DNA from: Sneathiella sp. HT1-7 | GTDB lineage: Bacteria > Pseudomonadota > Alphaproteobacteria > Sneathiellales > Sneathiellaceae | Assembly (NCBI RefSeq): GCF_020731145.1 | Contig: NZ_JAJFZN010000002.1 | Location: forward strand, 372,001-436,000 | Length of the DNA: 64,000 bases | Direction of reading: 5' to 3' | Part shown: positions 1 through 64,000 of the stretch, piece after piece | Position numbering within the stretch: position 1 is the stretch's first letter | How the letters are laid out: the number at the start of each line of letters is the position of its first letter | The notes under the pieces: generated by a model | Database searches by the model: none | The model's input: only the letters and a program-made list of their open reading frames with translations | What the model was told of the DNA's origin: nothing | Program-made: the position numbers and the translations under genes

Positions 1-563
1 TCTGTCAGCTCTTTGAGCTCTTTCAGGGTTACCGTTTGCTTCTGTGACCAAGCATGATCTTTTGATACAGCGAGTTTCAGGGGCGTTTCATCGATTTTTT
101 GCGTAAACAGTCGGTTATCTTCTGGCGGCAAATGTTGAATGGCGATATCGGCTCGAAAATCTGTAATTTCTTTCTCTATTTGCGAGGGCGGAAAGCTCAA
201 AAAGGAAAGACGGATTTTCGGATATTTTGAATGAAAAACGGAAAGAAACGGTAAGGCCTGAAGGGAGGAGGGGGCGATAACGTTCAGGTTTCCAGCCTCC
301 ATAGTGTCTAGAGAGGTAAGGAGTGTGTGTGCCTCTGCTTCCAGATTGAAGATCCGTTTGGACAGCTTCAACAGCATTTTGCCTGACGATGTGATCTCCG
401 TCTTCCGCCCGTGCCGCTGGAATAACTTCGTGTTGTAGTTCTGCTCCAGCGCCTGAACCTGAAGTGTGACGGCCGGTTGTGTGAGACCCAGCATTTTCGC
501 GGCGGAAGAAAATCCACCTGTTTCGGCCACGGCGTGAAACGCTTTCAGCTGTGCATGGTTCAT
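1..563 (-). CDS. LysR-family transcriptional regulator (C-terminus cut by window edge)
   Basis: The minus-strand reading from the ATG at 563 gives about 187 residues beginning MNHAQLKAFHAVAETGGFSS, the classic LysR winged helix-turn-helix (AAKMLGLTQPAVTLQVQALE, residues about 20-40). It continues into the substrate-binding fold and is still open at base 1. The family binds DNA as a tetramer and senses a small-molecule co-inducer in the C-terminal domain. The target is probably the gene lying left of the window, or the divergent phosphatase at 837. The effector cannot be inferred. The family call is firm; the regulated pathway is unknown. Confidence 0.9.
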   Translation of the reverse strand, partial: MNHAQLKAFHAVAETGGFSSAAKMLGLTQPAVTLQVQALEQNYNTKLFQRHGRKTEITSSGKMLLKLSKRIFNLEAEAHTLLTSLDTMEAGNLNVIAPSSLQALPFLSVFHSKYPKIRLSFLSFPPSQIEKEITDFRADIAIQHLPPEDNRLFTQKIDETPLKLAVSKDHAWSQKQTVTLKELKELT

Positions 564-836
564 CGTCGCAGTCCCGGTCTACATCATGATTTGGTTTTCC
601 ACATTTAGGCCTCTCACTGGAGTATTGAACAAGTATAACTGACGATTAAGTTATGTGTTAACACTTGTCAATTGAAATAATAATTCTTAATACAATAATA
701 CAGGGTGTTTTTAGGTGTGGTTTTCACAGTTGGCTGACATCTTGCCTTCGCATTTCTCGTTTATGATGTAGTTTTTTGCTTTCCAATCAAACGAGTCTAT
801 AACGTTGGTGCCGTTTTGCTACAATAAGGAGTGGAT

Positions 837-1391
837 GTGAGTACAATAGTATATTTAGTTCGTCATGGCGAGGCTGCCGGATCTTGGGATCAAGCCTTAG
901 ATCCAGGTTTGAGTGAAAAAGGAGTTCTTCAAGCTCAGGAAATGGCCGCACGGCTACATGGGGAGATTGCACCTGTAAATTTGTACAGCAGCCCTCTTAA
1001 CCGCACTCAGGAGACGGCATCCCCGCTCGCGGACTTATGGCAGGAGGGGGCGATTATCACCCCTGAACTCTCTGAGGTCCCCTCTGCAGGCTTGGATCTT
1101 GGAAATAGGCGTGCTTGGCTGACAAACGTGCTGGAAGGAAAGTGGTCGCAGCAGTCGGAGCATTTGCAGGGATGGCGGTCGACTATTCTCGATTTCACCC
1201 GAAATCAGACTAAAGATGCGGTTTTTGTTACCCATTTCGTTGTTATTAATGCGATTGTTGGTGCCATTGAAGAAAGTGATGATGTGGTTGTATTTCGTCC
1301 TAATCATTGCTCGATCACCAAAATTCAGCTTTCCGGTGATACGATGAGCCTCATTGAAAAAGGTCAGGAAGCTGATACAGTTGTAAAGTGA
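837..1391 (+). CDS. Histidine phosphatase family protein (phosphoglycerate mutase/SixA-like)
   Basis: The product carries the N-terminal LVRHGEA motif with the phospho-accepting His of the histidine phosphatase superfamily. It also has the SSPLNRTQETA segment with the conserved Arg, and a late THFVVINAIVG segment that supplies the second catalytic His. At about 184 residues it is a compact cytosolic branch-1 enzyme. I prefer the GTG at 837 because AAGGAG (826-831) sits five bases before it, whereas the GTG at 831 overlaps that ribosome binding site. The substrate (small phosphoester or phosphoprotein) is not determined. It lies 48 bp upstream of a MarR gene on the same strand and may be co-transcribed. 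Confidence 0.85.
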   Translation: MSTIVYLVRHGEAAGSWDQALDPGLSEKGVLQAQEMAARLHGEIAPVNLYSSPLNRTQETASPLADLWQEGAIITPELSEVPSAGLDLGNRRAWLTNVLEGKWSQQSEHLQGWRSTILDFTRNQTKDAVFVTHFVVINAIVGAIEESDDVVVFRPNHCSITKIQLSGDTMSLIEKGQEADTVVK

Positions 1392-1439
1392 CCGCCATTT
1401 GCGGTTCGGCAGCTTGATCCTGATTTAACAGATATAGAA

Positions 1440-1916
1440 ATGTTGGCCGATATGACGAATATGAAATCGTTAAAGCCTCGGGTGGAGAATGATCGACCTA
1501 TTGACGACTATGTGGTTCAGGATCAGATCGGGCATCTGCTGCGCCGGGCGCATCAGCGCGCGAGTTCTATATTCCAATCTTATATGGGGCATGTGCAAAT
1601 CACCCCAACACAATTTGCGGCGCTCACCAAGCTGAGAGATGAGGGGGAGTTGTCGCAAAATCACCTGGGTCGTTTGACCGCGATGGACCCGGCGACAATT
1701 CAGGGGGTGACCCGTCGCCTGATCGACCGCGGCCTTGTTCAGATACGACCGGATGAAACGGATCGCCGTCGCATGCTTCTGCGGCTGACGGAGGCTGGAC
1801 TTGAACTGACGGAGGATATCATTCCTTATGGTTTTGATATTACGGACGACACGCTCGAACCTCTCACGGAGGATGAGCAGGAACTCTTTCTGGCTTTGCT
1901 TAAAAAAATTAGCTGA
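1440..1916 (+). CDS. MarR-family transcriptional regulator
   Basis: This 158-residue protein has the MarR winged-helix core: QITPTQFAALTKLRDEGELSQNHLGRLTAMDPATIQGVTRRLIDRGLVQ, then the wing DETDRRRMLLRLTEAG. MarR proteins are dimeric repressors released by small ligands or oxidation. No cysteine is visible in the protein, so a thiol-oxidation mechanism is unlikely. Alternative ATG starts lie at 1452 and 1461, and no start has a strong ribosome binding site. The next gene, a small EamA transporter 65 bp downstream, is the most likely regulated partner. Confidence 0.88.
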   Translation: MLADMTNMKSLKPRVENDRPIDDYVVQDQIGHLLRRAHQRASSIFQSYMGHVQITPTQFAALTKLRDEGELSQNHLGRLTAMDPATIQGVTRRLIDRGLVQIRPDETDRRRMLLRLTEAGLELTEDIIPYGFDITDDTLEPLTEDEQELFLALLKKIS

Positions 1917-1939
1917 CGCTACCTCTAGGTCAATAATAC

Positions 1940-1957
1940 GGTAGACTACCTTGGTAG
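1940..1957. promoter_or_regulatory. Overlapping short palindromes between marR-like and eamA-like genes
   Basis: GGTAGACTACC (1940-1950) is a 5-1-5 palindrome. It is followed by a second GGTAG, so CTACCTTGGTAG (1946-1957) is also palindromic. The pair lies 25 bp upstream of the EamA start, where a regulator site or short hairpin would act. Binding by the upstream MarR protein is a guess based on position only. Confidence 0.3.
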
Positions 1958-1981
1958 CAAAACCGGAGGTGAAAAGACGCT

Positions 1982-2413
1982 ATGAATTATTCCGGATACT
2001 GGCAATTTTGGGCATTGTTGGCCGCCGTTTTTGCGGCATTGACAGCCATATTGGCCAAAGTCGGGGTGAGTGAAGTCAATCCCAATTTTGCGACCTTCTT
2101 ACGAACGGTTGTTGTTGTTGTGGCGTTGGCCTTGCTTCTTTTGTTTACCGGTGAGTTTCAGCCTGTTGGCGAAATACCCAACAAATCATTGATATTTTTA
2201 ACCCTTTCTGGCCTTGCGACCGGGGCATCCTGGCTTTGCTATTTTCGGGCCCTTCAAATTGGCAAGGCATCTCAGGTTGCGCCTGTCGATAAATTAAGTG
2301 TCGTTTTCGTCGCCATAATTGCGGCATTGTTTCTCGGTGAAAATCTCTCAGCACCCGCGTGGCTCGGTGTTGGCCTGATCGCCAGCGGCGCAATTCTAAT
2401 CTCAGTCAACTAA
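1982..2413 (+). CDS. Small EamA-domain membrane transporter (single-domain DMT)
   Basis: The 143-residue, very hydrophobic product has about four or five membrane helices and one EamA repeat ending in the typical ...LGENLSAPAWLGVGLIASGAILIS signature. Full DMT exporters have two such repeats, so this single-domain form probably works as a dimer. GGAGGTG is present upstream of the ATG. It follows the MarR gene and could be the exporter that MarR controls. The substrate is unknown. Confidence 0.85.
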   Translation: MNYSGYWQFWALLAAVFAALTAILAKVGVSEVNPNFATFLRTVVVVVALALLLLFTGEFQPVGEIPNKSLIFLTLSGLATGASWLCYFRALQIGKASQVAPVDKLSVVFVAIIAALFLGENLSAPAWLGVGLIASGAILISVN

Positions 2414-2516
2414 AAGCAGCCGGACAACATGTACCCCAGTTCAAATTTTGATTTCTCGCCTTCATTCCAAATAGGTATAAGCAAATCTCAAATATCTGGA
2501 AAAAAGAGGGTGTGGC

Positions 2517-3071
2517 ATGCATTGGGTGGTTGAACGGATACTGGTAGGGCGGCCGGACCGGCAGACAATTGCAAAGTATGCAAAAAATGGGGATCGCTAT
2601 CTTGGGATTATCTTGCTCATCTCCGCAGCGCTACTCGGGCTTGCGATTACACAACCGATAATGACAAGCGACGGGTTTGCCGGTCTAAATGGAAGTTTCT
2701 CGCTATTAAGCGGAATGGCCGCACTTCTCAAGAGTGGGCAGGGAGGGATTGCCTTGTTGATTGCAGTTCTTGCCATTTTGCTGCCCGTCGTCCTTCTTTC
2801 AACGGCGTTCGAGCTTTGGTACAAGTATGAACTGACGGACAATAAATTCCTCCGCAAGGCAGGATTGCTTCGCCAGCTTGGCAGGCTCTGGTTTTGTAGC
2901 CTCTTTGTTATTGGTGCGATGATCTATCTTGCTTCGCGTGCTGATACCGGCCTTGTTCTGCATGCGGCGGTTTACTACCTCATCATCTCTTTGGCGATGC
3001 AAAAGTTGGTTGCTTCCCGTCTTCAACCGCTGATGAATGCCGTTAAGTTTGTCGAAGAAGAGGAAGACTAA
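2517..3071 (+). CDS. PqiA-like (paraquat-inducible protein A family) inner-membrane protein
   Basis: The 184-residue protein has about four predicted membrane helices. The block NGSFSLLSGMAALLKSGQ, followed by a helix ending ILLPVVLLST and then LLRQLGRLWFCSLFVIG, resembles the repeated core of PqiA/YebS membrane proteins, which accompany MCE-type lipid transporters. No MCE partner lies beside it. GAGG precedes the ATG with good spacing. The family call rests on pattern recognition, so the safe alternative is an uncharacterised four-helix membrane protein. Confidence 0.55.
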   Translation: MHWVVERILVGRPDRQTIAKYAKNGDRYLGIILLISAALLGLAITQPIMTSDGFAGLNGSFSLLSGMAALLKSGQGGIALLIAVLAILLPVVLLSTAFELWYKYELTDNKFLRKAGLLRQLGRLWFCSLFVIGAMIYLASRADTGLVLHAAVYYLIISLAMQKLVASRLQPLMNAVKFVEEEED

Positions 3072-3168
3072 AAGAAAATTAAGAATTTTCTCCGATACTT
3101 TCACAACCTGCCATATTTGCGGCCAGAAAGTTTCGTAAACTAGTCTTTTTAAAGTGTAGGAATGTCCG

Positions 3169-3954
3169 TTGTTGCGTTTCGTATTTACCAAGACCGCCCG
3201 CTACCCCGGGCTTGAGGTTGAGCATAATCAGTTTCGACGAAGCTTAAGGACCCTCTTCGTTAATTTAAAATATCGTGGGATCGGCCGGACAATTCTAGGT
3301 CTCCTGGCGATTGCCTGTGCGAAAGCCAATATCCCTTATTTGCAAGATTATCGGTTTTACCGGCAGAATATACGTGAAAGCGGTCTCGATACCGACGGTA
3401 TTGTCGAACTGGATGATTTGGATATACCTGAAGAGTTGCGATCTTCTGCCAGCCGGTACGAGGCGGCATCAGATTACGAATTCCGCGATGTCCTCGAAAA
3501 GCTTCATATCGATTGCTCTGCCTATAACTTTGTCGATTACGGCTCAGGCAAGGGGGCGATCTTGGCAGCGGCTGCGCGCTACCCTTTCCAGTCTGTAACA
3601 GGCATAGAACTGAGTGGCGACCTACATCAGGTTGCCCTTCAGAATATTGAGGAAATGAAACAACGGGATATGGTCCGTGCGGGTGCCCTGACCTCGATCC
3701 ATGGCGATGCCGCCGGCTATACTTTGCCGCCGGTACCTCATGTCATTTATGTTTTCAATGCCTTCGGCCCGGAAGTCCTGCGGGGAGTACTTGATCGCAT
3801 TTCAGTTGATCTTGCGGATGTGCGGGAGCCTATATACTTCCTCTACAATAACCCGATGCATCATAAGCTGCTGGAAATAAGCCCGGAATTTGACAAGCTA
3901 TCCAACGCGTTTGGCGGAAAATGGATGGTGTTCGCCCGTCCGGCACGTTACTAG
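3169..3954 (+). CDS. Class I SAM-dependent methyltransferase
   Basis: The 261-residue product has methyltransferase motif I as FVDYGSGKGAILAAAA (about residue 122) and an acidic motif II (TGIELSG) about 25 residues later. A post-I segment (DAAGYTLPPVPHVIYVFNAF) follows. A basic, partly hydrophobic region of about 60 residues precedes the Rossmann core. No ATG is available in frame near the start; TTG at 3169 is the best candidate, so the N-terminus is uncertain. The acceptor substrate is unknown. It converges with the VWA gene at 3984. Confidence 0.75.
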   Translation: MLRFVFTKTARYPGLEVEHNQFRRSLRTLFVNLKYRGIGRTILGLLAIACAKANIPYLQDYRFYRQNIRESGLDTDGIVELDDLDIPEELRSSASRYEAASDYEFRDVLEKLHIDCSAYNFVDYGSGKGAILAAAARYPFQSVTGIELSGDLHQVALQNIEEMKQRDMVRAGALTSIHGDAAGYTLPPVPHVIYVFNAFGPEVLRGVLDRISVDLADVREPIYFLYNNPMHHKLLEISPEFDKLSNAFGGKWMVFARPARY

Positions 3955-3960
3955 ATTGCT

Positions 3961-3999
3961 GGAATTAACCGGTTAAAATTTGTTTACCGGCTTAATTCC
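3961..3999. terminator. Long inverted repeat between convergent genes (bidirectional terminator-like)
   Basis: GGAATTAACCGGT (3961-3973) pairs with ACCGGCTTAATTCC (3986-3999) through 13 base pairs with one bulged C and an AT-rich 12-base loop. It sits exactly between the convergent methyltransferase and VWA genes and contains the VWA stop codon. There is no clear T-run on either side, so termination is inferred from position and stem strength. Confidence 0.45.
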
Positions 4000-5162
4000 T
4001 TCATTGCACTTTCAAGACCACCAATGGTGAGCGGATACATCCGGTCTGTCATCAGTTGCTTCATCATCTGAACTGACGGGGTGTAATCCCAGTATTTTTC
4101 CGGCACCGGATTTAGCCAGACGGCCTTGTGATAGATGTTCAGCATTCGCTCCATCCAGGCCTGACCAGCTTCTTCATTCCAATGCTCAACACTGCCACCC
4201 GCATAGGCGATTTCATATGGGCTCATGGTTGCATCCCCGACAATGATCAGCTTGTAATCAGCGGGGTAAGTATGCAGCACATCCCATGTCGGCATGAACG
4301 ATGTGTGGCGGCGGCTGTTTTCCTTCCATAGCTTTTCATAGACGCAGTTATGAAAATAATAGAATTCAAGATGTTTGAATTCGGTGCGCGCTGCCGAGAA
4401 TAGCTCCTCACAAGCCTTGATGTGATCGTCCATTGATCCGCCGATATCAAACAGGATCAGGACCTTGACGGTGTTATGACGCTCGGGCCGCATTTTAAGA
4501 TCCAGAAAACCAGCGTTTCGCGCTGTCGACCGGATTGTATCGTCAAGATCCAGTTCCTCTGCCGCTCCTTCGCGGGCGAACTGACGTAGTCGCTTCATGG
4601 CGACCTTGATGTTCCGGGTGCCAAGTTCGACGTTATCGTCGAGGTTTTTGTACTCGCGCTTGTCCCAGACCTTCACTGCCTTGCGGTTCCGGCTTTCTTT
4701 CTGGCCGATGCGTACCCCTTCGGGATTATAGCCATAGGCACCGAAAGGAGACTTTCCGGCGGTACCGATCCATTTGTTGCCGCCCTGATGACGTTTTTCC
4801 TGCTCTTTCAGACGTTCCTGAAGTGTCTCCATAAGCTTTTCCCAGCCGCCCATGGCTTCGACCTCAGCCTTTTCCTCGTCGGTGAGGGAAAGCTCCGCCA
4901 GCTTCTTGAGCCATTCTTCCGGAATCTCAACTTCCGCCCCATCGGATATGAACTCGATACCGTTAAAGCAATGGCCGAATACCTGATCGAACTTGTCGAG
5001 ATTCTTCTCATCCTTTACCAGTGTCGCCCGGGCGAGATAGTAAAAATCATTCACCGAATATTCGGCGCAGCCGGCTTTGAGGGCCTCGATCAGGGTCAGG
5101 TATTCCCGTAAAGTCACGGGGACCGAGGCTTCTTTCAGGGTGAAGAAGAATTTCGTGAACAT
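3984..5162 (-). CDS. VWA-domain protein of the CoxE-like family
   Basis: This 392-residue protein carries a C-terminal von Willebrand A domain with a MIDAS-like motif in VLILFDIGGSMDDHIKACE (DxGxS form; about residue 240). A long charged N-terminal region includes a Lys/Glu-rich segment around 110-125. CoxE-like proteins pair with MoxR AAA+ ATPases to remodel or insert cofactors into client proteins. The partner ATPase gene is 12 bp upstream on the same strand. Such pairs are common in alphaproteobacteria outside CO-dehydrogenase loci, so the client is open. Confidence 0.85.
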   Translation of the reverse strand: MFTKFFFTLKEASVPVTLREYLTLIEALKAGCAEYSVNDFYYLARATLVKDEKNLDKFDQVFGHCFNGIEFISDGAEVEIPEEWLKKLAELSLTDEEKAEVEAMGGWEKLMETLQERLKEQEKRHQGGNKWIGTAGKSPFGAYGYNPEGVRIGQKESRNRKAVKVWDKREYKNLDDNVELGTRNIKVAMKRLRQFAREGAAEELDLDDTIRSTARNAGFLDLKMRPERHNTVKVLILFDIGGSMDDHIKACEELFSAARTEFKHLEFYYFHNCVYEKLWKENSRRHTSFMPTWDVLHTYPADYKLIIVGDATMSPYEIAYAGGSVEHWNEEAGQAWMERMLNIYHKAVWLNPVPEKYWDYTPSVQMMKQLMTDRMYPLTIGGLESAMKELSR

Positions 5163-5174
5163 GCCCGTTCCGCC

Positions 5175-6020
5175 CTATCTCTGTTCGCGGCGGGAAAGGA
5201 AGGCGAGCCGTTCAAAGAGATGCACGTCCTGCTCATTTTTAAGGAGTGCACCGTGAAGCGGAGGAATGAGCTTCGATGGATCTTTCGAGCGTAGCACTTC
5301 TTCCGGCAGCTCTTCGCTCATCAATAACTTCAGCCAGTCGAGCAATTCGCTGGTTGATGGCTTTTTCTTGAGGCCCGGCGTTTCCCGGACATCAAAAAAG
5401 ATCTTGAGTGCGTCCCGCACTAACTCCTGTTTTGCATCGGGATGATGAACATCAACGATTCTTTCCATCGTTTCTTGATCAGGAAAGCTGATGTAGTGGA
5501 AGAAACAGCGGCGCAAGAAGGCGTCCGGCAGCTCCTTTTCATTATTCGAGGTGATGATTACCAGCGGCCGATGTTCCGCCTTGATCGTCTGCTGTGTTTC
5601 GTAGACGAAAAACTCCATCCGATCGAGTTCCTGCAGCAAATCGTTCGGAAATTCGATATCCGCTTTATCTATCTCATCGATCAGCAGGATCGGGCTTTCG
5701 TCGGCAGTAAAAGCCTCCCACATCTTGCCGGGGCGGATGTAATTGGAAATGTCATGTACCTTGTCATCACCAAGCTGTGAATCGCGCAGGCGCGAGACAG
5801 CGTCATACTCATAGAGGCCCTGCTGCGCCTTGGTGGTGGACTTGATGTTCCATTCAATAAACTGCTTGCCGAGTGCTTTCGCCACTTCCTGAGCCAGCAC
5901 GGTCTTACCGGTGCCGGGCTCCCCCTTGATCAAAAGGGGACGCTGCAGGGTCATGGCGGCGTTGACGGCGATCATCAGATCTTCCGTTGCAACATATGTA
6001 TCAGTACCTTTAAATTTCAT
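5175..6020 (-). CDS. MoxR-family AAA+ ATPase
   Basis: The 281-residue ATPase shows Walker A GEPGTGKT (about residues 36-43), Walker B ILLIDEIDKAD, sensor 1 in VIITSNNEKELPDAFLRR with the arginine finger, and a C-terminal lid. MoxR proteins act as chaperones for assembly of protein or metal-cofactor complexes and work with VWA partners, here the next gene downstream. Start ATG at 6020 gives the usual MKFKGTDTYVA opening of this subfamily. The gene lies 132 bp downstream of carbonic anhydrase on the same strand. Confidence 0.92.
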   Translation of the reverse strand: MKFKGTDTYVATEDLMIAVNAAMTLQRPLLIKGEPGTGKTVLAQEVAKALGKQFIEWNIKSTTKAQQGLYEYDAVSRLRDSQLGDDKVHDISNYIRPGKMWEAFTADESPILLIDEIDKADIEFPNDLLQELDRMEFFVYETQQTIKAEHRPLVIITSNNEKELPDAFLRRCFFHYISFPDQETMERIVDVHHPDAKQELVRDALKIFFDVRETPGLKKKPSTSELLDWLKLLMSEELPEEVLRSKDPSKLIPPLHGALLKNEQDVHLFERLAFLSRREQR

Positions 6021-6152
6021 GCCGTGTTCTCGATTTCTTTTTCTTAATTCTATTGATTGCTATGGCGCTATTGATTGGAAAATAAGCCCCGCAGGCGTTT
6101 TGATCAAGCTATTTGACAGATTGTCATTATTAACTAGCGTCAAAATACCATC

Positions 6153-6791
6153 CTACTTGAGGACTGAGGGAAAGTCTTCTCCATGAGTTACCTTGTTGCC
6201 GGCCTCACAATGGAGGAGATCTTTCAATAGGCCATTCTTCACTGAATAAATGATGCCATGGACAGCAAATTTTTGCCCATTGTCCCATGCGTCTTGAACG
6301 ATTGTCGTCGCGCAGACATTCTGGACTTGCTCGATGACATTCAACTCGCAAAGGAGATCGTTCTTCTCGTCCTGATTTGGTGCCACATCAATCAGGTCCT
6401 TATATATGCGAGCAGTCGTCCGGATGTGCCTCAGCCAGTTGTCGATCATGCCGTTTTTGTGAGAGGACATCGCCGCAGCGATACCACCGCAGCCGTAATG
6501 ACCACAGACAATCACATGTCTGACTTTCAAGACCTCGATGGCGTATTGCAGCACAGATAGGCAATTGAGATCTGACGGTACAACAATATTTGCAATATTG
6601 CGGTGAACAAACACCTCGCCTGGCGGTAAATCCATAATTTGGTTTGCGGGGACGCGGCTATCTGAACATCCAATCCAGAGATGTTCCGGGGTTTGTTGAT
6701 GGGCGAGGCGGGAGAAAAAGTCGGGGTCCGACGCGGTTGTACTCGCCGCCCAGGCCTTATTCTTCTCAAACACTTTCTTGAATTCTTCCAT
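6153..6791 (-). CDS. Beta-class carbonic anhydrase
   Basis: The product converts CO2 to bicarbonate in the cytoplasm. All zinc and active-site residues are visible from the chosen start: C42 and the D44-R46 dyad in GCSDSR, and H98 and C101 in CGHYGCGG. The length of about 212 residues matches bacterial Can-type enzymes. I trimmed an upstream in-frame extension to the ATG at 6791 (MEEFKKVFEKN), which is where family members start and is preceded by a GGA-containing site. The gene is divergent from the MFS transporter and upstream of the MoxR/VWA pair. Confidence 0.95.
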   Translation of the reverse strand: MEEFKKVFEKNKAWAASTTASDPDFFSRLAHQQTPEHLWIGCSDSRVPANQIMDLPPGEVFVHRNIANIVVPSDLNCLSVLQYAIEVLKVRHVIVCGHYGCGGIAAAMSSHKNGMIDNWLRHIRTTARIYKDLIDVAPNQDEKNDLLCELNVIEQVQNVCATTIVQDAWDNGQKFAVHGIIYSVKNGLLKDLLHCEAGNKVTHGEDFPSVLK

Positions 6792-6988
6792 CAATCCGAT
6801 CCTTGTATAATGACTATCGGCGATTCGTGCACCATGACCCGCGCAAAGGCGACTATTTAACATATATTCTGGTCTGGGGAACTCTTTATTGAATTATCGT
6901 TGGGAGCAGAATTTCGGCTAAATGATTTGACAAACTACCCGTTTGGGCGGAGCGTTAGGGAAATTAAGAATAATAGTTAGAAATCTGT

Positions 6989-8227
6989 ATGCCTCCGGAA
7001 CCAAGACCTCCCGCAGTTAAAAGACGCGCACTCTATATCTTTCTCGTAGTTTCGGTGCTGTTTGGTCTGGGGCAATTTCACCGCTATTCCGGTGGGGTAG
7101 TCATGCTTCCCTTGGCTAACGACCTCGGGATAGCTGTTGAAAGCCTTGGTATTGCGGCGGCGGCGCTGTTTTTTGCTTCCGCTCTTGTCCAGGTACCGAC
7201 CGGCATGGCTCTTGATCGTTTCGGACCACGTATCATTATTCCCAGCATCACAATATTGGGTGTCGTCGGGTCATTTATGCTGGCTTCCGCGACAGATCTT
7301 AATGAAGTGCTGATCTCGCGCATCCTGATTGGTGTTGGTTATTCGGCTATCATGATGTCGTCTTATGTTTTGTTCGCAAAGTGGTTCCCACCGACGAAGT
7401 TTGCGACTATGGCCTCCTGGCTGCTGGCGGCGTCCAGTATTGGGGGTGTAATGTCATCTGGTCCATTGGCCTATATTATCGAGCATTACGGATGGCGCGC
7501 ACCGTTCGTTGTCATTGCGGTTATTACCCTGATGATGTTGTTGATCGGCATTTATATTATTCGGGACGTGCCTCCCGGATATCAGTATGACCGTGCGACG
7601 CCGGGAACTATGGGACAGAGTGTTCGAGGTTATGGCGAAGTTTTACTGCATCCGAAATTCTTCAATCTTCTGGCCATGGGGTTTGTCGCTTACGGTCCGG
7701 CAGTTGCCGTGCTTGGAATGTGGGGCGGACCATATCTAGAGAGTACTTACGGGCTGGACGGATTTGAACGTGGGCAGATTTTGCTTTTGATGACAATCGT
7801 TGTGCCGATCGGTGCCCTGTTTTTTGGACCGCTGGATCGATACTTCAGTAGCCGTAAGAAAATCGTCATTACGGCTGTTTTGACGGAACTGGTGGCCTTT
7901 AGTATTCTCGGCTTGGTCGACCATCTGCCGCTATGGGCGGTGACGTGTCTTTTTGTCTATATCGCGTTCGTGCAGCAATATTATGTCGTACTGGCGGCAC
8001 ATTGCCGAAATTCTTTTCCAGACCATCTCGTCGGGCGCGCTAATTCGACGCTTAACCTGATCAGTATTACCGGCGTTGGTTTTATGCAGTCGCTTTTTGG
8101 CTGGATTCTTTCTGCATATGGGGCAAATGGATACGAGCTTTCCTTCCTGTTTGTTGCAGGCTTGCTGGTTGCCGCACTGATAATTTATGCAGGATCTTTG
8201 GAAAACTCGATCGGCCAGCAGAGTTGA
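6989..8227 (+). CDS. MFS transporter (about 12 membrane segments)
   Basis: The 412-residue membrane protein has major-facilitator features: the loop 2-3 motif GMALDRFGPRIII, the central loop after helix 6, and a matching C-half motif around GPLDRYFSSRKKIVI. Spacing is consistent with 12 helices. The sequence resembles the nitrate/nitrite- and sugar-phosphate-like MFS groups only loosely, so no substrate can be named. It is monocistronic between a divergent carbonic anhydrase gene and rpoH. Confidence 0.88.
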   Translation: MPPEPRPPAVKRRALYIFLVVSVLFGLGQFHRYSGGVVMLPLANDLGIAVESLGIAAAALFFASALVQVPTGMALDRFGPRIIIPSITILGVVGSFMLASATDLNEVLISRILIGVGYSAIMMSSYVLFAKWFPPTKFATMASWLLAASSIGGVMSSGPLAYIIEHYGWRAPFVVIAVITLMMLLIGIYIIRDVPPGYQYDRATPGTMGQSVRGYGEVLLHPKFFNLLAMGFVAYGPAVAVLGMWGGPYLESTYGLDGFERGQILLLMTIVVPIGALFFGPLDRYFSSRKKIVITAVLTELVAFSILGLVDHLPLWAVTCLFVYIAFVQQYYVVLAAHCRNSFPDHLVGRANSTLNLISITGVGFMQSLFGWILSAYGANGYELSFLFVAGLLVAALIIYAGSLENSIGQQS

Positions 8228-8394
8228 TTTCGGACCTTAAAGATGCGCGACCCTCTTAGCGCTCTGTCATTATTCCAACACAGTTTTTCTCTATAAGACC
8301 AAGACAGAACACGTATATGTGGCTGATCACAATTTCGTCAGTGAACTCGCAAAGATATTGCAAATCCGGTCAAAAAACCTTAAATTAGAACCGT

Positions 8395-8400
8395 TATAAT
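8395..8400 (+). promoter_or_regulatory. Possible -10 element of the rpoH paralogue
   Basis: A perfect TATAAT lies 57 bp upstream of the rpoH start in an AT-rich stretch, with GGAGGAAG as ribosome binding site near 8446. No convincing -35 hexamer is present at 16-18 bp, so this could be an activated or alternative-sigma promoter, or chance. Confidence 0.3.
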
Positions 8401-8456
8401 GTGCGCCTAGTTCCACCGCGTCGACATTCGGCTTTACTTAGTGGGAGGAAGATCAC

Positions 8457-9362
8457 ATGAACAAGCAAGAGACAGCAACTACGCAAAACCGTAATCGCGC
8501 CTTCGTCTCGGCTGCGATGTCTATCCCGCTGCTCTCGCGGGAGAGAGAATTCGAACTGGCTTATCTCTGGCGGCAAAAAGGAGATGAGAAGGCGTTGCAC
8601 GAGCTTGTATCTGCTTATATGCGCCTGGTTGTATCAATGGCATCCAAGTTTCGGAATTACGGCCTCTCGATGAGCGATCTGGTTCAGGAAGGGAATATCG
8701 GCCTGATGCAGGCTGCTTTCAAGTTTGAGCCGGAGCGGGAAATCCGCTTTTCTACATACGCGAGTTGGTGGATCAAGTCGGCGATGCAGGACTATGTTCT
8801 CAGAAACTGGTCAATTGTACGCTCAGGCACCAGCGCGTCCCAAAAATCCCTGTTTTTCAATCTGCGATGGTTGCGGGCGAAAATTCAGACAATGGACGAT
8901 ACGGCCTTCTCGTCGGATACATTGATCGAAATTTCCGAAAAGCTGAAGATTGGATTGAAGGACGTCGAAAAAATGGCACATCGGTTGTCAAGCCGTGACC
9001 AGTCCCTCAACGCCCCGATTGGTGAGGACGGAGATGGCAGCATTGAAGACTTCCTGGAGGACACAAATCCGACACCGGAAGAAAACACCATGCGTAATAT
9101 CGATGGCGCGGTCCGCTCAAAATGGCTTGAGTCGGCACTTCGGGAATTGACGGATCGTGAGCAGATCATCATTCGCGAACGGCGTCTTCAGGACGACAAA
9201 ACCACACTTGAAGTGCTGGGCGGTCGTCTTGGTATTACGAAGGAGCGGGTGCGTCAGATTGAGCATAAGGCGTTTGAAAAGCTCCAGAGCTCCGTCGTCC
9301 GGATCAGCCGGGAGGCAAGCCGTAACCCGGAGCTAGTCTCCGGTCGTCAAAGCCACTCCTAA
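8457..9362 (+). CDS. rpoH: RNA polymerase sigma-32 family factor (RpoH paralogue)
   Basis: The 301-residue sigma-70-family factor has region 2 (DLVQEGNIGLMQAAFKFEP and RFSTYASWWIKSAMQDYVLRN), region 4 (LGITKERVRQIEHKAFEKL), and between them the RpoH box QKSLFFNLRWLRAKI (129-143). That box separates heat-shock sigma factors from housekeeping sigma. Alphaproteobacteria often carry two or more RpoH proteins, one for heat and one for oxidative or singlet-oxygen stress. The divergent box (WLRAKI) suggests the secondary type, which is inference. The ribosome binding site GGAGGAAG precedes the ATG. Confidence 0.9.
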   Translation: MNKQETATTQNRNRAFVSAAMSIPLLSREREFELAYLWRQKGDEKALHELVSAYMRLVVSMASKFRNYGLSMSDLVQEGNIGLMQAAFKFEPEREIRFSTYASWWIKSAMQDYVLRNWSIVRSGTSASQKSLFFNLRWLRAKIQTMDDTAFSSDTLIEISEKLKIGLKDVEKMAHRLSSRDQSLNAPIGEDGDGSIEDFLEDTNPTPEENTMRNIDGAVRSKWLESALRELTDREQIIIRERRLQDDKTTLEVLGGRLGITKERVRQIEHKAFEKLQSSVVRISREASRNPELVSGRQSHS

Positions 9363-10051
9363 AGCAAGCGCGCCTGCGTCGGTGGTGGGTCGTGAGGTTT
9401 GAGCAAGTCTGCATCATCGTTTCGCACATTGCCGACCCGGTTGGAGACTTTGTAAAAGCTCATCCTGTCGGCATCGAAAGACGTCAGCAATTCAGCTCCC
9501 GCCTCACATCTGAGCCAGGCATCATATTCCGACGGGTCGAGAATGACTGGCATGCGTGGATGTATGAAGGTAATGCTGGTGCTCGCGGTTGTTGTCAGAA
9601 TCGTACAGCTTTCAACTATTTCACCCTCAGGTGATGTCCAGCTTTCCCAGAGTCCGGCAAACGCAATGATCGGCATATCTTCCACGCTGATGAACCAGGG
9701 TTGCTTTGTGCCTTTAGATAGTTTTTCCCATTCATAAAACCCGTTCGCTGGTATCAGGCAGCGACGGCTTTTGTAGGCATCGCGATAGGAAGGTTTCTCC
9801 GCGACTGTCTCGCTTCTGGCATTGATCATCTTGGCGGCAAACTCGGTGGATTTTGCCCAGGACGGGATTAATCCCCAATGCGCAGGGAAATAATGATGTC
9901 TTTCTTTCGTCTTTTCACCAGATATCCGGATGGCAGCGATATTGGTTGTTGGAGCAATGTTATAGCGCGCGGGGAGATTGGGCCGTTCAGGAAAAGCGAA
10001 TACCCGCCGTATTGCTTCAATCGGACTAGTTAAACTGAACCGGCCGCACAT
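9359..10051 (-). CDS. SRAP-family abasic-site DNA-protein crosslinking protein (YedK/HMCES)
   Basis: The protein begins MCGRFSL; after Met removal Cys2 becomes the N-terminal nucleophile that forms a thiazolidine with abasic sites in single-stranded DNA. The other conserved residues are visible: N31 (ARYNIAP), E107 (GFYEWEK) and H164 (FIHPRMPVIL). I set the start at 10051 because catalysis requires Cys2; the longer in-frame N-terminus would block it. The 230-residue length is normal. The gene converges with rpoH and the two stop codons overlap. Confidence 0.93.
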   Translation of the reverse strand: MCGRFSLTSPIEAIRRVFAFPERPNLPARYNIAPTTNIAAIRISGEKTKERHHYFPAHWGLIPSWAKSTEFAAKMINARSETVAEKPSYRDAYKSRRCLIPANGFYEWEKLSKGTKQPWFISVEDMPIIAFAGLWESWTSPEGEIVESCTILTTTASTSITFIHPRMPVILDPSEYDAWLRCEAGAELLTSFDADRMSFYKVSNRVGNVRNDDADLLKPHDPPPTQARLL

Positions 10052-10272
10052 CAAACCCACCGCAATAAGATTGTAACTTTTCGTATCTTTGTGATCATCG
10101 ATACAAACTCCCACGTTTTCAGCGGTTTATCCAGCATTTCCATTACTCGATACTTGATACGGCTGCTCTCGCTGTATATGTGCTCGCATAACAAAGATTA
10201 CTTAATAAAAATGAGTAAATCTGCCATGTGACAGGCTGTTGAAGGCAGCTGTCCATATTAGGGATAGTAAAG

Positions 10273-10353
10273 ATGTCGGATGAAGTTAAAGCAACCTGGT
10301 TTATCGCCATTATGGTCGTTGGTATATTGGGATTGGCATCAGTTTTTGGCTAG
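10273..10353 (+). CDS. Putative 26-residue single-pass membrane microprotein
   Basis: The ATG at 10273 opens a 26-codon frame ending at TAG (10351-10353). It encodes a short charged head (MSDEVKATW) and one hydrophobic segment ending in LASVFG, about right for a single membrane span. A GGGA element lies about nine bases upstream. It sits alone between the divergent-facing SRAP gene and ccdA. Nothing else supports expression, and the function is unknown. Confidence 0.35.
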   Translation: MSDEVKATWFIAIMVVGILGLASVFG

Positions 10354-10364
10354 ATAAAATGCGC

Positions 10365-11114
10365 TTAGCCGAGAGTGGCAAGGCCCGGAAAGGTTTCCAG
10401 AAACCAATAGGCCAGTATCTGGAACTGCCCAGTAAATATCAGCAAACCGGTGGCAATAAGAATTAGACCAGTTCCCATTTCGACCAATTTGAAATAGCGC
10501 TTGAACTTCCGCATGAAGACAAGGAAGTGGTTGATTGCCAAAGCGGCAATCATGAAGGGAATACCCAGTCCAAGGGAATATACCCCAAGCAGACTAACCC
10601 CATAACCAAGTGAGCTTTCGCTCGCAGCGATTGCGAGGATCGTACCCAACATAGGCCCGATACAGGGGGTCCATCCAAAGCCGAAAGCAAGGCCAATAAC
10701 ATAGGCGCCGAACCAGCTTTGCGGCTTTTCAAGATCATTAAACCGAGCCTCCCGATAAAGCAGGGGAATACGAACCAAGCCAGTCATATGTATACCGAAC
10801 AAGATGATCACGCCACCGGCAATCTTGGACAATAGCTCCAGATGCTCGATAAGCAGCCGATTGATATAGGAGGCGGATGCGCCGAGCAGGACAAACACTG
10901 TTGAAAAGCCAAGAACGAATATGACTGCCGTTGCAACAACCTGCCAGTTGATTCCCTTGATGCTGTCGTCCTGACCCGGCTCCGCAAGCTCTTCCAGACT
11001 GGTTCCAGCAACAAGGCAGAGGTAGGCGGGCACAAGCGGCAGGACGCAGGGGCTCAGGAAGCTGATGAGACCGCCTCCGGCCGCCGCCAGATATGATATC
11101 TCCAAACCTGCCAT
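10365..11114 (-). CDS. ccdA: CcdA/DsbD-type thiol-disulfide membrane transporter
   Basis: The approximately 249-residue, six-helix membrane protein carries the two conserved Cys-Pro signatures of CcdA: SFLSPCVLPLVPAYL in helix 1 and GWTPCIGPMLG in helix 4. CcdA passes reducing equivalents from cytoplasmic thioredoxin to periplasmic thiol proteins, for example in cytochrome c maturation. The start was placed at 11114 (MAGLEISYL), which has GAGG nine bases upstream; the longer frame adds a non-conserved leader. It diverges from the quinone oxidoreductase gene. Confidence 0.9.
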   Translation of the reverse strand: MAGLEISYLAAAGGGLISFLSPCVLPLVPAYLCLVAGTSLEELAEPGQDDSIKGINWQVVATAVIFVLGFSTVFVLLGASASYINRLLIEHLELLSKIAGGVIILFGIHMTGLVRIPLLYREARFNDLEKPQSWFGAYVIGLAFGFGWTPCIGPMLGTILAIAASESSLGYGVSLLGVYSLGLGIPFMIAALAINHFLVFMRKFKRYFKLVEMGTGLILIATGLLIFTGQFQILAYWFLETFPGLATLG

Positions 11115-11258
11115 TCCACTTAACCTCGTTCCATCCGGGACAGCGCCACAGTTACCTCTTTTGCCAGTCACGATCCAGTCACAAGATCGTAAATTAAACT
11201 GGATATCAATTGGCAGAATAAGGTAGCAATAAGAGGTCTAGAATAAAAAGAACATATA

Positions 11259-12254
11259 ATGACCAACAAATTTGCCACCGCGACGATATGCCACGACCTT
11301 AGCGGCCCCGATGGGGTGAGGCTCGAACCTCAACAGTTGGAACCACTTGCACCGGGGCAGCTGCGTATCCGCTTAAAGGCAGCTGCACTCAATTTTCCGG
11401 ATCTTTTGATGACATACGGTAAATATCAGTTCAAGCCGGAGCTTCCCTTTACTCTCGGCATGGAGGCGGTGGGAGTTGTTGAGGAAACGACGGATCCCGA
11501 TGGGCAATATCAAATTGGTGATGCCGTTCTATACAAGAGCAAAACCGGGGCGTTTGCAGCTTATGCCACGGTCGAGGCTTCCCAAATAGAACCAATGCCA
11601 AAGCACCTTTCCTATGCCGAGGCAGCAGCCTTCTCGGTGACCTTCCTGACGGCATATGTCTCCCTTATTGAGCGAGGACGATTGAAAGCGGGGGAGGTAT
11701 TGCTGGTGTTGGGCGCTGGCGGCGGGGTCGGTCAGGCGACCGTTGCTTTGGGTAAGGCGCTCGGGGCAACTGTTATAGCAGCCGCAAGTTCCGAGGATAA
11801 ACTTAAGGTCGCAAAAGAGAGCGGTGCCGATCATCTTATCAATTATCACGACCACTCCTTTCCGGACCGGGTGAATGAAATCACGGACGGTAAGGGTGCC
11901 GATGTTATTCTCGATCCCGTGGGCGGCACTTTTTTTGAGAAGAGCCTGGATTGTATCGCCTGGTCTGGCCGATTGCTGGTGGCGGGGTTCGCCGGTGGGG
12001 AATTCGGTGTTTTAAAGACTGACTTGACGGCAGCCAAAGGTTGTTCCGTTATTGGTGTGCGCGCTGGAGAGTTCGGCCGTCGAGACCCGGCGGCGGGAGC
12101 GCGCGTAAACATTGGCCTTAGAAAAATTGCCGAGGCAGAGAATTTACGGCCTATTATTGGAAGAACCTGGGCTCTGGCAGAGATATCAGACGCATTGCGC
12201 GCGATGGAACGGCGGGATGTGACAGGCAAGCAGGTCGTCCTGATCGAAGATTAG
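11259..12254 (+). CDS. NADPH:quinone oxidoreductase-like MDR-family enzyme
   Basis: The 331-residue protein has the zinc-free medium-chain dehydrogenase/reductase layout: an N-terminal GroES-like fold (AALNFPDLLMTYGKYQ, LGMEAVGVVEE) and a Rossmann domain with LVLGAGGGVGQATVALGKALGATV, followed by ADVILDPVGG. No catalytic zinc ligands are present. The family reduces quinones or enoyl substrates with NADPH in the cytosol. A strong hairpin follows the gene. The specific substrate is unknown. Confidence 0.88.
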   Translation: MTNKFATATICHDLSGPDGVRLEPQQLEPLAPGQLRIRLKAAALNFPDLLMTYGKYQFKPELPFTLGMEAVGVVEETTDPDGQYQIGDAVLYKSKTGAFAAYATVEASQIEPMPKHLSYAEAAAFSVTFLTAYVSLIERGRLKAGEVLLVLGAGGGVGQATVALGKALGATVIAAASSEDKLKVAKESGADHLINYHDHSFPDRVNEITDGKGADVILDPVGGTFFEKSLDCIAWSGRLLVAGFAGGEFGVLKTDLTAAKGCSVIGVRAGEFGRRDPAAGARVNIGLRKIAEAENLRPIIGRTWALAEISDALRAMERRDVTGKQVVLIED

Positions 12255-12288
12255 GGCCACCAATTAAATTATTTAAATTGAGAAAATA

Positions 12289-12313
12289 CGGGGGCCAAGT
12301 GGATGGCCACCCG
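12289..12313. terminator. Hairpin terminator between convergent qor-like and arsR-like genes
   Basis: CGGGGGCCA pairs with TGGCCACCCG over nine base pairs with one bulged A and a six-base loop. TTATTATTGT follows on the plus strand, and a TATTTT stretch follows on the minus strand. Position between two convergent genes suggests use in both directions. Confidence 0.6.
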
Positions 12314-12333
12314 TTATTATTGTCCGCTAAAGC

Positions 12334-12654
12334 TTAAGCAACTTCTGCAAGCTTGGAGGAATCGTCGACAAAAATACCTTCCAGCAAACGAAGGACATCG
12401 ACAATGTTTTCGTCCTGCAGGGAATAGTATATCGTCTGAGCCTCGCGCCGTGTCTTTACAACTTCTTCCTTACGAAGACGGGCGAGGTGCTGTGAAAGGG
12501 CCGACTGGCTTAATCCAACAATTTTCTCAAGCTCGCCGACGGAACGTTCCGATTCGACCAGATTGCACAAAATCATGAGGCGATGTTTGTTGGAGATTGC
12601 CTTTAGAAACCGGCTGGCGTCATGCGCCTTATCTTGGAGAGAAGTGATATTCAT
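12334..12654 (-). CDS. ArsR-family transcriptional regulator (BigR/SqrR-like)
   Basis: The 106-residue winged helix protein contains the recognition region VGLSQSALSQHLARLRKEEVV and the wing RREAQTIYYSL typical of ArsR repressors. The core HRLMILCNLVESERSVGELE resembles the BigR/SqrR group, whose members sense persulfides with two cysteines. Only the first Cys (in LMILC) is present; the C-terminal segment has none, so the dithiol switch appears lost. It also lacks the ArsR CxC metal site. The start was chosen at 12654 (MNITSLQ); four upstream residues are possible. Confidence 0.85.
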   Translation of the reverse strand: MNITSLQDKAHDASRFLKAISNKHRLMILCNLVESERSVGELEKIVGLSQSALSQHLARLRKEEVVKTRREAQTIYYSLQDENIVDVLRLLEGIFVDDSSKLAEVA

Positions 12655-13031
12655 CAATAAAACCATATACTTTGTTATTGTAATTGAAAATTCTGATAAG
12701 CTGATATAACAGCTAGATTGATTGATGCAAGGAAAACAATATGAAACAACAAAAAAAACTTGTGAAACTCTAATTTATGAGCAGCGCGCTCAAATTATAG
12801 GCAGGTAATGCACAGATTTTGTTGCGTTTTTCGGAGTTTTTTGTGTTTTGGCGTGGCTAGGTATTTTAAGATTCTATGCTCTCTTCGACTTGTCGCAGGC
12901 CGGTCAGTTACAAATTCTTGTATATTACGTTATTCTCTGATACCTAATCAGCCGCTCGGATAAAGTAGGGTTCTGGTGAATCATTCGGGCTGTTAATCTG
13001 TCGCAGCGTCCTTGATGCGACGTCTCGGCAT

Positions 13032-13049
13032 ATACCCCATTTGGGGGAT
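13032..13049. promoter_or_regulatory. Palindromic site 1, ATACCCCATTTGGGGGAT
   Basis: The two half-sites (ATACCCC and GGGGGAT) are inverted around a four-base centre, with one mismatch. A second site of the same type lies 191 bp downstream, and both precede the SleB-type hydrolase gene. The form suits a dimeric response regulator, but no cognate protein is identified. Confidence 0.45.
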
Positions 13050-13222
13050 AGGATCAGGGGTAAGTGAACCTATTCGCCAAAATATGTCGGATATTTTTCT
13101 AACTAATTGATTTGTAAAACTAAATCAGAGTTTCGGCGAATGCTTACAGAGGTGCTTGGTAAGATTTTATTAACCATCAATCGTTTGCATTGGTTAATAG
13201 AAGGTAAAATAAACTGAGGCTT

Positions 13223-13240
13223 ATCCCATATTAGGGGGAT
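13223..13240. promoter_or_regulatory. Palindromic site 2, ATCCCATATTAGGGGGAT
   Basis: Aligned without gaps it matches site 1 at 14 of 18 positions, with the GGGGGAT half fully conserved. It lies 92 bp upstream of the hydrolase start, a usual activator or repressor position. Confidence 0.45.
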
Positions 13241-13332
13241 GAGGATAGGCGCAGTGAGTTGATAAAGTTCTGACAAGGTTGAGATGGCGTTAAGTGCAGC
13301 ATTACAAATTATACTAAAATGGAAAACTGGCA

Positions 13333-14052
13333 ATGCAGAGCCCCTTGAGCAAAATAGTTTCGATGATGAACGCAAAGTCGCATGAATTTGGTATGTTCCT
13401 TGGCGCCATGAGCATTCTGGGCGCCATGGTGATCGGCTTCAGCCTGCTTCTTCAAATCGGGGCATCGGCCAAGCCGATTGAGAATGTTGCCTTCTCCGGT
13501 GCTGTTAAGCATGCCAACCTTGCACGATTGGACAAGAAGTTTGCGGAGTTACCTGCTCTTCCGAGAGCATTTGGCGCGCTTTCCAATCTGGATATGCCCA
13601 ACGGCGACAAGCTTGATGACTCTCTGGCGTCCGTTGATCTTTTCGGCCGGGCCTTTACGCAGGAAGAAATGTGCATCGCGCAGGCAGTCTATTTTGAAGC
13701 GAGGAGTGAGCCACTTGTCGGACAGGTGGCAATTGCCGAAGTTATTCTCAATCGGATTGTTGATTCACGATATCCGGATTCGGCCTGTAACGTCGTTTTC
13801 CAGAACCAGCATTTGCGAAATAGGTGCCAGTTCTCCTTTGCCTGTGACGGGCAGCCGGACCGACCCAAGAACGCGTCAGCTTGGGAGAAGTCCCTTAAAG
13901 TCGTTGCCCTTGTCATGAAAGGCGAGCGGAGTGGCGTCGCAAAGCGCGCCACTCACTACCATGCCTCCTATGTCTCCCCAAGATGGAGTGCGCATCTGAG
14001 CAAACTTGGTCAGGTCGGCAGTCACATTTTCTATCGCGAAGAAACAATATAG
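13333..14052 (+). CDS. SleB-type cell-wall hydrolase
   Basis: The 239-residue protein has an N-terminal membrane anchor or signal segment (residues about 20-42). After a linker comes the Hydrolase_2/SleB domain: MCIAQAVYFEARSEPLVGQVAIAEVILNR, then QFSFACDG and ATHYHASYVSPRW. The family acts as lytic or amidase enzymes on peptidoglycan; the conserved Glu in YFEAR is the presumed catalytic residue. Alphaproteobacteria use such proteins in vegetative wall remodelling rather than spore germination. The 3' end overlaps the convergent DMT gene by 22 bp. Confidence 0.88.
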   Translation: MQSPLSKIVSMMNAKSHEFGMFLGAMSILGAMVIGFSLLLQIGASAKPIENVAFSGAVKHANLARLDKKFAELPALPRAFGALSNLDMPNGDKLDDSLASVDLFGRAFTQEEMCIAQAVYFEARSEPLVGQVAIAEVILNRIVDSRYPDSACNVVFQNQHLRNRCQFSFACDGQPDRPKNASAWEKSLKVVALVMKGERSGVAKRATHYHASYVSPRWSAHLSKLGQVGSHIFYREETI

Positions 14053-14930
14053 CCTGCATCGGGTATCGTTCGGCTTTTGCGGTAGGCAATAGCTGTATGG
14101 ATGACCAGCGTCGTAATAACGATGGTTCCCCCGAGAATGGTTTCTGGCCGTGGCACTTCAGCTAAAACAAGCCAAACCCAGAACGGCCCCAGTATACTTT
14201 CCATCAGCATCAGTAGGCTGACCTCTGGTGCGGAGATATAGCGCGGACCAATTGTGATCAGGCCGAATGCGCTGGGGAGGACGACCAGTCCAAGAATACA
14301 AAGATAGGTGAAATCAAGGCCAGTAATCGCGAGCGGTGCACTGAAGGGCAGGGCAATTAGGGCGGTAAACAGTCCGGATATTCCGAGTGAGGGGACCATA
14401 TCGATGTTTTTGGCATGGCGCACTGTCGTTATCTGACCGGCAATCATAAAGGCGCAGACGAGGGCATAAATATCACCGTGCCGACTGCCCCCTCCGACGC
14501 TTCCCAAGAAGATCAGACTGATGCCGCCGATGCAGATGCCAATTGCGACCCAGGTGAAGAGCGGAATTGTCTCTTTGAGGATGAGCCAGGAGAAAAGGGC
14601 GGCAAACAACGGGGCAGTGGAAATAATGACCAGTGCGTTTGCGGCGCTGGTGTGTGTGAGGGCAAGGACAAAGAAACAGGTGCTAAATGTAAAAAGCAGT
14701 GCGGCAATCACACCGCGCCTACCCATCGCCTTAATGAGACCGATTGTGGTGCTACCCCGGCGCAGCAGGTAAAAGCCGAATATTCCAATTGCAAATAGCA
14801 GCCCGCGCCAGAAAAGGATTGTCGCGCTGTCCGCACCGATAAGACGCACCAGTAACCCGTCCGGTGTGAGGAGAAGTACGCCAGCCGCCGTAATCAGAAT
14901 GCCGTACAGGTGAGGGGATTTTTCCTTCAT
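14031..14930 (-). CDS. EamA/DMT-family transporter (10 membrane segments)
   Basis: The 299-residue membrane protein has two EamA repeats. The first ends with WLILKETIPLFTWVAIGICIGGISLIF and the second with LVLAEVPRPETILGGTIVITTLVI. This is the standard drug/metabolite exporter size. The substrate cannot be assigned. The gene lies 20 bp downstream of the SDR reductase gene on the same strand, so the two may be co-transcribed. Confidence 0.88.
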   Translation of the reverse strand: MKEKSPHLYGILITAAGVLLLTPDGLLVRLIGADSATILFWRGLLFAIGIFGFYLLRRGSTTIGLIKAMGRRGVIAALLFTFSTCFFVLALTHTSAANALVIISTAPLFAALFSWLILKETIPLFTWVAIGICIGGISLIFLGSVGGGSRHGDIYALVCAFMIAGQITTVRHAKNIDMVPSLGISGLFTALIALPFSAPLAITGLDFTYLCILGLVVLPSAFGLITIGPRYISAPEVSLLMLMESILGPFWVWLVLAEVPRPETILGGTIVITTLVIHTAIAYRKSRTIPDAGYIVSSR

Positions 14931-14950
14931 TACTCACTTTTCTTTATAAG

Positions 14951-15973
14951 TCAGACGATTTTATGGGCGATCATGCTGTCGGCAGTCTCGGTGATTGATT
15001 GCACCATGGACATTGGTGTCCAGCCGAAATGCTGACGCACTTGAGATGTATCAAACTTTGTTGCGGGGCCGAGCCGGGTGACGACAAGGCGGAAGGTCGG
15101 GCTAAACAGTGCGAGGAAATGCACCAGCCAATCCGGAACTGAGCGCTGAGGGATTTTATACCCTTGCGCCACAAGGTGCGATTGAAGCAGACGGGCTATT
15201 TCCCGAAATGATAGGGATTCGGCAACGCAGATGTAGCGGTTGCCCGGTGCATCGGGATGTGTCAGGGCTGTTACATGGGCTCCCGCGACATCCCGGACAT
15301 CCACAAGGCTGAAGCCAATGTTGGGTAGGCCGGGCACTTCGCGCGCCATCAGCCGTCGCACCACCTCATGCGAGGCACTGGTGTCCGCGTCAATCATGGG
15401 GCCCAACACAAAGCCCGGATTGATAACGGCGAATTCCGGCCTCTCTCCGTCGGGCAGCGCCTGTATCAAATCCCATGCAGATTGCTCCGCAATTGTCTTG
15501 CTTTTCTGGTAGGCGCCGATGTCCTTTGTGGTATCGCTCCAGTAAGTTTCATTGAGTGTCTTGGATTTATCATGGCCACCGGACACCGCCGCGATGGAGG
15601 ATGTCATCACGATCCGCTTAACGCCCGCATCGACGGCCGCGCGAATGGCCCGTAGGGCTCCATCCCGCGCTGGCACAATAAGCTCGTTTTCATCCTTTGG
15701 TGTTTCGGCTGGGAGGGGGGAGGCCATATGTAACAGATAGTCCGCACCTGTCATTGCTTCTGTCCATCCGGAATCGTTACTGAGGTCGACTTGGATAAAG
15801 CTCAAATTCGTTACATTGCAATATTTGACGAGTGACTTTACCAATCCATCTACACGGTCCATATTCCGTATCGTACCGCGCACCGAGTATCCTTGGTCGA
15901 GTAGATATCGGATAGTGTGAAGCGCGATAAAACCGGACGCTCCGGTGACCGTAACGAGGCCTTTGTCGTTCAT
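14951..15973 (-). CDS. Extended SDR reductase (dihydroflavonol/aldehyde reductase-like)
   Basis: The 340-residue protein starts at 15973 (MNDKGLVTVTGASGFIALH), directly after GGAGATCC as ribosome binding site. It shows the extended-SDR TGASGFIA nucleotide motif, a TSSIAAVSG segment supplying Ser, and the active-site Tyr-Lys in GAYQKSKTIAEQ. The overall pattern resembles dihydroflavonol-4-reductase-like aldehyde reductases. A longer open frame continues to 16369, but it overlaps the divergent oxygenase gene and lacks family sequence, so it was rejected. Confidence 0.85.
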   Translation of the reverse strand: MNDKGLVTVTGASGFIALHTIRYLLDQGYSVRGTIRNMDRVDGLVKSLVKYCNVTNLSFIQVDLSNDSGWTEAMTGADYLLHMASPLPAETPKDENELIVPARDGALRAIRAAVDAGVKRIVMTSSIAAVSGGHDKSKTLNETYWSDTTKDIGAYQKSKTIAEQSAWDLIQALPDGERPEFAVINPGFVLGPMIDADTSASHEVVRRLMAREVPGLPNIGFSLVDVRDVAGAHVTALTHPDAPGNRYICVAESLSFREIARLLQSHLVAQGYKIPQRSVPDWLVHFLALFSPTFRLVVTRLGPATKFDTSQVRQHFGWTPMSMVQSITETADSMIAHKIV

Positions 15974-16114
15974 CTGGATCTCCATAAATATATTCGCCTT
16001 AATTATAGGGAAACTTTCATTTCCGCGTCGCATTAAAATGAACGTCGATTTCTGGGAAGACAGTATGCTGAAAAATAGGAGACTGGAAATCCCGCAACGT
16101 GACAGGAGAACCGG

Positions 16115-16810
16115 ATGAAACGTGATGGCGCCGATTTGCAGAACCTGGGTCAGAAGATTGATCAGAATGGCTATGCGATGATTACAAATCTGCTGACGCC
16201 GGCGCAATGCGCCTCCCTGATTGCAGATTTTGAAGATGAGACACTTTATCGAAGTCATATAGTGATGCAGCAACATGGTTATGGTCAGGGAGATTATAAA
16301 TATTTCGCCTATCCGCTGCCTGATCTGGTCGCCAATTTGCGTGAGGTGCTTTATCCACCGCTTGCGCATATCGCTAATGATTGGGCCGTGCGTCTATCAA
16401 ATGGGGAGAGATACCCCGATAAGCTTGGCGATTATACAGCGCGCTGCCATGCCGCGGGTCAGATGAGGCCAACCCCATTGATTTTAAAGTATAATGCGGG
16501 CGATTATAATCGGCTGCATCAGGACCTATATGGCGAGCATCTTTTCCCATTGCAGGTGGCCATACTACTGAGCGATCCAGACACTGATTTTTCAGGCGGG
16601 GAATTTATTCTCTCCGAACAACGTGCGCGTCAGCAATCGCGGGCGAGAGTTGTTCCCTTGCGCAAGGGGGATGCAGTTATCTTCGCCGTTAATCAGCGAC
16701 CGATACAGGGAAAAACCGGATCTGTGCGCGTTACTATGCGCCATGGGGTGAGTGATGTCTTGAGCGGACAGCGCTACACGCTTGGTATTATTTTTCACGA
16801 CGCCAAATAA
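16115..16810 (+). CDS. 2-oxoglutarate/Fe(II)-dependent oxygenase
   Basis: The 231-residue protein has the double-stranded beta-helix oxygenase ligands: H135 and D137 in NRLHQDLYG, the distal H210 in TMRHGVSD, and R220, which would hold 2-oxoglutarate. The segment FSGGEFILSEQR matches the prolyl-4-hydroxylase-like 2OG-FeII subgroup. AGGAG precedes the ATG with six-base spacing. A GlxA-type regulator follows 148 bp downstream on the same strand. The substrate (protein, nucleic acid or small molecule) is unknown. Confidence 0.85.
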   Translation: MKRDGADLQNLGQKIDQNGYAMITNLLTPAQCASLIADFEDETLYRSHIVMQQHGYGQGDYKYFAYPLPDLVANLREVLYPPLAHIANDWAVRLSNGERYPDKLGDYTARCHAAGQMRPTPLILKYNAGDYNRLHQDLYGEHLFPLQVAILLSDPDTDFSGGEFILSEQRARQQSRARVVPLRKGDAVIFAVNQRPIQGKTGSVRVTMRHGVSDVLSGQRYTLGIIFHDAK

Positions 16811-16958
16811 ACTTTTGCGCCGTTATCCGGGTGATGTGTCTCCGTTGATTTCGCTTTGCGATGTGTATTCTTTGAATTACTGTCCTGTAAGCGGCATGAG
16901 ACTGGCGGTCTTCTGCCCAGAGTTGCTATGGTTGTTTGGGAGGCGCCAGAGGCAGTAT

Positions 16959-17915
16959 ATGACAGAAAAAGCCAAAAAATTTGGGTTTCTCCTGACCGAA
17001 CAATCGAGCATGATTTGTTTCAGTAGCGCCATAGAACCATTACGATCCGCAAATCGGATGAGCGGTCGCCATCTTTATGACTGGAATATCCTCACGCCCA
17101 ACGGTCAACGCGTCGAGGCCAGCAACGGGATCAGCATTCTTCCTGACATGATGCTCGCGGATGCCGCGGATCTAGATATTCTTTTTGTTTGCGGCGGGAT
17201 CGGTACGGACAAAATCAAGGATGAGCATCTCCTTGCGGAGCTACGCCGCATTGTACATCATGGCACCGAGATCGGCGCGCTCAGCACTGGCGCCTTTATA
17301 CTGGCCGCTGCCGGGCTCCTGAATGGCTATCGCTGCACTATTCATTGGGAGGGCGCGATCAGCCTGAAAGAGAGCTATCCGGAAGTCATTTTTACAGGCA
17401 GCATTTTTGAGATAGACCGTAGCCGTTATACCTGCGCGGGCGGTACTTCCGCCATTGATCTTCTACTGCATATTATCGGGAAGGAACATGGGGATAAGCT
17501 CGCCTATGATATCTCCCTGCAGTTCATGCATGATCGAATTAGAAGCCATAGCGACAAGCAGCAGGTGGTGAGAAAACTCCAGCTCGCCGCCAAGTCACAG
17601 AAACTGCTGACAATCGTTGAAATCATGGAGCAGAATATTGAAGAGCCTTTATCGCCGGATGAACTGGCGGCGAAGGTCAGCATCTCGATCAGGCAGGTGG
17701 AACGATTGTTCCGGCAGCATACCGGCCGATCTCCGGCGCGATATTATATGGAAATGCGCCTTGAGCATGCTCGCCTTTTACTGCTGCAGACCAGCATGTC
17801 GATTACGGAGATTTATATCGCCTCCGGCTTCTCCACCCATTCGCATTTCGCCAAAAGTTACCGCGAATACTACGGCGTTAGCCCCAGCCGCGAACGCAAG
17901 CCGGTGTATAATTAG
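16959..17915 (+). CDS. GlxA-type AraC-family regulator (DJ-1/PfpI plus HTH)
   Basis: The 318-residue regulator starts at 16959 (MTEKAKKFGFLLTEQ), after AGAGG. Residues about 1-195 form a DJ-1/PfpI-like amidotransferase fold (SSAIEPLRSANRMSGRHLYDW, LDILFVCGGIG). The C-terminal 100 residues hold the AraC double helix-turn-helix (LAAKVSISIRQVERLFRQHTG, and ITEIYIASGFSTHSHFAKSYREYYGVSP). Members such as GbdR and CdhR control catabolism of betaine, carnitine or arginine, and the sequence is close to that group. A neighbouring target is not evident. Confidence 0.88.
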   Translation: MTEKAKKFGFLLTEQSSMICFSSAIEPLRSANRMSGRHLYDWNILTPNGQRVEASNGISILPDMMLADAADLDILFVCGGIGTDKIKDEHLLAELRRIVHHGTEIGALSTGAFILAAAGLLNGYRCTIHWEGAISLKESYPEVIFTGSIFEIDRSRYTCAGGTSAIDLLLHIIGKEHGDKLAYDISLQFMHDRIRSHSDKQQVVRKLQLAAKSQKLLTIVEIMEQNIEEPLSPDELAAKVSISIRQVERLFRQHTGRSPARYYMEMRLEHARLLLLQTSMSITEIYIASGFSTHSHFAKSYREYYGVSPSRERKPVYN

Positions 17916-18748
17916 GAATTGCCTGTTTTCGACCGCCTTTTTTCTAAAAAACGACGTAGGCGATGACGCATTTTATGGCGTTTGAAGGGATTGGCTTTTG
18001 AAGGTTTTCCCGTCCAGGCGAGGTCAAAAAGATATTCCTGCGCCCAGTCGTCCCCCTCGTCAAATGCTCTAGTCCTGTTGTCGGAAATGAGCAATGCCCT
18101 TTGGTTGCCGCTTCGAAAGGTCGCGCTTTCTGGCCAATTTTCAACCGGCCAGCAAGTGCCGTTTCGGTCCACAATATAAGGCAGTTTCCCCATTTTCTGG
18201 ACCTGCCGCGTAATGCCTTTATGCCCGGATTCCATATGTCGGGCATCATCCTTCGTCTTAATCTCGAAAAATTCGAGGTGCCGCATGATATCCGCCGCAA
18301 TAATAAATCCGTTTGTACGGATGTGGGGATTGGGAAAAGGCGGGTCGTCGGCCCCTGTGCTTTCCCAACTGCCGGTCGCACCGACAATTCCGGCATCCTG
18401 ATTGTTGATAAAGCAATTATAGAGATGGGTGAGCCAGTTATCGGACTGGATTTCACTGAAGGAATTCAGAAAGCAGAAATATTCATAATCGAGCTTTTGA
18501 CTGACGTCGAAATAGGGACCAAGATCAAGGCCGCCATCACCCGGAAAATCATGCGCAACAAACGCTGTGTCGGCTAACAGTTCCATATAGGGGGCTTTTT
18601 CCTTCTCCTCAAAATCCTTAAAAATCAGGACGAGATCGTGGCAGAGAGGTTCGTGATGCGCTTTGTAGGAGGAGAGGAAGTTCCTAAAAGGCGTCATGCC
18701 ATTTGATTTGCGAACCAAATGCACAACAGCAATGGAAGAACCTGCCAT
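17912..18748 (-). CDS. Glycosyltransferase-like protein of the polysaccharide cluster
   Basis: The 278-residue product has a GT-A-like pattern, including ALL-type acidic segments (GGLDLGPYFDVSQKLDYEYFCFLNSFSEI) and a QSDNWLTHLYNCF stretch that often follows the nucleotide-sugar site. I cannot name a defined family, so this call rests partly on position: it is the last of four genes (methyltransferases and a GT2) in the minus-strand polysaccharide block. Its C-terminus is strongly basic (KRHKMRHRLRRFLEKRR), fitting membrane or nucleotide contact. It overlaps the convergent regulator gene by four bases. Confidence 0.6.
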   Translation of the reverse strand: MAGSSIAVVHLVRKSNGMTPFRNFLSSYKAHHEPLCHDLVLIFKDFEEKEKAPYMELLADTAFVAHDFPGDGGLDLGPYFDVSQKLDYEYFCFLNSFSEIQSDNWLTHLYNCFINNQDAGIVGATGSWESTGADDPPFPNPHIRTNGFIIAADIMRHLEFFEIKTKDDARHMESGHKGITRQVQKMGKLPYIVDRNGTCWPVENWPESATFRSGNQRALLISDNRTRAFDEGDDWAQEYLFDLAWTGKPSKANPFKRHKMRHRLRRFLEKRRSKTGNS

Positions 18749-18762
18749 CTCCTATGTTATTT

Positions 18763-19428
18763 CTATGAGAAAAGCTTGGAAATTTTCTTCCGCAAGCCTG
18801 TTTTCGGGCCGTTCACTGCAAGATAGCGAAAGACGGAAATGCCAAAACGCGAATCAAAATTGGCAAGCATTTCGAAATCCGGGTCTTTCTGCAGTTCATT
18901 GAACACGCGCACACAATCCGGAACCGCGCCGGTATCATGAAACACGAAAATGCAGCCTTTCTTGACGACTTCCTTGGCAAGTTCAATATCTTGCATCAGG
19001 CCTTTATAGCTATGATCCCCGTCGATAAAGGTAAAATCAAATTGTCCCTGATAGGGAAGCAATGCTTTGCGTGCCTCTTTCGAGTGAGAATCCATAATCA
19101 GCTCAAGAACAATATTCGTATTCACGGACTTCTTGATACGATCCCAATGTTTGAAATTGGGATGCTGTCCAATGTCAAGGACGACTGTTTTTTCAATATC
19201 ATAGTAATCGCGCAGGAACTTCGTCTGGCCGCCAGAAGCTACTCCGATATCCAATGCGAACTTTGATGGGGGCAATTCGGTCGCCATAAAGTGAACGAAA
19301 TTAGAATACTCATCAGGATCCTGTTGCAGATAGAGCCCGTCCTCTACGACTGGAAAATGAAAAAATTCTTCATTGTCTGAACCAGCAGCAATAACTGCTT
19401 CTTTGATTTGGTCGCGTGAAATATCCAC
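18763..19428 (-). CDS. Class I SAM-dependent methyltransferase (CmcI/Methyltransf_24-like)
   Basis: The 221-residue product begins at a GTG (19428) and carries methyltransferase motif I as ALDIGVASGGQTKFL, then an acidic strand (VVLDIG). FTFIDGDHSYKGLMQDIE is the DxDH signature of CmcI-like/Methyltransf_24 O-methyltransferases. Such enzymes methylate sugars in surface glycans. It lies between the glycosyltransferase genes of the cluster, 14 bp upstream of the GT-like gene, which supports a role in glycan decoration. Confidence 0.8.
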   Translation of the reverse strand: MDISRDQIKEAVIAAGSDNEEFFHFPVVEDGLYLQQDPDEYSNFVHFMATELPPSKFALDIGVASGGQTKFLRDYYDIEKTVVLDIGQHPNFKHWDRIKKSVNTNIVLELIMDSHSKEARKALLPYQGQFDFTFIDGDHSYKGLMQDIELAKEVVKKGCIFVFHDTGAVPDCVRVFNELQKDPDFEMLANFDSRFGISVFRYLAVNGPKTGLRKKISKLFS

Positions 19429-19538
19429 TTTAGTCGTCCGTTTGGTTGAAGAGCTGAAATGCTCAAAATACTCGCTTTTTCTCTATAAACAATCGCCGGG
19501 TTCTTTGCAATCAATCAGCTTTCTTTTTGCACTCAAAG

Positions 19539-20390
19539 TCATGGTTTACGAAGCTTTAGTGCGATCCGCAAGATACGGGTGAATTTCTCGGTTTTCGAGC
19601 TTGTATATCTCAGTAGATAAAAGGTCATGGCAATTTTTGCCAAGGCTGAAGCATTGGAGCTTTGGTAACTGCGCTGGCATATATGATAAAAATCTTTTGC
19701 CAACCGAATTTGTTCTTTAGGCATTTTGGGCCGGTAACGGTTGTTGGAAATGCCTGTTTCTCGCTGGAAAAACCGTGTCTCACCCGATGCACCAACTCGA
19801 TTTCGGGAGACGGTAGGAAACAGGATCAGGTGATCCCAGCCCCAGACATGCGGAAAATTCTCAACGACGTCATTTATGGCATCCAGTGCCACCTGCCGGC
19901 GGAACAGGCCATACATCCAACCTGGATGCGATAATTTCAGCATTGTAAGAGAACTAGAAAAGGACTTAACGCCTTTTGCTCTTTCGATATTAATATCTAC
20001 CGGTTTTTCTTCGCTGTCTTTTACCTTGACGACATTTGCCACAGCGAGATCGATGCCACTGTCAGCATCCAGCAATTGCCCCAGCGCTTCGAGATAGTTA
20101 TCGTCCGACCAATCATCGTAGGATCGCCACATAAAATAGTCGCCACTGGCTTGCTGCAGGACGAACTGAAAGTTCGGGATTGGACCGATATTCTCCGGCT
20201 GCTGGAAGATCTTTATTCGACTGTCGCGCGCGGCATAGTCCTGAACTATCCCGAATGTATCGTCGGTGGAATTATTATCCGAAATGATAATTTCGAAATC
20301 TGTGTGCGTTTGACGCAACAGGCTGTCCAAGGACTGCCGGATATGTTTCTCGGCATTATAGAGCGGCATGCCAATTGAAATCAGGGACAA
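19539..20390 (-). CDS. Family 2 glycosyltransferase
   Basis: The 283-residue protein starts at a TTG (20390) preceded by AGGTGA five bases upstream. It opens with the GT2 pattern SIGMPLYNAEKHIRQSLDSLL, then FEIIISDNNSTDDT. The usual DxD is represented by RSYDDWSDDNYL. GT2 enzymes transfer sugars from nucleotide donors at the inner membrane. Position in the block suggests it adds a residue of the surface polysaccharide, possibly the methylated deoxyhexose made by the upstream enzymes. Confidence 0.88.
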   Translation of the reverse strand: MSLISIGMPLYNAEKHIRQSLDSLLRQTHTDFEIIISDNNSTDDTFGIVQDYAARDSRIKIFQQPENIGPIPNFQFVLQQASGDYFMWRSYDDWSDDNYLEALGQLLDADSGIDLAVANVVKVKDSEEKPVDINIERAKGVKSFSSSLTMLKLSHPGWMYGLFRRQVALDAINDVVENFPHVWGWDHLILFPTVSRNRVGASGETRFFQRETGISNNRYRPKMPKEQIRLAKDFYHICQRSYQSSNASALAKIAMTFYLLRYTSSKTEKFTRILRIALKLRKP

Positions 20391-20435
20391 TTTATCACCT
20401 GTACATTTTTCGTTTGCACCAGTTTGAGGCTCGGA

Positions 20436-21599
20436 TCATGTTTGGTTGTCTTCCATTTCAACTGCGTAATATTCCTCGGCGTAACCCTGTTCCATCCAGT
20501 AGGGATGCCGGTGCAGGCGTTTGAAATTTCCGACCATGTTAATGAGGTCCGGCACGCAATATTGTTTTATTTTTCCTTTGTGCGTTTTCTGTGCTTCCTG
20601 ATTAATGGACAAGAAATACCGGCCTTTTGAGTTGATGAATCGAAGATATTCTATGGACTCAGTCATGTTGATCTCAGGCAGGGAATCCATGTTGATTGCA
20701 AGGTCGATTGTCCCTGGCAGGTTTCTTTTCTGTGTGGAGGGATAGATTTTAATTCCTCCGACCGGGTCTTCACCCATCAGAGAAATATTCTCTTCACCAA
20801 TAGTTGCAGCAAGGAATGCGGCTTGAATGGCAGTTACATAGGGGATATCGATAATTGTATAGTTTCGAAAGCCTTGCAGAAATGCGTAGCGCGCCACATT
20901 GCCGAAACCGCCACCGATCTCAAGAATAGCGTCGTCTGAGTTGAAGCCAAGTTGTTTTACCCTATACATAACATAGGCGTGACGGGCCGAATCCGGACTA
21001 ATTTGGTAACGCCCGATCTTGGCTGCAGGCGACCTTCCAACGTTTGGTACCTCTATCGAATGCCCGAGTGTTTCTTCAATCTTTTCAATGTGTTCTTCCA
21101 GATCAGCATTCGTTGATTCGATGTAATCATCGAGGGACGTCTGCTGATTTGACGAGAGGGGTTTGATGGCAAGCGCTTCCCCGAGAGCCTGAACCGCATC
21201 ACGACATCTCAAAGAAAAGTATTGCCGGTCATATGGACTTTTTTTTGTTAAGAAAATATCCGTATGGCCCATTCCGAACAATAGTGGGCCATGGAAAAGA
21301 TTGGAAAAGGACGTTCTGAGAAACTCAAAATCCTTGTTCCGCAGGGCTTGAATGAAATCCGCGTTGCTAGCTGTCAGTTCAGTCCATATATCTTCTTGTT
21401 CACTGGCTTCGTCGGCAAGCTTGAAAGCATTGCAAATTCTTTCTAAAACGGGGTCTTGGAAGGGGTAGCTATTTTTTCCAAAATACGTGGGTAGACCCGG
21501 AGTATCAAAGAACAACCGAGTAAGTGTTGGAAACCGCATCGTGCGGACATTCCGGTGCAGCGCAATGCGCCTGTTTAATTTCTGTATCCGTTTGTTCAC
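20436..21599 (-). CDS. Putative sugar O-methyltransferase (NanM-type)
   Basis: The 387-residue protein starts at a GTG (21599). Its C-terminal half has a SAM fold with ILEIGGGFGNVARYAFLQG and the following NYTIIDIPYVTAIQAAFL. This combination is typical of the family annotated as putative sugar O-methyltransferase in O-antigen clusters. The N-terminal 190 residues are helical and family-specific. It lies between the deoxysugar synthesis genes and the glycosyltransferase. The position methylated is unknown. Confidence 0.78.
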   Translation of the reverse strand: MNKRIQKLNRRIALHRNVRTMRFPTLTRLFFDTPGLPTYFGKNSYPFQDPVLERICNAFKLADEASEQEDIWTELTASNADFIQALRNKDFEFLRTSFSNLFHGPLLFGMGHTDIFLTKKSPYDRQYFSLRCRDAVQALGEALAIKPLSSNQQTSLDDYIESTNADLEEHIEKIEETLGHSIEVPNVGRSPAAKIGRYQISPDSARHAYVMYRVKQLGFNSDDAILEIGGGFGNVARYAFLQGFRNYTIIDIPYVTAIQAAFLAATIGEENISLMGEDPVGGIKIYPSTQKRNLPGTIDLAINMDSLPEINMTESIEYLRFINSKGRYFLSINQEAQKTHKGKIKQYCVPDLINMVGNFKRLHRHPYWMEQGYAEEYYAVEMEDNQT

Positions 21600-21707
21600 G
21601 AGACCGCCGTAAAGAAAATAATCCTATTCATGACCACAAATATTTTTGCAGTTGCTTGTTTCTATCAAGAAACAGTTTAGTTCGATAGTCCTGCTTCATA
21701 CTATTGG

Positions 21708-22604
21708 TTACGCTACGCCTATAGGCTTATGATAACTGCGCAGGCCTTCCGGCAGAGATTTTGGGAGTCCGTCGCCTAGAAATGCCGCTAGTTTTGCGTT
21801 ATTTCCGCAGACCGTTACATTTGCGCGGTGGCTTACAATATTCTGAAGTAGTTTTTTCTCCAGTTGAGGCTTTTCCAGAAGCTTGGCAAATTCATGGGCG
21901 ATTTCATGCGGGAGATGAGCTTCGCCGGAGCAAATATTGATTGTTCCGCTTGCCTCCGATGCGGCGAGCCTTTCAAAGGCGGCTGCGACGTCTTTGACAT
22001 GGATCAGGTCAACAGCACGGTCCGGAGTCTGGATAGCAGGTAGGCGGTCTTTGGAGATTTCCCGGAAGATATAGGAGATCAGCTTGTTCTCATCCTCATC
22101 GGGTCCATAGGGGAAGAAAATCCGCGCCCAGACTAGGGAAATATCTTTCGCGATAACCTCGGCAAGGCCTTTAAAGGCAAGTTTGGACGCAGAATAATAG
22201 GTCGTCGCGTTTAGTGGTGATGTGTCTTCATCAAGTAGGGCATTTCCCCATTTATACTCAGCGCAGCTAGCCGCCAGAACCGCCTTTTCGCCACCATGGC
22301 GCACAAAGGCATCCAGTAGATTGGCGCTTGAGGAGATCCAGCGGAAATTCTCGGTTGAATGCCAAAACTTACCGGGCGTTGCCTCCCATGCGAGATGGAT
22401 CAGGTGGGTTGGCTGATGATGTTCAAATATCTTTTCCACGGCAGCTGGATCATGTAGATCAAGCGGGATATGTTTATGATGCTGCGAATGCGATGGGGCG
22501 AGGCCGCGCGACACTGAAACGACCTGCCATCCTTCGTCAAGAAGCCGGCGGACTGCATGGGATCCGATAAAGCCCGTTGCGCCGGTAATCAGGCAGCGTT
22601 TCAT
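21708..22604 (-). CDS. NAD-dependent epimerase/dehydratase family 4-ketoreductase of a CDP-deoxysugar
   Basis: The 298-residue extended SDR has CLITGATGFIGSHAVRRLL at the N-terminus, a Ser-containing LAASCAEYKWG segment, and the catalytic YYSASK. In context it follows CDP-glucose 4,6-dehydratase, a C-methyltransferase and an epimerase, and its start overlaps the epimerase stop (ATGA). The expected job is reduction of the C4 ketone, as done by CDP-abequose synthase-like enzymes. The family is firm; the exact reaction is inferred from the operon. Confidence 0.78.
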   Translation of the reverse strand: MKRCLITGATGFIGSHAVRRLLDEGWQVVSVSRGLAPSHSQHHKHIPLDLHDPAAVEKIFEHHQPTHLIHLAWEATPGKFWHSTENFRWISSSANLLDAFVRHGGEKAVLAASCAEYKWGNALLDEDTSPLNATTYYSASKLAFKGLAEVIAKDISLVWARIFFPYGPDEDENKLISYIFREISKDRLPAIQTPDRAVDLIHVKDVAAAFERLAASEASGTINICSGEAHLPHEIAHEFAKLLEKPQLEKKLLQNIVSHRANVTVCGNNAKLAAFLGDGLPKSLPEGLRSYHKPIGVA

Positions 22605-23140
22605 CCGATAACCTCATCAAGCGCGGCTAGCTTAGCATCTCGCGCGGAAATCACTTTGGGCTCACCGGGCCAGTCAATACCAATGGTGGGGTCGTTCCAG
22701 CGGAACCCTCTATCATGGCCGGGCGTATAGGCCGGACTCATTTGGTAGAAGACGTCGCTGCCATCCTCTAATGTAAGAAATCCATGGGCGCAACCCGCTG
22801 GAATATAAAAGGCGCGGCCATTCTCACGGCTTAGTTCTATCCCCAGCCACTTCCGGAAGGAGGGGGACTCCGGTCGGATATCGACGACGACATCGAAAAC
22901 TCTCCCTGCGCTGCACCGCACGAGCTTTGTTTCCTCATAAGGCGCAGCATGAAAATGCATTCCTCGCAATGTATATGCTTGATTGTTATTGGAAACATTG
23001 CTTTGAACGGGGTGGAAATCGATGCCAGCCTCTTTGAATTCATTCTCACAAAAGGTCCGGGCGAAGTAACCACGCTCATCCTTGATGAATTCCGGTTCAA
23101 TCAGATATGCCCCTTTGATTTCCGTTTCGTTAAAGATCAT
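22601..23140 (-). CDS. dTDP-4-dehydrorhamnose 3,5-epimerase-like enzyme (RmlC family)
   Basis: The 179-residue cupin starts at 23140 (MIFNETEIKGAYLIEPEFIKD), overlapping the upstream stop as ATGA. It retains the RmlC landmarks: FIKDERGYFARTF at the N-terminus, RGMHFHAAPYEETKLVR with the catalytic His, and DVFYQMSPAY with the catalytic Tyr region. RmlC acts on dTDP sugars, but the co-operonic rfbF and rfbG make a CDP-4-keto sugar the likely substrate here. Epimerisation at C5 alone or at both C3 and C5 cannot be told from sequence. Confidence 0.85.
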   Translation of the reverse strand: MIFNETEIKGAYLIEPEFIKDERGYFARTFCENEFKEAGIDFHPVQSNVSNNNQAYTLRGMHFHAAPYEETKLVRCSAGRVFDVVVDIRPESPSFRKWLGIELSRENGRAFYIPAGCAHGFLTLEDGSDVFYQMSPAYTPGHDRGFRWNDPTIGIDWPGEPKVISARDAKLAALDEVIG

Positions 23141-24375
23141 GAAAGGATCATAAGCTCCGGTATGGGAATAACAAACTGTCCGCCCCAGCCCTTGACTTCC
23201 GCCATTTCGCTGGAAATCTCGTCGGCCAGGTTCCATGGGAGGATCAAGACATAGTCCGGCTTTTCGGTTGCAATTTTTTCGGGTGCGAAAACTGGAATGT
23301 GGCTACCGGGGAGCAGGGTGCCCTGTTTCTCGGGATTGCGATCAACAACAAAATCGATGAGTTCAGGGCCGACACCGCAATAGTTAAGCAATGTGTTGCC
23401 CTTGGCCGCAGCACCATAACCCGCAACTTTTTTCCCGTCGGCCTTCGCCGTTTTCAGGAAGGCAAGAAGGTCATCGCGCACTTTTTCTACACGTGGGGTG
23501 AAATTCTGATAGGCCCCAATTGTGTCAAGGCCTGCCGTAGCTTCCTTCTTGCGGAGGGCATTTAATCCAGCCGTATCTGTATATTTTTGCGTCGACTTGT
23601 GGCAGGCAAAGACGCGGAGAGATCCGCCATGGGTCGGTAATTCTTCCACATCAAAAACTCTCAGCCCATGGGCAGTTAAAATCTTCTCGACCGTCAGAAG
23701 CGAAAGATAGGAATAATGTTCATGATAGATGGTATCGAACTGGACTTTTTCGATCAGGTTCAGGAGATGGGGGAATTCGATCGTGAAAACACCCTCTTCG
23801 CCAAGCAGGACGGGAACACCGCCAATAAAATCATTGATGTCCGGTACATGGGCCATGACGTTATTGGCGGCCATCAAATCAGCCTGCAGGCCGTTCTTCG
23901 CGAGACGGGTTGCCGTCTCCACGCCAAAAAAGGCAACCTCCGTCTTGACGCCCACCTTCTCCGCCGCCTTGGCGACATTCGCGGCCGGCTCAATCCCCAG
24001 GACAGGAATATCTTTCGCGACGAAATGCTTCAGAAGATAGCCGTCATTGCTGGCAATTTCCGCAACGAGGGAGTCTTTGCCAAGGCCGAGCTTTTCGATG
24101 AGTTTTTCTGAATAAGCCTTCGCATGCTCCACCCAACTACTGGAGAAGGAAGAAAAATAAGCGTAATCGGAAAAAATATCTTCCGCAGGAACAACATCCT
24201 CCACCTGAACCAGAAAACAGTTCTCACAAACCCGGGCATGGAGTGGATATGATTTTTCCGCCGCGATATCCCGCTCTTCGCGCAAATAGCTGTTGGCGAG
24301 TGGCGTGGAGCCCAAATCCACGAATGTTCGGGACAATTCTTGATGACAGAAACGGCAGGTAAGGGGGCTTGTCAT
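23137..24375 (-). CDS. Sugar C-methyltransferase (TylC3/NovU type)
   Basis: The 412-residue protein has the three-part layout of nucleotide-sugar C-methyltransferases. There is an N-terminal zinc site (C7, C10, C50, C53), a central SAM domain (VAEIASNDGYLL, 104-115) and a C-terminal methyltransf_14 domain (GYGAAAKGNTLLNY). The catalytic Tyr-His-Glu-His run at 217-220 (IYHEHYSYLSL) corresponds to the Tyr/His pair of TylC3, which methylates C3 next to a C4 ketone. It overlaps rfbG and the epimerase gene by ATGA on both sides, tying it to a CDP-4-keto-6-deoxyglucose substrate. Confidence 0.85.
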   Translation of the reverse strand: MTSPLTCRFCHQELSRTFVDLGSTPLANSYLREERDIAAEKSYPLHARVCENCFLVQVEDVVPAEDIFSDYAYFSSFSSSWVEHAKAYSEKLIEKLGLGKDSLVAEIASNDGYLLKHFVAKDIPVLGIEPAANVAKAAEKVGVKTEVAFFGVETATRLAKNGLQADLMAANNVMAHVPDINDFIGGVPVLLGEEGVFTIEFPHLLNLIEKVQFDTIYHEHYSYLSLLTVEKILTAHGLRVFDVEELPTHGGSLRVFACHKSTQKYTDTAGLNALRKKEATAGLDTIGAYQNFTPRVEKVRDDLLAFLKTAKADGKKVAGYGAAAKGNTLLNYCGVGPELIDFVVDRNPEKQGTLLPGSHIPVFAPEKIATEKPDYVLILPWNLADEISSEMAEVKGWGGQFVIPIPELMILS

Positions 24376-25445
24376 GAAGTGGCCTCATATTCGTCAATTT
24401 GCGAGAGGGTGAAGGCGTAAATGTCGGTCGTCTCGCCAAAGGCTTTATACCATTCGACTGTTTTAGTAAGCGTTTCAGAGGATGTCCATCTCGACTGCCA
24501 GCCGAGCGTTTCTTTCGCCAGCGAGGTATCGAGCGCCAGATGCGATTTTTCAGGCGGTTGTTCCTCATTCACGAGAGCCCAATCGCGTTCAATGCCGAAT
24601 GCCTGTTGAACCGCACGTGCAATTTCGCCGACAGTGACGACCTTGCCGTCCCGGGGGCCAAAGTTAAGCGCCTTGGGCAGCTCTGCGCCATTGCCCCCTG
24701 CCAAAGCTTGCAAATAGACAAGATAGCCCGAAACGGATTCAAGAACGTGTTGCCAGGGGCGTGTGGCACCAGGATAGCGAAGTGTTACACTCTCGCCAGC
24801 CCGCGCGGCACGCCAAATGTCGGGGATGAGGCGGTCTTCGGAAAAATCCCCCCCACCGATCACATTGCCAGCGCGTCCCGTCGCAATTGGAATGCCTTTT
24901 TCAAGATAAAAGCTCTTTGCATAGGAAGCCGCCGCGATTTCACAGGCGGCCTTGGAGGAGGAGTAAGGGTCATCGCCGCCGAGAGGGTCGCTTTCCTTGA
25001 AGGCGCGGCCATCCTCGTTGTTCTGGTAAACCTTGTCGCTGGTAATGATCAGCGCAGCTTTGAGCTCTTCCAGTTCCCGTAGGGCTTGCAGCAGGTTGAC
25101 GGTGCCCATGACATTGGTTTCATAGGTGTACACCGACTCACGGTAGGAGCGTCGAACGAGGGCTTGCGCCGCCATATGGAGGACAATCTCCGGATTACTG
25201 TCCCGAACGGCTGCGGTGAGTGCTTCCGCATCGCGAATATCGATAATATGGGAGGTTATGGAAAGTTGATTTGCGATGCTGTTATAGAGGGAGACGTCGC
25301 CCTCTGCGGCAAGCGAAATACCGGTAACTTTCGCACCCATTTTTGAGAGCCAAGCCGCAGCCCAAGAGCCCTTGAACCCCGTGTGTCCAGTCAGCAGGAC
25401 ACGGCGGCCTTTCCAAAATTCCGGATTAACAGGGGCGGACGTCAT
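24372..25445 (-). CDS. rfbG: CDP-glucose 4,6-dehydratase
   Basis: The 357-residue extended SDR has LLTGHTGFKGSWAAAWL, the special glycine-rich motif of CDP-glucose dehydratases (GHTGFKGSW). It also has an IITSDKVYQN segment and the active-site YSSSK. It converts CDP-glucose to CDP-4-keto-6-deoxyglucose in the cytosol. Its partner rfbF is 15 bp upstream and its stop overlaps the C-methyltransferase start, so it sits second in a tight deoxysugar operon. Confidence 0.93.
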   Translation of the reverse strand: MTSAPVNPEFWKGRRVLLTGHTGFKGSWAAAWLSKMGAKVTGISLAAEGDVSLYNSIANQLSITSHIIDIRDAEALTAAVRDSNPEIVLHMAAQALVRRSYRESVYTYETNVMGTVNLLQALRELEELKAALIITSDKVYQNNEDGRAFKESDPLGGDDPYSSSKAACEIAAASYAKSFYLEKGIPIATGRAGNVIGGGDFSEDRLIPDIWRAARAGESVTLRYPGATRPWQHVLESVSGYLVYLQALAGGNGAELPKALNFGPRDGKVVTVGEIARAVQQAFGIERDWALVNEEQPPEKSHLALDTSLAKETLGWQSRWTSSETLTKTVEWYKAFGETTDIYAFTLSQIDEYEATS

Positions 25446-25460
25446 TTTGCGATCCTTCCA

Positions 25461-26234
25461 CTATTCCCAGACTCGCCAAGGTGCTTTGCCGTCGTTCCAT
25501 AATTTTTCAAGATAGTTTTTCTCGCGCAGGGTATCCATCGGTTGCCAAAAACCTTTATGGCGAAACGCCGAAAGCTGCCCGTCGGCCGCAAGGCCGGTGA
25601 GTGGATCATTTTCCCATGGCATATCATCGCCGGAAATTCGGTCTAATACAGATGGCTCCAATACGAAAAAGCCGCCGTTAATCAGCCCGTTATCACCCGC
25701 CGGTTTCTCGACAAATTCCTTCACTGCGCCGTTTTCAATGACGGTAGCGCCAAACCGGCCCGGAGGTGCCACCGCCGTTAATGTAGCTTCGCGCCCCTCA
25801 GCCTTATGAAAGGCTGTCAGCTTGGCGATATCGACGTCGGCCACGCCGTCGCCATAGGTCATGCAAAAAGTCTCATCCGGATCGAGGTAGCTCGCGACGC
25901 GTTTCAGGCGGCCGCCGGTCATTGTCGCCTCGCCCGTTTCCACTAGCGTCACGCGCCAAGGTTCCGCTTTTGCCTTGTGATAGGTGATCTGGTTGCTTTC
26001 AAGATCGAACGTGACATCCGAGCGATGCAAGAAATAGTTGGCGAAATATTCCTTGATGACATAGCTGCGGTAGCCAAGGCAGATGACGAAATCATGTATA
26101 CCGTAATGGGAATAGATCTTCATGATATGCCACAAAATCGGATAATTGCCGATTTCGATCATGGGCTTTGGCTTGAGGTGGGATTCTTCTGAAATACGAG
26201 TGCCGAGCCCACCGGCTAAGATGACTGCTTTCAA
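25461..26234 (-). CDS. rfbF: Glucose-1-phosphate cytidylyltransferase
   Basis: The 257-residue nucleotidyltransferase begins with MKAVILAGGLGTRISEES, then LKPKPMIEIGNYPILWHIMK, both diagnostic of RfbF. It makes CDP-glucose from glucose-1-phosphate and CTP. The start codon is TTG (26234), with GGGGA six bases upstream. As first gene of the minus-strand deoxysugar operon, its promoter should lie in 26235-26320, but I found no convincing -35/-10 pair. Confidence 0.94.
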   Translation of the reverse strand: MKAVILAGGLGTRISEESHLKPKPMIEIGNYPILWHIMKIYSHYGIHDFVICLGYRSYVIKEYFANYFLHRSDVTFDLESNQITYHKAKAEPWRVTLVETGEATMTGGRLKRVASYLDPDETFCMTYGDGVADVDIAKLTAFHKAEGREATLTAVAPPGRFGATVIENGAVKEFVEKPAGDNGLINGGFFVLEPSVLDRISGDDMPWENDPLTGLAADGQLSAFRHKGFWQPMDTLREKNYLEKLWNDGKAPWRVWE

Positions 26235-26406
26235 CGATATCCCCTTGTTCCATCCGTGTTTGCTCTACTCTAAGCAAGCGGCGCGCCGTTGGTAAGTCTT
26301 ATTTCAATATCAGGCGTGAGTGTCAAGGTTGCGCCGCCGACAGATTTCGGATGAATTTATGAAATCATGCCGTATGCTGAGCGTGACTAAAAATAAAAAA
26401 GTAAAA

Positions 26407-27840
26407 ATGATGAATACTAAAGAGCATGGTCTGAGAGCGCTGGAAGAACAAATTCGACGTGAATTAGGATATTTGAATTATCCGACAGACAACTGGGTTA
26501 AGCCGCTCAACGATAGTGTGGGACGCGAAGCCCTCGATGTGGCCATTATTGGTGGTGGTATGTGCGGCATGGCAGCCGCCTTTGGTTTAACAAAGGAAGG
26601 GATCAGGAATTTTCGGATTTTCGACGCGGGGGATGAAGGGTTTGAAGGGCCTTGGGCCACAACTGCCAGAATGAGAACGCTCCGTTCGCCCAAGCGTCTG
26701 CCCGGGCCACATATGGGCCTTCCGTCTCTTACGTTTCAATCTTGGTATCGCACGCAAGTGGATGACGAGACATGGGACGAGCTGGAACATATACCGCGTG
26801 AAACTTGGATGAACTATCTGCGGTGGTATCGCCAGATCCTCGAAATTCCTGTTGAAAACAATAATGCTCTTAAGAAAATAATTCCGGATGGGGAGTTGTT
26901 GCGACTTCAGTTTCTTGGGTCAGACGGGGATTTCGAAGTTCTAACCCGACGTCTGGTGATGGCAACCGGGCGTTCTGCCTTCGGCGGGGTTCGGGTGCCG
27001 GGTATCTTCAAAGATATACCAAAGAAATTCTATGCCCATACAGAAGAGATGATCGATTTCCCAGCGCTTCGGGGAAAAGATGTCCTGGTTATCGGAGGTG
27101 CTGCGTCGGCCGTTGATAATGCGGCGGTCGCACTCGAAAATGGTGCGAATAAAGTTAGTCTCTTGATGCGGTCGGAGAGTATTCCGAGACTGAATAAATT
27201 CAAGAATATCGCGTATGCCGGATTTTTGCGCGGCTATTATTCGTTGGATGACGAGACGCGCTGGCGGTTTCTCCATCATGGGCAAGAAGCTCGCGTTGCC
27301 GCCCCCCGACGGTCGATGTTGCGGTTAAAGGAATATTCGAATTTCCATATCCATACGGATTCAGGAGTTAAAGACGTCAAGTTTAACGATCAGAAAATCA
27401 CGATTGAGACAGACAAAGAAGAATTTACCGGTGATTTTGTTATTCTCGGAACTGGATATGCGATTGACATAAAGCGCCAGGCAGAACTTGCGGATCATGC
27501 CGGTAAAGTCCTGCTTTGGCAGGATTGCTATACGCCGCCAGCGGATGTCGCAAATGAGGAATTAGGCCGTTTCCCGTATCTTGGTCCCGCATTCGAATTT
27601 CTCGAAAAAGAGAACGGTATTGCGCCATTTCTCAACCGTATTCATCTTTTCAATGCGGCAACGACTTTAAGCCATGCCGCCGTCAGCAGCGATATCCCAG
27701 GCGTGAATATCGGTGCGGAGAGGCTGGTTAATGCACTTGCTGTGCGGTTCTTTAATGAGGGCGCGGACCAGCATCTTCAGGATTTTTATGACTATAGTGA
27801 CCCTGAACTTCTTGGAGACGAATGGCGCGAAGAAGTTTAG
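26407..27840 (+). CDS. FAD/NAD(P)-binding oxidoreductase (flavin monooxygenase-like)
   Basis: The roughly 477-residue protein has two dinucleotide-binding Rossmann motifs: VAIIGGGMCGMAAAFGL near the start for FAD and VLVIGGAASAVDNAAVALENGANKV mid-protein for NAD(P)H. A LGTGYAIDI segment is typical of flavin monooxygenases. The oxidised substrate is unknown. The start is uncertain: ATG 26407 is followed by another ATG, earlier starts at 26359 and GTG 26320 are open, and none has a strong ribosome binding site. It converges with the large membrane protein gene, two bases apart. Confidence 0.8.
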   Translation: MMNTKEHGLRALEEQIRRELGYLNYPTDNWVKPLNDSVGREALDVAIIGGGMCGMAAAFGLTKEGIRNFRIFDAGDEGFEGPWATTARMRTLRSPKRLPGPHMGLPSLTFQSWYRTQVDDETWDELEHIPRETWMNYLRWYRQILEIPVENNNALKKIIPDGELLRLQFLGSDGDFEVLTRRLVMATGRSAFGGVRVPGIFKDIPKKFYAHTEEMIDFPALRGKDVLVIGGAASAVDNAAVALENGANKVSLLMRSESIPRLNKFKNIAYAGFLRGYYSLDDETRWRFLHHGQEARVAAPRRSMLRLKEYSNFHIHTDSGVKDVKFNDQKITIETDKEEFTGDFVILGTGYAIDIKRQAELADHAGKVLLWQDCYTPPADVANEELGRFPYLGPAFEFLEKENGIAPFLNRIHLFNAATTLSHAAVSSDIPGVNIGAERLVNALAVRFFNEGADQHLQDFYDYSDPELLGDEWREEV

Positions 27841-27842
27841 CT

Positions 27843-30455
27843 CTAGAAGGGGAGGAAAACGGGCGGTATAAATCGGATGGCGCCCGCGCCTCTTTTGCCG
27901 TTTTCTGACACATCACCAATCGCTGCGCCGCCATGAGAAAAGCGGATCTGCGCCGAGTGGAAATAGATATTCTCAAGGCTTGAGGATGAGTTGATGTGAA
28001 AATGCGCCTGATCGCTCCATCCGATAAAACGGAGCGGATCGATCGCCCGTGAATTGTCCTTCGATGTATAGACTTCTGGTTTTCCGAAAGTGCGCAGGAC
28101 AAGTTTCCCCGGGCCTTCCGCGACGGAGAAAAACATGCGCCCGAAAGCCATCGCTGTCAGGCTGAGCGAAATATGGGTTTCTAGGCGGATGGTCTCGCTG
28201 AATGCTGCGAGATTGCCTTGCGAGAAATAGACACGCTCCCCCGGTTTCAGGTTCCATTCAAGGAACTGCCGCCCCTGTGAAGTCTGGATAGAAATCATAT
28301 CGCTTAGGTCTTCATGCGGATTCACCTTGACCATCTTATAGGTGCCGGAGAATAGCCGCCGGAGGATCGCTTTATGCGGCTGCGGCCAGGCAATGCCTTG
28401 GGAGGAGCCGGAGGGACTCAGCGCGGGTTTGATGTAGTATTTGCCGTTGTCGTCGGGTCGGAAGATATATTCCGGATCGTAACCGCTCAGGATATCCGGG
28501 GGAGAACTGGCATCTTGCTCTTTCCCCAGTCCGAGATTTTCGATGGGAAGTGCCTTTCCGGACTCGCTCTTGAAGGCGACGCGGGAAAAGATATAGGCGA
28601 AACTCTTCACCGCAGCGACAATCAGGATCAGAGTGGCCAGCAAGTTCAGACTCCGGACGGTCCAGAAAACATCGGCGATGATATTACGTACACTCCGCTT
28701 GGTCGCATCGAGGGTGGTGCTAAGATAAAGCTCGATCTCGCGGAGGCGTTTGTCCGCTTTTTCGCCTGTGAGTGACGCGAAATCAGAGGTCAGTTCATTT
28801 AGCCTGTTCCGCTGCCGATCTCTGGTAAAATCATAGGCATCAATGATAGAAATTTTGACTTTCCGTGTGATATGGCAATCCACCTGATGGAGCTTGCATT
28901 CCGGCGGCTTCAGGCTGGGAACATTCTTTGTCAGTGTGTTGCCATCGGGATAGACGGAGGTGAATTCCTTATCCACGAAGGCAGGAATCTGTTTAGGCGA
29001 AGTCTTTGCAAGCTTTCGATACTCGGCAAGCATCCTTTCGAGCTGAATTTCCTGGTTCCTGAAGGCAATATCCACAGCATTATAGATGTCACGTTCGAGA
29101 TTTGGATTTTCACCGCGGACCACCAGTGTTTCCGTTGTCGGGATTGCGCATTCGAACATGCCCGTTCCTTCTTTGGTGCATTCAACGCCATAGACCGCAT
29201 CCTGCGCGCGGGTATCGATCTGAAGTGAGAGCCAAAGGCCGAGTACGATACAGATCCCGATCGGAATCCATCTCAGCGCCGTAAAGAGCGCGTAAGAGGC
29301 GGATTTCTTTCGGTCGAACTGGGCGAAAATCGGAATATTCTGCAAGATCGCAAGGGCGAAGAGGCGCAGGCTGATGGCAGTCACGATAAACAAGACCAAC
29401 GCATAGGACGCAAGAAGGAGAGAGAATAATCCTTGTGAGAAGGATATCCCGGCCGCCGTCCTGGCCATCGGGTTGAACGCAACCAGGATTACGAACAAGC
29501 AGCTAATCGCAAATTCCGGACTACGAATTCGGCTGCCGAAAGCAAAGAGGAGAAGAGATAGAAAAGACGCCGCGCTGATCAGCAATGTCCAGAAACGGAT
29601 ATGCTGATTTGGCCCCATCGACAGACTACGGGTGACCTCTGTATTTAAATCGTTCAGGTTTGCAATATAACTGGCGAATAAGATCTTACTCTCGCCAGTC
29701 AGCTGCGTGATCTCCTTTTCGATCCGCTTTACCCGGCTCTTGGTGTCTGTATTGTTTTTCTTGGCGAAATCCAACAGTTCCTGCGCTTTTTCAAGAGTCT
29801 TTTTGAAAAAGCCGCCCATTCTCTTTATTTTGTCGACGGCGGCCTGCGCCTTCTTCAAAAAATCACCCGCTTCGGACGCTCCCTTCCTTGCGTTTTCGAG
29901 CCTTTTTTCAAGTCTGGAAATGTTTTTGAGGGCGTTGTTGTAGCCGGTGAGATCACTTTCTACTGAGCTCAAGAAGCGCACTACATTGGCGTATCGCGCA
30001 TCGCTTTCCGCCGTCTGTCCGTCATAATCCGGTAGGACCTCCTTTACTGTCGCCTTGATGGTTGTAGTGGTTTGCCGCGACTTGGGTTCGAAATAATCAG
30101 GAGTAAGCTGTTCTTCCGGATAAACGCTAAGCTCCGATACCGGACTGGCGAACAGGAGGACGAGAGGCAACAAGGCGGCTGCAAAAACGACCTTTCTCTG
30201 AAGCACAGCAACAAGAAGGCCAACGCAAAAGAGGGCAAGGTAGAACCAGCTAAAGGGCGCACCAAGATAGTCCTGCGCAATACTGCTGCCGCCGAAGCAT
30301 CCAACAGAAGGCAGCGCAAACAGAGCAGAAAGATCGGAAAAATTGAGGCACCAATGAGTTGGCGGAAGCGTCGTCGAAACGGCGGCAGGGACTGTCCCCG
30401 TCAGCACAATCAGCCAGAAAAGCCGATGAAATACTCCGTTGTTACGCCAAACCAT
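27843..30455 (-). CDS. Large uncharacterised membrane/coiled-coil protein with AIM24-like C-terminus
   Basis: The approximately 870-residue product has N-terminal membrane helices (about three in the first 110 residues) and a long Lys/Glu-rich coiled coil around 150-275 (repeats such as LEKRLENARKGASEAGDFLKK). Four or so further helices lie around 290-420, then a soluble Cys-containing loop, a single helix near 605-625, and a soluble beta-rich tail from about 680. That tail (LEWNLKPGERVYFSQGNLAAFS, then GPGKLVLRTFGKPEVYT) recalls AIM24/TIGR00266-type barrels. ATG 30455 was chosen over an upstream TTG. I cannot assign a function; no operon partner is present. Confidence 0.6.
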   Translation of the reverse strand: MVWRNNGVFHRLFWLIVLTGTVPAAVSTTLPPTHWCLNFSDLSALFALPSVGCFGGSSIAQDYLGAPFSWFYLALFCVGLLVAVLQRKVVFAAALLPLVLLFASPVSELSVYPEEQLTPDYFEPKSRQTTTTIKATVKEVLPDYDGQTAESDARYANVVRFLSSVESDLTGYNNALKNISRLEKRLENARKGASEAGDFLKKAQAAVDKIKRMGGFFKKTLEKAQELLDFAKKNNTDTKSRVKRIEKEITQLTGESKILFASYIANLNDLNTEVTRSLSMGPNQHIRFWTLLISAASFLSLLLFAFGSRIRSPEFAISCLFVILVAFNPMARTAAGISFSQGLFSLLLASYALVLFIVTAISLRLFALAILQNIPIFAQFDRKKSASYALFTALRWIPIGICIVLGLWLSLQIDTRAQDAVYGVECTKEGTGMFECAIPTTETLVVRGENPNLERDIYNAVDIAFRNQEIQLERMLAEYRKLAKTSPKQIPAFVDKEFTSVYPDGNTLTKNVPSLKPPECKLHQVDCHITRKVKISIIDAYDFTRDRQRNRLNELTSDFASLTGEKADKRLREIELYLSTTLDATKRSVRNIIADVFWTVRSLNLLATLILIVAAVKSFAYIFSRVAFKSESGKALPIENLGLGKEQDASSPPDILSGYDPEYIFRPDDNGKYYIKPALSPSGSSQGIAWPQPHKAILRRLFSGTYKMVKVNPHEDLSDMISIQTSQGRQFLEWNLKPGERVYFSQGNLAAFSETIRLETHISLSLTAMAFGRMFFSVAEGPGKLVLRTFGKPEVYTSKDNSRAIDPLRFIGWSDQAHFHINSSSSLENIYFHSAQIRFSHGGAAIGDVSENGKRGAGAIRFIPPVFLPF

Positions 30456-30615
30456 AAAATTTTCGCCTATCCCATTCGGCGTTGCTCCAAACGCAGCCGA
30501 CAATCGAATATCTGAAAGGCCGCAAGTTTACATGGCCAATCAATAATATGACCTTAACATAGCTGGCGATAAAATTAGTCGAAAATCCTGAGCGTGGTGG
30601 CCGTAATCGCTGGGA

Positions 30616-31461
30616 CTATTTGATTCCGGCACGGATAAAGCTCTGGACGAATTGCCGCTGAAACAGGAGGAAGGCAATTAATAGTGGGCCAGAGGTGAGC
30701 AGGGTTGCCGCATTGATCACGGACCATTCCAACCCTCCATCAACTGCGGCAAAGACCTGCAACCCGACAGTAACCGGACGGGTTTCAACCGAATTGGTAA
30801 TGATCAGTGGCCAGAGGAAATTGTTCCAGTGGTGGCTCACCGAAACGAGGCCGTAAGCGAGATAAGTCGGTTTGGCGAGCGGGATATACACCCGCCACAA
30901 CACCCCAAGGATGGAGCAACCCTCAAGCCGCGCCGCATCCTCCAATTCCTTCGGAATGGTCATAAAGGTCTGGCGCAGCAAGAAAATTCCGAAACCGGAG
31001 GCGAGATAGGGTAAGGCAATGGCCGTGATTGTATCAACCAATCCCAAGTGGCGCATGGTCTTGTAGTTTTCCACAATCAGAATGTCCGGCATCACCAGAA
31101 GCTGCAGCAGCACAAGGGTAAAAAGGACAGACTTTCCTGGAAATTCAAATCGGGCGAAGGCATATGCCGCCAGAGTGCAGAGTATGAACTGCCCAGCCAG
31201 AATGCCCGTCACCAAGAGAACTGTGTTCAGGAAATAGCGGCCAAAGGGCGCGGCCTCCCATGCCTTTGTAAAGTTTTCCAGCGTCAGAGGTGCGGTCAGG
31301 TCAAAACGCACCTCATACATTGCGGGGTGGAACGCCGTCCAGATCGCATAGGCGAGCGGCAGAAACCACAGCAGCGCCAGCACCCAGGCACCGGTCGTGT
31401 TCAGTGTCTTGTCCCAACTGAACTTGAAGGGTTTTGTGTGGGGAAGGGTTTGCTCGCTCAT
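30616..31461 (-). CDS. ABC transporter permease, UgpE/MalG-like
   Basis: The 281-residue protein begins MSEQTLPHTKPFKF at 31461, overlapping the upstream permease stop by ATGA. It has six membrane helices and the EAA loop PKELEDAARLEGCSILGVLWRVYIPLAKPTY that docks on the ATPase. As the last gene of the operon it pairs with the UgpA-like permease. The GlpR-type regulator at the head makes glycerol-3-phosphate or a related glycerol compound the leading substrate guess. Confidence 0.88.
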   Translation of the reverse strand: MSEQTLPHTKPFKFSWDKTLNTTGAWVLALLWFLPLAYAIWTAFHPAMYEVRFDLTAPLTLENFTKAWEAAPFGRYFLNTVLLVTGILAGQFILCTLAAYAFARFEFPGKSVLFTLVLLQLLVMPDILIVENYKTMRHLGLVDTITAIALPYLASGFGIFLLRQTFMTIPKELEDAARLEGCSILGVLWRVYIPLAKPTYLAYGLVSVSHHWNNFLWPLIITNSVETRPVTVGLQVFAAVDGGLEWSVINAATLLTSGPLLIAFLLFQRQFVQSFIRAGIK

Positions 31462-32351
31462 CGGTAATGAACCTTCCTGTCGAAAAAGAAGAATTGCCCG
31501 ATGGCAAGGATGGAGAGCAGTGCCAGAAGCACAACCGTCAGGGTTGCGGCATACCCTGTCTGCCAATATTTGAACGCCTGTTCATAGATATAAAACAGGA
31601 GCAAGGTGCTGGCATTATCCGGACCGCCACCCGTCATGACAAAAATATGATCGACCAGCCGGAAGGCATTAATCACGGCATTAACGGAGACGAAAAGGGT
31701 CGTCGGCATAAGAAGTGGGAATATGATCCGCCAAAAGAAGGTCCAGCGGCTTGCCCCTTCAATATCCGCCGCCTCCTTCAAGGAAGGGGGGATGGTCTGC
31801 AGCGCCGCAAGATAGAAGATCATGAAGAAGCCTGCCTCTTTCCATATGGCAACGGCCATCACTGCCCAGAGTACGGTGTCCGTCTGGCCGAGGAGGTTCT
31901 GGTCTGGTAGTCCAAAAAGCCCATTGCGGATCTGATCGATCAGGCCGAAACCGGGGGTATAGAAAAATAGCCAGATATTGGCGACAGCAATCAGCGGCAG
32001 CACCGTCGGGGTGAAATAGGCCATGCGCAGAAAGCCAAGTCCGCGCAGCTTGCCATTCACCCAAAGCGCCATGACAAGGGCGATTGCAACTGAAATCGGA
32101 ATGGTCGCCAGCGCGTAGAGCAGGTTGTTCCATATAACATGCCAGAAGATTTCGTCATTTATCAGGGCCTGATAATTTTCAAGGCCGATGAACTTTGCCG
32201 GACGTTTCCCCCGGGGTGTCGAGAAGAAGCTGCTGATCAGGGTGACAATCGCTGGATAATGGGTAAAGGCGAACAACATGATGAGCGCCGGGCTAAGGAG
32301 AAGCCAGGCGTAGATCCAGTTCAGCTGTGCGGTTGTTCGCGTGAATTTCAT
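31458..32351 (-). CDS. ABC transporter permease, UgpA/MalF-like
   Basis: The 297-residue permease has six membrane helices and the EAA motif PPSLKEAADIEGASRWTFFWRIIFPLLMPTT. It is separated from the binding-protein gene by 62 bp holding a perfect terminator hairpin, so it is probably made at lower level than the binding protein. Together with the downstream permease it forms the channel of a CUT1-type importer. Confidence 0.9.
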   Translation of the reverse strand: MKFTRTTAQLNWIYAWLLLSPALIMLFAFTHYPAIVTLISSFFSTPRGKRPAKFIGLENYQALINDEIFWHVIWNNLLYALATIPISVAIALVMALWVNGKLRGLGFLRMAYFTPTVLPLIAVANIWLFFYTPGFGLIDQIRNGLFGLPDQNLLGQTDTVLWAVMAVAIWKEAGFFMIFYLAALQTIPPSLKEAADIEGASRWTFFWRIIFPLLMPTTLFVSVNAVINAFRLVDHIFVMTGGGPDNASTLLLFYIYEQAFKYWQTGYAATLTVVLLALLSILAIGQFFFFDRKVHYR

Positions 32352-32366
32352 TTGGGCTACCTAAAC

Positions 32367-32405
32367 AAAAAGTCCCGCCGGAGTAACGGAAAAAACCGGC
32401 GGGAC
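32367..32405 (-). terminator. Intra-operon Rho-independent terminator between binding protein and permease genes
   Basis: GTCCCGCCGG (32372-32381) and CCGGCGGGAC (32396-32405) form a perfect ten-base-pair stem with a 14-base loop. Read on the minus strand the stem is followed at once by TTTTTG. It lies after the binding-protein stop and before the permease start, where partial termination would set a binding-protein excess. Confidence 0.85.
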
Positions 32406-32413
32406 CGCTTCGC

Positions 32414-33706
32414 TTATCTATACTCTTTAAGGATGGCGTCAGCTTTTGCCTGGGCTTCCTTTAGGGCAGTCGAAGCATCCTTTTGACCAGTAATTGCCGC
32501 AGAGAGTGCATCGTTGAGAATTTTCGTAACCCGCTGGTTCTGATATGTGGACAGTTCCGGTACGGCAAATTCCAACTGATCTCGCGCGACAAGCGCTGGG
32601 GGGAAGTCGGCGGTATAGGCCTTCATTTCTTCTGTTTCCCAAGTTTCGGGGCGCGGAGCCACATAGCCGGTTGCAATTGTCCATTCAGCCGATTGCTTCG
32701 GGGCGGTGATCCATTTCACGAAATCAAGGGCGGCGCGTTTTTGCTCGTCACTGGAGTCCTTGAAAATGAAGAAGTTGCCGCCACCTGTTGGCGCTCCGCG
32801 AGAAACTTTCGCAGGCAACATCGCGACACCGAAGTCAAACGGTGCGTTGGTGCGGACGTTGGTCAGGTTGCCGGTTGATGTCCACATCATCGCGGTCTGA
32901 CCTTCAAAGAAGGCTTTTGGTGTTGCCCCCCATTCAATAATGCCGGGGGCCATGATGTTATGCTCTTTGCTCAAGCTGACAAGATACTCAAGAGCTTCTA
33001 TGACGGCGGGATCGTCGAAATAGGTTACATTACCATCTTCATTAGCAAGAACCTTGCCGTTTGCGGCTGCAAGGCCCTGGAAAAGCCAATATGGAAAGCC
33101 CGATGACGGGATGCGAACGCCCCACCTCGTCACATTGCCGTTCGCGTCTTTCTTAACGAGCTTCTTACCAAACTCAACCATTTCTTCCCAGGTTGCGGGG
33201 CCTTTTTCTGGATCAAGACCAGCTTCCTTAAAGGCTTCTTTATTGTAGTAAAGAACTGGAGTAGAGCGCTGGAACGGGATGCCATAAGTTTTGCCACCCG
33301 TCTGGCTGTTTTTCATGAATGCCGGGTAGAAGGAATTCAGCCAAGCTTTGTCTTCATCTGTTGTGGCGGCATCGTCAAATGGAACGATGACATCTTCGTC
33401 GATCAGGGTAAACATATCGACCGCGAGGATCACAGAGAGTTGTGGTGGTTTGCCGCCGCGTGCGGCAGTCAGGGCTTTCGTCACCGTATCCTGATAGGAG
33501 CCGGCGAAAATTGCATCGATATTCACATCCTTATGCTGTGCCGAATATTCATCAGTCAGCGACTGGATCGTTTCGGCTGCCTTACCACCGACAGCAACCG
33601 GGAAATAGAATTGCAGATCGACAGCGTATGCCGATGCCAGTGTTCCGGCCGAGAGGGCGACCGCCCCTGCCGTAACGCAAAGAGATCTGAATAGTGCCTT
33701 CATCAT
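32414..33706 (-). CDS. Extracellular solute-binding protein, UgpB-like (family 1)
   Basis: The 430-residue periplasmic protein has a clear signal peptide (MMKALFRSLCVTAGAVALSA, cleaved after ASAYA). It then follows the family-1 binding-protein pattern with TPVLYYNKEAFKEAGLDPEKGPATWEE. That STPVLYYNK block is shared with UgpB. AAAGGACAAG precedes the start. Lying between the ATPase and permease genes under a GlpR-like regulator, it is the best candidate for a glycerol-3-phosphate or glycerophosphodiester receptor, but sugar ligands cannot be excluded. Confidence 0.88.
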   Translation of the reverse strand: MMKALFRSLCVTAGAVALSAGTLASAYAVDLQFYFPVAVGGKAAETIQSLTDEYSAQHKDVNIDAIFAGSYQDTVTKALTAARGGKPPQLSVILAVDMFTLIDEDVIVPFDDAATTDEDKAWLNSFYPAFMKNSQTGGKTYGIPFQRSTPVLYYNKEAFKEAGLDPEKGPATWEEMVEFGKKLVKKDANGNVTRWGVRIPSSGFPYWLFQGLAAANGKVLANEDGNVTYFDDPAVIEALEYLVSLSKEHNIMAPGIIEWGATPKAFFEGQTAMMWTSTGNLTNVRTNAPFDFGVAMLPAKVSRGAPTGGGNFFIFKDSSDEQKRAALDFVKWITAPKQSAEWTIATGYVAPRPETWETEEMKAYTADFPPALVARDQLEFAVPELSTYQNQRVTKILNDALSAAITGQKDASTALKEAQAKADAILKEYR

Positions 33707-33787
33707 CTTGTCCTTTCGGTTTTGGTTTTTTTGATAAAATTACGACAACTTTTCTTGTGCTTACTTTCCGCCCACCTTACTGGCGTC

Positions 33788-34858
33788 TCATTCCTTCTCG
33801 TAGGCGGTATCAATCCGTTTGCCCGAAGCGACGTCGAACAGATGTACTTTCTCGATTGGCCAAGTCAGCGACAACACATCTCCAGAGGGAGGGATGTCGC
33901 CGGAAACACGAACAAGGCAAGCCGTATCACCAATTCGGCAGTCAATGAGCGTGTCGGCGCCGAGATATTCAATGTTGTGGATTTTGGCTTTCACACCGCC
34001 GTCCTCCAGACGGATGGATTCCGGGCGAATGCCGACAAGGGTTTCACCGCTGAACGGAGGGAGAGGGGCATTCGGCGCCGCCCGGAGCAATTCCGCAGCC
34101 GGCATGATATTCATCGGTGGTGTGCCCATGAATTTCGCGGTGAAGACGCTGGCCGGGTGTTCATAGATTTCCTGTGCGGTTGCTGCATCCTCGATCTTTC
34201 CTTCATTGAGCAAAACAACTTTGTCTGCCATTGAAATTGCCTCGATCTGGTCATGGGTTACATAGACCATGGTGAAGCCGAGCTTTGTCTGCAGTTCCCT
34301 TAGTTCCACCCGCATGTCATGGCGCAGCTTGGCGTCCAGATTGGATAAGGGCTCATCCATCAGGCAGATAGGCCGTTCGGATATGATTGCGCGACCAAGG
34401 GCAACGCGCTGCTGCTGACCGCCGGATAGCTGGCTTGGTCGGCGATCGAGGAAGTTCGACAGCCCCAGTAGATCCGCCGTATCTTGCAGGCGCTGTTCGC
34501 ATTCTGCCCGCCCGACGCGACGGACTTTCAGGCCAAAAATGATATTCTCCGCGACAGAGAGATGCGGGAAGAGGGCGTATGATTGGAATACCATGGAAAG
34601 ATCACGGGAGGAGGCCGGTTGATCAGTCACGTCCTTACCACCAATAAGTATGCGTCCTCCGTCAACTTCATCAAGGCCGGCAATCAGCCTGAGCGTCGTT
34701 GACTTGCCGCAGCCCGACGGCCCCAGCAGCACAGTGAAGCTACCCGCATCTATCTCCAGATCGATCCCATCGACAGCGCGTATGCCGCCCCAGCCTTTTT
34801 GCAGGTTCTGGAGGCTGATGGCTTCACCGGAGCCGTTAAAAAGGCGGGAACTACTCAT
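33788..34858 (-). CDS. ABC transporter ATP-binding protein, UgpC/MalK-like
   Basis: The 356-residue ATPase shows Walker A GPSGCGKST, the Q-loop, signature LSGGQQQRVALGRA, Walker B ICLMDEPLSNLD and a C-terminal TOBE domain (VGIRPESIRLEDGGV). I set the start at 34858 (MSSSRLFNGSG); it overlaps the repressor's 3' end by eight bases, which points to translational coupling. It powers the binding protein/permease set encoded downstream. Confidence 0.92.
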   Translation of the reverse strand: MSSSRLFNGSGEAISLQNLQKGWGGIRAVDGIDLEIDAGSFTVLLGPSGCGKSTTLRLIAGLDEVDGGRILIGGKDVTDQPASSRDLSMVFQSYALFPHLSVAENIIFGLKVRRVGRAECEQRLQDTADLLGLSNFLDRRPSQLSGGQQQRVALGRAIISERPICLMDEPLSNLDAKLRHDMRVELRELQTKLGFTMVYVTHDQIEAISMADKVVLLNEGKIEDAATAQEIYEHPASVFTAKFMGTPPMNIMPAAELLRAAPNAPLPPFSGETLVGIRPESIRLEDGGVKAKIHNIEYLGADTLIDCRIGDTACLVRVSGDIPPSGDVLSLTWPIEKVHLFDVASGKRIDTAYEKE

Positions 34859-35636
34859 CAGGTTCCGCTCCCTCGGCGTCGCAGACAATAATTTCGGTCG
34901 TGGATTTTCGTACAATAGTGGTGGCCCAATCGGGCAGTGCCTCATCAGTGAAAATGACATTTACATCCGTCAATGTGCCGCCGCGCACATGAGCTGTGCG
35001 CCCAAATTTTGTGCCATCGACAGTTAGATAGGTCTGACGGCAATTGCGGGATATAGCCTGCCGGGCCGAAACTTCCTCTTCATTGAAATCAAGCAGCACA
35101 CCGTCGTCATCTACACCGCCAACACCAAAAATGCCGACGTCGAATTTGTAATTGTCAAAAAACTGTTCCGTTTGTGGCCCGAGGATATCCCGGTCGCCAT
35201 GACGGACACGCCCGCCGACGATTGTCACATCAAAGGATGGGTTGCTAGAGGCAATCATCGCGACATTGAGATTATTCGTGAAAATGCGGAGTTCATTATG
35301 GTTCACGAGGGCCTGCATCGTGACTTCCGGGGTGGTGCCGATGCTGAACGCAATCGATGTGCCGTCCTGAACGCGCGCCGCGACCGCCTTTGCGATTCGC
35401 CATTTTTGCTGACTATTGAGGATCTGGCGTTCGCTATAGTCCAGATTCTGACGTTTAGGGAGTAGTTCGACACCTCCATGCACTCGGCGCACCAAACCAA
35501 GATCGCACAGACGATTAACGTCCCGACGTATGGTCTGCGACGTTACGTCAAATTGATCGGCAAGGCCTTCAACGGATTGGTGCCCCATCTCCTGGACAAG
35601 GGTGATAATATGCGTTTGACGCGGCGAGAGGTCCAT
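34851..35636 (-). CDS. glpR: DeoR-family repressor, GlpR-like
   Basis: The 261-residue protein has the N-terminal DeoR helix-turn-helix (VEGLADQFDVTSQTIRRDVNRLCDLGLVRRVHGG) and a sugar-phosphate sensing C-terminus. Several stretches are those of glycerol-3-phosphate repressors: SIGTTPEVTMQAL, RIFTNNLNVA, DGVLLDFNEEEV and KFGR. It heads the Ugp-like operon, and an 18-bp perfect operator lies inside its own promoter, fitting autoregulation with release by glycerol-3-phosphate. The gene symbol is given on this combined evidence. Confidence 0.82.
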   Translation of the reverse strand: MDLSPRQTHIITLVQEMGHQSVEGLADQFDVTSQTIRRDVNRLCDLGLVRRVHGGVELLPKRQNLDYSERQILNSQQKWRIAKAVAARVQDGTSIAFSIGTTPEVTMQALVNHNELRIFTNNLNVAMIASSNPSFDVTIVGGRVRHGDRDILGPQTEQFFDNYKFDVGIFGVGGVDDDGVLLDFNEEEVSARQAISRNCRQTYLTVDGTKFGRTAHVRGGTLTDVNVIFTDEALPDWATTIVRKSTTEIIVCDAEGAEPDE

Positions 35637-35678
35637 TTTTCTTCCGTTGCACTTTGTTACGCTCAGAAGTTAGAATTT

Positions 35679-35688
35679 TCATATGAAC
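35679..35688. promoter_or_regulatory. Secondary GlpR-like half operator
   Basis: TTCATATGAA repeats the core of the main operator; its centre is 21 bp (two helical turns) from the centre of the 35696-35713 palindrome, on the same face of DNA. It lies downstream of the predicted -10 and could stabilise repression. Confidence 0.55.
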
Positions 35689-35693
35689 CTTTT

Positions 35694-35722
35694 TTTATGT
35701 TCATATGAACATATTATGACAA
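35694..35722 (-). promoter_or_regulatory. Sigma-70-type promoter of the glpR-ugp-like operon
   Basis: On the minus strand TTGTCA (35717-35722) and CATAAA (35694-35699) are separated by exactly 17 bp and match five and four of six consensus positions. The start codon lies about 58 bases downstream. The operator palindrome fills the spacer. Confidence 0.6.
35696..35713. promoter_or_regulatory. 18-bp perfect palindrome, GlpR-type operator
   Basis: TATGTTCATATGAACATA is a perfect inverted repeat with the TATGTTC...GAACATA ends known from GlpR operators in enterobacteria, differing only in the centre. It lies between the predicted -35 and -10 of the repressor gene, so bound repressor would exclude RNA polymerase. 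Confidence 0.75.
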
Positions 35723-35831
35723 CGGCTATGTATGGTCAAGGTTTTGCTAATGTACAAGAAGGCGTCGATCAGGAGAGGTGAAAAGGCGCGGTACAATAAG
35801 AAAAAGGAAAAAAGCGGTTGATTTATGCGAA

Positions 35832-35846
35832 TGATTATCATTATTA
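35832..35846. promoter_or_regulatory. Fur-box-like sequence
   Basis: TGATTATCATTATTA matches the 7-1-7 Fur consensus (TGATAAT-n-ATTATCA) with one mismatch in each arm. It lies 36 bp upstream of the uncharacterised gene at 35883. AT-rich DNA gives such matches by chance, and alphaproteobacterial iron regulators vary, so this is tentative. Confidence 0.3.
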
Positions 35847-35882
35847 ATAATTCCGCTACATCAAAACTTGAAAGACGGACCG

Positions 35883-36407
35883 ATGCACACGCCTGAAATT
35901 ATTCCCGATAGTCTGAATGACCTGAAGTACCCGGAGCAGTTGACGTTGTGGAGTGTGCGATATTGGTCAGATGGTCTGCGCCAGAGTTTCTCGCCCTACA
36001 CAACCTTGCAGGAGGCTTATTGGAAAGCCAAATGTCCGCGAGTCTTGATCTCTTTGGACAGTTTTCTGTCGCTTATGGTTGCAGGCTATAGCCGTCCGGT
36101 CGACATTCGGTGCCTGTGTTGCAGTGGTATTTCCAAGGATGAGTGGCGTATTTTACAATCTCTTGTGGCCGCGCAGCATGGGCAAGAACCGAAAATTGCA
36201 CCGCTAATTTCCCACTTTATGGAGCCGGCTACAGTGCGAATTGCTCAATCATCAATACTGGAATGGGCGCAAGGTCTCAAGGACTGCGGACTTATTTTGC
36301 CGACACGTCCGGGCGTTATGAAACAATCCGAACCGAATTTTGCGAAGTCGGGTAAAGTCGTGCAATTACGTGACTATGCTGGCGCAGATAAAGCAACATT
36401 GCATTGA
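35883..36407 (+). CDS. Uncharacterised 174-residue protein
   Basis: I do not recognise the family. The sequence is soluble and mixed, with an aromatic N-terminal stretch (LTLWSVRYWSDGLRQSFSPY), a Cys cluster in RCLCCSGISKDEWRILQSL, and a helical C-terminal half. The ATG at 35883 was preferred to an in-frame TTG at 35868; the upstream GGAC is a weak ribosome binding site. It is monocistronic, with a possible Fur-like box upstream. Codon use looks native, so it is probably a real lineage-specific gene. Confidence 0.6.
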   Translation: MHTPEIIPDSLNDLKYPEQLTLWSVRYWSDGLRQSFSPYTTLQEAYWKAKCPRVLISLDSFLSLMVAGYSRPVDIRCLCCSGISKDEWRILQSLVAAQHGQEPKIAPLISHFMEPATVRIAQSSILEWAQGLKDCGLILPTRPGVMKQSEPNFAKSGKVVQLRDYAGADKATLH

Positions 36408-36505
36408 AGCCTGAGTTTACCGTCCTTATAGTTTTCTTTTTAAGGGGAGTGTCCGGGAAATGATTAGTGTTTGCATCGTCACAGGTACTGAAATCACGTC
36501 TCTGG

Positions 36506-37414
36506 ATGATTAACACGGGTACGTTAAATCCGCTTCGTTCGGCGTTGATGATGCTTGCTGCATGTTCTCTCATTGCGGCAACTACGATCTTCGCAAAGGC
36601 TTTGGGAACCGACCTTCTTGGCGAACCGCTGCATCCTTTGCAGGTGAGTGCAGGACGGTTTGTCTTTGCCTTGGTAGGGCTTTTCTGCGCATCTCTCATA
36701 CTTCGACCGAAATTCCATGCGCCAGCATTCAGGCTTCATATTGGGCGATCATTTTTTGGCTGGGCCGGGGTTAGCTTGATGTTTACGGCGGTTGTTCATA
36801 TTCCGGTTTCCGACGCCACGGCTATCAGCTTCCTTAATCCGATATTCGGGATGCTTCTGGCCATTCCACTACTTCGGGAGCGTGTTGGACCTGTGCGTTG
36901 GAGTGCGGTCGCTATCGCCTTTGTTGGGGCGATTATCTTGCTTCGTCCAGGCGGCTCCGCTTTTGATCCAGCGGCTTATATTGCATTGTTGGCTGCTTTC
37001 TGCATGGGCATAGAGGTAATTCTGATCAAAATGCTGACAGGGCGTGAATCGCCTTTGCAAATTCTGATCATTAACAATTGTATTGGCGCTATGATCGCCT
37101 GTTCCGCCGCCAGCTTTTTTTGGTCAGTACCGACGATGTTGCAATGGGGTGCACTGGCGTCTATCGGCCTGTTGATGGTCTCGGCACAATCATTGTATAT
37201 CCAGTCGATGCGGAGCGGGGATGCCAGCTTTGCGCTCCCTTTCTCATATTCCACCCTAATATTCGCGACGATCTATGATTTCTGGATATTTAGCGTTATT
37301 CCGGGGTGGATTAGTGTTCTTGGCGCTGCCATTATCCTCTCTGGAGCCTTGTTACTTGGATGGCGGGAAATTGTCCTGAGCCGACGGAAAGTAGCGGAAG
37401 CAAGCCACTCTTAG
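36506..37414 (+). CDS. EamA/DMT-family transporter
   Basis: The approximately 302-residue membrane protein has ten predicted helices and two EamA repeats, with the pattern VSDATAISFLNPIFGMLLAIPLLRERV that is typical of RarD/S-adenosylmethionine-like DMT exporters. The start is uncertain: ATG 36506 gives the usual N-terminus, while GTG 36467 would add 13 residues. The substrate is unknown. It converges with the racemase-like gene. Confidence 0.85.
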   Translation: MINTGTLNPLRSALMMLAACSLIAATTIFAKALGTDLLGEPLHPLQVSAGRFVFALVGLFCASLILRPKFHAPAFRLHIGRSFFGWAGVSLMFTAVVHIPVSDATAISFLNPIFGMLLAIPLLRERVGPVRWSAVAIAFVGAIILLRPGGSAFDPAAYIALLAAFCMGIEVILIKMLTGRESPLQILIINNCIGAMIACSAASFFWSVPTMLQWGALASIGLLMVSAQSLYIQSMRSGDASFALPFSYSTLIFATIYDFWIFSVIPGWISVLGAAIILSGALLLGWREIVLSRRKVAEASHS

Positions 37415-37429
37415 TTTCTTGAATAACCC

Positions 37430-38176
37430 TCAAGAGGAGAGCGCGTTATCAAATAGTTTCCCAAATCCGTTGACCTGGCATGTGTTTTTCATCAATTGCA
37501 GGCAATGCCAGGCCAGTGCCTGATTACTGGTGACAACGGGTTTGCCGAGTTTCTGTTCGACCTCCTCAATCACGAGAGAGGATCGGATCGCTGTACAGGA
37601 AATGAAGAGAGCATCCGCGTCGGGATCGCAGACTTGCATGGCGGCTTCTGCTATGGCAGCGGGGGGCAGGCCTGTCATTTCGATATCGTTATCGAGGCCG
37701 AAGCCTTCGATGTTCAGGATATCAAAGCCTTCAGTTTTAAAATTATCCGCGACTGCTGCGTTCACCATGTCGTCATAGGGGGTTAGGATAGATATTTTCT
37801 TGGCACTGAATGTTCGTAGGGCTTTCCCAGCGGAGAGAATAGGGTTCGTACAGGGAACACCCGGTTGCGCAATCTGGATAAGCCGCTCCAGTTCATACCC
37901 GCCGATTGCTGCCGTCCCGGAAGTGCAGCCATAGATTACGACATCGACGCCTATGCCGGGCAGCAAACCGCTTGCCGCACGGGTAATGTCGCCCGCCATC
38001 GCGCGTAAATTCTCAATAGTTAGCGGGTTGGCGTTGAGAACACGATTGGTGAAGAGATCAACACCCTTGGGGAGCATGCGACGGAGGTCCGTCTCGCTGT
38101 TGTAATCCGTTGCCAGCGCTACCAGACCAATTCTGCCGCCCGGTGCAATGTCTTCAAAGTTATAAGATACATTCAT
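37430..38176 (-). CDS. Asp/Glu racemase / maleate isomerase superfamily enzyme
   Basis: The 248-residue protein has the two-domain cysteine racemase fold with catalytic Cys84 (IYGCTSGTAA) and Cys194 (FISCTAIRSS). Two cysteines point to a racemase or maleate cis-trans isomerase rather than arylmalonate decarboxylase, which keeps only one. It is encoded five bases after a small gene of unknown function, divergent from the binding-protein gene at 38700. In the island it could isomerise a ring-opening product such as maleate or a carbamoyl-amino acid; this is inference. Confidence 0.82.
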   Translation of the reverse strand: MNVSYNFEDIAPGGRIGLVALATDYNSETDLRRMLPKGVDLFTNRVLNANPLTIENLRAMAGDITRAASGLLPGIGVDVVIYGCTSGTAAIGGYELERLIQIAQPGVPCTNPILSAGKALRTFSAKKISILTPYDDMVNAAVADNFKTEGFDILNIEGFGLDNDIEMTGLPPAAIAEAAMQVCDPDADALFISCTAIRSSLVIEEVEQKLGKPVVTSNQALAWHCLQLMKNTCQVNGFGKLFDNALSS

Positions 38177-38181
38177 GTTCT

Positions 38182-38520
38182 TTATTCCATTTCAGGCAAT
38201 TCAGGCGCTGCGCGATAACTTATGACGCGTGCGACATTTCCAGTTTTCGCAATCTTCCCTTCATGTATCATTTTATCGCCGGGTGCAAATATCAATTCCG
38301 CCTCCAGCGGGAGCATTACAACGGCTTCCAGAAGCATCCTATTGTACACTGAGCGGATTGAACGTTCGCCACATTCCAGCCTGAGTCCATGACCGAGGAA
38401 TCTGACATTGTTGCTAAAGGCGCGGCTAGCCTCACCATGGATTATATGGTGATCGGACCATTGTGTGTAATCACCTGAGTAAAAAATATGCAGACGATTT
38501 ATTGCATTTTTTCTGGGCAT
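38182..38520 (-). CDS. Uncharacterised 112-residue protein, cupin-like in pattern
   Basis: No family was recognised with confidence. Alternating hydrophobic strands with regular glycines (LGHGLRLECGERSIRSVYNRMLLEAVVMLPLEAELIFAPGDK) suggest a small beta-barrel, but the His/Glu metal motif of cupins is not evident. It sits five bases upstream of the racemase-like gene, so the two are surely co-transcribed, and it diverges from the first binding-protein operon of the island. Confidence 0.55.
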   Translation of the reverse strand: MPRKNAINRLHIFYSGDYTQWSDHHIIHGEASRAFSNNVRFLGHGLRLECGERSIRSVYNRMLLEAVVMLPLEAELIFAPGDKMIHEGKIAKTGNVARVISYRAAPELPEME

Positions 38521-38589
38521 TCCAGTCTAATTTTTGGTCAAAAAATTCATATCTGTAATGGTTTAGCCATCAGAATCTATAAGAATGTA

Positions 38590-38603
38590 ACTACTATAGT
38601 AGT
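38590..38603. promoter_or_regulatory. 14-bp perfect palindrome upstream of sigma-54 promoter 1
   Basis: ACTACTATAGTAGT is a perfect inverted repeat 11 bp upstream of the -24 element. It may be an activator or repressor site, but it is closer than a usual sigma-54 enhancer (80-150 bp), so repression or promoter-proximal binding is as likely. Confidence 0.4.
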
Positions 38604-38614
38604 ATTTACGACTT

Positions 38615-38630
38615 TGGCATGCTTCTTGCT
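38615..38630 (+). promoter_or_regulatory. Sigma-54 promoter of the first binding-protein gene
   Basis: TGGCATGCTTCTTGCT has GG and GC exactly ten bases apart, the invariant -24/-12 geometry of RpoN promoters (TGGCAC-n5-TTGC). A transcript would begin near 38641, about 59 bases before the ATG at 38700. The same element, in the same 15-base context, precedes the second binding-protein gene. Confidence 0.85.
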
Positions 38631-38699
38631 CTGTTCGTTGGGCGGTCAGCTGATAAGAGGCGACCATTGGAAGGTTTTAATCAGGAAGGATGGAGCAAT

Positions 38700-39905
38700 A
38701 TGGCGAAGGGATTTCTAAATCGGCTCAAGGTGGCTACCGCTGCGGTGGGTGTTGCTGCTCTCGGGTTGGTAGGTCAGGCTGTAGCTGCGGATGGCGTTGT
38801 GAAGATCGGGGCTCCGTTGGCACTTTCCGGCGGTCTCGCTGCGGAAGGTGCAAAGCAAAAGCTGGCTTATGATCTATGGCTAGAGCGAATCAATGCGGCC
38901 GGCGGCATTAATGTCGGTGGGGTCATGATGCCAGTTGAATTGATCACCTATGACTACCAGACTGATGGAAAACGCGCGAGCCAACTGGCGGAAAAACTGA
39001 TTATTGATGATAAAGTTGATTTTTTGACCGCTCCTTTTGGATCCGGTCATTCTAAGATCACCGCCGGTGTCGCGGAGCGTTATGGCGTTCCTATTATCGC
39101 GGTCGCGTCATCCGAGCCAGTTCATAATCAGGGCTTCAAAAACCTGTTTGGTACACTCGCTCCGTCCGGCGGCCTTATTGACGGTATGCTGGATTTGTTT
39201 ATGGCGAAGAAACCAGACATGAAAAAGATCGCTATCTATGGACGTGACGATGTTTTTCCAAAAATCATGGCGACATTAATGTCAAAGGGGGCTAGCGCCC
39301 GTGGGCTTGAAGTCGTCTATGAAGAACTCTATCCCGTCGGAACACTTGATCATGCGACCGCCACAGTAGGAATGCGCTCTGCCGCGCCGGACTGGATTTA
39401 TGTAACCGGCTATACAGAAGACCTGGTTCTTGTTCGTAAGCAAATGGCGGAGCAGGGGCTCGACGCACCGATTATTACAATGATTACTGGGCCAGCTTAT
39501 CGCGAATTTGTCGAAAATCTTGGGCCGCTCGCTGAGAATGTTACCAGCGCAACCTGGTGGCACTATTCTGCTGCCTATGCCGGAGATGATGTTTTTGGGA
39601 CAACGCAGGCCTTCACTGAAGCGGTTCAAAAAGCCTCTGGTGAGGATCCAGACTATGTTCACGCTTCTTCTGCCGCAGCTATGATTGCGTTGCAAAAAGC
39701 GATTGAAAAAGCCGGATCTCTGGATCGAGACGCCGTACGTGAAGCGCTTAAGACCCTTGAAATCGAGACATTCTATGGTCCGATCAAGTTTCGCGAAGAT
39801 GGCCTGAATGACAATCGCAATCTGCCGATTATACAAATTCAGGATGGCAAGCCGGTAATTTTGTCTCCCGCCGATATGGCAACCGTAGAAATGCGCTTGA
39901 ACTAA
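38700..39905 (+). CDS. Branched-chain/amide-type ABC substrate-binding protein (paralogue 1)
   Basis: The 401-residue protein has a signal peptide (MAKGFLNRLKVATAAVGVAA, cut near AVAADG). It then has the Peripla_BP_6 type I binding fold: KIGAPLALSGGLAAEG, INAAGGINVGG, DYQTDGKRASQLAEKLI. The ATG at 38700 follows GGAG and is the only sensible start because the sigma-54 start site lies at about 38641. It is clearly homologous along its whole length to the protein at 41113. It forms a two-gene unit with the PhyH gene, bounded by its own promoter and terminator. The ligand is unknown; the family binds amino acids, amides, urea and aromatic acids. Confidence 0.9.
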   Translation: MAKGFLNRLKVATAAVGVAALGLVGQAVAADGVVKIGAPLALSGGLAAEGAKQKLAYDLWLERINAAGGINVGGVMMPVELITYDYQTDGKRASQLAEKLIIDDKVDFLTAPFGSGHSKITAGVAERYGVPIIAVASSEPVHNQGFKNLFGTLAPSGGLIDGMLDLFMAKKPDMKKIAIYGRDDVFPKIMATLMSKGASARGLEVVYEELYPVGTLDHATATVGMRSAAPDWIYVTGYTEDLVLVRKQMAEQGLDAPIITMITGPAYREFVENLGPLAENVTSATWWHYSAAYAGDDVFGTTQAFTEAVQKASGEDPDYVHASSAAAMIALQKAIEKAGSLDRDAVREALKTLEIETFYGPIKFREDGLNDNRNLPIIQIQDGKPVILSPADMATVEMRLN

Positions 39906-39930
39906 TAGCTCTCAACTAAGGAGTATAATA

Positions 39931-40758
39931 ATGAGTGGATCCCTGACGCCAGAGGAGGTGGCGGCTTTCGAGCGCGATGGATACTTCATGAAAAGGCGGG
40001 CCATTACCGAAGCCCATGCCTTGGACTGTCGTCAGCGACTTGAGGCAATGGAAGAAAGCCTTCAGGAGGATTGTAATAAGCGCATGAAGATCAAGGCGCA
40101 TGTTGTCTCCCCCTGGATGGTCGACTTGGCGCGTAACCCGATAATCCTGGATGCGGTGGAATCGCTTCTGGGGCCGAATATCTTGCTTTTCGGGTCGTCC
40201 ATGTTTGCAAAAGCGGCACAGAGCGATCGGTTTGTGTCCTGGCATCAGGATTCAGCCTATTACGGCTTGACGCCGAATGACTCCGTAACGGTCTGGCTTG
40301 CCTTTACCCCAAGTAACAAGGGGAATGGAGGCTTGCGTGTGTTGCCCGGATCGCAAATGGGGGACAATATGGAGCATGATGAAACCTATGACCCAAAGAA
40401 CCTTCTTGCGAAGGGTCAGACAATTCGCGGCGTTGACGATAACAATGCCAAATATCTCGAATTGGAGCCGGGCGAGTTTTCTATCCATCATGTAAAGACA
40501 GCCCATGGCAGCCTTGGAAATTTCTCGGATGATCGCCGGATTGGGTTGGCGTTTTTCTATATCGGTGCGCATGTCAATTCGACATTGGGGCGACGCTCTG
40601 CGCTGCATGTGCGCGGTGAAGATGAATTCAATTATTGGGACGAGGATCCCTTGCCTCGATACGATATGGATCCGCTTACCCTGGATTTTCTGACGAATAT
40701 GTGGACGCAATATCAGAGTAAGGAAGTTCAGCAAGCGGCAAAGGCCGGAAAGCTGTAA
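39931..40758 (+). CDS. Phytanoyl-CoA dioxygenase (PhyH) family oxygenase
   Basis: The 275-residue 2-oxoglutarate/Fe(II) oxygenase has the HxD ligands H105 and D107 (FVSWHQDSAYYG), the distal His near 192 (KTAHGSLGNFSDDRR) and the Arg after it for 2-oxoglutarate. It is 25 bp after the binding-protein gene, with AAGGAG before its ATG, so it is in the same sigma-54 transcript. PhyH enzymes hydroxylate varied small molecules, including ectoine and phosphonates. Here it probably acts on the imported compound or a derivative. Confidence 0.88.
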   Translation: MSGSLTPEEVAAFERDGYFMKRRAITEAHALDCRQRLEAMEESLQEDCNKRMKIKAHVVSPWMVDLARNPIILDAVESLLGPNILLFGSSMFAKAAQSDRFVSWHQDSAYYGLTPNDSVTVWLAFTPSNKGNGGLRVLPGSQMGDNMEHDETYDPKNLLAKGQTIRGVDDNNAKYLELEPGEFSIHHVKTAHGSLGNFSDDRRIGLAFFYIGAHVNSTLGRRSALHVRGEDEFNYWDEDPLPRYDMDPLTLDFLTNMWTQYQSKEVQQAAKAGKL

Positions 40759-40840
40759 AAAAATCGCAGGCATAGAAAACCTGGGCGGTATTGCTCAGAT
40801 TAATGATATGTCCCTTTTGAGGTGTATTTCAAAATCTGAA

Positions 40841-40882
40841 AAAGTGGGTGGTTCCGGAAAAATCTGGCCATCCACTTTTTTT
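40841..40882 (+). terminator. Rho-independent terminator after the PhyH gene
   Basis: GTGGGTGG pairs with CCATCCAC (one G-U), extended by CCGG/CTGG, to form a 12-pair stem with a short AT loop, followed by TTTTTTT. It closes the binding protein-PhyH unit before the second binding-protein promoter. Confidence 0.9.
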
Positions 40883-41000
40883 ATGCAACGCCAGCTTCAA
40901 CTAACAATTTTCTCCTGCCTATTTTATGACCATGCCTGAATTAAATGGTTAAAAATTATACAATTTTAAGGCTCCTGAAAGCGGTAATTTTAAAATATCT

Positions 41001-41022
41001 GTTACGATAGTTATAGTTACGA
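41001..41022. repeat. Direct repeat GTTACGA before sigma-54 promoter 2
   Basis: GTTACGA occurs at 41001-41007 and 41016-41022, 15 bp apart. The second copy is part of the 15-base block TTACGACTTTGGCAT, shared exactly with promoter 1. The flanking DNA is AT-rich, as expected for IHF or activator contacts. Confidence 0.45.
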
Positions 41023-41025
41023 CTT

Positions 41026-41041
41026 TGGCATATCTCTTGCT
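41026..41041 (+). promoter_or_regulatory. Sigma-54 promoter of the second binding-protein gene
   Basis: TGGCATATCTCTTGCT has the invariant GG-n10-GC spacing and matches promoter 1 at 13 of 16 bases. The expected start is near 41052, leaving a leader of about 60 bases before the ATG at 41113. The Liv-type transporter genes follow, so nitrogen-type RpoN control of uptake is implied. Confidence 0.85.
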
Positions 41042-41112
41042 AGTTTTCTTCCGAGAAGCTGCCTTGGGCTTGACCGTTCGGGGATTGATTGAACTGGAAG
41101 AAAGGGATGGTT

Positions 41113-42327
41113 ATGAAAATAACACTCAAAAAAAGATTGACGGTTGCCGCTGCGGCAATGGCCATGACAATGGCTGGAAGCGTGGGGCTCGCCTCTGCGG
41201 ATGATGACGTGCTGGTCATAGGGGCTCCATTGGCGCTAACGGGCGGCTTGGCGGATGAAGGCAAGAAGCAGCAGGATGTCTGGAAACTCTGGCTCGACAA
41301 AATCAATGCCGCCGGTGGTATTGATGTGGCGGGCAAGAAAATGCAGGTCAAGTTTGTCGAGTATGATTACCAGACAGATGGCAAACGCGCTGGCCAGTTG
41401 GCTGAAAAGCTGATTAATGATGATGGTGTTGATGTGATTATGGCGCCATTCGGTTCGGGGCATACAAAGATTATTGCCGCTGTCGCAGAGCGCTATCAGG
41501 TACCAATGCTGGCCTGTGTCGCCTCATCAGTTTCCGTCTATGATCAGGGCTTTAAGTATCTTTTTGGAACCCTCGCGCCGAATACCGGCATGACGGAATC
41601 CATGGTCGAGTTCTTCAAGGAGAAGAAACCTGATCTCAAAAAGGTGGCTGTATATGGTCGGGATGACGTGTTTCCGAAAGCGATGGCAACGGCATTGTCA
41701 AAATCTGCTGAAACCGGCGGCCTTGATGTTGTGTATAACGAACTTTATGCCGTTGGAACCATGGATCACTCCGCAGCCATTTCCGCGATTAAATCGGCAG
41801 ATCCGGATTGGGTTTACATGACGGGATATACGCAGGATTTGATCCTGGGCCGCAAGCAGCTGGCGGATATGGGAGTAACAGCACCTATCGTGACGATGGT
41901 AACCGGCCCTGCCTATCGCGAATATACCGAAGGTCTGGGTGATTTGGCTGATGGTGTGACAAGCTCAACTTGGTGGCACCATTCCACTGCCTACACCGAT
42001 GCGGTTGGGCCATGGAGTACAACAGCAGATTTCTATGCGGATTTCACGGCCGCCTATAAGTCTGATCCTGATTATGTCTCTGCCTCATGCGCGGCGGCGG
42101 CAGATGTTCTGGTGAACGCTGTGCAGGTCGCAGGTTCCAAGGATAAACAGGCGGTTCGTGACGCTTTGGCCGCAACCGATATCTTGACATTCTACGGCCC
42201 GATTGATTTCGGCGAAAATGGTATGAACCAGGGCCGAGAAATGCCGATCATTCAGGTACAGGGTGAGGAAATTAAGGTCCTTTATCCGGCGTCTATCGCC
42301 AATGCTGAAATGAAAATGATCAAATAA
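41113..42327 (+). CDS. Branched-chain/amide-type ABC substrate-binding protein (paralogue 2)
   Basis: The 404-residue periplasmic protein has a signal peptide (MKITLKKRLTVAAAAMAMTM) and the Peripla_BP_6 blocks VIGAPLALTGGLADEG, INAAGGIDVAG and DYQTDGKRAGQLAEKLI. Long identical stretches with paralogue 1 (such as YDYQTDGKRA and VYGRDDVFPK) show a tandem duplication. AAAGGG lies six bases before ATG 41113. It heads the livHMGF-type genes and is probably their main receptor; both proteins may deliver to the same permease. Confidence 0.92.
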   Translation: MKITLKKRLTVAAAAMAMTMAGSVGLASADDDVLVIGAPLALTGGLADEGKKQQDVWKLWLDKINAAGGIDVAGKKMQVKFVEYDYQTDGKRAGQLAEKLINDDGVDVIMAPFGSGHTKIIAAVAERYQVPMLACVASSVSVYDQGFKYLFGTLAPNTGMTESMVEFFKEKKPDLKKVAVYGRDDVFPKAMATALSKSAETGGLDVVYNELYAVGTMDHSAAISAIKSADPDWVYMTGYTQDLILGRKQLADMGVTAPIVTMVTGPAYREYTEGLGDLADGVTSSTWWHHSTAYTDAVGPWSTTADFYADFTAAYKSDPDYVSASCAAAADVLVNAVQVAGSKDKQAVRDALAATDILTFYGPIDFGENGMNQGREMPIIQVQGEEIKVLYPASIANAEMKMIK

Positions 42328-42351
42328 GCCTTGCGTAGGGCCTGACGGGTT

Positions 42352-42382
42352 GGGGGCAATTCTGGCAACAGATGTCGCCCCC
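42352..42382 (+). terminator. GC hairpin between binding-protein and permease genes (attenuator-like)
   Basis: GGGGGC (42352-42357) pairs with GCCCCC (42377-42382) across a 19-base loop. There is no T-run, so it is more likely an mRNA-stabilising or partial-attenuation element, giving more binding protein than permease, than a full terminator. Confidence 0.4.
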
Positions 42383-42446
42383 GATCTTTCCCGGCATACA
42401 GTAATTTATTACGCCCAACTGAGAGCAATTCTGGGAATCAATCACA

Positions 42447-43307
42447 GTGGACATCATTCAAATACTACTAAACGGCATTGTACTGGGATCACTCTATGCC
42501 TGCATCGCGATCGGCTTCTCGCTGGTATGGGGCGTGTTGAATATCATCAATATGCTGCATGGATCTTTCATTATTCTGGGAGGGTATCTGGCGTTTTTCG
42601 CGTGGCAGTATTCGGGCGTAAATCCGGTTTTTCTGCTCCCAATAATTGCGGCCTTATTATTTGGCCTGGGATACCTTCTGCAATATTTCTTTATCAATAA
42701 AGTCGTCATGTCACCGGTGCTGACAACCCTGACCCTGACGTTCGGGTTAGACATGATCCTCTATAATTTGATGACAGTCTTTTTCACCGCAACGCCAAGG
42801 CGTGTGACGCTGGACCTCGGCACGATAAACCTCGGCGATATGTATCTGCCGGTTGACCGTTTGATGGGCATGGGGTTGGCACTTTTCCTGACGGCACTGC
42901 TTTTCCTGGTGATGCGGGCATCAAAGATTGGCCGCGCCATTGTCGCCGTCCGCATGGATCGACAGGCCGCCACATTGATGGGCATTCGGGTGAATAATGT
43001 TTACGCCATAACATTTGGTATTGGCGCCTTTATGGCCGGTGCCGCCGGGGTGATTTTTTCCATGGTTTTCCCGATTACAACAAACCTGACGGGCACCTTC
43101 CTGGGGAAAGCGTTCGTGATCTGTGTGATCGGCGGGTTGGGCAGTGTACCGGGTGCCTTGATAGGCGGAATTGCACTTGGGCTGATTGAAAGCTTTGCCG
43201 GCTACACGATTGGCCCCCAGAATGCGACGACAGTTGGTTTTGTTCTCATGTTGTTTTTATTGATTGTCCGACCAACAGGTCTTGTCGGTGTAAAGGGATA
43301 CGAGTAA
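42447..43307 (+). CDS. Branched-chain-type ABC permease, LivH-like
   Basis: The 286-residue permease starts at GTG 42447 and has about eight membrane helices. It has the LivH-like N-terminus (QILLNGIVLGSLYACIAIGFSLVWGVLNIINMLHGSFIILG) and the ATPase-contact loop around AVRMDRQAATLMGIRVNNVY. It ends one base into the next permease gene (TAATG), so the two are coupled. In this island it likely moves a nitrogen compound rather than leucine, as in amide and urea importers of the same family. Confidence 0.9.
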   Translation: MDIIQILLNGIVLGSLYACIAIGFSLVWGVLNIINMLHGSFIILGGYLAFFAWQYSGVNPVFLLPIIAALLFGLGYLLQYFFINKVVMSPVLTTLTLTFGLDMILYNLMTVFFTATPRRVTLDLGTINLGDMYLPVDRLMGMGLALFLTALLFLVMRASKIGRAIVAVRMDRQAATLMGIRVNNVYAITFGIGAFMAGAAGVIFSMVFPITTNLTGTFLGKAFVICVIGGLGSVPGALIGGIALGLIESFAGYTIGPQNATTVGFVLMLFLLIVRPTGLVGVKGYE

Positions 43308-44281
43308 TGAAGCAGTTCCTTTATTTTGGCGCCTTTGCGCTTTGGGTCGCCTTGATCGCGGCCACTCCCTTACTTGCCGATAACTACACAATCCGGATTG
43401 CAATCTCGATTGCGATGTTCTCGGCGATGGCGGTTTCCTGGAATTTCATCGGTGGCTTTACCGGTTATCCCTCTTTCTCGACTGCGGCCTTTTTTGGGCT
43501 TGGGTGCTATGCCGGCGCGCTCGCGCAGCGTAACGGTATTCCCCTCGTGATGGCATGGGTATTCGCGACATTGTTTGTCGCCGTGTTCGCCGCAATGCTC
43601 GGGGCCATTATCCTGCGCTTGAAGGGGCATTACTTTGCGATTGGCTCAATCGCGATTGTCGATCTGACCCGCCTGATAACATCGTCATGGGGAAGCCTGA
43701 CCGGCGGCGGGGATGGATTGAATGTCCCGCTTTTGCAGGGCAGCCCACAAGAGGTATCGGCGCTTGTCCTCTATGTTATGCTGGCGATCCTGATTGTCGC
43801 TTTTCTGACGTCGATCTATGTGGACCGATCCCGGCTGGGTTTTGGACTCAAATGTATCAGCCAGAATGAAGACGCGGCGGATATGGTGGGCGTCAATACG
43901 ACATCCTTTAAGATTGTTGCCTATACCTTGTCCGCAGTATTCTGCGGTGCTGTTGGGGCGGTGTACGCATCCTGGGTTGGTTATATCGATCCGACGGACA
44001 GCTTTTCGATACTCTTGACTTTGAAAGTGCCGGTTATGGTTCTCTTGGGCGGTGCGGGCACATTACTTGGACCGGTTTTGGGTGCGGGCGTATTCGTCAT
44101 GCTGGAGGAAGTGTTCTGGGCTAATTTCCTTGAATGGAACCGGGCCATTCTCGGCGGTATTATCGTCTTTTTGATCTTTTTCCTGCCAAATGGGTTGCTG
44201 AAAATTCAGTATCGCACACTCTACGGGGCGTTGGTGCAAAAGTTACGTAGTGCCCCCAAGCAAGCGGAGAAAAGTTCATGA
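43307..44281 (+). CDS. Branched-chain-type ABC permease, LivM-like
   Basis: The 324-residue permease shows LivM traits: AVSWNFIGGFTGYPSFSTAAFFGLGCY near the N-terminus, LKGHYFAIGSIAI, and the coupling loop QNEDAADMVGVNTTSFKIVAYTLSA. It overlaps livH by one base and livG by four. With LivH it forms the heteromeric channel of the importer. Confidence 0.9.
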   Translation: MKQFLYFGAFALWVALIAATPLLADNYTIRIAISIAMFSAMAVSWNFIGGFTGYPSFSTAAFFGLGCYAGALAQRNGIPLVMAWVFATLFVAVFAAMLGAIILRLKGHYFAIGSIAIVDLTRLITSSWGSLTGGGDGLNVPLLQGSPQEVSALVLYVMLAILIVAFLTSIYVDRSRLGFGLKCISQNEDAADMVGVNTTSFKIVAYTLSAVFCGAVGAVYASWVGYIDPTDSFSILLTLKVPVMVLLGGAGTLLGPVLGAGVFVMLEEVFWANFLEWNRAILGGIIVFLIFFLPNGLLKIQYRTLYGALVQKLRSAPKQAEKSS

Positions 44282-45036
44282 CTGAAATTCTCAGACTGGA
44301 AAATGTGAGTAAAAGTTTTGGCGGTAACCGTGCGGTCAATGACGTTTCATTCAGCCTGGAAGAAGGAGAGATCATCGGATTGATCGGACCAAATGGTGCG
44401 GGCAAGACGACACTGGTCAATCTGATTACCGGAGTACATCCCCTGTCCGCGGGAAAGGTGATTTTCGCTGGAGAGGATGTAAGTCGACAGCAGGCATTTC
44501 AGGCCGCGAGGCGCGGGCTGGCGCGAACCTTTCAGATCGTCCAGCCATTTCCGAAAATGACAGTTCTGGAAAATGTGGCCGCCGGGGCTTTGTTCGGCGG
44601 CGGAACTGGTTCCGTTGAAGATGCTTTGGATTTGGCGCATGAAGAGTTGAAATTCGTGGGCTTGGACGCTGTCGCGGACACACCGGCGTCATCGCTGGCA
44701 TTGCCAAACCGGAAACGATTGGAACTCGCCAAGAGCCTGGCCATGCGTCCCAAATTCCTGCTTCTTGATGAGGTGAACGCCGGTCTGAACGCCTCAGAAA
44801 TCGATGGCGCCCTTGATCTGATCCGCAAGATTGCGGCGCGGGGGGTCACAATTCTGATTATTGAGCATTTGATGAAGGTGGTGCTTTCAATTTCCCAAAG
44901 AATACTGGTGTTGCATCATGGGGAGCTGATCGCACAGGGCGATCCCCGTACGGTTATTGAAGATCCCCAAGTGGTAGAGGCCTATTTGGGCTCTAAATTT
45001 GCAGCGCGCGTTAAAGCGGAGTCCCATCATGCCTGA
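44278..45036 (+). CDS. Branched-chain-type ABC ATPase, LivG-like
   Basis: The 252-residue ATPase has Walker A GPNGAGKT, the LivG-type ARTFQIVQPFPKMTVLENV Q-loop stretch, and Walker B FLLLDEVNAGLN. It departs from the consensus at the signature: where LSxGQ is expected the protein reads SLALPNRKRLELAKSLA, so the conserved Ser-Gly-Gly/Tyr-Gly core is weak. LivG proteins often have LPYGxQR-type variants, so activity is still expected. Start and stop overlap the neighbouring genes. Confidence 0.9.
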   Translation: MTEILRLENVSKSFGGNRAVNDVSFSLEEGEIIGLIGPNGAGKTTLVNLITGVHPLSAGKVIFAGEDVSRQQAFQAARRGLARTFQIVQPFPKMTVLENVAAGALFGGGTGSVEDALDLAHEELKFVGLDAVADTPASSLALPNRKRLELAKSLAMRPKFLLLDEVNAGLNASEIDGALDLIRKIAARGVTILIIEHLMKVVLSISQRILVLHHGELIAQGDPRTVIEDPQVVEAYLGSKFAARVKAESHHA

Positions 45037-45745
45037 GTCGTTTCTCGAAATTAGTAATGTTCAAGCCGGTTATGGCGATGTGCGTGTTCTGTGGGATATT
45101 TCCCTCTCGGTCAACAAGGGGGAAATCGCCTGCATAGTTGGCTCCAACGGCGCGGGAAAGACCACGCTACTCAACACTATTTCCGGCATCGTCAAGCCAA
45201 CTGCAGGCAGTATAAAACTGGACGGGCAGGAACTTGTCGGAACGCTGCCCGATGGGGTCTTGAAAGCCGGCATTGCCCATGTCCCTGAAGGGCGCCGCCT
45301 CTTCAAAGGATTATCCGTTCAGGATAACTTGATGCTGGGGGCTTATTTGCGCGATGATCGCGAGGCGATCAAGCAGGATCTGGAGTTTGTCTATGATATC
45401 TTCCCGATCTTGAAAGAACGGGCGACGCAGGATGCTACGACAATGTCCGGTGGAGAACAGCAGATGTGCGCCATCGGGCGGGGCATTATGTCAAAACCCC
45501 GCGTATTGATGATTGATGAACTTTCCCTTGGCCTGGCGCCGCGTCTTGTCGACCGATTGAGCGAAACATTGTTGGAAATTAATAAAGCCGGGTTGACCAT
45601 TTTGCTGGTTGAGCAGGATGTAATGACCGCCTTCGAAATTGCGCAGCACGGCTTCGTTATTGAAACGGGCCGGGTTTCAATTTCTGATACGACGGATGCG
45701 CTCGGCGAAAATCCGAAAATCAAGGAAGCCTATATGGGGATTTAA
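45029..45745 (+). CDS. Branched-chain-type ABC ATPase, LivF-like
   Basis: The 238-residue ATPase starts at 45029 (MPESFLEISNVQAGYG), with GGAG eight bases upstream and overlapping livG by eight. It has Walker A GSNGAGKTT, the LivF hallmark HVPEGRRLFKGLSVQDNLMLGAY, signature TMSGGEQQMCAIGRG and Walker B VLMIDELSLGLAP. It completes the importer and converges on the phosphoribosyltransferase gene with a four-base overlap. Confidence 0.92.
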   Translation: MPESFLEISNVQAGYGDVRVLWDISLSVNKGEIACIVGSNGAGKTTLLNTISGIVKPTAGSIKLDGQELVGTLPDGVLKAGIAHVPEGRRLFKGLSVQDNLMLGAYLRDDREAIKQDLEFVYDIFPILKERATQDATTMSGGEQQMCAIGRGIMSKPRVLMIDELSLGLAPRLVDRLSETLLEINKAGLTILLVEQDVMTAFEIAQHGFVIETGRVSISDTTDALGENPKIKEAYMGI

Positions 45746-46488
45746 GGGCTGCCGGTGTCAATTGTCTCCGCAATTGGCACCCATCCGTCAAGAGAACGTT
45801 CAAATAGCGGTGCGGCAATAACACTTTTTACCAGGGCTGACATGCCGGGCATTTCGCTTTCCAGCGTGGTTTTCCATAGAACGCCCTGACGCATGGCAAC
45901 AAGGATGCCAACGATCTCGCAATCGAGGCGACGCAATAGGTTGAGGGCGGAAACAATTGTCGAGCCACTGGATATGGCGTCATCGACAATAACGATACGC
46001 TTCTTTTCCAGACGCGGCAGCATATTGGGATCAAGGAAGATTTTTTTGCTTCGGTCCGGGCTGGTAATTGAATGAACAGGCTCGGATAAATTGTCCGAAT
46101 ACCAGAATTTTCGGGAGTAGCCCAAGGGGATAAAGTTCTGATGACCAAGTCCTTCGGCGACCATTGGTGCAAAGGCCAACCCTAAAGTCGGTAGCCCGAC
46201 AATATGATCAGGATTGGTGCTTTTCGCGATTTGAACCATTGCAGCAGACAAGGATTTAATGACGGAGAAGCTGGCCTGATTTGCAATTAGCGATGCGACG
46301 GCGCGGGGGCCTTCTGGCAGCTTGCGCAACGGCAGCAATAGTGCTCTCCCGTCTGGCAGAGTAGCGGGGTAGCCATACTGATAGGGCGGACCCTGCAATG
46401 CTCTTGGATCATCGGCGGGGATCAGCTCTTGCCAGAAACTCGTCGTGGGCATGATAAAGTCAGAGGATGTCGGTGGCTGATGTGTCAT
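45742..46488 (-). CDS. Type I phosphoribosyltransferase-family protein
   Basis: The 248-residue protein has the PRPP-binding signature RIVIVDDAISSGST (164-177), preceded by a hood-like region and HIVGLPTLGLAFAPMVAEGLG. This is the fold of adenine, orotate and xanthine phosphoribosyltransferases and of PurR/PyrR-type sensors. A nearby catabolic Mo-hydroxylase and amidohydrolase suggest the base handled is a heterocycle related to purines or pyrimidines, for salvage or sensing. Its start is 30-odd bases from the divergent Rieske gene. Confidence 0.8.
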   Translation of the reverse strand: MTHQPPTSSDFIMPTTSFWQELIPADDPRALQGPPYQYGYPATLPDGRALLLPLRKLPEGPRAVASLIANQASFSVIKSLSAAMVQIAKSTNPDHIVGLPTLGLAFAPMVAEGLGHQNFIPLGYSRKFWYSDNLSEPVHSITSPDRSKKIFLDPNMLPRLEKKRIVIVDDAISSGSTIVSALNLLRRLDCEIVGILVAMRQGVLWKTTLESEMPGMSALVKSVIAAPLFERSLDGWVPIAETIDTGSP

Positions 46489-46520
46489 AAGTGAAACTCT
46501 TTTCAGGGTCTGGCAGTTAT

Positions 46521-46862
46521 ATGAAAAAAGAAATATATCAATGGCAAGAGGTTGCCGCTGTTGAAGATATTACCACTGGTCAGCCATTGGAGGTGATCGT
46601 CGAGGACACCGTTGTCATCCTGTTGAAGGTGGGAGATGCCGTTAAGGCTTACCAGGGTTTGTGTCCGCATCAATTCGCCAGATTGTCTTTGGGAAGCATC
46701 TCAAAGGATTCCTTGCATTGCCCTCAACATAGAGCATGTTTCGATATTCATGACGGTACATGCGGCCCTGGTTGGCAACTGCCCGCGTTGCGTCAGTATC
46801 ATGTACGGGTAGACGCGGGCGTAGTGTCGCTGGCGGCCCCTTTGGCAATCATATCCGGGTAA
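46521..46862 (+). CDS. Rieske [2Fe-2S] ferredoxin
   Basis: The 113-residue protein is a complete small Rieske ferredoxin. Cluster ligands are C48 and H50 (GLCPHQ) and C67 and H70 (LHCPQH), a C-x-H-x16-C-x2-H layout like that of ring-hydroxylating dioxygenase ferredoxins. No reductase or terminal oxygenase is present in the window, so its electron partner is missing or lies elsewhere. ATG 46521 was preferred to GTG 46491, which nearly abuts the divergent gene start. Confidence 0.88.
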   Translation: MKKEIYQWQEVAAVEDITTGQPLEVIVEDTVVILLKVGDAVKAYQGLCPHQFARLSLGSISKDSLHCPQHRACFDIHDGTCGPGWQLPALRQYHVRVDAGVVSLAAPLAIISG

Positions 46863-46874
46863 AAATGAAATTAC

Positions 46875-48545
46875 CTAACCCTCCGGCCAGGGAGAAACGC
46901 CGCGCCCAATCAACCCTGTCGTCCCCGTTCGCTCCACCATTCCAAGGTTAATACCCAAACATGTCCGGGGGCGCGTCAGGTCCAGTCCGACCATGATGCC
47001 GCTATCCGACAAAGCGGGATGTGGCCCAATGAACGGTGCATGTGCGGCAGGGCTGAAGAAATCGGGATGAATATGTCCGCGATATCCTTCGGCCAAGCTG
47101 GGTGTAGTTCTCAAACAGGCGGCACCGAAGCCGAGCGCATCAATTACAGCACTGTCCCCAATTGCCGGCAAAGCTTCCGCCATTTCCTGACCTTCAAATT
47201 TAATTCCTACCGGAGGCAAGGCTGGACGTGTAATCCATGTATTCGGATCAGATGCCAGTTTATAACCGATGTCCTGCCCATTGCCACCGCAGGCAATGAT
47301 CATGTTGCTTTTGGCAATATTGGCCCCCGCACCGATCATAAGCGCAGCAGATGCCATGATGAAGTTCAGGGAAAACTGACCGGCAGAGGCTAGATACGCC
47401 ACCGTTTCAGTGTCGTCTGGAGCTGAAAACAAACTTCGAAATTTTGCTTGCGTCGCGGCGACCTGACCATGCAGGTCATCTCCGTTTTTAAGGCCATGAT
47501 CTAAAACTGGTAGCAAGGGGATTGGCGCGGTCAGCATTCTTGCGAGAACTGTACCAATGTGCTTCGACAACCGTTGTAACAATGCCAGTCCATCGGGATG
47601 TCCATTACCCAGTCTCAGCGCGTAGGGAAGGGGGCCGTCATTCAAGGGTGAAAACCGTCGATTGCCGGGTGCCGCCATATCCTCAACTTCCAGGCAATAC
47701 GCGCTGGGGCCGACGATAAAAGCTAACGGCGTTACCACACCAAAATCCTGTGCGGGACGGAGGTTAAGCTCACCATTTTTCAACTGGGTAAAAGCATCCT
47801 CTTCAGAGGCTGCCCAGCCTTCAAGTTGAGCTGCCGCAACCAGCGAATTGCGCATTGGCCGCGGTAAATTTCCCTGATCAGAAAAGGGAGGGCCAGCATG
47901 CAGCAGGGTGCGACCGGGCAGGTTCGGGATCAGCTCTTCGAGCTTCGCAATGCGTGTCAGGGCAGGCTCAACCGCTATCAGATTGTTATATGATTTCTGC
48001 GTAGCTATTGAGGAGCGGGATAAACTCGCGGTACCATTGTCGGCGGGCACATTGGATGGAATTTGTTCGTCTGTATTCGGGGTGTTTGCGTTAATTATCT
48101 GCGTCATCATTTCTATCAGACGCGGGCGATCTTCGGGCGAGAGGCTTTCAATAGTGCGTTCATGCGCGCGTTGTGCCTTTGCATCCAAAGTATTGAGAAT
48201 GTTCCGCCCTTCCTCAGTGAGGGAGGTGAGGCGGACGCGCCGGTCACTGCTAGAAACCCGGCGCTTGATCAGTCCGCGCCTTTTAAGCCGGTCCAGAATA
48301 TCCGTCATATTGGTTTTGTCGATTGCCACAGCCTTGGCGAGGGTTGTTTGATCCACCGCTCCACTTTGCTGAAGCGCCGAGAGGACAGAATACATCACAG
48401 GCGTAATGTTCTGGTCACCGCATTCAAGGGCGAACAGAGCAGTATGAATTTGATGCAAACGACGGATCAGAACGCCGGGACGCAATGTCAGGGATTCATT
48501 TCGCCATGGACCAGAGGATGCGGTAGTGGAGTCGTCTTGTTTCAT
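46875..48545 (-). CDS. MarR-DUF1116 fusion protein (regulator fused to AllG/YlbE-family domain)
   Basis: The single 556-residue frame joins two domains. Residues about 20-150 are a MarR winged helix with the catabolic-regulator opening RPGVLIRRLHQIHTALFALE, the recognition helix DQTTLAKAVAIDKTNMTDILDRL and the wing SSDRRVRLTSLTEEG. After a Ser/Thr-rich linker (about 155-195), residues 205-556 match DUF1116: LPGRTLLHAGPPFSD, PMRNSLVAAAQLEGWA, FGVVTPLAFIVGPS, NRRFSPLNDG, and GINLGMVERTGTTGLIGRGV. DUF1116 proteins (YlbE/AllG) are linked to oxamate carbamoyltransferase of allantoin breakdown. The GDDLHGQV stretch lacks the His/Asn pattern I recall from the enzyme, which suggests ligand sensing. 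It is last in the coxLMS-type operon. Confidence 0.85.
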   Translation of the reverse strand: MKQDDSTTASSGPWRNESLTLRPGVLIRRLHQIHTALFALECGDQNITPVMYSVLSALQQSGAVDQTTLAKAVAIDKTNMTDILDRLKRRGLIKRRVSSSDRRVRLTSLTEEGRNILNTLDAKAQRAHERTIESLSPEDRPRLIEMMTQIINANTPNTDEQIPSNVPADNGTASLSRSSIATQKSYNNLIAVEPALTRIAKLEELIPNLPGRTLLHAGPPFSDQGNLPRPMRNSLVAAAQLEGWAASEEDAFTQLKNGELNLRPAQDFGVVTPLAFIVGPSAYCLEVEDMAAPGNRRFSPLNDGPLPYALRLGNGHPDGLALLQRLSKHIGTVLARMLTAPIPLLPVLDHGLKNGDDLHGQVAATQAKFRSLFSAPDDTETVAYLASAGQFSLNFIMASAALMIGAGANIAKSNMIIACGGNGQDIGYKLASDPNTWITRPALPPVGIKFEGQEMAEALPAIGDSAVIDALGFGAACLRTTPSLAEGYRGHIHPDFFSPAAHAPFIGPHPALSDSGIMVGLDLTRPRTCLGINLGMVERTGTTGLIGRGVSPWPEG

Positions 48546-48605
48546 GAAATCGGCCGTTGAACTATTGTCATTATCAATTTTTCTTTTAAGAGTGAAACAA
48601 AGTTA

Positions 48606-49772
48606 TCAAAACCTCAAGGCCCTTTTGATCCAACCCCAGAGCGCGGCGCTCAATAGGGACAAGCCATTTATATTGGTTTGTGTTGTCTGGTCCGGTTCTT
48701 GCCCCTTTGCAAGCGCCTCAATTGAGGCGGCGACCTGACCCAGAATACGGTCCGCAATCTCGGCCACCAGAGTGGGGCGGCTGAACTGAGATAACGGGCC
48801 CGTCAATTTATAGATCATCTCAAGGGCGAGTTCCGTGCCACCTTCCGGCAAACCGGTTACACGAAAATCAAGCATACCATCGAGTTGAGAGCGGCTCAGG
48901 CCATCCTTGCCACGACCAATTACATGACCGGATTTTTCAGCCTCATTCAGGTCCATTTTTGCTGTGCCGGTAAAGGCGGCCTTGATCGGACCCATGGCGA
49001 TAGCACATTGCCCTTGCAACAGATTGTCGTCGGTGATGTTGTCAATACGGGCGCCCGGAATACAAGACGCAATCTTTTCAGGATCCGATATTATATCCCA
49101 AATCTCAGACGTCGAAGCTTCAAAGGCCAGGGTTCGAGAAAGAGTGGGTGCGGCGGCAAGGGATTGCTTCGTTGGAATACTGGTTGCGCCCGATGTTTTA
49201 GCCGCGACGGAGGAAGTAGTCTGTGAAATGGCCTCAATCGGCTCAACCGCACTTGTTCCGGAGTTTTGCAGTGCTCTCGTCTGTGGTTGAATTTTTGCGG
49301 CGGGTGGGTTGTTTTCCAGAACATCAACGATTGCCGCAACTATCCCGGCATAGCCAGTACAGCGGCACAAATTCCCGGACAGTTCTTTGCGGATACGGTC
49401 TGCATCTGCATTGGGAAGGCGCCGGACAATATCGTAACCGGTCACCAGCATGCCAGGTGTGCAATAACCACACTGAAGCCCGTGGTGTCGCTTGAAGGCA
49501 TCGCGTAACGCCAGCATCAGGGGATCATCATCAAATCCTTCGACGCTGCGAACTTCCGCGCCTTTGCAGGCCGCGGCCAGCGTAATGCAGGACCGCGTCG
49601 GCCGTCCATCGACAAACACGGTGCAGGCACCACAGACACCCTGTTCACATCCCAAATGCGTTCCCGTCAACAGCAGGTCTTCGCGCAGAAAATCAGCAAG
49701 ATGCGTGCGGGGCTCCGCCGTTTCGGAAACCGGCGTGCCATTAACGACAAGATCGACAGTCGTATCGGTCAT
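48606..49772 (-). CDS. CoxS-CoxG fusion: [2Fe-2S] subunit joined to SRPBCC (CoxG) domain
   Basis: This is a single 388-residue chain. Residues 1-155 are the small subunit of a molybdenum hydroxylase with both clusters: C42, C47, C50, C62 (plant-type) and C101, C104, C136, C138 (LQCGYC, NLCRCTG). After an Ala/Thr/Ser-rich linker, residues about 210-350 form a CoxG/SRPBCC domain (EIWDIISDPEKIASCIPGARI, GPIKAAFTGTAKMDL), and the chain ends in a short hydrophobic, basic helix that could anchor it to the membrane. CoxG tethers CO dehydrogenase to the membrane. Start and stop are coupled to coxM by ATGA. Confidence 0.88.
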   Translation of the reverse strand: MTDTTVDLVVNGTPVSETAEPRTHLADFLREDLLLTGTHLGCEQGVCGACTVFVDGRPTRSCITLAAACKGAEVRSVEGFDDDPLMLALRDAFKRHHGLQCGYCTPGMLVTGYDIVRRLPNADADRIRKELSGNLCRCTGYAGIVAAIVDVLENNPPAAKIQPQTRALQNSGTSAVEPIEAISQTTSSVAAKTSGATSIPTKQSLAAAPTLSRTLAFEASTSEIWDIISDPEKIASCIPGARIDNITDDNLLQGQCAIAMGPIKAAFTGTAKMDLNEAEKSGHVIGRGKDGLSRSQLDGMLDFRVTGLPEGGTELALEMIYKLTGPLSQFSRPTLVAEIADRILGQVAASIEALAKGQEPDQTTQTNINGLSLLSAALWGWIKRALRF

Positions 49773-50596
49773 GCTGAAAACTCCTTAGCTACTTTTATCT
49801 GCTCGATGGCTCTGGTCAGAGCAACGGCATGGAGGTGAAGCGCGGTCGCGGGCTGGTCCGGGATAGCCTCAGACAAAGCCTCTATTGGGGATTGCGTTCC
49901 ATCAAGAACGGCATCGGGGTTGAGGAGAAGGGCGGGTTGCCGGCCCAGTGCCCCAATTGCGATGCGCGTACGGCTTTTTGATGGATCAACCAGGATCGCG
50001 GCGCTTGCCTTGGCAAATTCCCCGACCTGTCGTGTGTATTTCCAATAAGCCCAACGCGCGCCTACTCCTGGTTTTGGAACCTCTACAGCCGTTAGAATAT
50101 CTTCCGGACCGAGGGCCGTGCTATAGGGTCCGGTGATGAATTCTTCCATGGGTATGGTGCGTAAAGGCGCGTTCGTTTCAGCTCCGCGGACAAGGGCTGT
50201 CGCACAAAGTCCGGTCATGACGATAACCCAGTCCGCCGCGGGATCGGCATGGGCGAGACTGCCGCCAATTGTTCCGCGATTACGCACAGCACGGTAGGCA
50301 ATATTGGCCGCCGCATCGCGCATCCAGTGACCGGTTGGATCCGGGACCGCTCCATCTTCGACCTCTGCATGAGTGATGGCGGCACCGAACCGAATATTGT
50401 CCTCATGCTCCTCAACAACGCGCAATTCCGGTAACAAGGAAACATCGATTAATCCGGCAGGGCGGGTCAACCGCAAATTCAGCATCGGCCCAAGAGACTG
50501 ATTGCCGGATACCAGCTTGTTTTGCTCGCCACGAAGAGCGCTTTGGGCATCCGTCAAAGATTGGGCAACGGCAAAGTCAAATAGGGCAGGCTTCAT
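49769..50596 (-). CDS. FAD-binding medium subunit of a molybdenum hydroxylase (CoxM-like)
   Basis: The 275-residue subunit has the two FAD motifs of CoxM-type proteins: GNQSLGPMLNLRLTRP (31-46) and TIGGSLAHADPAAD (109-122). It passes electrons from the Mo subunit through the iron-sulfur subunit to FAD and on to an acceptor. It is translationally coupled to both the large and small subunit genes. Only the family is certain; the acceptor may be a quinone if the CoxG tail anchors the complex. Confidence 0.92.
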   Translation of the reverse strand: MKPALFDFAVAQSLTDAQSALRGEQNKLVSGNQSLGPMLNLRLTRPAGLIDVSLLPELRVVEEHEDNIRFGAAITHAEVEDGAVPDPTGHWMRDAAANIAYRAVRNRGTIGGSLAHADPAADWVIVMTGLCATALVRGAETNAPLRTIPMEEFITGPYSTALGPEDILTAVEVPKPGVGARWAYWKYTRQVGEFAKASAAILVDPSKSRTRIAIGALGRQPALLLNPDAVLDGTQSPIEALSEAIPDQPATALHLHAVALTRAIEQIKVAKEFSA

Positions 50597-52971
50597 ATTG
50601 AGTCTCCCTTAGCAGGTTTTGAAAGCTCGGCACTCGCAATTGCCGACAGCACACGCTCCGGCGTCATCGGGACTTCCGTGACTTCAGCGCCAATAAATGA
50701 AAGGGCATCATTAACCGCATTTGCAATTGCTGCAGGCGGGCCAATAGCTCCGCTTTCCCCAATGCCCTTTTGGCCGAAACGGCTCAAGGGTGAAGGGGTC
50801 TCCATATGTTCAATTCTGATGTTCGGCATATCGGAGGCGAGCGGTAAATGATAATCCGCAAGAGTTGAGGCCAGTGGCTGACCGGAGGCATCAAAGCGCA
50901 TTTCCTCAAACAGGGCAGTTCCGATACCCTGCGCCGCGCCGCCATAGACCTGCCCATCCACAATCATCGGGTTGATCATCGTACCGGCATCCTCAACAAT
51001 GACGTAGTCGAGCAAACGGACATGGCCAAGGTCCATATCAACCTCCACCTTCACCGCATGGCAGGCATAGGAAAAAGTTCCCGTATCCTTGGTGGTTTTA
51101 TAACCGGCGACGACATCCAGACCTCTAGGGTCCACATCGTCGGGCAGCAATTGCGGTTTCAGGTACCAGGTTCGCGCCACTTCTTCGATACTTATGGTGC
51201 TACTGCCAGCGGAGGCCATGCCGTTTTCGAGTGTAATGTCCGCAGGGTCGGCTTGCAGCAAGTGACCCGCGATTTTACGGATACGTTCCCCCAGCGATTC
51301 ACAGGCAGTCCCTACCGCGCCGCCGGCCATGACGATACATCGCGATCCCCACGTGCCGGTGGAGTAGGGCGTATAGGCAGTATCTCCATGGACGAGTTTG
51401 ATCTTTTCCGGATCAATTCCAATTTCACTGTTGGCGATCTGTGCGAGGGTTGTTTCCAGCCCTTGGCCATGGCTGTGTACACCAACTCGCAATTCAAGGC
51501 CGCCGTCAGGCGTCAGGCGGGCAGTTGCTTGCTCAAACCCCGGTACCATAGGAATGCCCCATCCATGATAGACAGATGTGCCGTGCGCTCCTTGCTCGCA
51601 GAAAATAGATAAACCGACCCCAATCCGGGTGCGACCTGTCTGGTTTTTCTGGTCCGCGCGAATGCCCGTCATGTTGATCGCGGCGACCGCACGCTCAAGA
51701 GCTTCTGGATAGTTACCGCTATCAAAGAATTTGTTCGTGATGTTGGTAAAAGGCATCTGATCCGGCTGCACAAGATTGCGCGCCCGAATGGCTTCTGGCG
51801 TAATTTTTAACTCTCTAGCAATACCGTCCAGCAAAACTTCCAATGCGAAACAAACCCCGGTTCTGGCGACGCCGCGGAAGGGCAGAATAGGAGGCTTATT
51901 CGTGGCGACCGACCAGGTTTTGCAGCGATAACCCCGCATAATATAGGGTCCTGGTAATATGCTGGCGACCTGTGCAGCCTCAAGGCAGGCGGAGAAAGGA
52001 TAGCTGGAATAGGCTCCGGAATCGACAATGGCAGTACAATCCACCGCCAGCAATTCACCGTCTGCTTTCGCATAGCCTGTAATTTCATAGCTATGTTCCC
52101 GGCAGTTGGCGCCCGCGATCAAATGCTCACGCCGATCTTCAATCCATCGGATGGGGCGATCCAGCTTCATCGCAAGGAAGCAGGCGCAGACTTCTTCGGC
52201 GAGCAGGATGCCTTTATAACCGAACCCGCCCCCGACATCCGGCGCGATTACCCGAATTTGCCCATGATCCATATTAAGACAGTCCGCCAGACCCGTGCGC
52301 ACAATATGCGGCATCTGTGTCGCAGAGTAGAGGGTGAGGAGTTCCAGGTTCCGGTCCCAGACCGCAACAAGGCCGCGCCCTTCAATGGGCGCCATACATT
52401 GCCGTGCCGTCTTGAAGCTGCGCTTGATAACAACGTCAGCGTCTGCAATCGCCGCCTCAAAATTGATATCGGCGTTGCTTTCAAGGAACGAATTCTCATC
52501 CCAATCTTCATGCAGCAAGGGGCTATCTTTGTCGCGAGCTTTGGTCATGTCATGGACTGCAGGCAATTCATCAAAGACAATGTCGATTTTCTCGGTCAGG
52601 TCTTCGGCTTTTGCTCGACTATCGGCAAGGCATGCGGCTATTGGCTCCCCCACATGACGAACTTTTTCATCTGCCAGTATGGGTTGGGTGGACGGGCGAA
52701 AGCCCGGTAATCCGGAAACAGCGCGAATACCGGACACCCCGGTCAGATCCCGACCGAAAAACACCCTTTTATCCGACTGTTCCGGTTTCATTTGGGAAAT
52801 AATTCTAGCATGCGCAAGTGGGCTTCTTAAAAACGCCAGCTCCAGCATTCCGGGCATGCGTATATCGGCTATGTAACGGCCCTTGCCATTTAAGTAGCGA
52901 TCATCTTCTTTTCGCATGAGCCGCGCGCCGATGCCCGTCTCTCGTTCTTTGGCTTCTTGATCGTTACTCAT
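50593..52971 (-). CDS. Molybdopterin-binding large subunit of a xanthine-oxidase-family hydroxylase (not CODH)
   Basis: The 792-residue subunit has the PDVGGGFGYKG and GIGESGAIGPPA (E739) signatures of the family; the Glu is the catalytic base. The active-site loop reads PFRGVAR (364-370), differing from AYRCSFR of form I CO dehydrogenase and AYRGAGR of form II, so CO is not expected to be the substrate. Such enzymes hydroxylate N-heterocycles (purines, nicotinate, isoquinoline-like) or aldehydes. Start set at 52971 after AAAGG. It is first gene of the four-gene minus operon ending in the MarR-DUF1116 fusion. Confidence 0.9.
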   Translation of the reverse strand: MSNDQEAKERETGIGARLMRKEDDRYLNGKGRYIADIRMPGMLELAFLRSPLAHARIISQMKPEQSDKRVFFGRDLTGVSGIRAVSGLPGFRPSTQPILADEKVRHVGEPIAACLADSRAKAEDLTEKIDIVFDELPAVHDMTKARDKDSPLLHEDWDENSFLESNADINFEAAIADADVVIKRSFKTARQCMAPIEGRGLVAVWDRNLELLTLYSATQMPHIVRTGLADCLNMDHGQIRVIAPDVGGGFGYKGILLAEEVCACFLAMKLDRPIRWIEDRREHLIAGANCREHSYEITGYAKADGELLAVDCTAIVDSGAYSSYPFSACLEAAQVASILPGPYIMRGYRCKTWSVATNKPPILPFRGVARTGVCFALEVLLDGIARELKITPEAIRARNLVQPDQMPFTNITNKFFDSGNYPEALERAVAAINMTGIRADQKNQTGRTRIGVGLSIFCEQGAHGTSVYHGWGIPMVPGFEQATARLTPDGGLELRVGVHSHGQGLETTLAQIANSEIGIDPEKIKLVHGDTAYTPYSTGTWGSRCIVMAGGAVGTACESLGERIRKIAGHLLQADPADITLENGMASAGSSTISIEEVARTWYLKPQLLPDDVDPRGLDVVAGYKTTKDTGTFSYACHAVKVEVDMDLGHVRLLDYVIVEDAGTMINPMIVDGQVYGGAAQGIGTALFEEMRFDASGQPLASTLADYHLPLASDMPNIRIEHMETPSPLSRFGQKGIGESGAIGPPAAIANAVNDALSFIGAEVTEVPMTPERVLSAIASAELSKPAKGDSI

Positions 52972-53078
52972 ATCAACCTTTCTCTTGCGGCTCGAAAAAT
53001 CGCCAACTTTGATGAGATGGCGTTGGCGCAAAGATCCCTGCTTAAAGGGGCGCCGGATTGCTTTTTGAGCCTGCTAAT

Positions 53079-53093
53079 ATTGCGCTGCACAAT
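53079..53093. promoter_or_regulatory. Imperfect 15-bp palindrome in the coxL/amidohydrolase divergent region
   Basis: ATTGCGCTGCACAAT pairs at six of seven positions about its central T. A related element, ATTGTGCGCTGC, lies at 53163-53174, sharing the TGCGCTGC octamer. Palindromes of this size suit MarR dimers, so the fusion regulator encoded in the divergent operon is a natural candidate. Confidence 0.45.
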
Positions 53094-53222
53094 AGTACAA
53101 TAATGGATTTTCAAAAATAATTGTAGATATAATTTTAGCTATTACAACTTTTTCCTTTTCCCATTGTGCGCTGCGGGATATATTTGTTCTAAAGCCTGTC
53201 AAAATGATAAAGGAAGTCGACG

Positions 53223-54488
53223 ATGAGCAATTTGAAACCTCTTGATGTTGTGTTGGAAAACGGAACATTGATTGATCCTGCAACAGGGTTGAACGGGAAA
53301 TACGATATCGGGGTTCAGGATGGTGTCATCACTGCAGTGAGTGACAGTCTCAAATCAGTCGAAGCGATTGAACGGATCGATGTGTCGGGCCATCATGTCA
53401 TTCCCGGAATGATCGATACCCACGCGCATGTGTATGAACATGTGACTGGTAAATTCGGATTATCACCTGATCTCGTCGGCGTTTATTCCGGTGTGACAAC
53501 ATTGGTTGATCAGGGCGGCCCGAGCTGCATGACGATTGGCGGCTTCCGGAACTTTATCTCGAAGCCGTCGGCCAGCCGCGTGCTTGCCTTTATTTCGGCC
53601 TATCTTGTCGGTGGGCTGGAAGGGCATTTGTACCCGGAACTCTACGGACCCAATGGCGTGAACGCAGATCATACAATTGCGGTTGCAAAAGATAATCTAG
53701 ATTTGGTCAAAGGCATCAAGGCGCATGCGGAGATTGGCGGACAGTCGCGTTGGGGAATGGATGTCATCAAGATCGGGCAGGAAATCGCGACGGCGACGAA
53801 CCTCCCGCTCTATATTCATCTAGGTCAGTTATGGCCAACGAGCAGCAGTGCGCCTATTCCGTCATCGGACGAACTCATTCGCGAGTTGCTGCCAATCATG
53901 AAGGAGGGGGATGTGCTCGCGCATCCATTCACGCGGCACCCTGGTGGCTTTGTTTCCGATGAAGGAGAGATTCACCCTATATTGCTGGAAGCCGTAAGAC
54001 AGAAGCAGATTCTGGTTGATGTCGGGCATGGCTCTCATTTTAGTTTTGACGTTGCGCGGCGAATTCTGGAGGCGGGGATTATGCCGTTTACACTCGGGGC
54101 GGATATGCATGGCTATAATGTCACAATTCCTGACGCGACGGATACGTCTGAACGCGCAGCAAACCCCTTTTCTGGCGTTGCTCCGTTTAACCTGACCATT
54201 GCCATGTCGGAACTCTTGCATCTCGGCGTACCGCTGGAACAAGTCATTGAAATGGTCACCTGCAATCCAGCGAAGCTATTGCGGATGGAGGACGAGATTG
54301 GCAGCATTGCGGTCGGGCGCGAAGCGGATATCTCTGTCCTTAAAATTGAAACCGGGCGTTTCAAGCTATCCGATAACAGTGGTGAAAGCGTGGTGGCAGA
54401 ACAACTCATCAGGCCGGCGTTTTGCTTGCGTGCTGGACAAAAGTTCGATGCTACTTCCGCGTTTGTACCGGATGCTATTGTCGCCTGA
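53223..54488 (+). CDS. Amidohydrolase/deacetylase-family metallohydrolase
   Basis: The 421-residue binuclear amidohydrolase has the HxH metal pair H67 and H69 (MIDTHAHV), the Lys for carbamylation K166 (VKGIKAHAE), H199 (YIHLGQL), further His in VLAHPFTRHP, and D294 (LGADMHG). The subgroup resembles the uncharacterised amidohydrolase/deacetylase enzymes, near dihydroorotases. AAGGAAG precedes the ATG. It diverges from the Mo-hydroxylase operon and probably hydrolyses a cyclic amide or ester product of hydroxylation; that role is inferred. Confidence 0.88.
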   Translation: MSNLKPLDVVLENGTLIDPATGLNGKYDIGVQDGVITAVSDSLKSVEAIERIDVSGHHVIPGMIDTHAHVYEHVTGKFGLSPDLVGVYSGVTTLVDQGGPSCMTIGGFRNFISKPSASRVLAFISAYLVGGLEGHLYPELYGPNGVNADHTIAVAKDNLDLVKGIKAHAEIGGQSRWGMDVIKIGQEIATATNLPLYIHLGQLWPTSSSAPIPSSDELIRELLPIMKEGDVLAHPFTRHPGGFVSDEGEIHPILLEAVRQKQILVDVGHGSHFSFDVARRILEAGIMPFTLGADMHGYNVTIPDATDTSERAANPFSGVAPFNLTIAMSELLHLGVPLEQVIEMVTCNPAKLLRMEDEIGSIAVGREADISVLKIETGRFKLSDNSGESVVAEQLIRPAFCLRAGQKFDATSAFVPDAIVA

Positions 54489-54949
54489 GCGAAAAGGGCT
54501 AAAGGCGGAGAGGTATTCAGTAATCCAATAAACGGATATGCCGATCTGTGGCCTAAAACCGGCAATCTTCTTGCCAGGTGGACATGCTTTGTCGTTAAAG
54601 CTGTGGGCGGCCTGCCGAAGAATAAAAAGAATTCTGCCTGATCATATCAATATGAAATCACCGTCGGGGACAATCTTTTCACGTCTACTTCTTTTGACGC
54701 TCCGTGGTTAAGCCCTTGTCGTTAAATCACTTAATTGGCGGTGCGCCGATTTAGCGAAACGGGAAACATGTCGCCAGACTGCAATCAATAATAGCATGAT
54801 AAATATTATTGGCTCTACTTAAATACACATATTTTAATTTTGAATTCAGAAATATTCATAAGGTAATATTTTGTTAAATAAATATACTTAAAAATATTTA
54901 ACCAAGTATTTTGAGAAAATGCAAGTTTTCAGGTGTAGGAAAAACTTTT
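54489..54949. other. AT-rich intergenic region upstream of a c-di-GMP gene
   Basis: No gene was recognised. The left third is of average composition; from about 54640 the DNA becomes strongly AT-rich, with an 8-bp perfect inverted repeat (GTTAAATA...TATTTAAC, 54873-54902) just upstream of the next gene. No -35/-10 pair was clear enough to call. The shift in composition continues into the following three genes. Confidence 0.5.
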
Positions 54950-56671
54950 ATGAACCTGCTTATGATCGATGATGATGACATAGACAGAATGAACACAACG
55001 CGTGCGCTTGAACGTTCTGGATACGTACTGAATGTCACGGAAGCTAGATCAGTAGAAGAAGGGCTTGCCTATCAGAAGAACGGCAATTTTGACATCATAC
55101 TGCTAGATTACCAACTGCCATCGATGTCAGGGTTGGAACTTCTGAAAGTATTTACAAGCTCCCATCAACAGGATGTTGCGGTTGTTATGTTGAGTAATCA
55201 GGAAGATGACAACATAGCAATAGAATGTATCGAAGCTGGAGCGCAGGATTTCATTCTAAAAAGTGAAGTGACGACATCCAGATTAATCCGGGCTCTCCTG
55301 CATGCAAAAGAACGTAGCAGGATTGGAGAGCAACTCCGCCTTCTGGCCGAACGGGACACCCTGACAGGCTTGGCGAACAGGTATATTTTTGAAACACAGC
55401 TTGAAGAGGCGATTGCCAGAGCCATTCGATACGGTGAGGGGTTGGCGCTTCTTATGCTGGATCTGGATAAGTTTAAGAATGTCAATGATACACTCGGTCA
55501 TGCCGTTGGTGACAAACTATTGATTGAAGTTGCTAACCGTCTTAAAGGACCGGTTCGGAGCGGTGATTTGATATGTCGTCTAGGTGGTGACGAGTTTGCT
55601 ATTCTCGTCCACCATTTGGACGATACGTCACAGTTACGGATTATTTCTCAACGGATCATCGACGCCCTTTCTGAGCCCTTTGAAATTGAGGGAACAGAAT
55701 TAAACATTTCTACGAGCATCGGAATCGCAAGTTATCCTGAGTGCGGCCAAGATAAAATTCAGCTTATGAAATGTGCTGATATTGCTATGTATCGGGCCAA
55801 GGAAAAGGGCCGAAATCAGGCTCAGTTCTATTCAAAAGATGTTCACCATGAAAATATGAAAAGGCAGGAATTAGAGCAAGAATTGTTCCGCGCAATAGAA
55901 AATAAAGAAATCGAAGTCTTTTATCAGCCGCTGATTGACGTTGAGACAGAGAAAACTGTAGGCGCAGAAGCACTTGTAAGATGGAGGCACCCGACGCGGG
56001 GGCTGCTTCTTCCAAATGCTTTCCTATCGATTGCGGAGGATACTGGCGAGATTGGGAAAATTGGTTATTGGATTCTTGACACTGTCTGCGCTCAATATGC
56101 TGAATGGAAGGCTACCCATCCCGAGCTAGAGCCCTCATTTGCAATAACCGTAAATTTGTCGGCCCTTCAATTAGATGATAGTCGATTTGTCGATCATACA
56201 AAGTTGGTTCTTGCCAAGTATAGTATGCGGCCTGAAAACCTTGAGTTAGAGGTCACTGAGAGCTCATTAATTGAAAACTCGGAAACGGCGGCGTCTGTTC
56301 TACAGGACCTTTCCCGCTTGGGCGTAAAGCTCTCTTTGGATGATTTTGGGATTGGGCACTCCTCGCTTTCATATTTGCAAAAACACCCTTTCAATATACT
56401 GAAAATCGATCGATCCTTTGTTCAAAATGTTGAGGATGATAATGATAGTGCTGCTATGTTCTTAAAATCAATCAATGCGTTAGCAGATGTTTTGAACATA
56501 AAAACGGTTGTTGAGGGCATAGAAACAAAGGCACAAAAACATTTCTGTCAGAAGTTAAAATTTGAACGTATGCAGGGCTTTTACTTTTCAAAGGCAATGG
56601 ATGCGCCTGATTTTAGCTCCTACCTCCTCAAAAACTCCGATATGCGTCATGAAATGATTTGCAATGAGTAA
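54950..56671 (+). CDS. REC-GGDEF-EAL response regulator (c-di-GMP synthesis and breakdown)
   Basis: The 573-residue protein has a receiver domain (acidic D7-D9, phospho-acceptor D53, about 1-120) and a GGDEF diguanylate cyclase with intact GGDEF at 212-216. The inhibitory I-site RSGD (203-206) lies five residues before it. The EAL phosphodiesterase reads EAL at 340-342 and DDFGIGHSSL later. Both active sites look complete, so output may be switched by phosphorylation. The start at 54950 excludes a TTG-led extension. Its 3' end overlaps the kinase gene by eight bases. Confidence 0.93.
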   Translation: MNLLMIDDDDIDRMNTTRALERSGYVLNVTEARSVEEGLAYQKNGNFDIILLDYQLPSMSGLELLKVFTSSHQQDVAVVMLSNQEDDNIAIECIEAGAQDFILKSEVTTSRLIRALLHAKERSRIGEQLRLLAERDTLTGLANRYIFETQLEEAIARAIRYGEGLALLMLDLDKFKNVNDTLGHAVGDKLLIEVANRLKGPVRSGDLICRLGGDEFAILVHHLDDTSQLRIISQRIIDALSEPFEIEGTELNISTSIGIASYPECGQDKIQLMKCADIAMYRAKEKGRNQAQFYSKDVHHENMKRQELEQELFRAIENKEIEVFYQPLIDVETEKTVGAEALVRWRHPTRGLLLPNAFLSIAEDTGEIGKIGYWILDTVCAQYAEWKATHPELEPSFAITVNLSALQLDDSRFVDHTKLVLAKYSMRPENLELEVTESSLIENSETAASVLQDLSRLGVKLSLDDFGIGHSSLSYLQKHPFNILKIDRSFVQNVEDDNDSAAMFLKSINALADVLNIKTVVEGIETKAQKHFCQKLKFERMQGFYFSKAMDAPDFSSYLLKNSDMRHEMICNE

Positions 56672-58439
56672 TGCAGATGAATTGGGAGCTTCGGAAAAAA
56701 GAAAACTCGTTAATGCAGGAAAAATGCATTGGATCCACTGGCTTATTGTGGCCCTTTCAATCGTGGTTACTTTCGGCGCCTGGTACTACTCGGTTGTCCA
56801 AGTAACAACACGAAACCTCGAAAAATTTAATCGTCAGGCTGATCAAGTTATTGAACTCGTAAAAGAGAGAATGCATCTATATGAGAATGCGCTTTGGGGG
56901 GGCGTTGCTCTTATTGATTCTAAAAATGGGGACATATCCTACTCTCAATGGCGGTCTTATGCTAACAGCCTGCGAATTGATAAGGTCTATCCAGGCATCA
57001 ACGGGATGGGCGTTATATTTCAAATCAAGCCTGACCAGATGATTGATTTTCTTAAAACACAAAGAGAAGATCGCCCGGGCTTTCGTATTCACCCTAAACA
57101 TAACCTTCCTGAATACTGGCCGATCACTTATATTGAGCCTCCAGGCCTAAATAACAAGGCTATCGGTCTTGATATGACCTTTGAAGCAAATCGGTATGCG
57201 GCCGTCATAAAATCTCGAGACACTGGTATTGCGCAGGTGACCGGGCCTATATCGTTGGTACAAGATGATAAAAGGACGCCCGGCTTTCTGTTGTATGCGC
57301 CCTTTTATGAAAAGGGTGTAAAGCCGCAAACCATCGCCGATAGGCGTGACAAAATAGTTGGCGTGACTTATGCGCCGTTCATCATGAGAAATCTCATGCA
57401 AGGAACACTGTCGCGGCAAAAAAGACAAATTCATATCGAAATAACGGACGGCAATAATTTGCTTTATGAAGATGAGTTTGTTGATCTTGATGACAGCGAA
57501 CCGTCCGATTTTTCTAACGTGCAAGATGTCGTGATGTATGGTCGGGTCTGGACTTTTTCCTCTCACTCTACAGCCCGCTTTCAAAAAGAAGTATCAAGTG
57601 ACCAACCATATTGGATTCTCATAGGCGGCCTTACTGTAGACGGCTTTCTGCTGGCTTTGTTCCTCTTCATGACAAGGGCGAATAGAATGGCATTGAGTTA
57701 TGCGGAACGCATGACGCGCGAGTTGAAGGATAAGTCAGCGCGTTTGGAGCGATCAAATGAGGATCTGGAGCAATTCTCTTATGTCGCCTCGCATGATTTG
57801 AAGGCGCCGCTGAATTCAATTAAGCAGATCATCAGCTGGATTGAGGAGGACTGTAAGGATATCCTTCCTGATAAATCCAAAAAGCATATCGAATTACTCA
57901 AGGCAAGATGCGCTAGGTCAATGACACTTCTCAATGATCTTCTCGATTATTCACGGGTAAATCGATTTGCTTATGACACAGAGAATATTTCTCTGAAGAA
58001 AACAGTCGACGATATAATGTTTCTTCTTGGTCATGCAGCCGATTTTTCATGTGAGATAACTGACTGTAACTTGGTGATCCAGAGGCGGGCCTTTGAAATT
58101 GTACTCAGAAATCTGATTACAAATTCAATAAAGCATCACTCTTCGAAAAAGGGGCGGATAACAATTGAATGTGAGAAAAATTTAACTGAATACTTGTTCC
58201 GTGTTTCGGATGATGGGCCAGGAATTCCAGATAACTTGCACGTCAAAGCACTCGAAATGTTCTCAACCCTGCGTCCGCGAGATCAGGTTGAAGGGAGCGG
58301 TATGGGGTTGGCAATGGTCAAAAAAATTATTGAACATCATGGCGGCAGCCTGGAGATTGAAAAAGGTCGGGTAACAGGAACTTGTGTTATTATTCGTTGG
58401 CCTTTCAATACACAGTTTGACACTATCACGCAGGATTAA
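56664..58439 (+). CDS. CHASE-domain sensor histidine kinase
   Basis: The 591-residue kinase has two membrane helices (about 22-42 and 315-338) enclosing a CHASE domain (GVALIDSKNGDISYSQWRSYA, then GINGMGVIFQI). A coiled region follows, then HisKA with the phospho-acceptor in FSYVASHDLKAPLNS. HATPase motifs include LRNLITNSIKHH (N box) and DDGPGIP (G1). CHASE domains sense small periplasmic ligands. Overlap with the REC-GGDEF-EAL gene and the following receiver gene makes a single signalling operon. Confidence 0.93.
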   Translation: MSNADELGASEKRKLVNAGKMHWIHWLIVALSIVVTFGAWYYSVVQVTTRNLEKFNRQADQVIELVKERMHLYENALWGGVALIDSKNGDISYSQWRSYANSLRIDKVYPGINGMGVIFQIKPDQMIDFLKTQREDRPGFRIHPKHNLPEYWPITYIEPPGLNNKAIGLDMTFEANRYAAVIKSRDTGIAQVTGPISLVQDDKRTPGFLLYAPFYEKGVKPQTIADRRDKIVGVTYAPFIMRNLMQGTLSRQKRQIHIEITDGNNLLYEDEFVDLDDSEPSDFSNVQDVVMYGRVWTFSSHSTARFQKEVSSDQPYWILIGGLTVDGFLLALFLFMTRANRMALSYAERMTRELKDKSARLERSNEDLEQFSYVASHDLKAPLNSIKQIISWIEEDCKDILPDKSKKHIELLKARCARSMTLLNDLLDYSRVNRFAYDTENISLKKTVDDIMFLLGHAADFSCEITDCNLVIQRRAFEIVLRNLITNSIKHHSSKKGRITIECEKNLTEYLFRVSDDGPGIPDNLHVKALEMFSTLRPRDQVEGSGMGLAMVKKIIEHHGGSLEIEKGRVTGTCVIIRWPFNTQFDTITQD

Positions 58440-58463
58440 TCAGAAATACTTTGAGAGGTTTTG

Positions 58464-58886
58464 ATGAAGGGCGTATCCGAAGACGTAACGTTACTTTTGA
58501 TTGAAGATGACGACGTAGATGCGCAGACAATTGAGCGTAGTTTTGAGAAGCATCGTATCGCCAATCCTATAGTCCGTGCGCATGACGGGGTAGAGGGGCT
58601 GGAGATGTTGAAGGGGGGAGCTGTTGCCCACCCGTATGTAGTCCTATTGGACATTCAAATGCCACGCATGAATGGCTTGGCGTTCCTGGAAGAGCTCAGA
58701 AGTGACCCGAAGCTAGCCAACACGATTGTCTTTGTGCTGACGACTTCCCGCGATGAAAAAGATATACAGGCTAGCTACACTAAAAATGTAGCGGGTTACT
58801 TTGTAAAGGAAGAGGCTGGCGATAACTTTTCGAATGTTGTCAACCTATTGCAAGGTTACTGGAAGATCGTTCAATTTTCCGAATAA
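58464..58886 (+). CDS. Single-domain response regulator (Rcp1/CheY-like)
   Basis: The 140-residue receiver domain has the acidic cluster EDDDVD (14-19), phospho-acceptor D63 (VVLLDIQMPRMNG), TTS and the conserved Lys in FVKEEAGD. No output domain is present. GAGAGG precedes the ATG at 58464. Bacteriophytochrome-type kinases commonly have such a dedicated receiver (Rcp), which may draw phosphate away from, or relay it to, the c-di-GMP protein. Confidence 0.92.
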   Translation: MKGVSEDVTLLLIEDDDVDAQTIERSFEKHRIANPIVRAHDGVEGLEMLKGGAVAHPYVVLLDIQMPRMNGLAFLEELRSDPKLANTIVFVLTTSRDEKDIQASYTKNVAGYFVKEEAGDNFSNVVNLLQGYWKIVQFSE

Positions 58887-59141
58887 GTGCCTGGTCTGGT
58901 TAATTAGTATCAAGAGAAATTAGGGCTACTCTGCAACACGGTTCATAATAACGGAATAGTGAAGCCGAATAGATAGTTCGATACTGTTCGTTCCTGTACT
59001 GCCCCTGTCGTTTTCAAAATTGCTGCTAAAGCAGGTTCTCTTTTGGCGTTGATCCCCAACCTATCATGGGCCCTGCTAGGATCGAGGATTATTCCGCGCC
59101 AAATTTGTACCTAATGGGAAAAGGGAAGGGGTTTAAAACAG

Positions 59142-59178
59142 ATAAGCCCTCGAAAACGGTTTGTTTCCAAGGGCTTAT
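59142..59178 (-). terminator. Terminator downstream of tRNA-Thr
   Basis: ATAAGCCCT (59142-59150) and AGGGCTTAT (59170-59178) form a nine-pair stem with a 19-base loop immediately after the tRNA 3' end on the minus strand. CTGTTTTAAA follows. Stem and position support termination; the T-run is short. Confidence 0.65.
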
Positions 59179-59179
59179 G

Positions 59180-59255
<76 letters not shown>

Positions 59256-59306
59256 AAAATATTGTGTCAGCTTTGAGTGATGTCTCAACCTTCCACTGGG
59301 AGCCAG

Positions 59307-59335
59307 CTTATATAGCGCAACTCTCGGCCTGTCCA
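59307..59335 (-). promoter_or_regulatory. Sigma-70 promoter of tRNA-Thr
   Basis: On the minus strand TGGACA (59330-59335) and TATAAG (59307-59312), each five of six to consensus, are separated by 17 bp. The expected start is near 59300, about 45 bases before the mature tRNA. Confidence 0.65.
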
Positions 59336-59586
59336 GAATTTTTCGTATGTTTTCAGCGACATTAATTGGCCGCGTTGTAAGAGATTGATTTCTCGCTCAT
59401 TTGTTGAATAAATCAACCATAACATAAATTAAAATAATAATATAAAACTATGGATTGTAATTCGTTGATTGCGTCACATATATTTGCTTCAGGACCTATT
59501 AATCTCTCCCATTTTACAGATTGCCTGCGGTTGTTTGTGAGGCACGCGTCCGCAGGAAGTCTGGTGGGTTTTTAAAGGAGGTAGAA

Positions 59587-60537
59587 ATTAAAAAAGTATC
59601 TGCGGCAGCAATGTCCCTTTTAAACGCGGTAAAGCATGATTCCATTTGGGTTGGGGATCATCATGAAATTGTCGATGACTTGTTCCTTTTATACCAAATC
59701 TGTTGCGATCAGCCCAATAACCTACATCTGATCTTGGAGAGCCCGCTACCATCCAAATATAAGAGCAGGTTCAGCAAGAATCTCCAAACGGAGCTTCTGG
59801 GCTATCAGCAGAGTACAAACAAAAGGAAATTCTGTGAAAACTCGACGCTAGCACGGTGTCTAATGCCGTCTAAGGAGCGAAAGCTTCTTCTTGGTGGATG
59901 TAAGAAAGAAGCGAAATCAGATATCGCTATATTATCTGATATTTCCGCGGAAATCGCAAATTTGGTCTATTCCGGTGGCGGCCAAGCACATCTGATCGGT
60001 GGCCGTCCCAATATTGGTGATGACAATGTGGAAGAGAGTCAAAGCGATAAAAAGATCTCAACAAATCTTCCAATAGTGCATTTTGGTTATGCATCTGATT
60101 TAAATTTTCTATGTAAAAAACTAGGTAAAAATAACGTAATTTTCTCTGGTCTATCCCATGTGATTTCATACCCAGGGCATCCCCCGGGAATCATTCATGC
60201 CGATGGTCGACAGTATGAGGTACCGTCATCTGCATATGGGCAGTTCAGGGCAAAGGATGTGGGTATAGCGTTTGAAGAAGTCGTCGCGAGTTACGTCAAA
60301 AAATTGATAGATAAGGCATATTTTCAAACTATAGAAAACCTCAATGATACCTTTCGCTTTTTTCATTTGGAGGAGGATGAATTTGATTCCGATACGGCGC
60401 CCTCCATCGTTTTTGTATTGCGGGAGAATAAGGCTGCTGCCAAAAAAATATCTGACCTAAAAGCTGCTGAAGTATATTTTTCGCAAAATAACAAAGCACC
60501 AATTGTCAATAAGAGTTCTGACTGCATAATTTTGTAG
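59587..60537 (+). CDS. Uncharacterised protein, possible ATT start codon
   Basis: No family was recognised. The soluble protein of about 316 residues is rich in Lys, Asp and Ser, with a recognisable opening (MSLLNAVKHDSIWVGDHHEI from the ATG at 59611), a Gly-rich patch SGGGQAHLIGG and a GLSHVISYPGHPPGIIHADG stretch. AAAGGAGGT (59574-59582), the best ribosome binding site in the region, stands five bases before an in-frame ATT (59587), while ATG 59611 is 29 bases away. An in-frame TTG at 59521 has no such site. The gene is AT-rich and has no operon partner. Confidence 0.6.
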   Translation: MKKVSAAAMSLLNAVKHDSIWVGDHHEIVDDLFLLYQICCDQPNNLHLILESPLPSKYKSRFSKNLQTELLGYQQSTNKRKFCENSTLARCLMPSKERKLLLGGCKKEAKSDIAILSDISAEIANLVYSGGGQAHLIGGRPNIGDDNVEESQSDKKISTNLPIVHFGYASDLNFLCKKLGKNNVIFSGLSHVISYPGHPPGIIHADGRQYEVPSSAYGQFRAKDVGIAFEEVVASYVKKLIDKAYFQTIENLNDTFRFFHLEEDEFDSDTAPSIVFVLRENKAAAKKISDLKAAEVYFSQNNKAPIVNKSSDCIIL

Positions 60538-60585
60538 GATACATTGCCGCCAAATCGTTATGGCTCATCGCAATAAATAAACTCG

Positions 60586-61428
60586 TTAATCCGTGGGCCG
60601 GGCAAGTTCATAGAAAGTAATGGCCGCTGCGTTGGAGACATTCAGGCTTTCCACTTTCGGGCTAATCGGCAATTTGGCGAGCAAATCGCATTTCTGCGTT
60701 GTCAGTTGACGAAGGCCTTTTCCTTCGGCTCCAAGTACGATGGCAACCTTTTTAAGCGTGGCCACAGCTTGGGACAATTCCTGTTCTGCCTGACCATCAA
60801 GGCCGATTCGCCAAAAGCCTCGTTCCGCCAGCTGGTCAAGCGCCCGCGACAGGTTGCCGACCCGAATAATCGGAACGGTCTCCACTGCGCCAGAGGCAGC
60901 TTTTGCGAGCACGCCGGTGATGGGCGGAGAATGGCGGTCGGGCATGATAACCGCCGCAACATTAAAGGCCGCGGCCGAACGCAAAATAGCACCGACATTT
61001 TGCGGATCAGTCACTTGATCCAGCACAGCGACCACCTGAACATCTTTGTCCGGATTATCGAGCAGGTCTTCTATCGCGTGATCGGGAAGCGGTGCGGGGA
61101 GGAGAGCAATCCCCTGATGAATGGCATTTTCAGGGAGGAGACGCGTAATGGCGTCCTTATCGACAAATTCCGGAGCGAGCTGTTCTTCGATCCGGCCTTT
61201 CGTGTCCTCGCTCAGCGCCTCAAACTTGTTTTTTGTCAGAACAAGGCGGCGGAATTTACGCGCCGGATTGGCGAGGGCGGCGACAACTGCATGGTCGCCA
61301 TAAAGCCAGCCATCAGATACCGCGGCTGATTTTCCGCCGTGGCGCCCGTGCGATGCCTTTTTCGCGGAATTCTCCGCGTCCCTGCGGGGTTTGCGTCCCC
61401 GGATATTTGCCGACTTGCTTCTCATCAT
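60586..61428 (-). CDS. rlmB: SpoU/TrmH-family rRNA 2'-O-methyltransferase (RlmB-like)
   Basis: The approximately 280-residue protein has an N-terminal L30e-like substrate domain (LYGDHAVVAALANPARKFRRLVLTKNKFEAL) and the SPOUT core. The core motifs are DQVTDPQNVGAILRSAAAFNVAAVIMP (motif 1), VLGAEGKGLRQL (motif 2) and PISPKVESLNVSNAAAITFYEL (motif 3). RlmB methylates G2251 of 23S rRNA. The N-terminal basic tail (RGRKPRRDAEN) is common in this lineage. Start 61428 was chosen over a longer frame that runs into the tRNA promoter. Confidence 0.85.
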   Translation of the reverse strand: MMRSKSANIRGRKPRRDAENSAKKASHGRHGGKSAAVSDGWLYGDHAVVAALANPARKFRRLVLTKNKFEALSEDTKGRIEEQLAPEFVDKDAITRLLPENAIHQGIALLPAPLPDHAIEDLLDNPDKDVQVVAVLDQVTDPQNVGAILRSAAAFNVAAVIMPDRHSPPITGVLAKAASGAVETVPIIRVGNLSRALDQLAERGFWRIGLDGQAEQELSQAVATLKKVAIVLGAEGKGLRQLTTQKCDLLAKLPISPKVESLNVSNAAAITFYELARPTD

Positions 61429-61526
61429 GGCGATGCTTATATTGTGCTTCGTATCATGCAACAAGTCAGCATTTTCGAGTGGGCCGAAAAAAAATGTACA
61501 AATCGATATGATTTGCTCTTTTTCGG

Positions 61527-61554
61527 TTGACTTTGCTCGGGAATTTTCGATAGT
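61527..61554 (+). promoter_or_regulatory. Promoter of the tRNA-Tyr / tRNA-Gly / tuf block
   Basis: TTGACT (61527-61532) and GATAGT (61549-61554) are spaced 16 bp and match five and four of six consensus positions. The mature tRNA-Tyr begins 43 bases after the -10. The region is divergent to rlmB. Confidence 0.6.
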
Positions 61555-61596
61555 GCCGGTCACCTTTGGTGTAAGCCGGAGGCCTAATGCATGTGC

Positions 61597-61681
61597 GGAG
61601 GGGTGCCTGAGTGGTTAAAAGGGACGGACTGTAAATCCGTTGGCTATGCCTACGTTGGTTCAAATCCAACTCCCTCCACCA
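61597..61681 (+). tRNA. tRNA-Tyr (anticodon GTA)
   Basis: An 85-base class II tRNA with a long variable arm: acceptor GGAGGGG, anticodon loop CTGTAAA with GTA, T loop TTCAAAT and an encoded CCA. It is the first product of the tRNA-tuf transcription unit. Confidence 0.95.
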
Positions 61682-61736
61682 TGTGCGTGCTGATATACAA
61701 GGTGTCACGGAGCTGGCATCGACTGATGCGAACAAG

Positions 61737-61810
61737 GCGGGTGTAGCTCAATGGTAGAGCAGCAGCCTTCCAAGCTGAATACGAGGGTTCGATTCCCTTC
61801 ACCCGCTCCA
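61737..61810 (+). tRNA. tRNA-Gly (anticodon TCC)
   Basis: A 74-base tRNA from GCGGGTG to CACCCGCTCCA. The loop CTTCCAA gives anticodon TCC, and CCA is encoded. It lies 106 bp before tuf and is expected to be processed from the same transcript. Confidence 0.95.
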
Positions 61811-61915
61811 AGCGCTGGTCAGCGCATTATAAATAGGCCATGGAATTGATGATGCCGAATGACTGACATTCGGTGTTTTTGGGCTGTGTAATTTATTGCT
61901 TCGGGACGACGGAAA

Positions 61916-63106
61916 ATGGCCAAAGAGAAATTTGATCGTAGTAAACCGCATGTAAACATTGGAACGATTGGTCATGTTGACCATGGTAAGACGACGCTGA
62001 CGGCGGCGATTACGAAAGTTCTGGCAGAGCAGAGCGGGGGTGCTGCGTTTGCGTTTGACGAAATTGACAAGGCGCCGGAAGAGAAGGCGCGCGGTATTAC
62101 GATTTCGACAGCCCATGTTGAATATGAGACGGCGAACCGTCACTATGCGCATGTGGATTGCCCGGGCCATGCTGACTATGTGAAGAACATGATCACGGGT
62201 GCGGCGCAGATGGACGGCGCTATTCTGGTTGTGTCTGCAAACGACGGCCCGATGCCCCAGACACGCGAGCATATCCTGCTGGCCCGTCAGGTTGGTGTTC
62301 CGGCGCTTGTCGTCTTCATGAACAAGGTTGACCTTGTCGATGATGAAGAGCTGATCGAACTTGTTGAAATGGAAATCCGCGAGCTTCTGTCCGAGTATGA
62401 TTTCCCGGGCGACGATATTCCGATCATTGGCGGTTCTGCACTTGCCGCTCTTGAAGGCCGGGATGACGAAATCGGCAAGGAAGCGATCCTGAAGCTGATG
62501 GAAGCGGTTGACGCGTCTATCCCGCAGCCGGAACGTGAGATTGACAAGCCATTCCTGATGCCGATTGAGGATGTGTTCTCGATCTCGGGTCGTGGTACGG
62601 TTGTGACCGGTCGTGTTGAAAGCGGCATTGTGAAGGTTGGTGAGGAAATCGAGATTGTCGGCATTCGCCCGACGACGAAGACGACCTGTACGGGCGTTGA
62701 GATGTTCCGCAAGCTTCTGGATCAGGGTCAGGCTGGCGACAACGTGGGTGTTCTCCTGCGTGGTACGAAGCGTGAAGATGTTGAGCGCGGCCAGGTTCTG
62801 GCGCATCCGGGATCAATTACCCCGCATACGAAGTTCAAGGCAGAAGCCTACATCCTGACGAAGGAAGAGGGCGGCCGTCATACACCGTTCTTCACGAACT
62901 ATCGTCCGCAGTTCTACTTCCGGACGACGGACGTGACGGGTGTTGTGTCTCTTCCCGATGGGACGGAGATGGTGATGCCAGGTGACAATGTGACAATGGA
63001 TGTCGAGCTGATTGCTCCGATCGCCATGGATGAAGGTCTGCGCTTCGCCATTCGCGAAGGCGGCCGTACCGTCGGCGCTGGCGTCGTCGCATCCGTAACC
63101 GAATAA
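61916..63106 (+). CDS. tuf: Translation elongation factor Tu
   Basis: The 396-residue GTPase carries GTP motifs GHVDHGKT (19-26), DCPGH and NKVD, and the RGITIS switch region. The C-terminus has the family stretch [24 protein letters not shown]-Tu delivers aminoacyl-tRNA to the ribosome. Strongly biased codons explain several long antisense open frames here. It sits between tRNA-Gly and tRNA-Trp/secE/nusG, the usual alphaproteobacterial arrangement. Confidence 0.99.
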
Positions 63107-63219
63107 AGAAAGTGGCCGCTGTTTGTTTTAAATGGCGAAAAGTTTACATGTAGATTGATGGTCAGTCCCGGGCGCCGGACGTAAAAAATCGGCGACTCGG
63201 GATTGCCCGTTCAGACCGG

Positions 63220-63295
<76 letters not shown>

Positions 63296-63368
63296 ATCTG
63301 GTTGATCTATACGTAAAAGTCTTGTATACCGCCGGGTCATTCACCGGATGAAGGATTTTTGAAGAATT

Positions 63369-63566
63369 ATGGCAAAGGTAAACCCAGGAGCTTTTATCCG
63401 CCAGGTGCGGCAGGAAGCCTCGAAGGTCACATGGCCGACCCGCAAGGAAACGCTCGTGACGACGGGGATGGTATTTGTCATGGTTTTTCTGGCTTCCATG
63501 TTCTTTTTCCTGGTTGATTCCGGCATTCAGTTCGTTATCAAACAAATTATGACGCTGGGATCCTGA
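63369..63566 (+). CDS. secE: Preprotein translocase subunit SecE
   Basis: The 65-residue protein has the short form seen in alphaproteobacteria: an amphipathic segment FIRQVRQEASKVTWPTRKET and one membrane helix. SecE clamps SecY in the Sec channel. nusG follows four bases later, forming the conserved secE-nusG pair. Confidence 0.97.
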   Translation: MAKVNPGAFIRQVRQEASKVTWPTRKETLVTTGMVFVMVFLASMFFFLVDSGIQFVIKQIMTLGS

Positions 63567-63570
63567 TCAC

Positions 63571-64000
63571 ATGGCCAAACGCTGGTATATCATTCATGCC
63601 TATTCGGGCTTCGAAAAAAAGGTCGCGCAGTCCGTTAAGGAGCAGGCGATCATCAAGGGCATGGCCGAATTGTTTGAAGAGGTGTTGGTCCCGGTCGAAG
63701 AAGTAGTAGAAGTTCGGCGTGGCCAGAAGGTTAATGCAGAGCGGAAGTTTTTCCCGGGCTATGTGCTGGCGCATATGGAAATGAACGACGAAACATACCA
63801 TCTGGTCAAAAACCTGCCAAAAGTAACGGGTTTCTTGGGCAATGGAAACAAACCGACGCCAATCTCCGAGAAGGAGGCAATGGCAGTCCTCAATCAGGTT
63901 CAGGAAGGGATCGAGCGGCCCAAACCATCGGTTACGTTTGAGCTGGGTGAGGAAGTTCGGGTCAGTGATGGTCCGTTCGCTACCTTTATGGGTCAGGTTG
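63571..64000 (+). CDS. nusG: Transcription termination/antitermination factor NusG (3' end beyond window)
   Basis: The first 143 residues are visible, opening MAKRWYIIHAYSGFEKKVA, with FFPGYVLAHMEM and KVTGFLG of the NGN domain. The start of the KOW domain (VRVSDGPFATFMGQV) lies at the window edge. NusG links RNA polymerase to Rho or to the ribosome. The frame is intact to base 64000. Confidence 0.97.
   Translation, partial: MAKRWYIIHAYSGFEKKVAQSVKEQAIIKGMAELFEEVLVPVEEVVEVRRGQKVNAERKFFPGYVLAHMEMNDETYHLVKNLPKVTGFLGNGNKPTPISEKEAMAVLNQVQEGIERPKPSVTFELGEEVRVSDGPFATFMGQV

Follow-up and report, generated by a model that had tools for sequence, protein, structure and literature searches.

Predicted sigma-54 promoters and an adjoining conserved element before paralogous binding-protein genes of a Sneathiella uptake-and-breakdown island

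An island with two predicted sigma-54 promoters

The DNA analysed here (the window, 64,000 nucleotides of Sneathiella sp. HT1-7) carries an island in which two paralogous periplasmic binding proteins of the Peripla_BP_6 family are encoded on the forward strand. The nearest named relatives of the window are Sneathiella species. The gene for substrate-binding protein 1 (38700–39905) is followed by that for a PhyH-family dioxygenase (39931–40758). The gene for substrate-binding protein 2 (41113–42327), whose product is 58% identical to binding protein 1, precedes the genes for two permeases and two ATPases of one and the same ABC transporter (42447–45745, forward strand; starts at 42447, 43307, 44278 and 44999), which is of the branched-chain/urea type. 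Shine-Dalgarno-like sequences were recognized by eye before the starts of both binding-protein genes (38700 and 41113). The reverse strand harbours a gene for a MarR-AllG fusion protein (46875–48545), a candidate local regulator, and genes for three molybdenum-hydroxylase subunits of the xanthine dehydrogenase/CO dehydrogenase type (48606–53031). A Rieske protein, a phosphoribosyltransferase and an amidohydrolase are also encoded in the island. Because hydroxylase, dioxygenase, Rieske protein, phosphoribosyltransferase and amidohydrolase occur together, the substrate is probably a nitrogen-containing heterocycle or a ureide. A role as urea binders was rejected for both binding proteins by the curated UrtA model TIGR03407, which they match with 79.2 and 72.9 bits, far below the cut-off of 492.75.

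Each of the two binding-protein genes is preceded by a predicted sigma-54 −24/−12 promoter on the forward strand. P1 (TGGCATGCTTCTTGCT, 38615–38630) is found at the same place in the Sneathiella orthologues and has a predicted transcript start near 38640; P2 (TGGCATATCTCTTGCT, 41026–41041) is kept in relatives, and its transcript is predicted to start near 41051. The sigma-54 consensus, as described in the available text of PMC12316311, comprises boxes of the TGGCAC-N5-7-TTGCT type with GG-N10-GC spacing. The boxes of P1 and P2 are near-consensus and conform to this description, with exact GG-N10-GC spacing and a −24 box that reads TGGCAT, not TGGCAC. When read as 25-mers, TTACGACTTTGGCATGCTTCTTGCT (38606–38630) and TTACGACTTTGGCATATCTCTTGCT (41017–41041) agree in 22 of 25 bases, and the first 15 are the same. 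Thus, the original prediction of twin sigma-54 promoters with exact GG-N10-GC spacing, set in an identical 15-base context before paralogous receptor genes, is borne out by the sequence in all its parts, both receptors being periplasmic binding proteins. The 25-mer pattern matched twice in the window as compared with no match in 100 shuffles, and a scan of the 3.83-Mb genome, which had been suggested as a check, returned P1 and P2 as the sole matches within three mismatches (reversed control pattern, none). The strict −24/−12 pattern alone is found at eight genome sites versus three for its reversed control, and with two mismatches it is at chance level in the window (45 matches versus 37 expected). 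Other sigma-54 sites of the genome stand, as judged by eye, before flagellin and FlgK-like genes.

Close relatives of binding protein 1 were found in 9 of 191 genomes searched, that of the window included, and a named genome collection was scanned for related loci, of which 75 were obtained. These loci and the window hold 91 binding-protein genes, 89 of them with readable upstream DNA; the genes for binding protein 1 of loci L049 and L091 were excluded owing to unreadable upstream regions. With a score of at least 20 of 20.5 taken as threshold, a sigma-54 site is present on the coding strand in 27 of the 89 upstream regions, whereas 200 rounds of shuffling gave 0.155 on average and never more than 2. 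The 27 sites form 13 clusters at 80% identity and are located 47–146 bp before the first residue; locus L120 (TGGTACG, score 19.0) is not counted among them. A lower threshold (score of at least 13) was dropped, with 81 of the 89 regions positive on the forward and 75 on the reverse strand versus 78.8 expected from shuffles.

Each Sneathiella P1 and P2 whose upstream DNA is readable has such a site, and both promoters are present in S. litorea (L050). Among the upstream regions scored, none was found in most betaproteobacterial loci and in six of six loci of Rhodobacterales-type genera (L094, L104–L107 and L109). A site on the opposite strand occurs in 12 of the 89 regions, all of which belong to Xanthobacteraceae according to their titles. 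At L087, the sole opposite-strand locus that was detailed, the site heads a gene for a CoxG-domain protein that is followed by genes for hydroxylase subunits. Because the site is conserved upstream of orthologous genes, we judge P1 and P2 to be above chance, and their interpretation as genuine sigma-54 promoters that are kept in relatives is well supported by the comparison of sequences. They would be of a common type, in which NtrC probably controls nutrient uptake. The same holds for the predicted control by RpoN, which is backed by conservation in relatives and by the single rpoN gene that family searches detected in the genome.

The conserved element adjoining the −24 box

The block shared by the two promoters, TTACGACTT, forms the right-hand part of an element of about 23 bp that shows partial dyad symmetry. 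On the forward strand, this operator-like element adjoins the −24 box of P1 as ACTACTATAGTAGTATTTACGAC (38590–38612; PWM score 24.9), where it contains a perfect 14-bp palindrome (ACTACTATAGTAGT, 38590–38603), and the −24 box of P2 as GTTACGATAGTTATAGTTACGAC (41001–41023; PWM score 24.6), where it is also seen in the alignment of relatives. At P2-type promoters the element is conserved in other families, too. The word TTACG is positioned 4–5 nt before TGGC in 16 of the 27 promoters, or in 7 of the 13 cluster representatives, and at none of the 4218 positions taken as a control from elsewhere in the upstream DNA of these loci. Ahead of the genes for binding protein 1 in L052 and L057, the distance to TGGC is 24 nt, which places the element about 20 bp or roughly two helical turns further up.

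A related operator-like element, TTGTAGATATAATTTTAGCTATTACAACTT (53121–53150, forward strand), is located in the gap that separates the hydroxylase operon from the amidohydrolase gene. Its right-half word TTACAACT is present in this intergenic region of the window and of four out of four relatives fetched, and no convincing sigma-54 site was found there in the window or in the four relatives. The matrix scores of the intergenic element are low in most cases (8.4 in the window and in G017, 5.5 in G021, 5.3 in G158) and higher in G052 (17.9, on the other strand), and its kinship to the promoter element therefore rests mainly on the half-site and on position. In a looser form, GTNRTNNTTACRACT, the element was not enriched genome-wide (37 occurrences versus 108 in the control).

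As one of two options, the original prediction had suggested that a contact is made immediately above the −24 box, and a conserved element is indeed present there. If this block were an extended contact of the polymerase, made by sigma-54 or the alpha subunit at otherwise plain NtrC/sigma-54 promoters, its fixed distance of 4–5 nt from TGGC in 16 of 27 promoters, well within polymerase reach, would be accounted for. We nevertheless regard this explanation as rather unlikely. The element is displaced by some 20 bp in two species (L052 and L057), a related word recurs in the hydroxylase/amidohydrolase intergenic region with no convincing sigma-54 site, and the block is absent from the six other strict −24/−12 sites of the genome. 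The displacement of the element and the recurrence of a related word away from convincing sigma-54 sites speak for recognition by a separate regulator and less for an extended −24 contact; the element has the appearance of an operator used by another protein.

MarR-family operators are short dyads overlapping promoters. The arrangement described here resembles them in that a dyad-like conserved element lies beside a promoter and a MarR gene resides in the same island; it differs in the sigma-54 type of the promoter and, in Sneathiella, in the fusion of the MarR domain to AllG. We infer that the MarR protein of the island probably binds the operator-like element. A MarR protein is kept with the island (about 40–89% identity in loci having one) and is present, with at least 55% identity, in those element-bearing loci whose contig extends to that region. 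Rhodobacterales and several betaproteobacterial loci possess a MarR relative at lower identity and no element, and the association between MarR and the element is confounded by the kinship of the loci. Of 18 sequences checked, those of the window, L050 and L055 have MarR fused to AllG, and in the remaining 15 MarR is a separate protein. The fusion represents the only AllG copy in the genome, in which a family search found no AllH, and it is therefore improbable that AllG functions here as a subunit of an oxamate carbamoyltransferase. The E. coli enzyme is encoded by three genes, allFGH (available text of PMC11326118).

The shared block might alternatively derive from recent duplication of promoter plus gene, as the original prediction had also considered, or from local gene conversion. 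The 15 identical bases are in line with this idea, as is the identity between P1 and P2 of 16/20 just above the −24 box. Moreover, P1 is like P2 in Sneathiella and L051, unlike the promoters of binding protein 1 in L052, L053 and L057, which are laid out differently. The core agrees in 13 of 16 positions and the other upstream intervals in 1 to 9 of 20, but in 13 of 20 at −60 to −80, and downstream identity amounts to 18/60. The binding-protein genes themselves argue against such an origin: identity amounts to 58% at the residue level, 61% over the coding bases and 36% at third codon positions, and their products fall into two separate, supported clades. Both clades have members from Oceanibaculum and Hwanghaeella; therefore, the gene duplication is old, and the sequences place the split of the binding-protein genes before these families diverged. 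A recent event that duplicated promoter and gene together is rejected on these grounds, and local gene conversion appears improbable as the source of the block. Since other families, too, have the block at their P2-type promoters, it is held by selection, whatever its origin; at an earlier date, the Sneathiella lineage may once have copied the P2 promoter to gene 1.

Candidate activators and upstream sites

Three strong and three weak matches to enhancer-binding-type domains were detected in the genome. By curated cut-offs, the three strong activator-type proteins are NtrC (707.6 bits to TIGR01818, cut-off 558.6), NtrX and FlbD. The GAFTGA loop, a criterion for sigma-54 activators that was taken from the available text of PMC12316311, could be read in the sequences of NtrC and FlbD and is absent from NtrX. 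Elimination among the three strong activator-type proteins leaves NtrC as the likely activator of P1 and P2. The original prediction had linked the island either to nitrogen status or to a dedicated activator. For the latter we found no indication, as NtrC, NtrX and FlbD are the only strong matches in the genome, and probes of all three revealed no domain of these types next to the island in the 75 related loci. A tie to nitrogen status is supported, at the level of sequence, by NtrC being the only GAFTGA-containing activator besides FlbD and by NtrC-like dyads upstream of the promoters. The Rhodobacterales-type loci would fit NtrC as activator as well, because Rhodobacterales NtrC is reported to be devoid of the GAFTGA loop (PMC10274813, available text) and these loci have no sigma-54 site.

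The NtrC-like dyad upstream of P1 (TGCATTTTTTCTGGGCA, 38503–38519, forward strand) is centred about 103 bp before the −24 box and deviates from the derived NtrC pattern by one mismatch; its weaker counterpart upstream of P2 (TGCCTATTTTATGACCA, 40916–40932, forward strand), also with one mismatch, is centred about 102 bp before the −24 box. A dyad of the form TGCA-N9-(A/G/T)GCA is present at −103 from the P1 −24 box in four of four Sneathiella P1 regions (window, L048, L050 and L055). The P2 dyad is partly kept in the Sneathiella P2 orthologues and does not match the strict form YGC-N11-GCR. Dyads of this strict form occur in 15 of the 27 upstream regions versus a mean of 5.8 and a maximum of 13 in 500 shuffles, a comparison that overstates independence since the regions are mutually related and some are GC-rich. 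The NtrC pattern was built from the P1-type dyads and that of urtA, which makes its recovery of P1 and urtA circular. With at most one mismatch it is found at nine places in the genome, three of which (P1, P2 and urtA) have a sigma-54 site 102–127 bp downstream, and the remaining six are inside open frames of 741–2376 nt. At two mismatches the pattern is barely above its reversed control genome-wide (61+48 versus 43+38). Some Xanthobacteraceae promoters (L095, L096 and L099) carry TGCGTTAATTTTGGGCA at −103 to −105.

Between dyad and promoter, an A/T-rich stretch is found on the forward strand both at P1 (TGGTCAAAAAATTCATATCT, 38535–38554), with 13 of 20 positions the same as in the matching P2 interval, and at P2 (TGGTTAAAAATTATACAATT, 40946–40965; alignment with relatives). 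It is tempting to speculate that these stretches are candidate bending sites of the IHF type.

NtrX and FlbD are both encoded in the genome and might drive P1 and P2 in place of NtrC. This is very unlikely, however, in view of the missing GAFTGA loop in NtrX, the association of FlbD with flagellar genes (by eye; its neighbour is a MotA-like protein), and the dyad common to P1, P2 and urtA, which points to NtrC. That P1 and P2 are no promoters and merely a chance likeness in A/T-rich intergenic DNA is scarcely credible: strict −24/−12 matches are only slightly commoner in the genome than those to the reversed control, but the sites are conserved at the same place in relatives.

Proposed nitrogen control with a local layer

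In the explanation that we consider best as a whole, and in which we place fair confidence, P1 and P2 would be NtrC-activated sigma-54 promoters with an operator at which a local regulator, in all likelihood MarR, binds, and would owe their likeness to selection and not to recent duplication. Under nitrogen shortage NtrC would activate both promoters, leading to synthesis of two alternative binding proteins, of which the gene for binding protein 1 is followed by that for the dioxygenase, and the gene for binding protein 2 by those for the permeases and ATPases. We propose that NtrC located on the dyads about 103 bp upstream contacts the RNA polymerase–sigma-54 complex at the −24/−12 boxes. The shared block would be the right end of the operator of the local regulator, most likely the MarR protein of the island, which may block the polymerase until substrate is present. 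The promoters would then be opened by nitrogen shortage and substrate together, and selection for the shared sites would keep P1 and P2 alike.

More tentatively, and with a good deal less confidence, this model can be extended such that the MarR-AllG protein on the operator holds back the sigma-54 polymerase directly, the signal of nitrogen shortage being supplied by NtrC about 100 bp away. The AllG domain would act as a metabolite sensor, making the fusion a trigger-enzyme repressor. Likewise, one operator family would join the transporter and catabolic operons of this N-heterocycle island in several alphaproteobacterial families.

The nearest analogue that we found is argT-hisJQMP of enteric bacteria, where two paralogous binding proteins serve one permease and argT is expressed from an NtrC-activated sigma-54 promoter (available text of PMC6640053). 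The Sneathiella island has in common with it two paralogous binding proteins, one ABC permease and, by prediction, NtrC/sigma-54 control. As described in that text, hisJ has a sigma-70 promoter and is controlled by ArgR, whereas in the Sneathiella island both binding-protein genes have predicted sigma-54 promoters with the same adjoining element; the transporter, too, is of the branched-chain type, unlike that of argT-hisJQMP. The urea transporter operon (urtA), a further known system under NtrC, encodes a transporter of the same superfamily, and in this genome a sigma-54 promoter with a comparable dyad precedes urtA, yet this promoter differs from P1 and P2 by the absence of the TTACGAC element. 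Within the searches made, the literature yielded nothing related on sigma-54 in Sneathiella, and no paper was found that deals with NtrC sites and urea transport of alphaproteobacteria. Taken as a whole, the system seems to combine nitrogen control of the usual kind with an additional, local layer.

Our analysis would bring under nitrogen control a widespread uptake-and-breakdown island that comprises a molybdenum hydroxylase, a dioxygenase, an amidohydrolase and an ABC transporter with two binding proteins, and the search for its substrate would thereby be narrowed to nitrogen-bearing compounds. P1 and P2 represent a testable case of a second conserved site that adjoins the −24 box of a sigma-54 promoter. 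Since the sigma-54 site stands before the transporter genes or before the catabolic genes depending on the lineage, it seems that the same uptake and breakdown system has come under nitrogen control more than once.

Composition and spread of the island

The conserved island (38700-54488) comprises an ABC transporter with two binding proteins, a PhyH dioxygenase, a Rieske protein, a phosphoribosyltransferase, a molybdenum hydroxylase to which a CoxG domain is fused, and an amidohydrolase. Parts of it are held by 75 named loci, the majority of which are alpha- and betaproteobacterial. One copy of the transporter (L056) lies on a contig labelled as a Bordetella parapertussis MAG, a label that looks doubtful.

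On the minus strand at 46875-48545, a MarR domain is fused to an AllG domain resembling a subunit of oxamate carbamoyltransferase. This fusion is present in the window, L050 and L055; the two domains are apart in the other 15 of the 18 sequences compared. A genome-wide search of the window's genome found no AllH.

Surroundings of the binding-protein promoters

Divergent from P1, the predicted σ54 promoter before the first binding-protein gene, are an EutA/arylmalonate-decarboxylase-like gene and a 112-aa frame (37430-38520, minus strand), both without a match among the related loci searched. The NtrC-like dyad of P1 (38503-38519) overlaps the 5′ end of the latter frame. In four Rhodobacterales-type loci (L094, L104, L105 and L106) a repeated word of the GTATACTGACGATA / GTATGCTGACGAA type, which differs from the window's element, lies 5′ of the binding protein and is possibly a site for another regulator.

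Opposite-strand σ54 sites in Xanthobacteraceae

In twelve Xanthobacteraceae loci (L087, L089, L090, L092, L095, L096, L099-L102, L119 and L122) a predicted σ54 site lies on the opposite strand, roughly 280-325 bp 5′ of the binding-protein gene, and is directed away from the transporter. In L087 the predicted site faces a CoxG-like gene and hydroxylase subunits. In Xanthobacteraceae it is the other arm of the system that bears a putative nitrogen-controlled promoter.

Follow-up and report, generated by a model that had tools for sequence, protein, structure and literature searches.

A single open reading frame in the window (the whole 64,000-nucleotide stretch of Sneathiella sp. HT1-7 DNA analyzed here) joins a MarR-type regulator to an AllG-family domain. 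The gene, at 46875..48545 on the minus strand, encodes 556 amino acids and is defined by its open reading frame, its Pfam domains and its conservation in five Sneathiella genomes. On balance, we consider it probable that the product is a bifunctional protein in one chain, which originated by loss of a stop codon and combines an autoregulating MarR repressor with a metabolic AllG-family half; within this account, we infer the repression, the class of effector and the catalysis.

The 556-residue frame contains no internal stop codons, and a domain search places both domains above their curated Pfam cut-offs, which confirms the uninterrupted MarR–DUF1116 fusion described in the original prediction. 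The MarR winged helix (PF01047) is matched at residues 47–104 with 46.5 bits (E = 3.5e-12, cut-off 24.6), and AllG (PF06545, the present Pfam name of DUF1116) at residues 261–465 with 126.4 bits (E = 1.6e-36, cut-off 27). The latter match spans positions 2–215 of the 215 in the profile and is full-length. An AlphaFold2 model based on an 85-row alignment has a mean pLDDT of 92.3, with values below 50 only at residues 1–10 and 159–171; prediction from the single sequence gave a pLDDT of 34 and was of no use. In superpositions of the model, residues 176–556 fit the DUF1116 crystal structure 3clq with a Z-score of 53.3 and an rmsd of 2.1 over 376 residues, while residues 12–157 fit MarR structures, including their N- and C-terminal dimerization helices, with Z-scores of 16–19, BpsR and PcaV being among the best matches.

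Three segments can be delimited, all on the minus strand. The MarR winged-helix domain comprises residues about 21–152 (48090..48485) and is assigned from Pfam, the fold, the pocket residues R28 and H34 together with the wing D101-x-R103, and dN/dS. It is followed by a partly disordered, fast-evolving linker (residues 153–183; 47997..48089) and by the AllG/DUF1116 domain (residues 184–556; 46878..47996), whose assignment to a molybdenum-cluster subfamily of AllG is based on Pfam, the fold match to 3clq and conservation.

Stop-free copies of the fusion are found in an alphaproteobacterial MAG, a Sneathiella MAG, S. litorea and S. sedimenti, at 92, 89, 85 and 81% identity, respectively. Because these four other Sneathiella genomes agree, an assembly artefact or a missed stop is ruled out as the source of the fusion. 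Within the family, 5 of 25 genomes carry the fusion. When 84,980 species genomes were scanned with two short peptide patterns, which very divergent fusions could escape, the best 80 of 172 matches were kept and 79 loci were obtained, with the fusion in these Sneathiella only. In surveys of 385 genomes of the class and 398 of the phylum, none of the loci inspected contained a further fusion. Four loci (L007, L020, L160 and L163) have long frames that were considered as additional fusions and rejected, since MarR is absent from them. Among 339 matching plasmid records, the best matches, from Azospirillum, carry MarR and DUF1116 as two genes. A literature search on MarR–enzyme fusions returned nothing relevant, and the titles and abstracts of publications mentioning DUF1116 give no pointer to a MarR fusion. 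The MarR–AllG fusion is real, conserved and, as it seems, so far undescribed, in line with the earlier statement that no MarR fusion is known to have been described; its general kind, a regulator–enzyme fusion, is already known.

Separate genes on the same strand, adjacent and with MarR first, encode MarR and AllG in Azospirillum, Rhodospirillales, Rhodovibrionaceae, Salinicola and related loci. In one of these loci, L070 from the Rhodospirillales MAG EAC21, AllG is 73% identical to its fused counterpart and a single TGA parts the two genes: MarR ends with ...DANSPTS-TGA, followed by AGGAG and the GTG start of AllG, in the same frame. The spacer of L070 is read through in the fusions with the addition of only two codons and, as judged from this alignment, the fusion linker is the former MarR–AllG spacer. 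Phylogenetic trees of the two halves show the same branching, the fusions grouping together (100/98 for AllG, 96/87 for MarR) and then with L070 (100/99 and 97/84, respectively), so that both trees give a single origin of the fusion with L070 as sister. Together, the TGA junction and the agreement between the trees argue that the fusion most likely had a single origin, in which two neighboring genes in one catabolic operon were joined when the stop codon separating them was lost.

Among the five fusion genomes, dN/dS ranges from 0.02 to 0.11 in the MarR half and from 0.04 to 0.13 in the AllG half, both below 0.2, and lies mostly between 0.13 and 0.38 in the linker. Both halves are under strong purifying selection, and both are working parts. 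The five genomes share no start at the junction that is accompanied by a ribosome-binding site. An internal start yielding free AllG was rejected on these grounds, and AllG is probably made solely as part of the fusion; the fused copy is also the only AllG in the genome of the window. The stop codon might have been lost by accident and without functional effect, and cleavage of the chain in the linker is even conceivable. This would accord with the parent genes of the sister lineage, which lie side by side on one strand and already share a frame, and with the loose conservation of the linker. Retention of the frame in five genomes, despite near-saturated synonymous sites in some pairs, makes such a neutral event quite improbable in our estimate.

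The fusion is the last gene of a molybdenum-hydroxylase operon on the minus strand, with 4-base overlaps or 60-base gaps between adjoining genes. The operon begins with the molybdopterin large subunit (50593..53031), whose true start, compared among relatives, is probably near 52974, and continues with the FAD subunit (49769..50596) and a 2Fe-2S subunit fused to a CoxG-like domain (48606..49772), all three identified by Pfam. The last of these constitutes a second fusion in the same operon, its two parts being separate genes in Azospirillum and Paraburkholderia. Divergently from the operon, a metallohydrolase of the amidohydrolase/deacetylase family is encoded at 53223..54488 on the plus strand (PRK09237, 384 bits, cut-off 371). 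A branched-chain-type ABC transporter (41089..45745, plus strand; open reading frames and Pfam) with a binding protein, two permeases and two ATPases accompanies the fusion in relatives as well, where it is conserved as a neighbor. Further conserved neighbors in the closest relatives are a phosphoribosyltransferase (PRK06031; 45742..46488, minus strand), a Rieske ferredoxin-like protein (46491..46862, plus strand; Pfam) and a PhyH-type dioxygenase (39931–40758, plus strand). A widespread cluster (L062–L066 and L067–L145) contains a molybdenum hydroxylase, a metallohydrolase or amidase plus an AtzH/HpxZ-like protein, AllG and an ABC transporter, with no AllF.

An alignment of the divergent promoters of nine loci, with 50 to 73% G+C, revealed the motif AGTTGTAAY-N7-RTTRYA-NYTACA with at most one mismatch. 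The motif is an imperfect inverted repeat. In the window it occurs uniquely at 53122..53149 on the minus strand as the putative operator AGTTGTAATAGCTAAAATTATATCTACA, with none expected by chance. This position falls within the region 52972–53222, where the original prediction had placed control of the divergent catabolic genes, and the conserved motif makes such control likely. The same bases also read as TTGTAA-N16-TACAAT, a promoter-like pair, so that part of their conservation may reflect the core promoter. The first transporter binding-protein gene is preceded by a second operator-like site (38586..38613, minus strand), which scores 26 bits, whereas shuffled sequences reach no more than 12.5. 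A third and weaker site, before the second binding-protein gene (40997..41024, minus strand), is under the matrix threshold in the window and has clear copies in L069 and L070. These two sites abut sigma54-like boxes on the plus strand (38615–38630 and 41026–41041, respectively), which are the only two exact matches to TGGCAYN5TTGCW in the window, where 0.28 are expected. The same layout is observed in L069, L070 and L072–L074, and the position of the boxes before the binding-protein genes suggests nitrogen control of uptake. A motif search in the clusters of Azospirillum and Paraburkholderia, where MarR belongs to another clade, found nothing.

We propose that the MarR domain is a complete repressor, which would most likely bind AGTYGTAAY-N7-RTTRYA-NYTACA in the promoter between the metallohydrolase and the molybdenum-hydroxylase operon. 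With a target at this position, the fusion would control its own operon, repressing it together with the divergent metallohydrolase. The similar motifs before the transporter genes are probably bound as well, and the transporter probably repressed.

The ligand-binding residues of BpsR include Arg26 and His32 (PMC6837509). These align with R28 and H34 of the MarR half, which are invariant in all fused and free MarR rows, while Tyr15 and His23 of BpsR are not kept. Retention of R28 and H34 indicates that the MarR half probably binds an effector of its own, and the loss of the other two residues leads us to expect a different effector, which is likely to be a carboxylate but not 6-hydroxynicotinate. 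The repressor would then be released once a carboxylate of the pathway enters the pocket of the MarR domain itself.

To characterize the AllG half, we compared the 5 fusions with 28 stand-alone proteins from molybdenum-hydroxylase loci and 14 from AllF (FdrA) loci. The fusions keep the family-wide core, namely LLHAGP, E242-G, P273, R311, G355-D356, H359, N422-G423, W437, G463-D-S465 and G544/G547/G549, and they retain all positions that are at least 93% conserved in the stand-alone AllG of molybdenum clusters. The polar residues characteristic of the AllF-linked type (CH 265–266, K307, NRN 360–362, NDH 388–390, K401 and R421) are changed in every fusion; in the free molybdenum-cluster proteins, too, they are either changed or vary. 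The stretch GDDLHGQV had been singled out as unlike the AllG enzymes. It does differ from the GDExHNRN of the AllF-linked type, but it is not specific to the fusions, since stand-alone molybdenum-cluster AllG share it; within the alignment it is a subfamily trait, and it therefore gives no ground for reading the AllG half as a sensor.

AllF never co-occurs with the molybdenum hydroxylase or the metallohydrolase in 84 loci, and two distinct AllG settings can therefore be recognized. In Paraburkholderia, Pacificitalea, Pseudomonas and Alloalcanivorax, MarR is located kilobases away or on the opposite strand and AllG lies among the enzyme genes; at some AllG loci, the vicinity contains no MarR of this type. 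Since AllG stays with the enzyme genes where MarR is distant or absent, a metabolic role is favored over that of a co-regulator.

The original prediction had considered a ligand sensor of enzymatic origin to be the most economical interpretation. As a sensor, the AllG half would have lost its metabolic role, or never have had one in this subfamily, and would only sense a carbamoyl or carboxylate metabolite to modulate the MarR half. Such a role would accord with the tethering of AllG to a repressor, with the many clusters in which MarR adjoins AllG and with the absence of the AllF-type polar residues. Decay of AllG into a sensor was nevertheless rejected, as the conserved residues show no loss specific to the fusions, and purifying selection acts on the AllG half, which takes the place of the stand-alone gene as the sole AllG of the genome. 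The MarR domain also keeps pocket residues of its own, unfused AllG is a member of the enzyme operon also where MarR is encoded elsewhere, and the fusion is recent and confined to one genus. We regard the sensor as possible but do not favor it and hold it to be rather unlikely; the bifunctional regulator–enzyme, mentioned earlier as the alternative, fits the observations better.

A closer coupling of the two activities can also be envisaged, in which the AllG half is catalytically active, as a new type of enzyme independent of AllF and AllH, and occupancy by its substrate also gates DNA binding by MarR, so that flux is coupled to repression. A one-chain trigger enzyme of this kind would signal pathway flux straight to its own operon's promoter. 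Selection keeps both domains in a single chain, AllG is a predicted homodimer in E. coli (PMC11326118) and MarR proteins dimerize, so the two halves could be coupled. The linker is disordered and fast-evolving, however, which does not suggest rigid coupling, and we consider this arrangement unlikely.

We favor a bifunctional chain with a complete AllG half that would go on doing the metabolic work of the stand-alone AllG proteins of this cluster; the reaction would probably be independent of AllF and AllH and act on an intermediate that carries a carbamoyl or amide group. In E. coli, oxamate carbamoyltransferase requires AllF, AllG and AllH, and the sole characterized AllG is a subunit acting with the other two (PMC11326118). 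For this reason, and because the residues of the AllF-linked type are changed in the fusions, we can only infer catalysis by this subfamily. In the genome of the window, the single match to AllF (FdrA) adjoins a sucC-like gene and is interpreted as the alpha subunit of succinyl-CoA synthetase. AllH (PF11392) has no match in this genome, with a positive E. coli control. Carbamate kinase, which usually accompanies the pathway and uses carbamoyl phosphate, is not found there either, the four AA_kinase genes being argB, aspartate kinase, proB and pyrH. With none of these three encoded in the genome, the fusion is an AllG-family protein and not an oxamate carbamoyltransferase of known kind. Another fusion-bearing Sneathiella genome (G390) additionally has a classical set of AllF, AllG and carbamate kinase (L057), and both types of AllG can thus coexist in one genome.

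The fusion offers a rare chance to watch a regulator–enzyme fusion at birth, as the sister lineage retains the stop, the spacer corresponds to the linker and both parents exist as free proteins elsewhere. It also draws attention to a widespread AllG subfamily, in clusters without AllF, that is tied to a molybdenum-hydroxylase catabolic cluster with a putative operator, and it provides a handle on the role of AllG proteins acting alone.

E. coli AllG (YlbE), a subunit of AllFGH, belongs to the same Pfam family and shares the core TLLHAGP, GD[DE]xH, NG, GDS and the C-terminal glycine motif; in contrast, the protein of the window is fused to MarR, is encoded in a molybdenum-hydroxylase operon, has changed AllF-type residues and occurs without AllF, AllH or carbamate kinase. 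The stand-alone molybdenum-cluster DUF1116 proteins of Azospirillum, Pacificitalea, Paraburkholderia and MAG EAC21 are members of the same subfamily, have similar neighbors and likewise lack the AllF-type residues, but are unfused. The Enterococcus faecalis DUF1116 protein 3clq has the fold of the AllG half, is only 23% identical and is also unfused. By sequence as well as by fold, the catabolic MarR repressors BpsR, which responds to 6-hydroxynicotinate, and PcaV, which responds to protocatechuate, are among the closest matches to the MarR half, but carry no second domain. BirA, PutA and NadR are bifunctional regulator–enzymes, or trigger enzymes, in which a DNA-binding and a metabolic domain in one chain control their own pathway. 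The MarR–AllG fusion is like them in the idea of its architecture and differs in its domains and in the putative activity of its AllG half.
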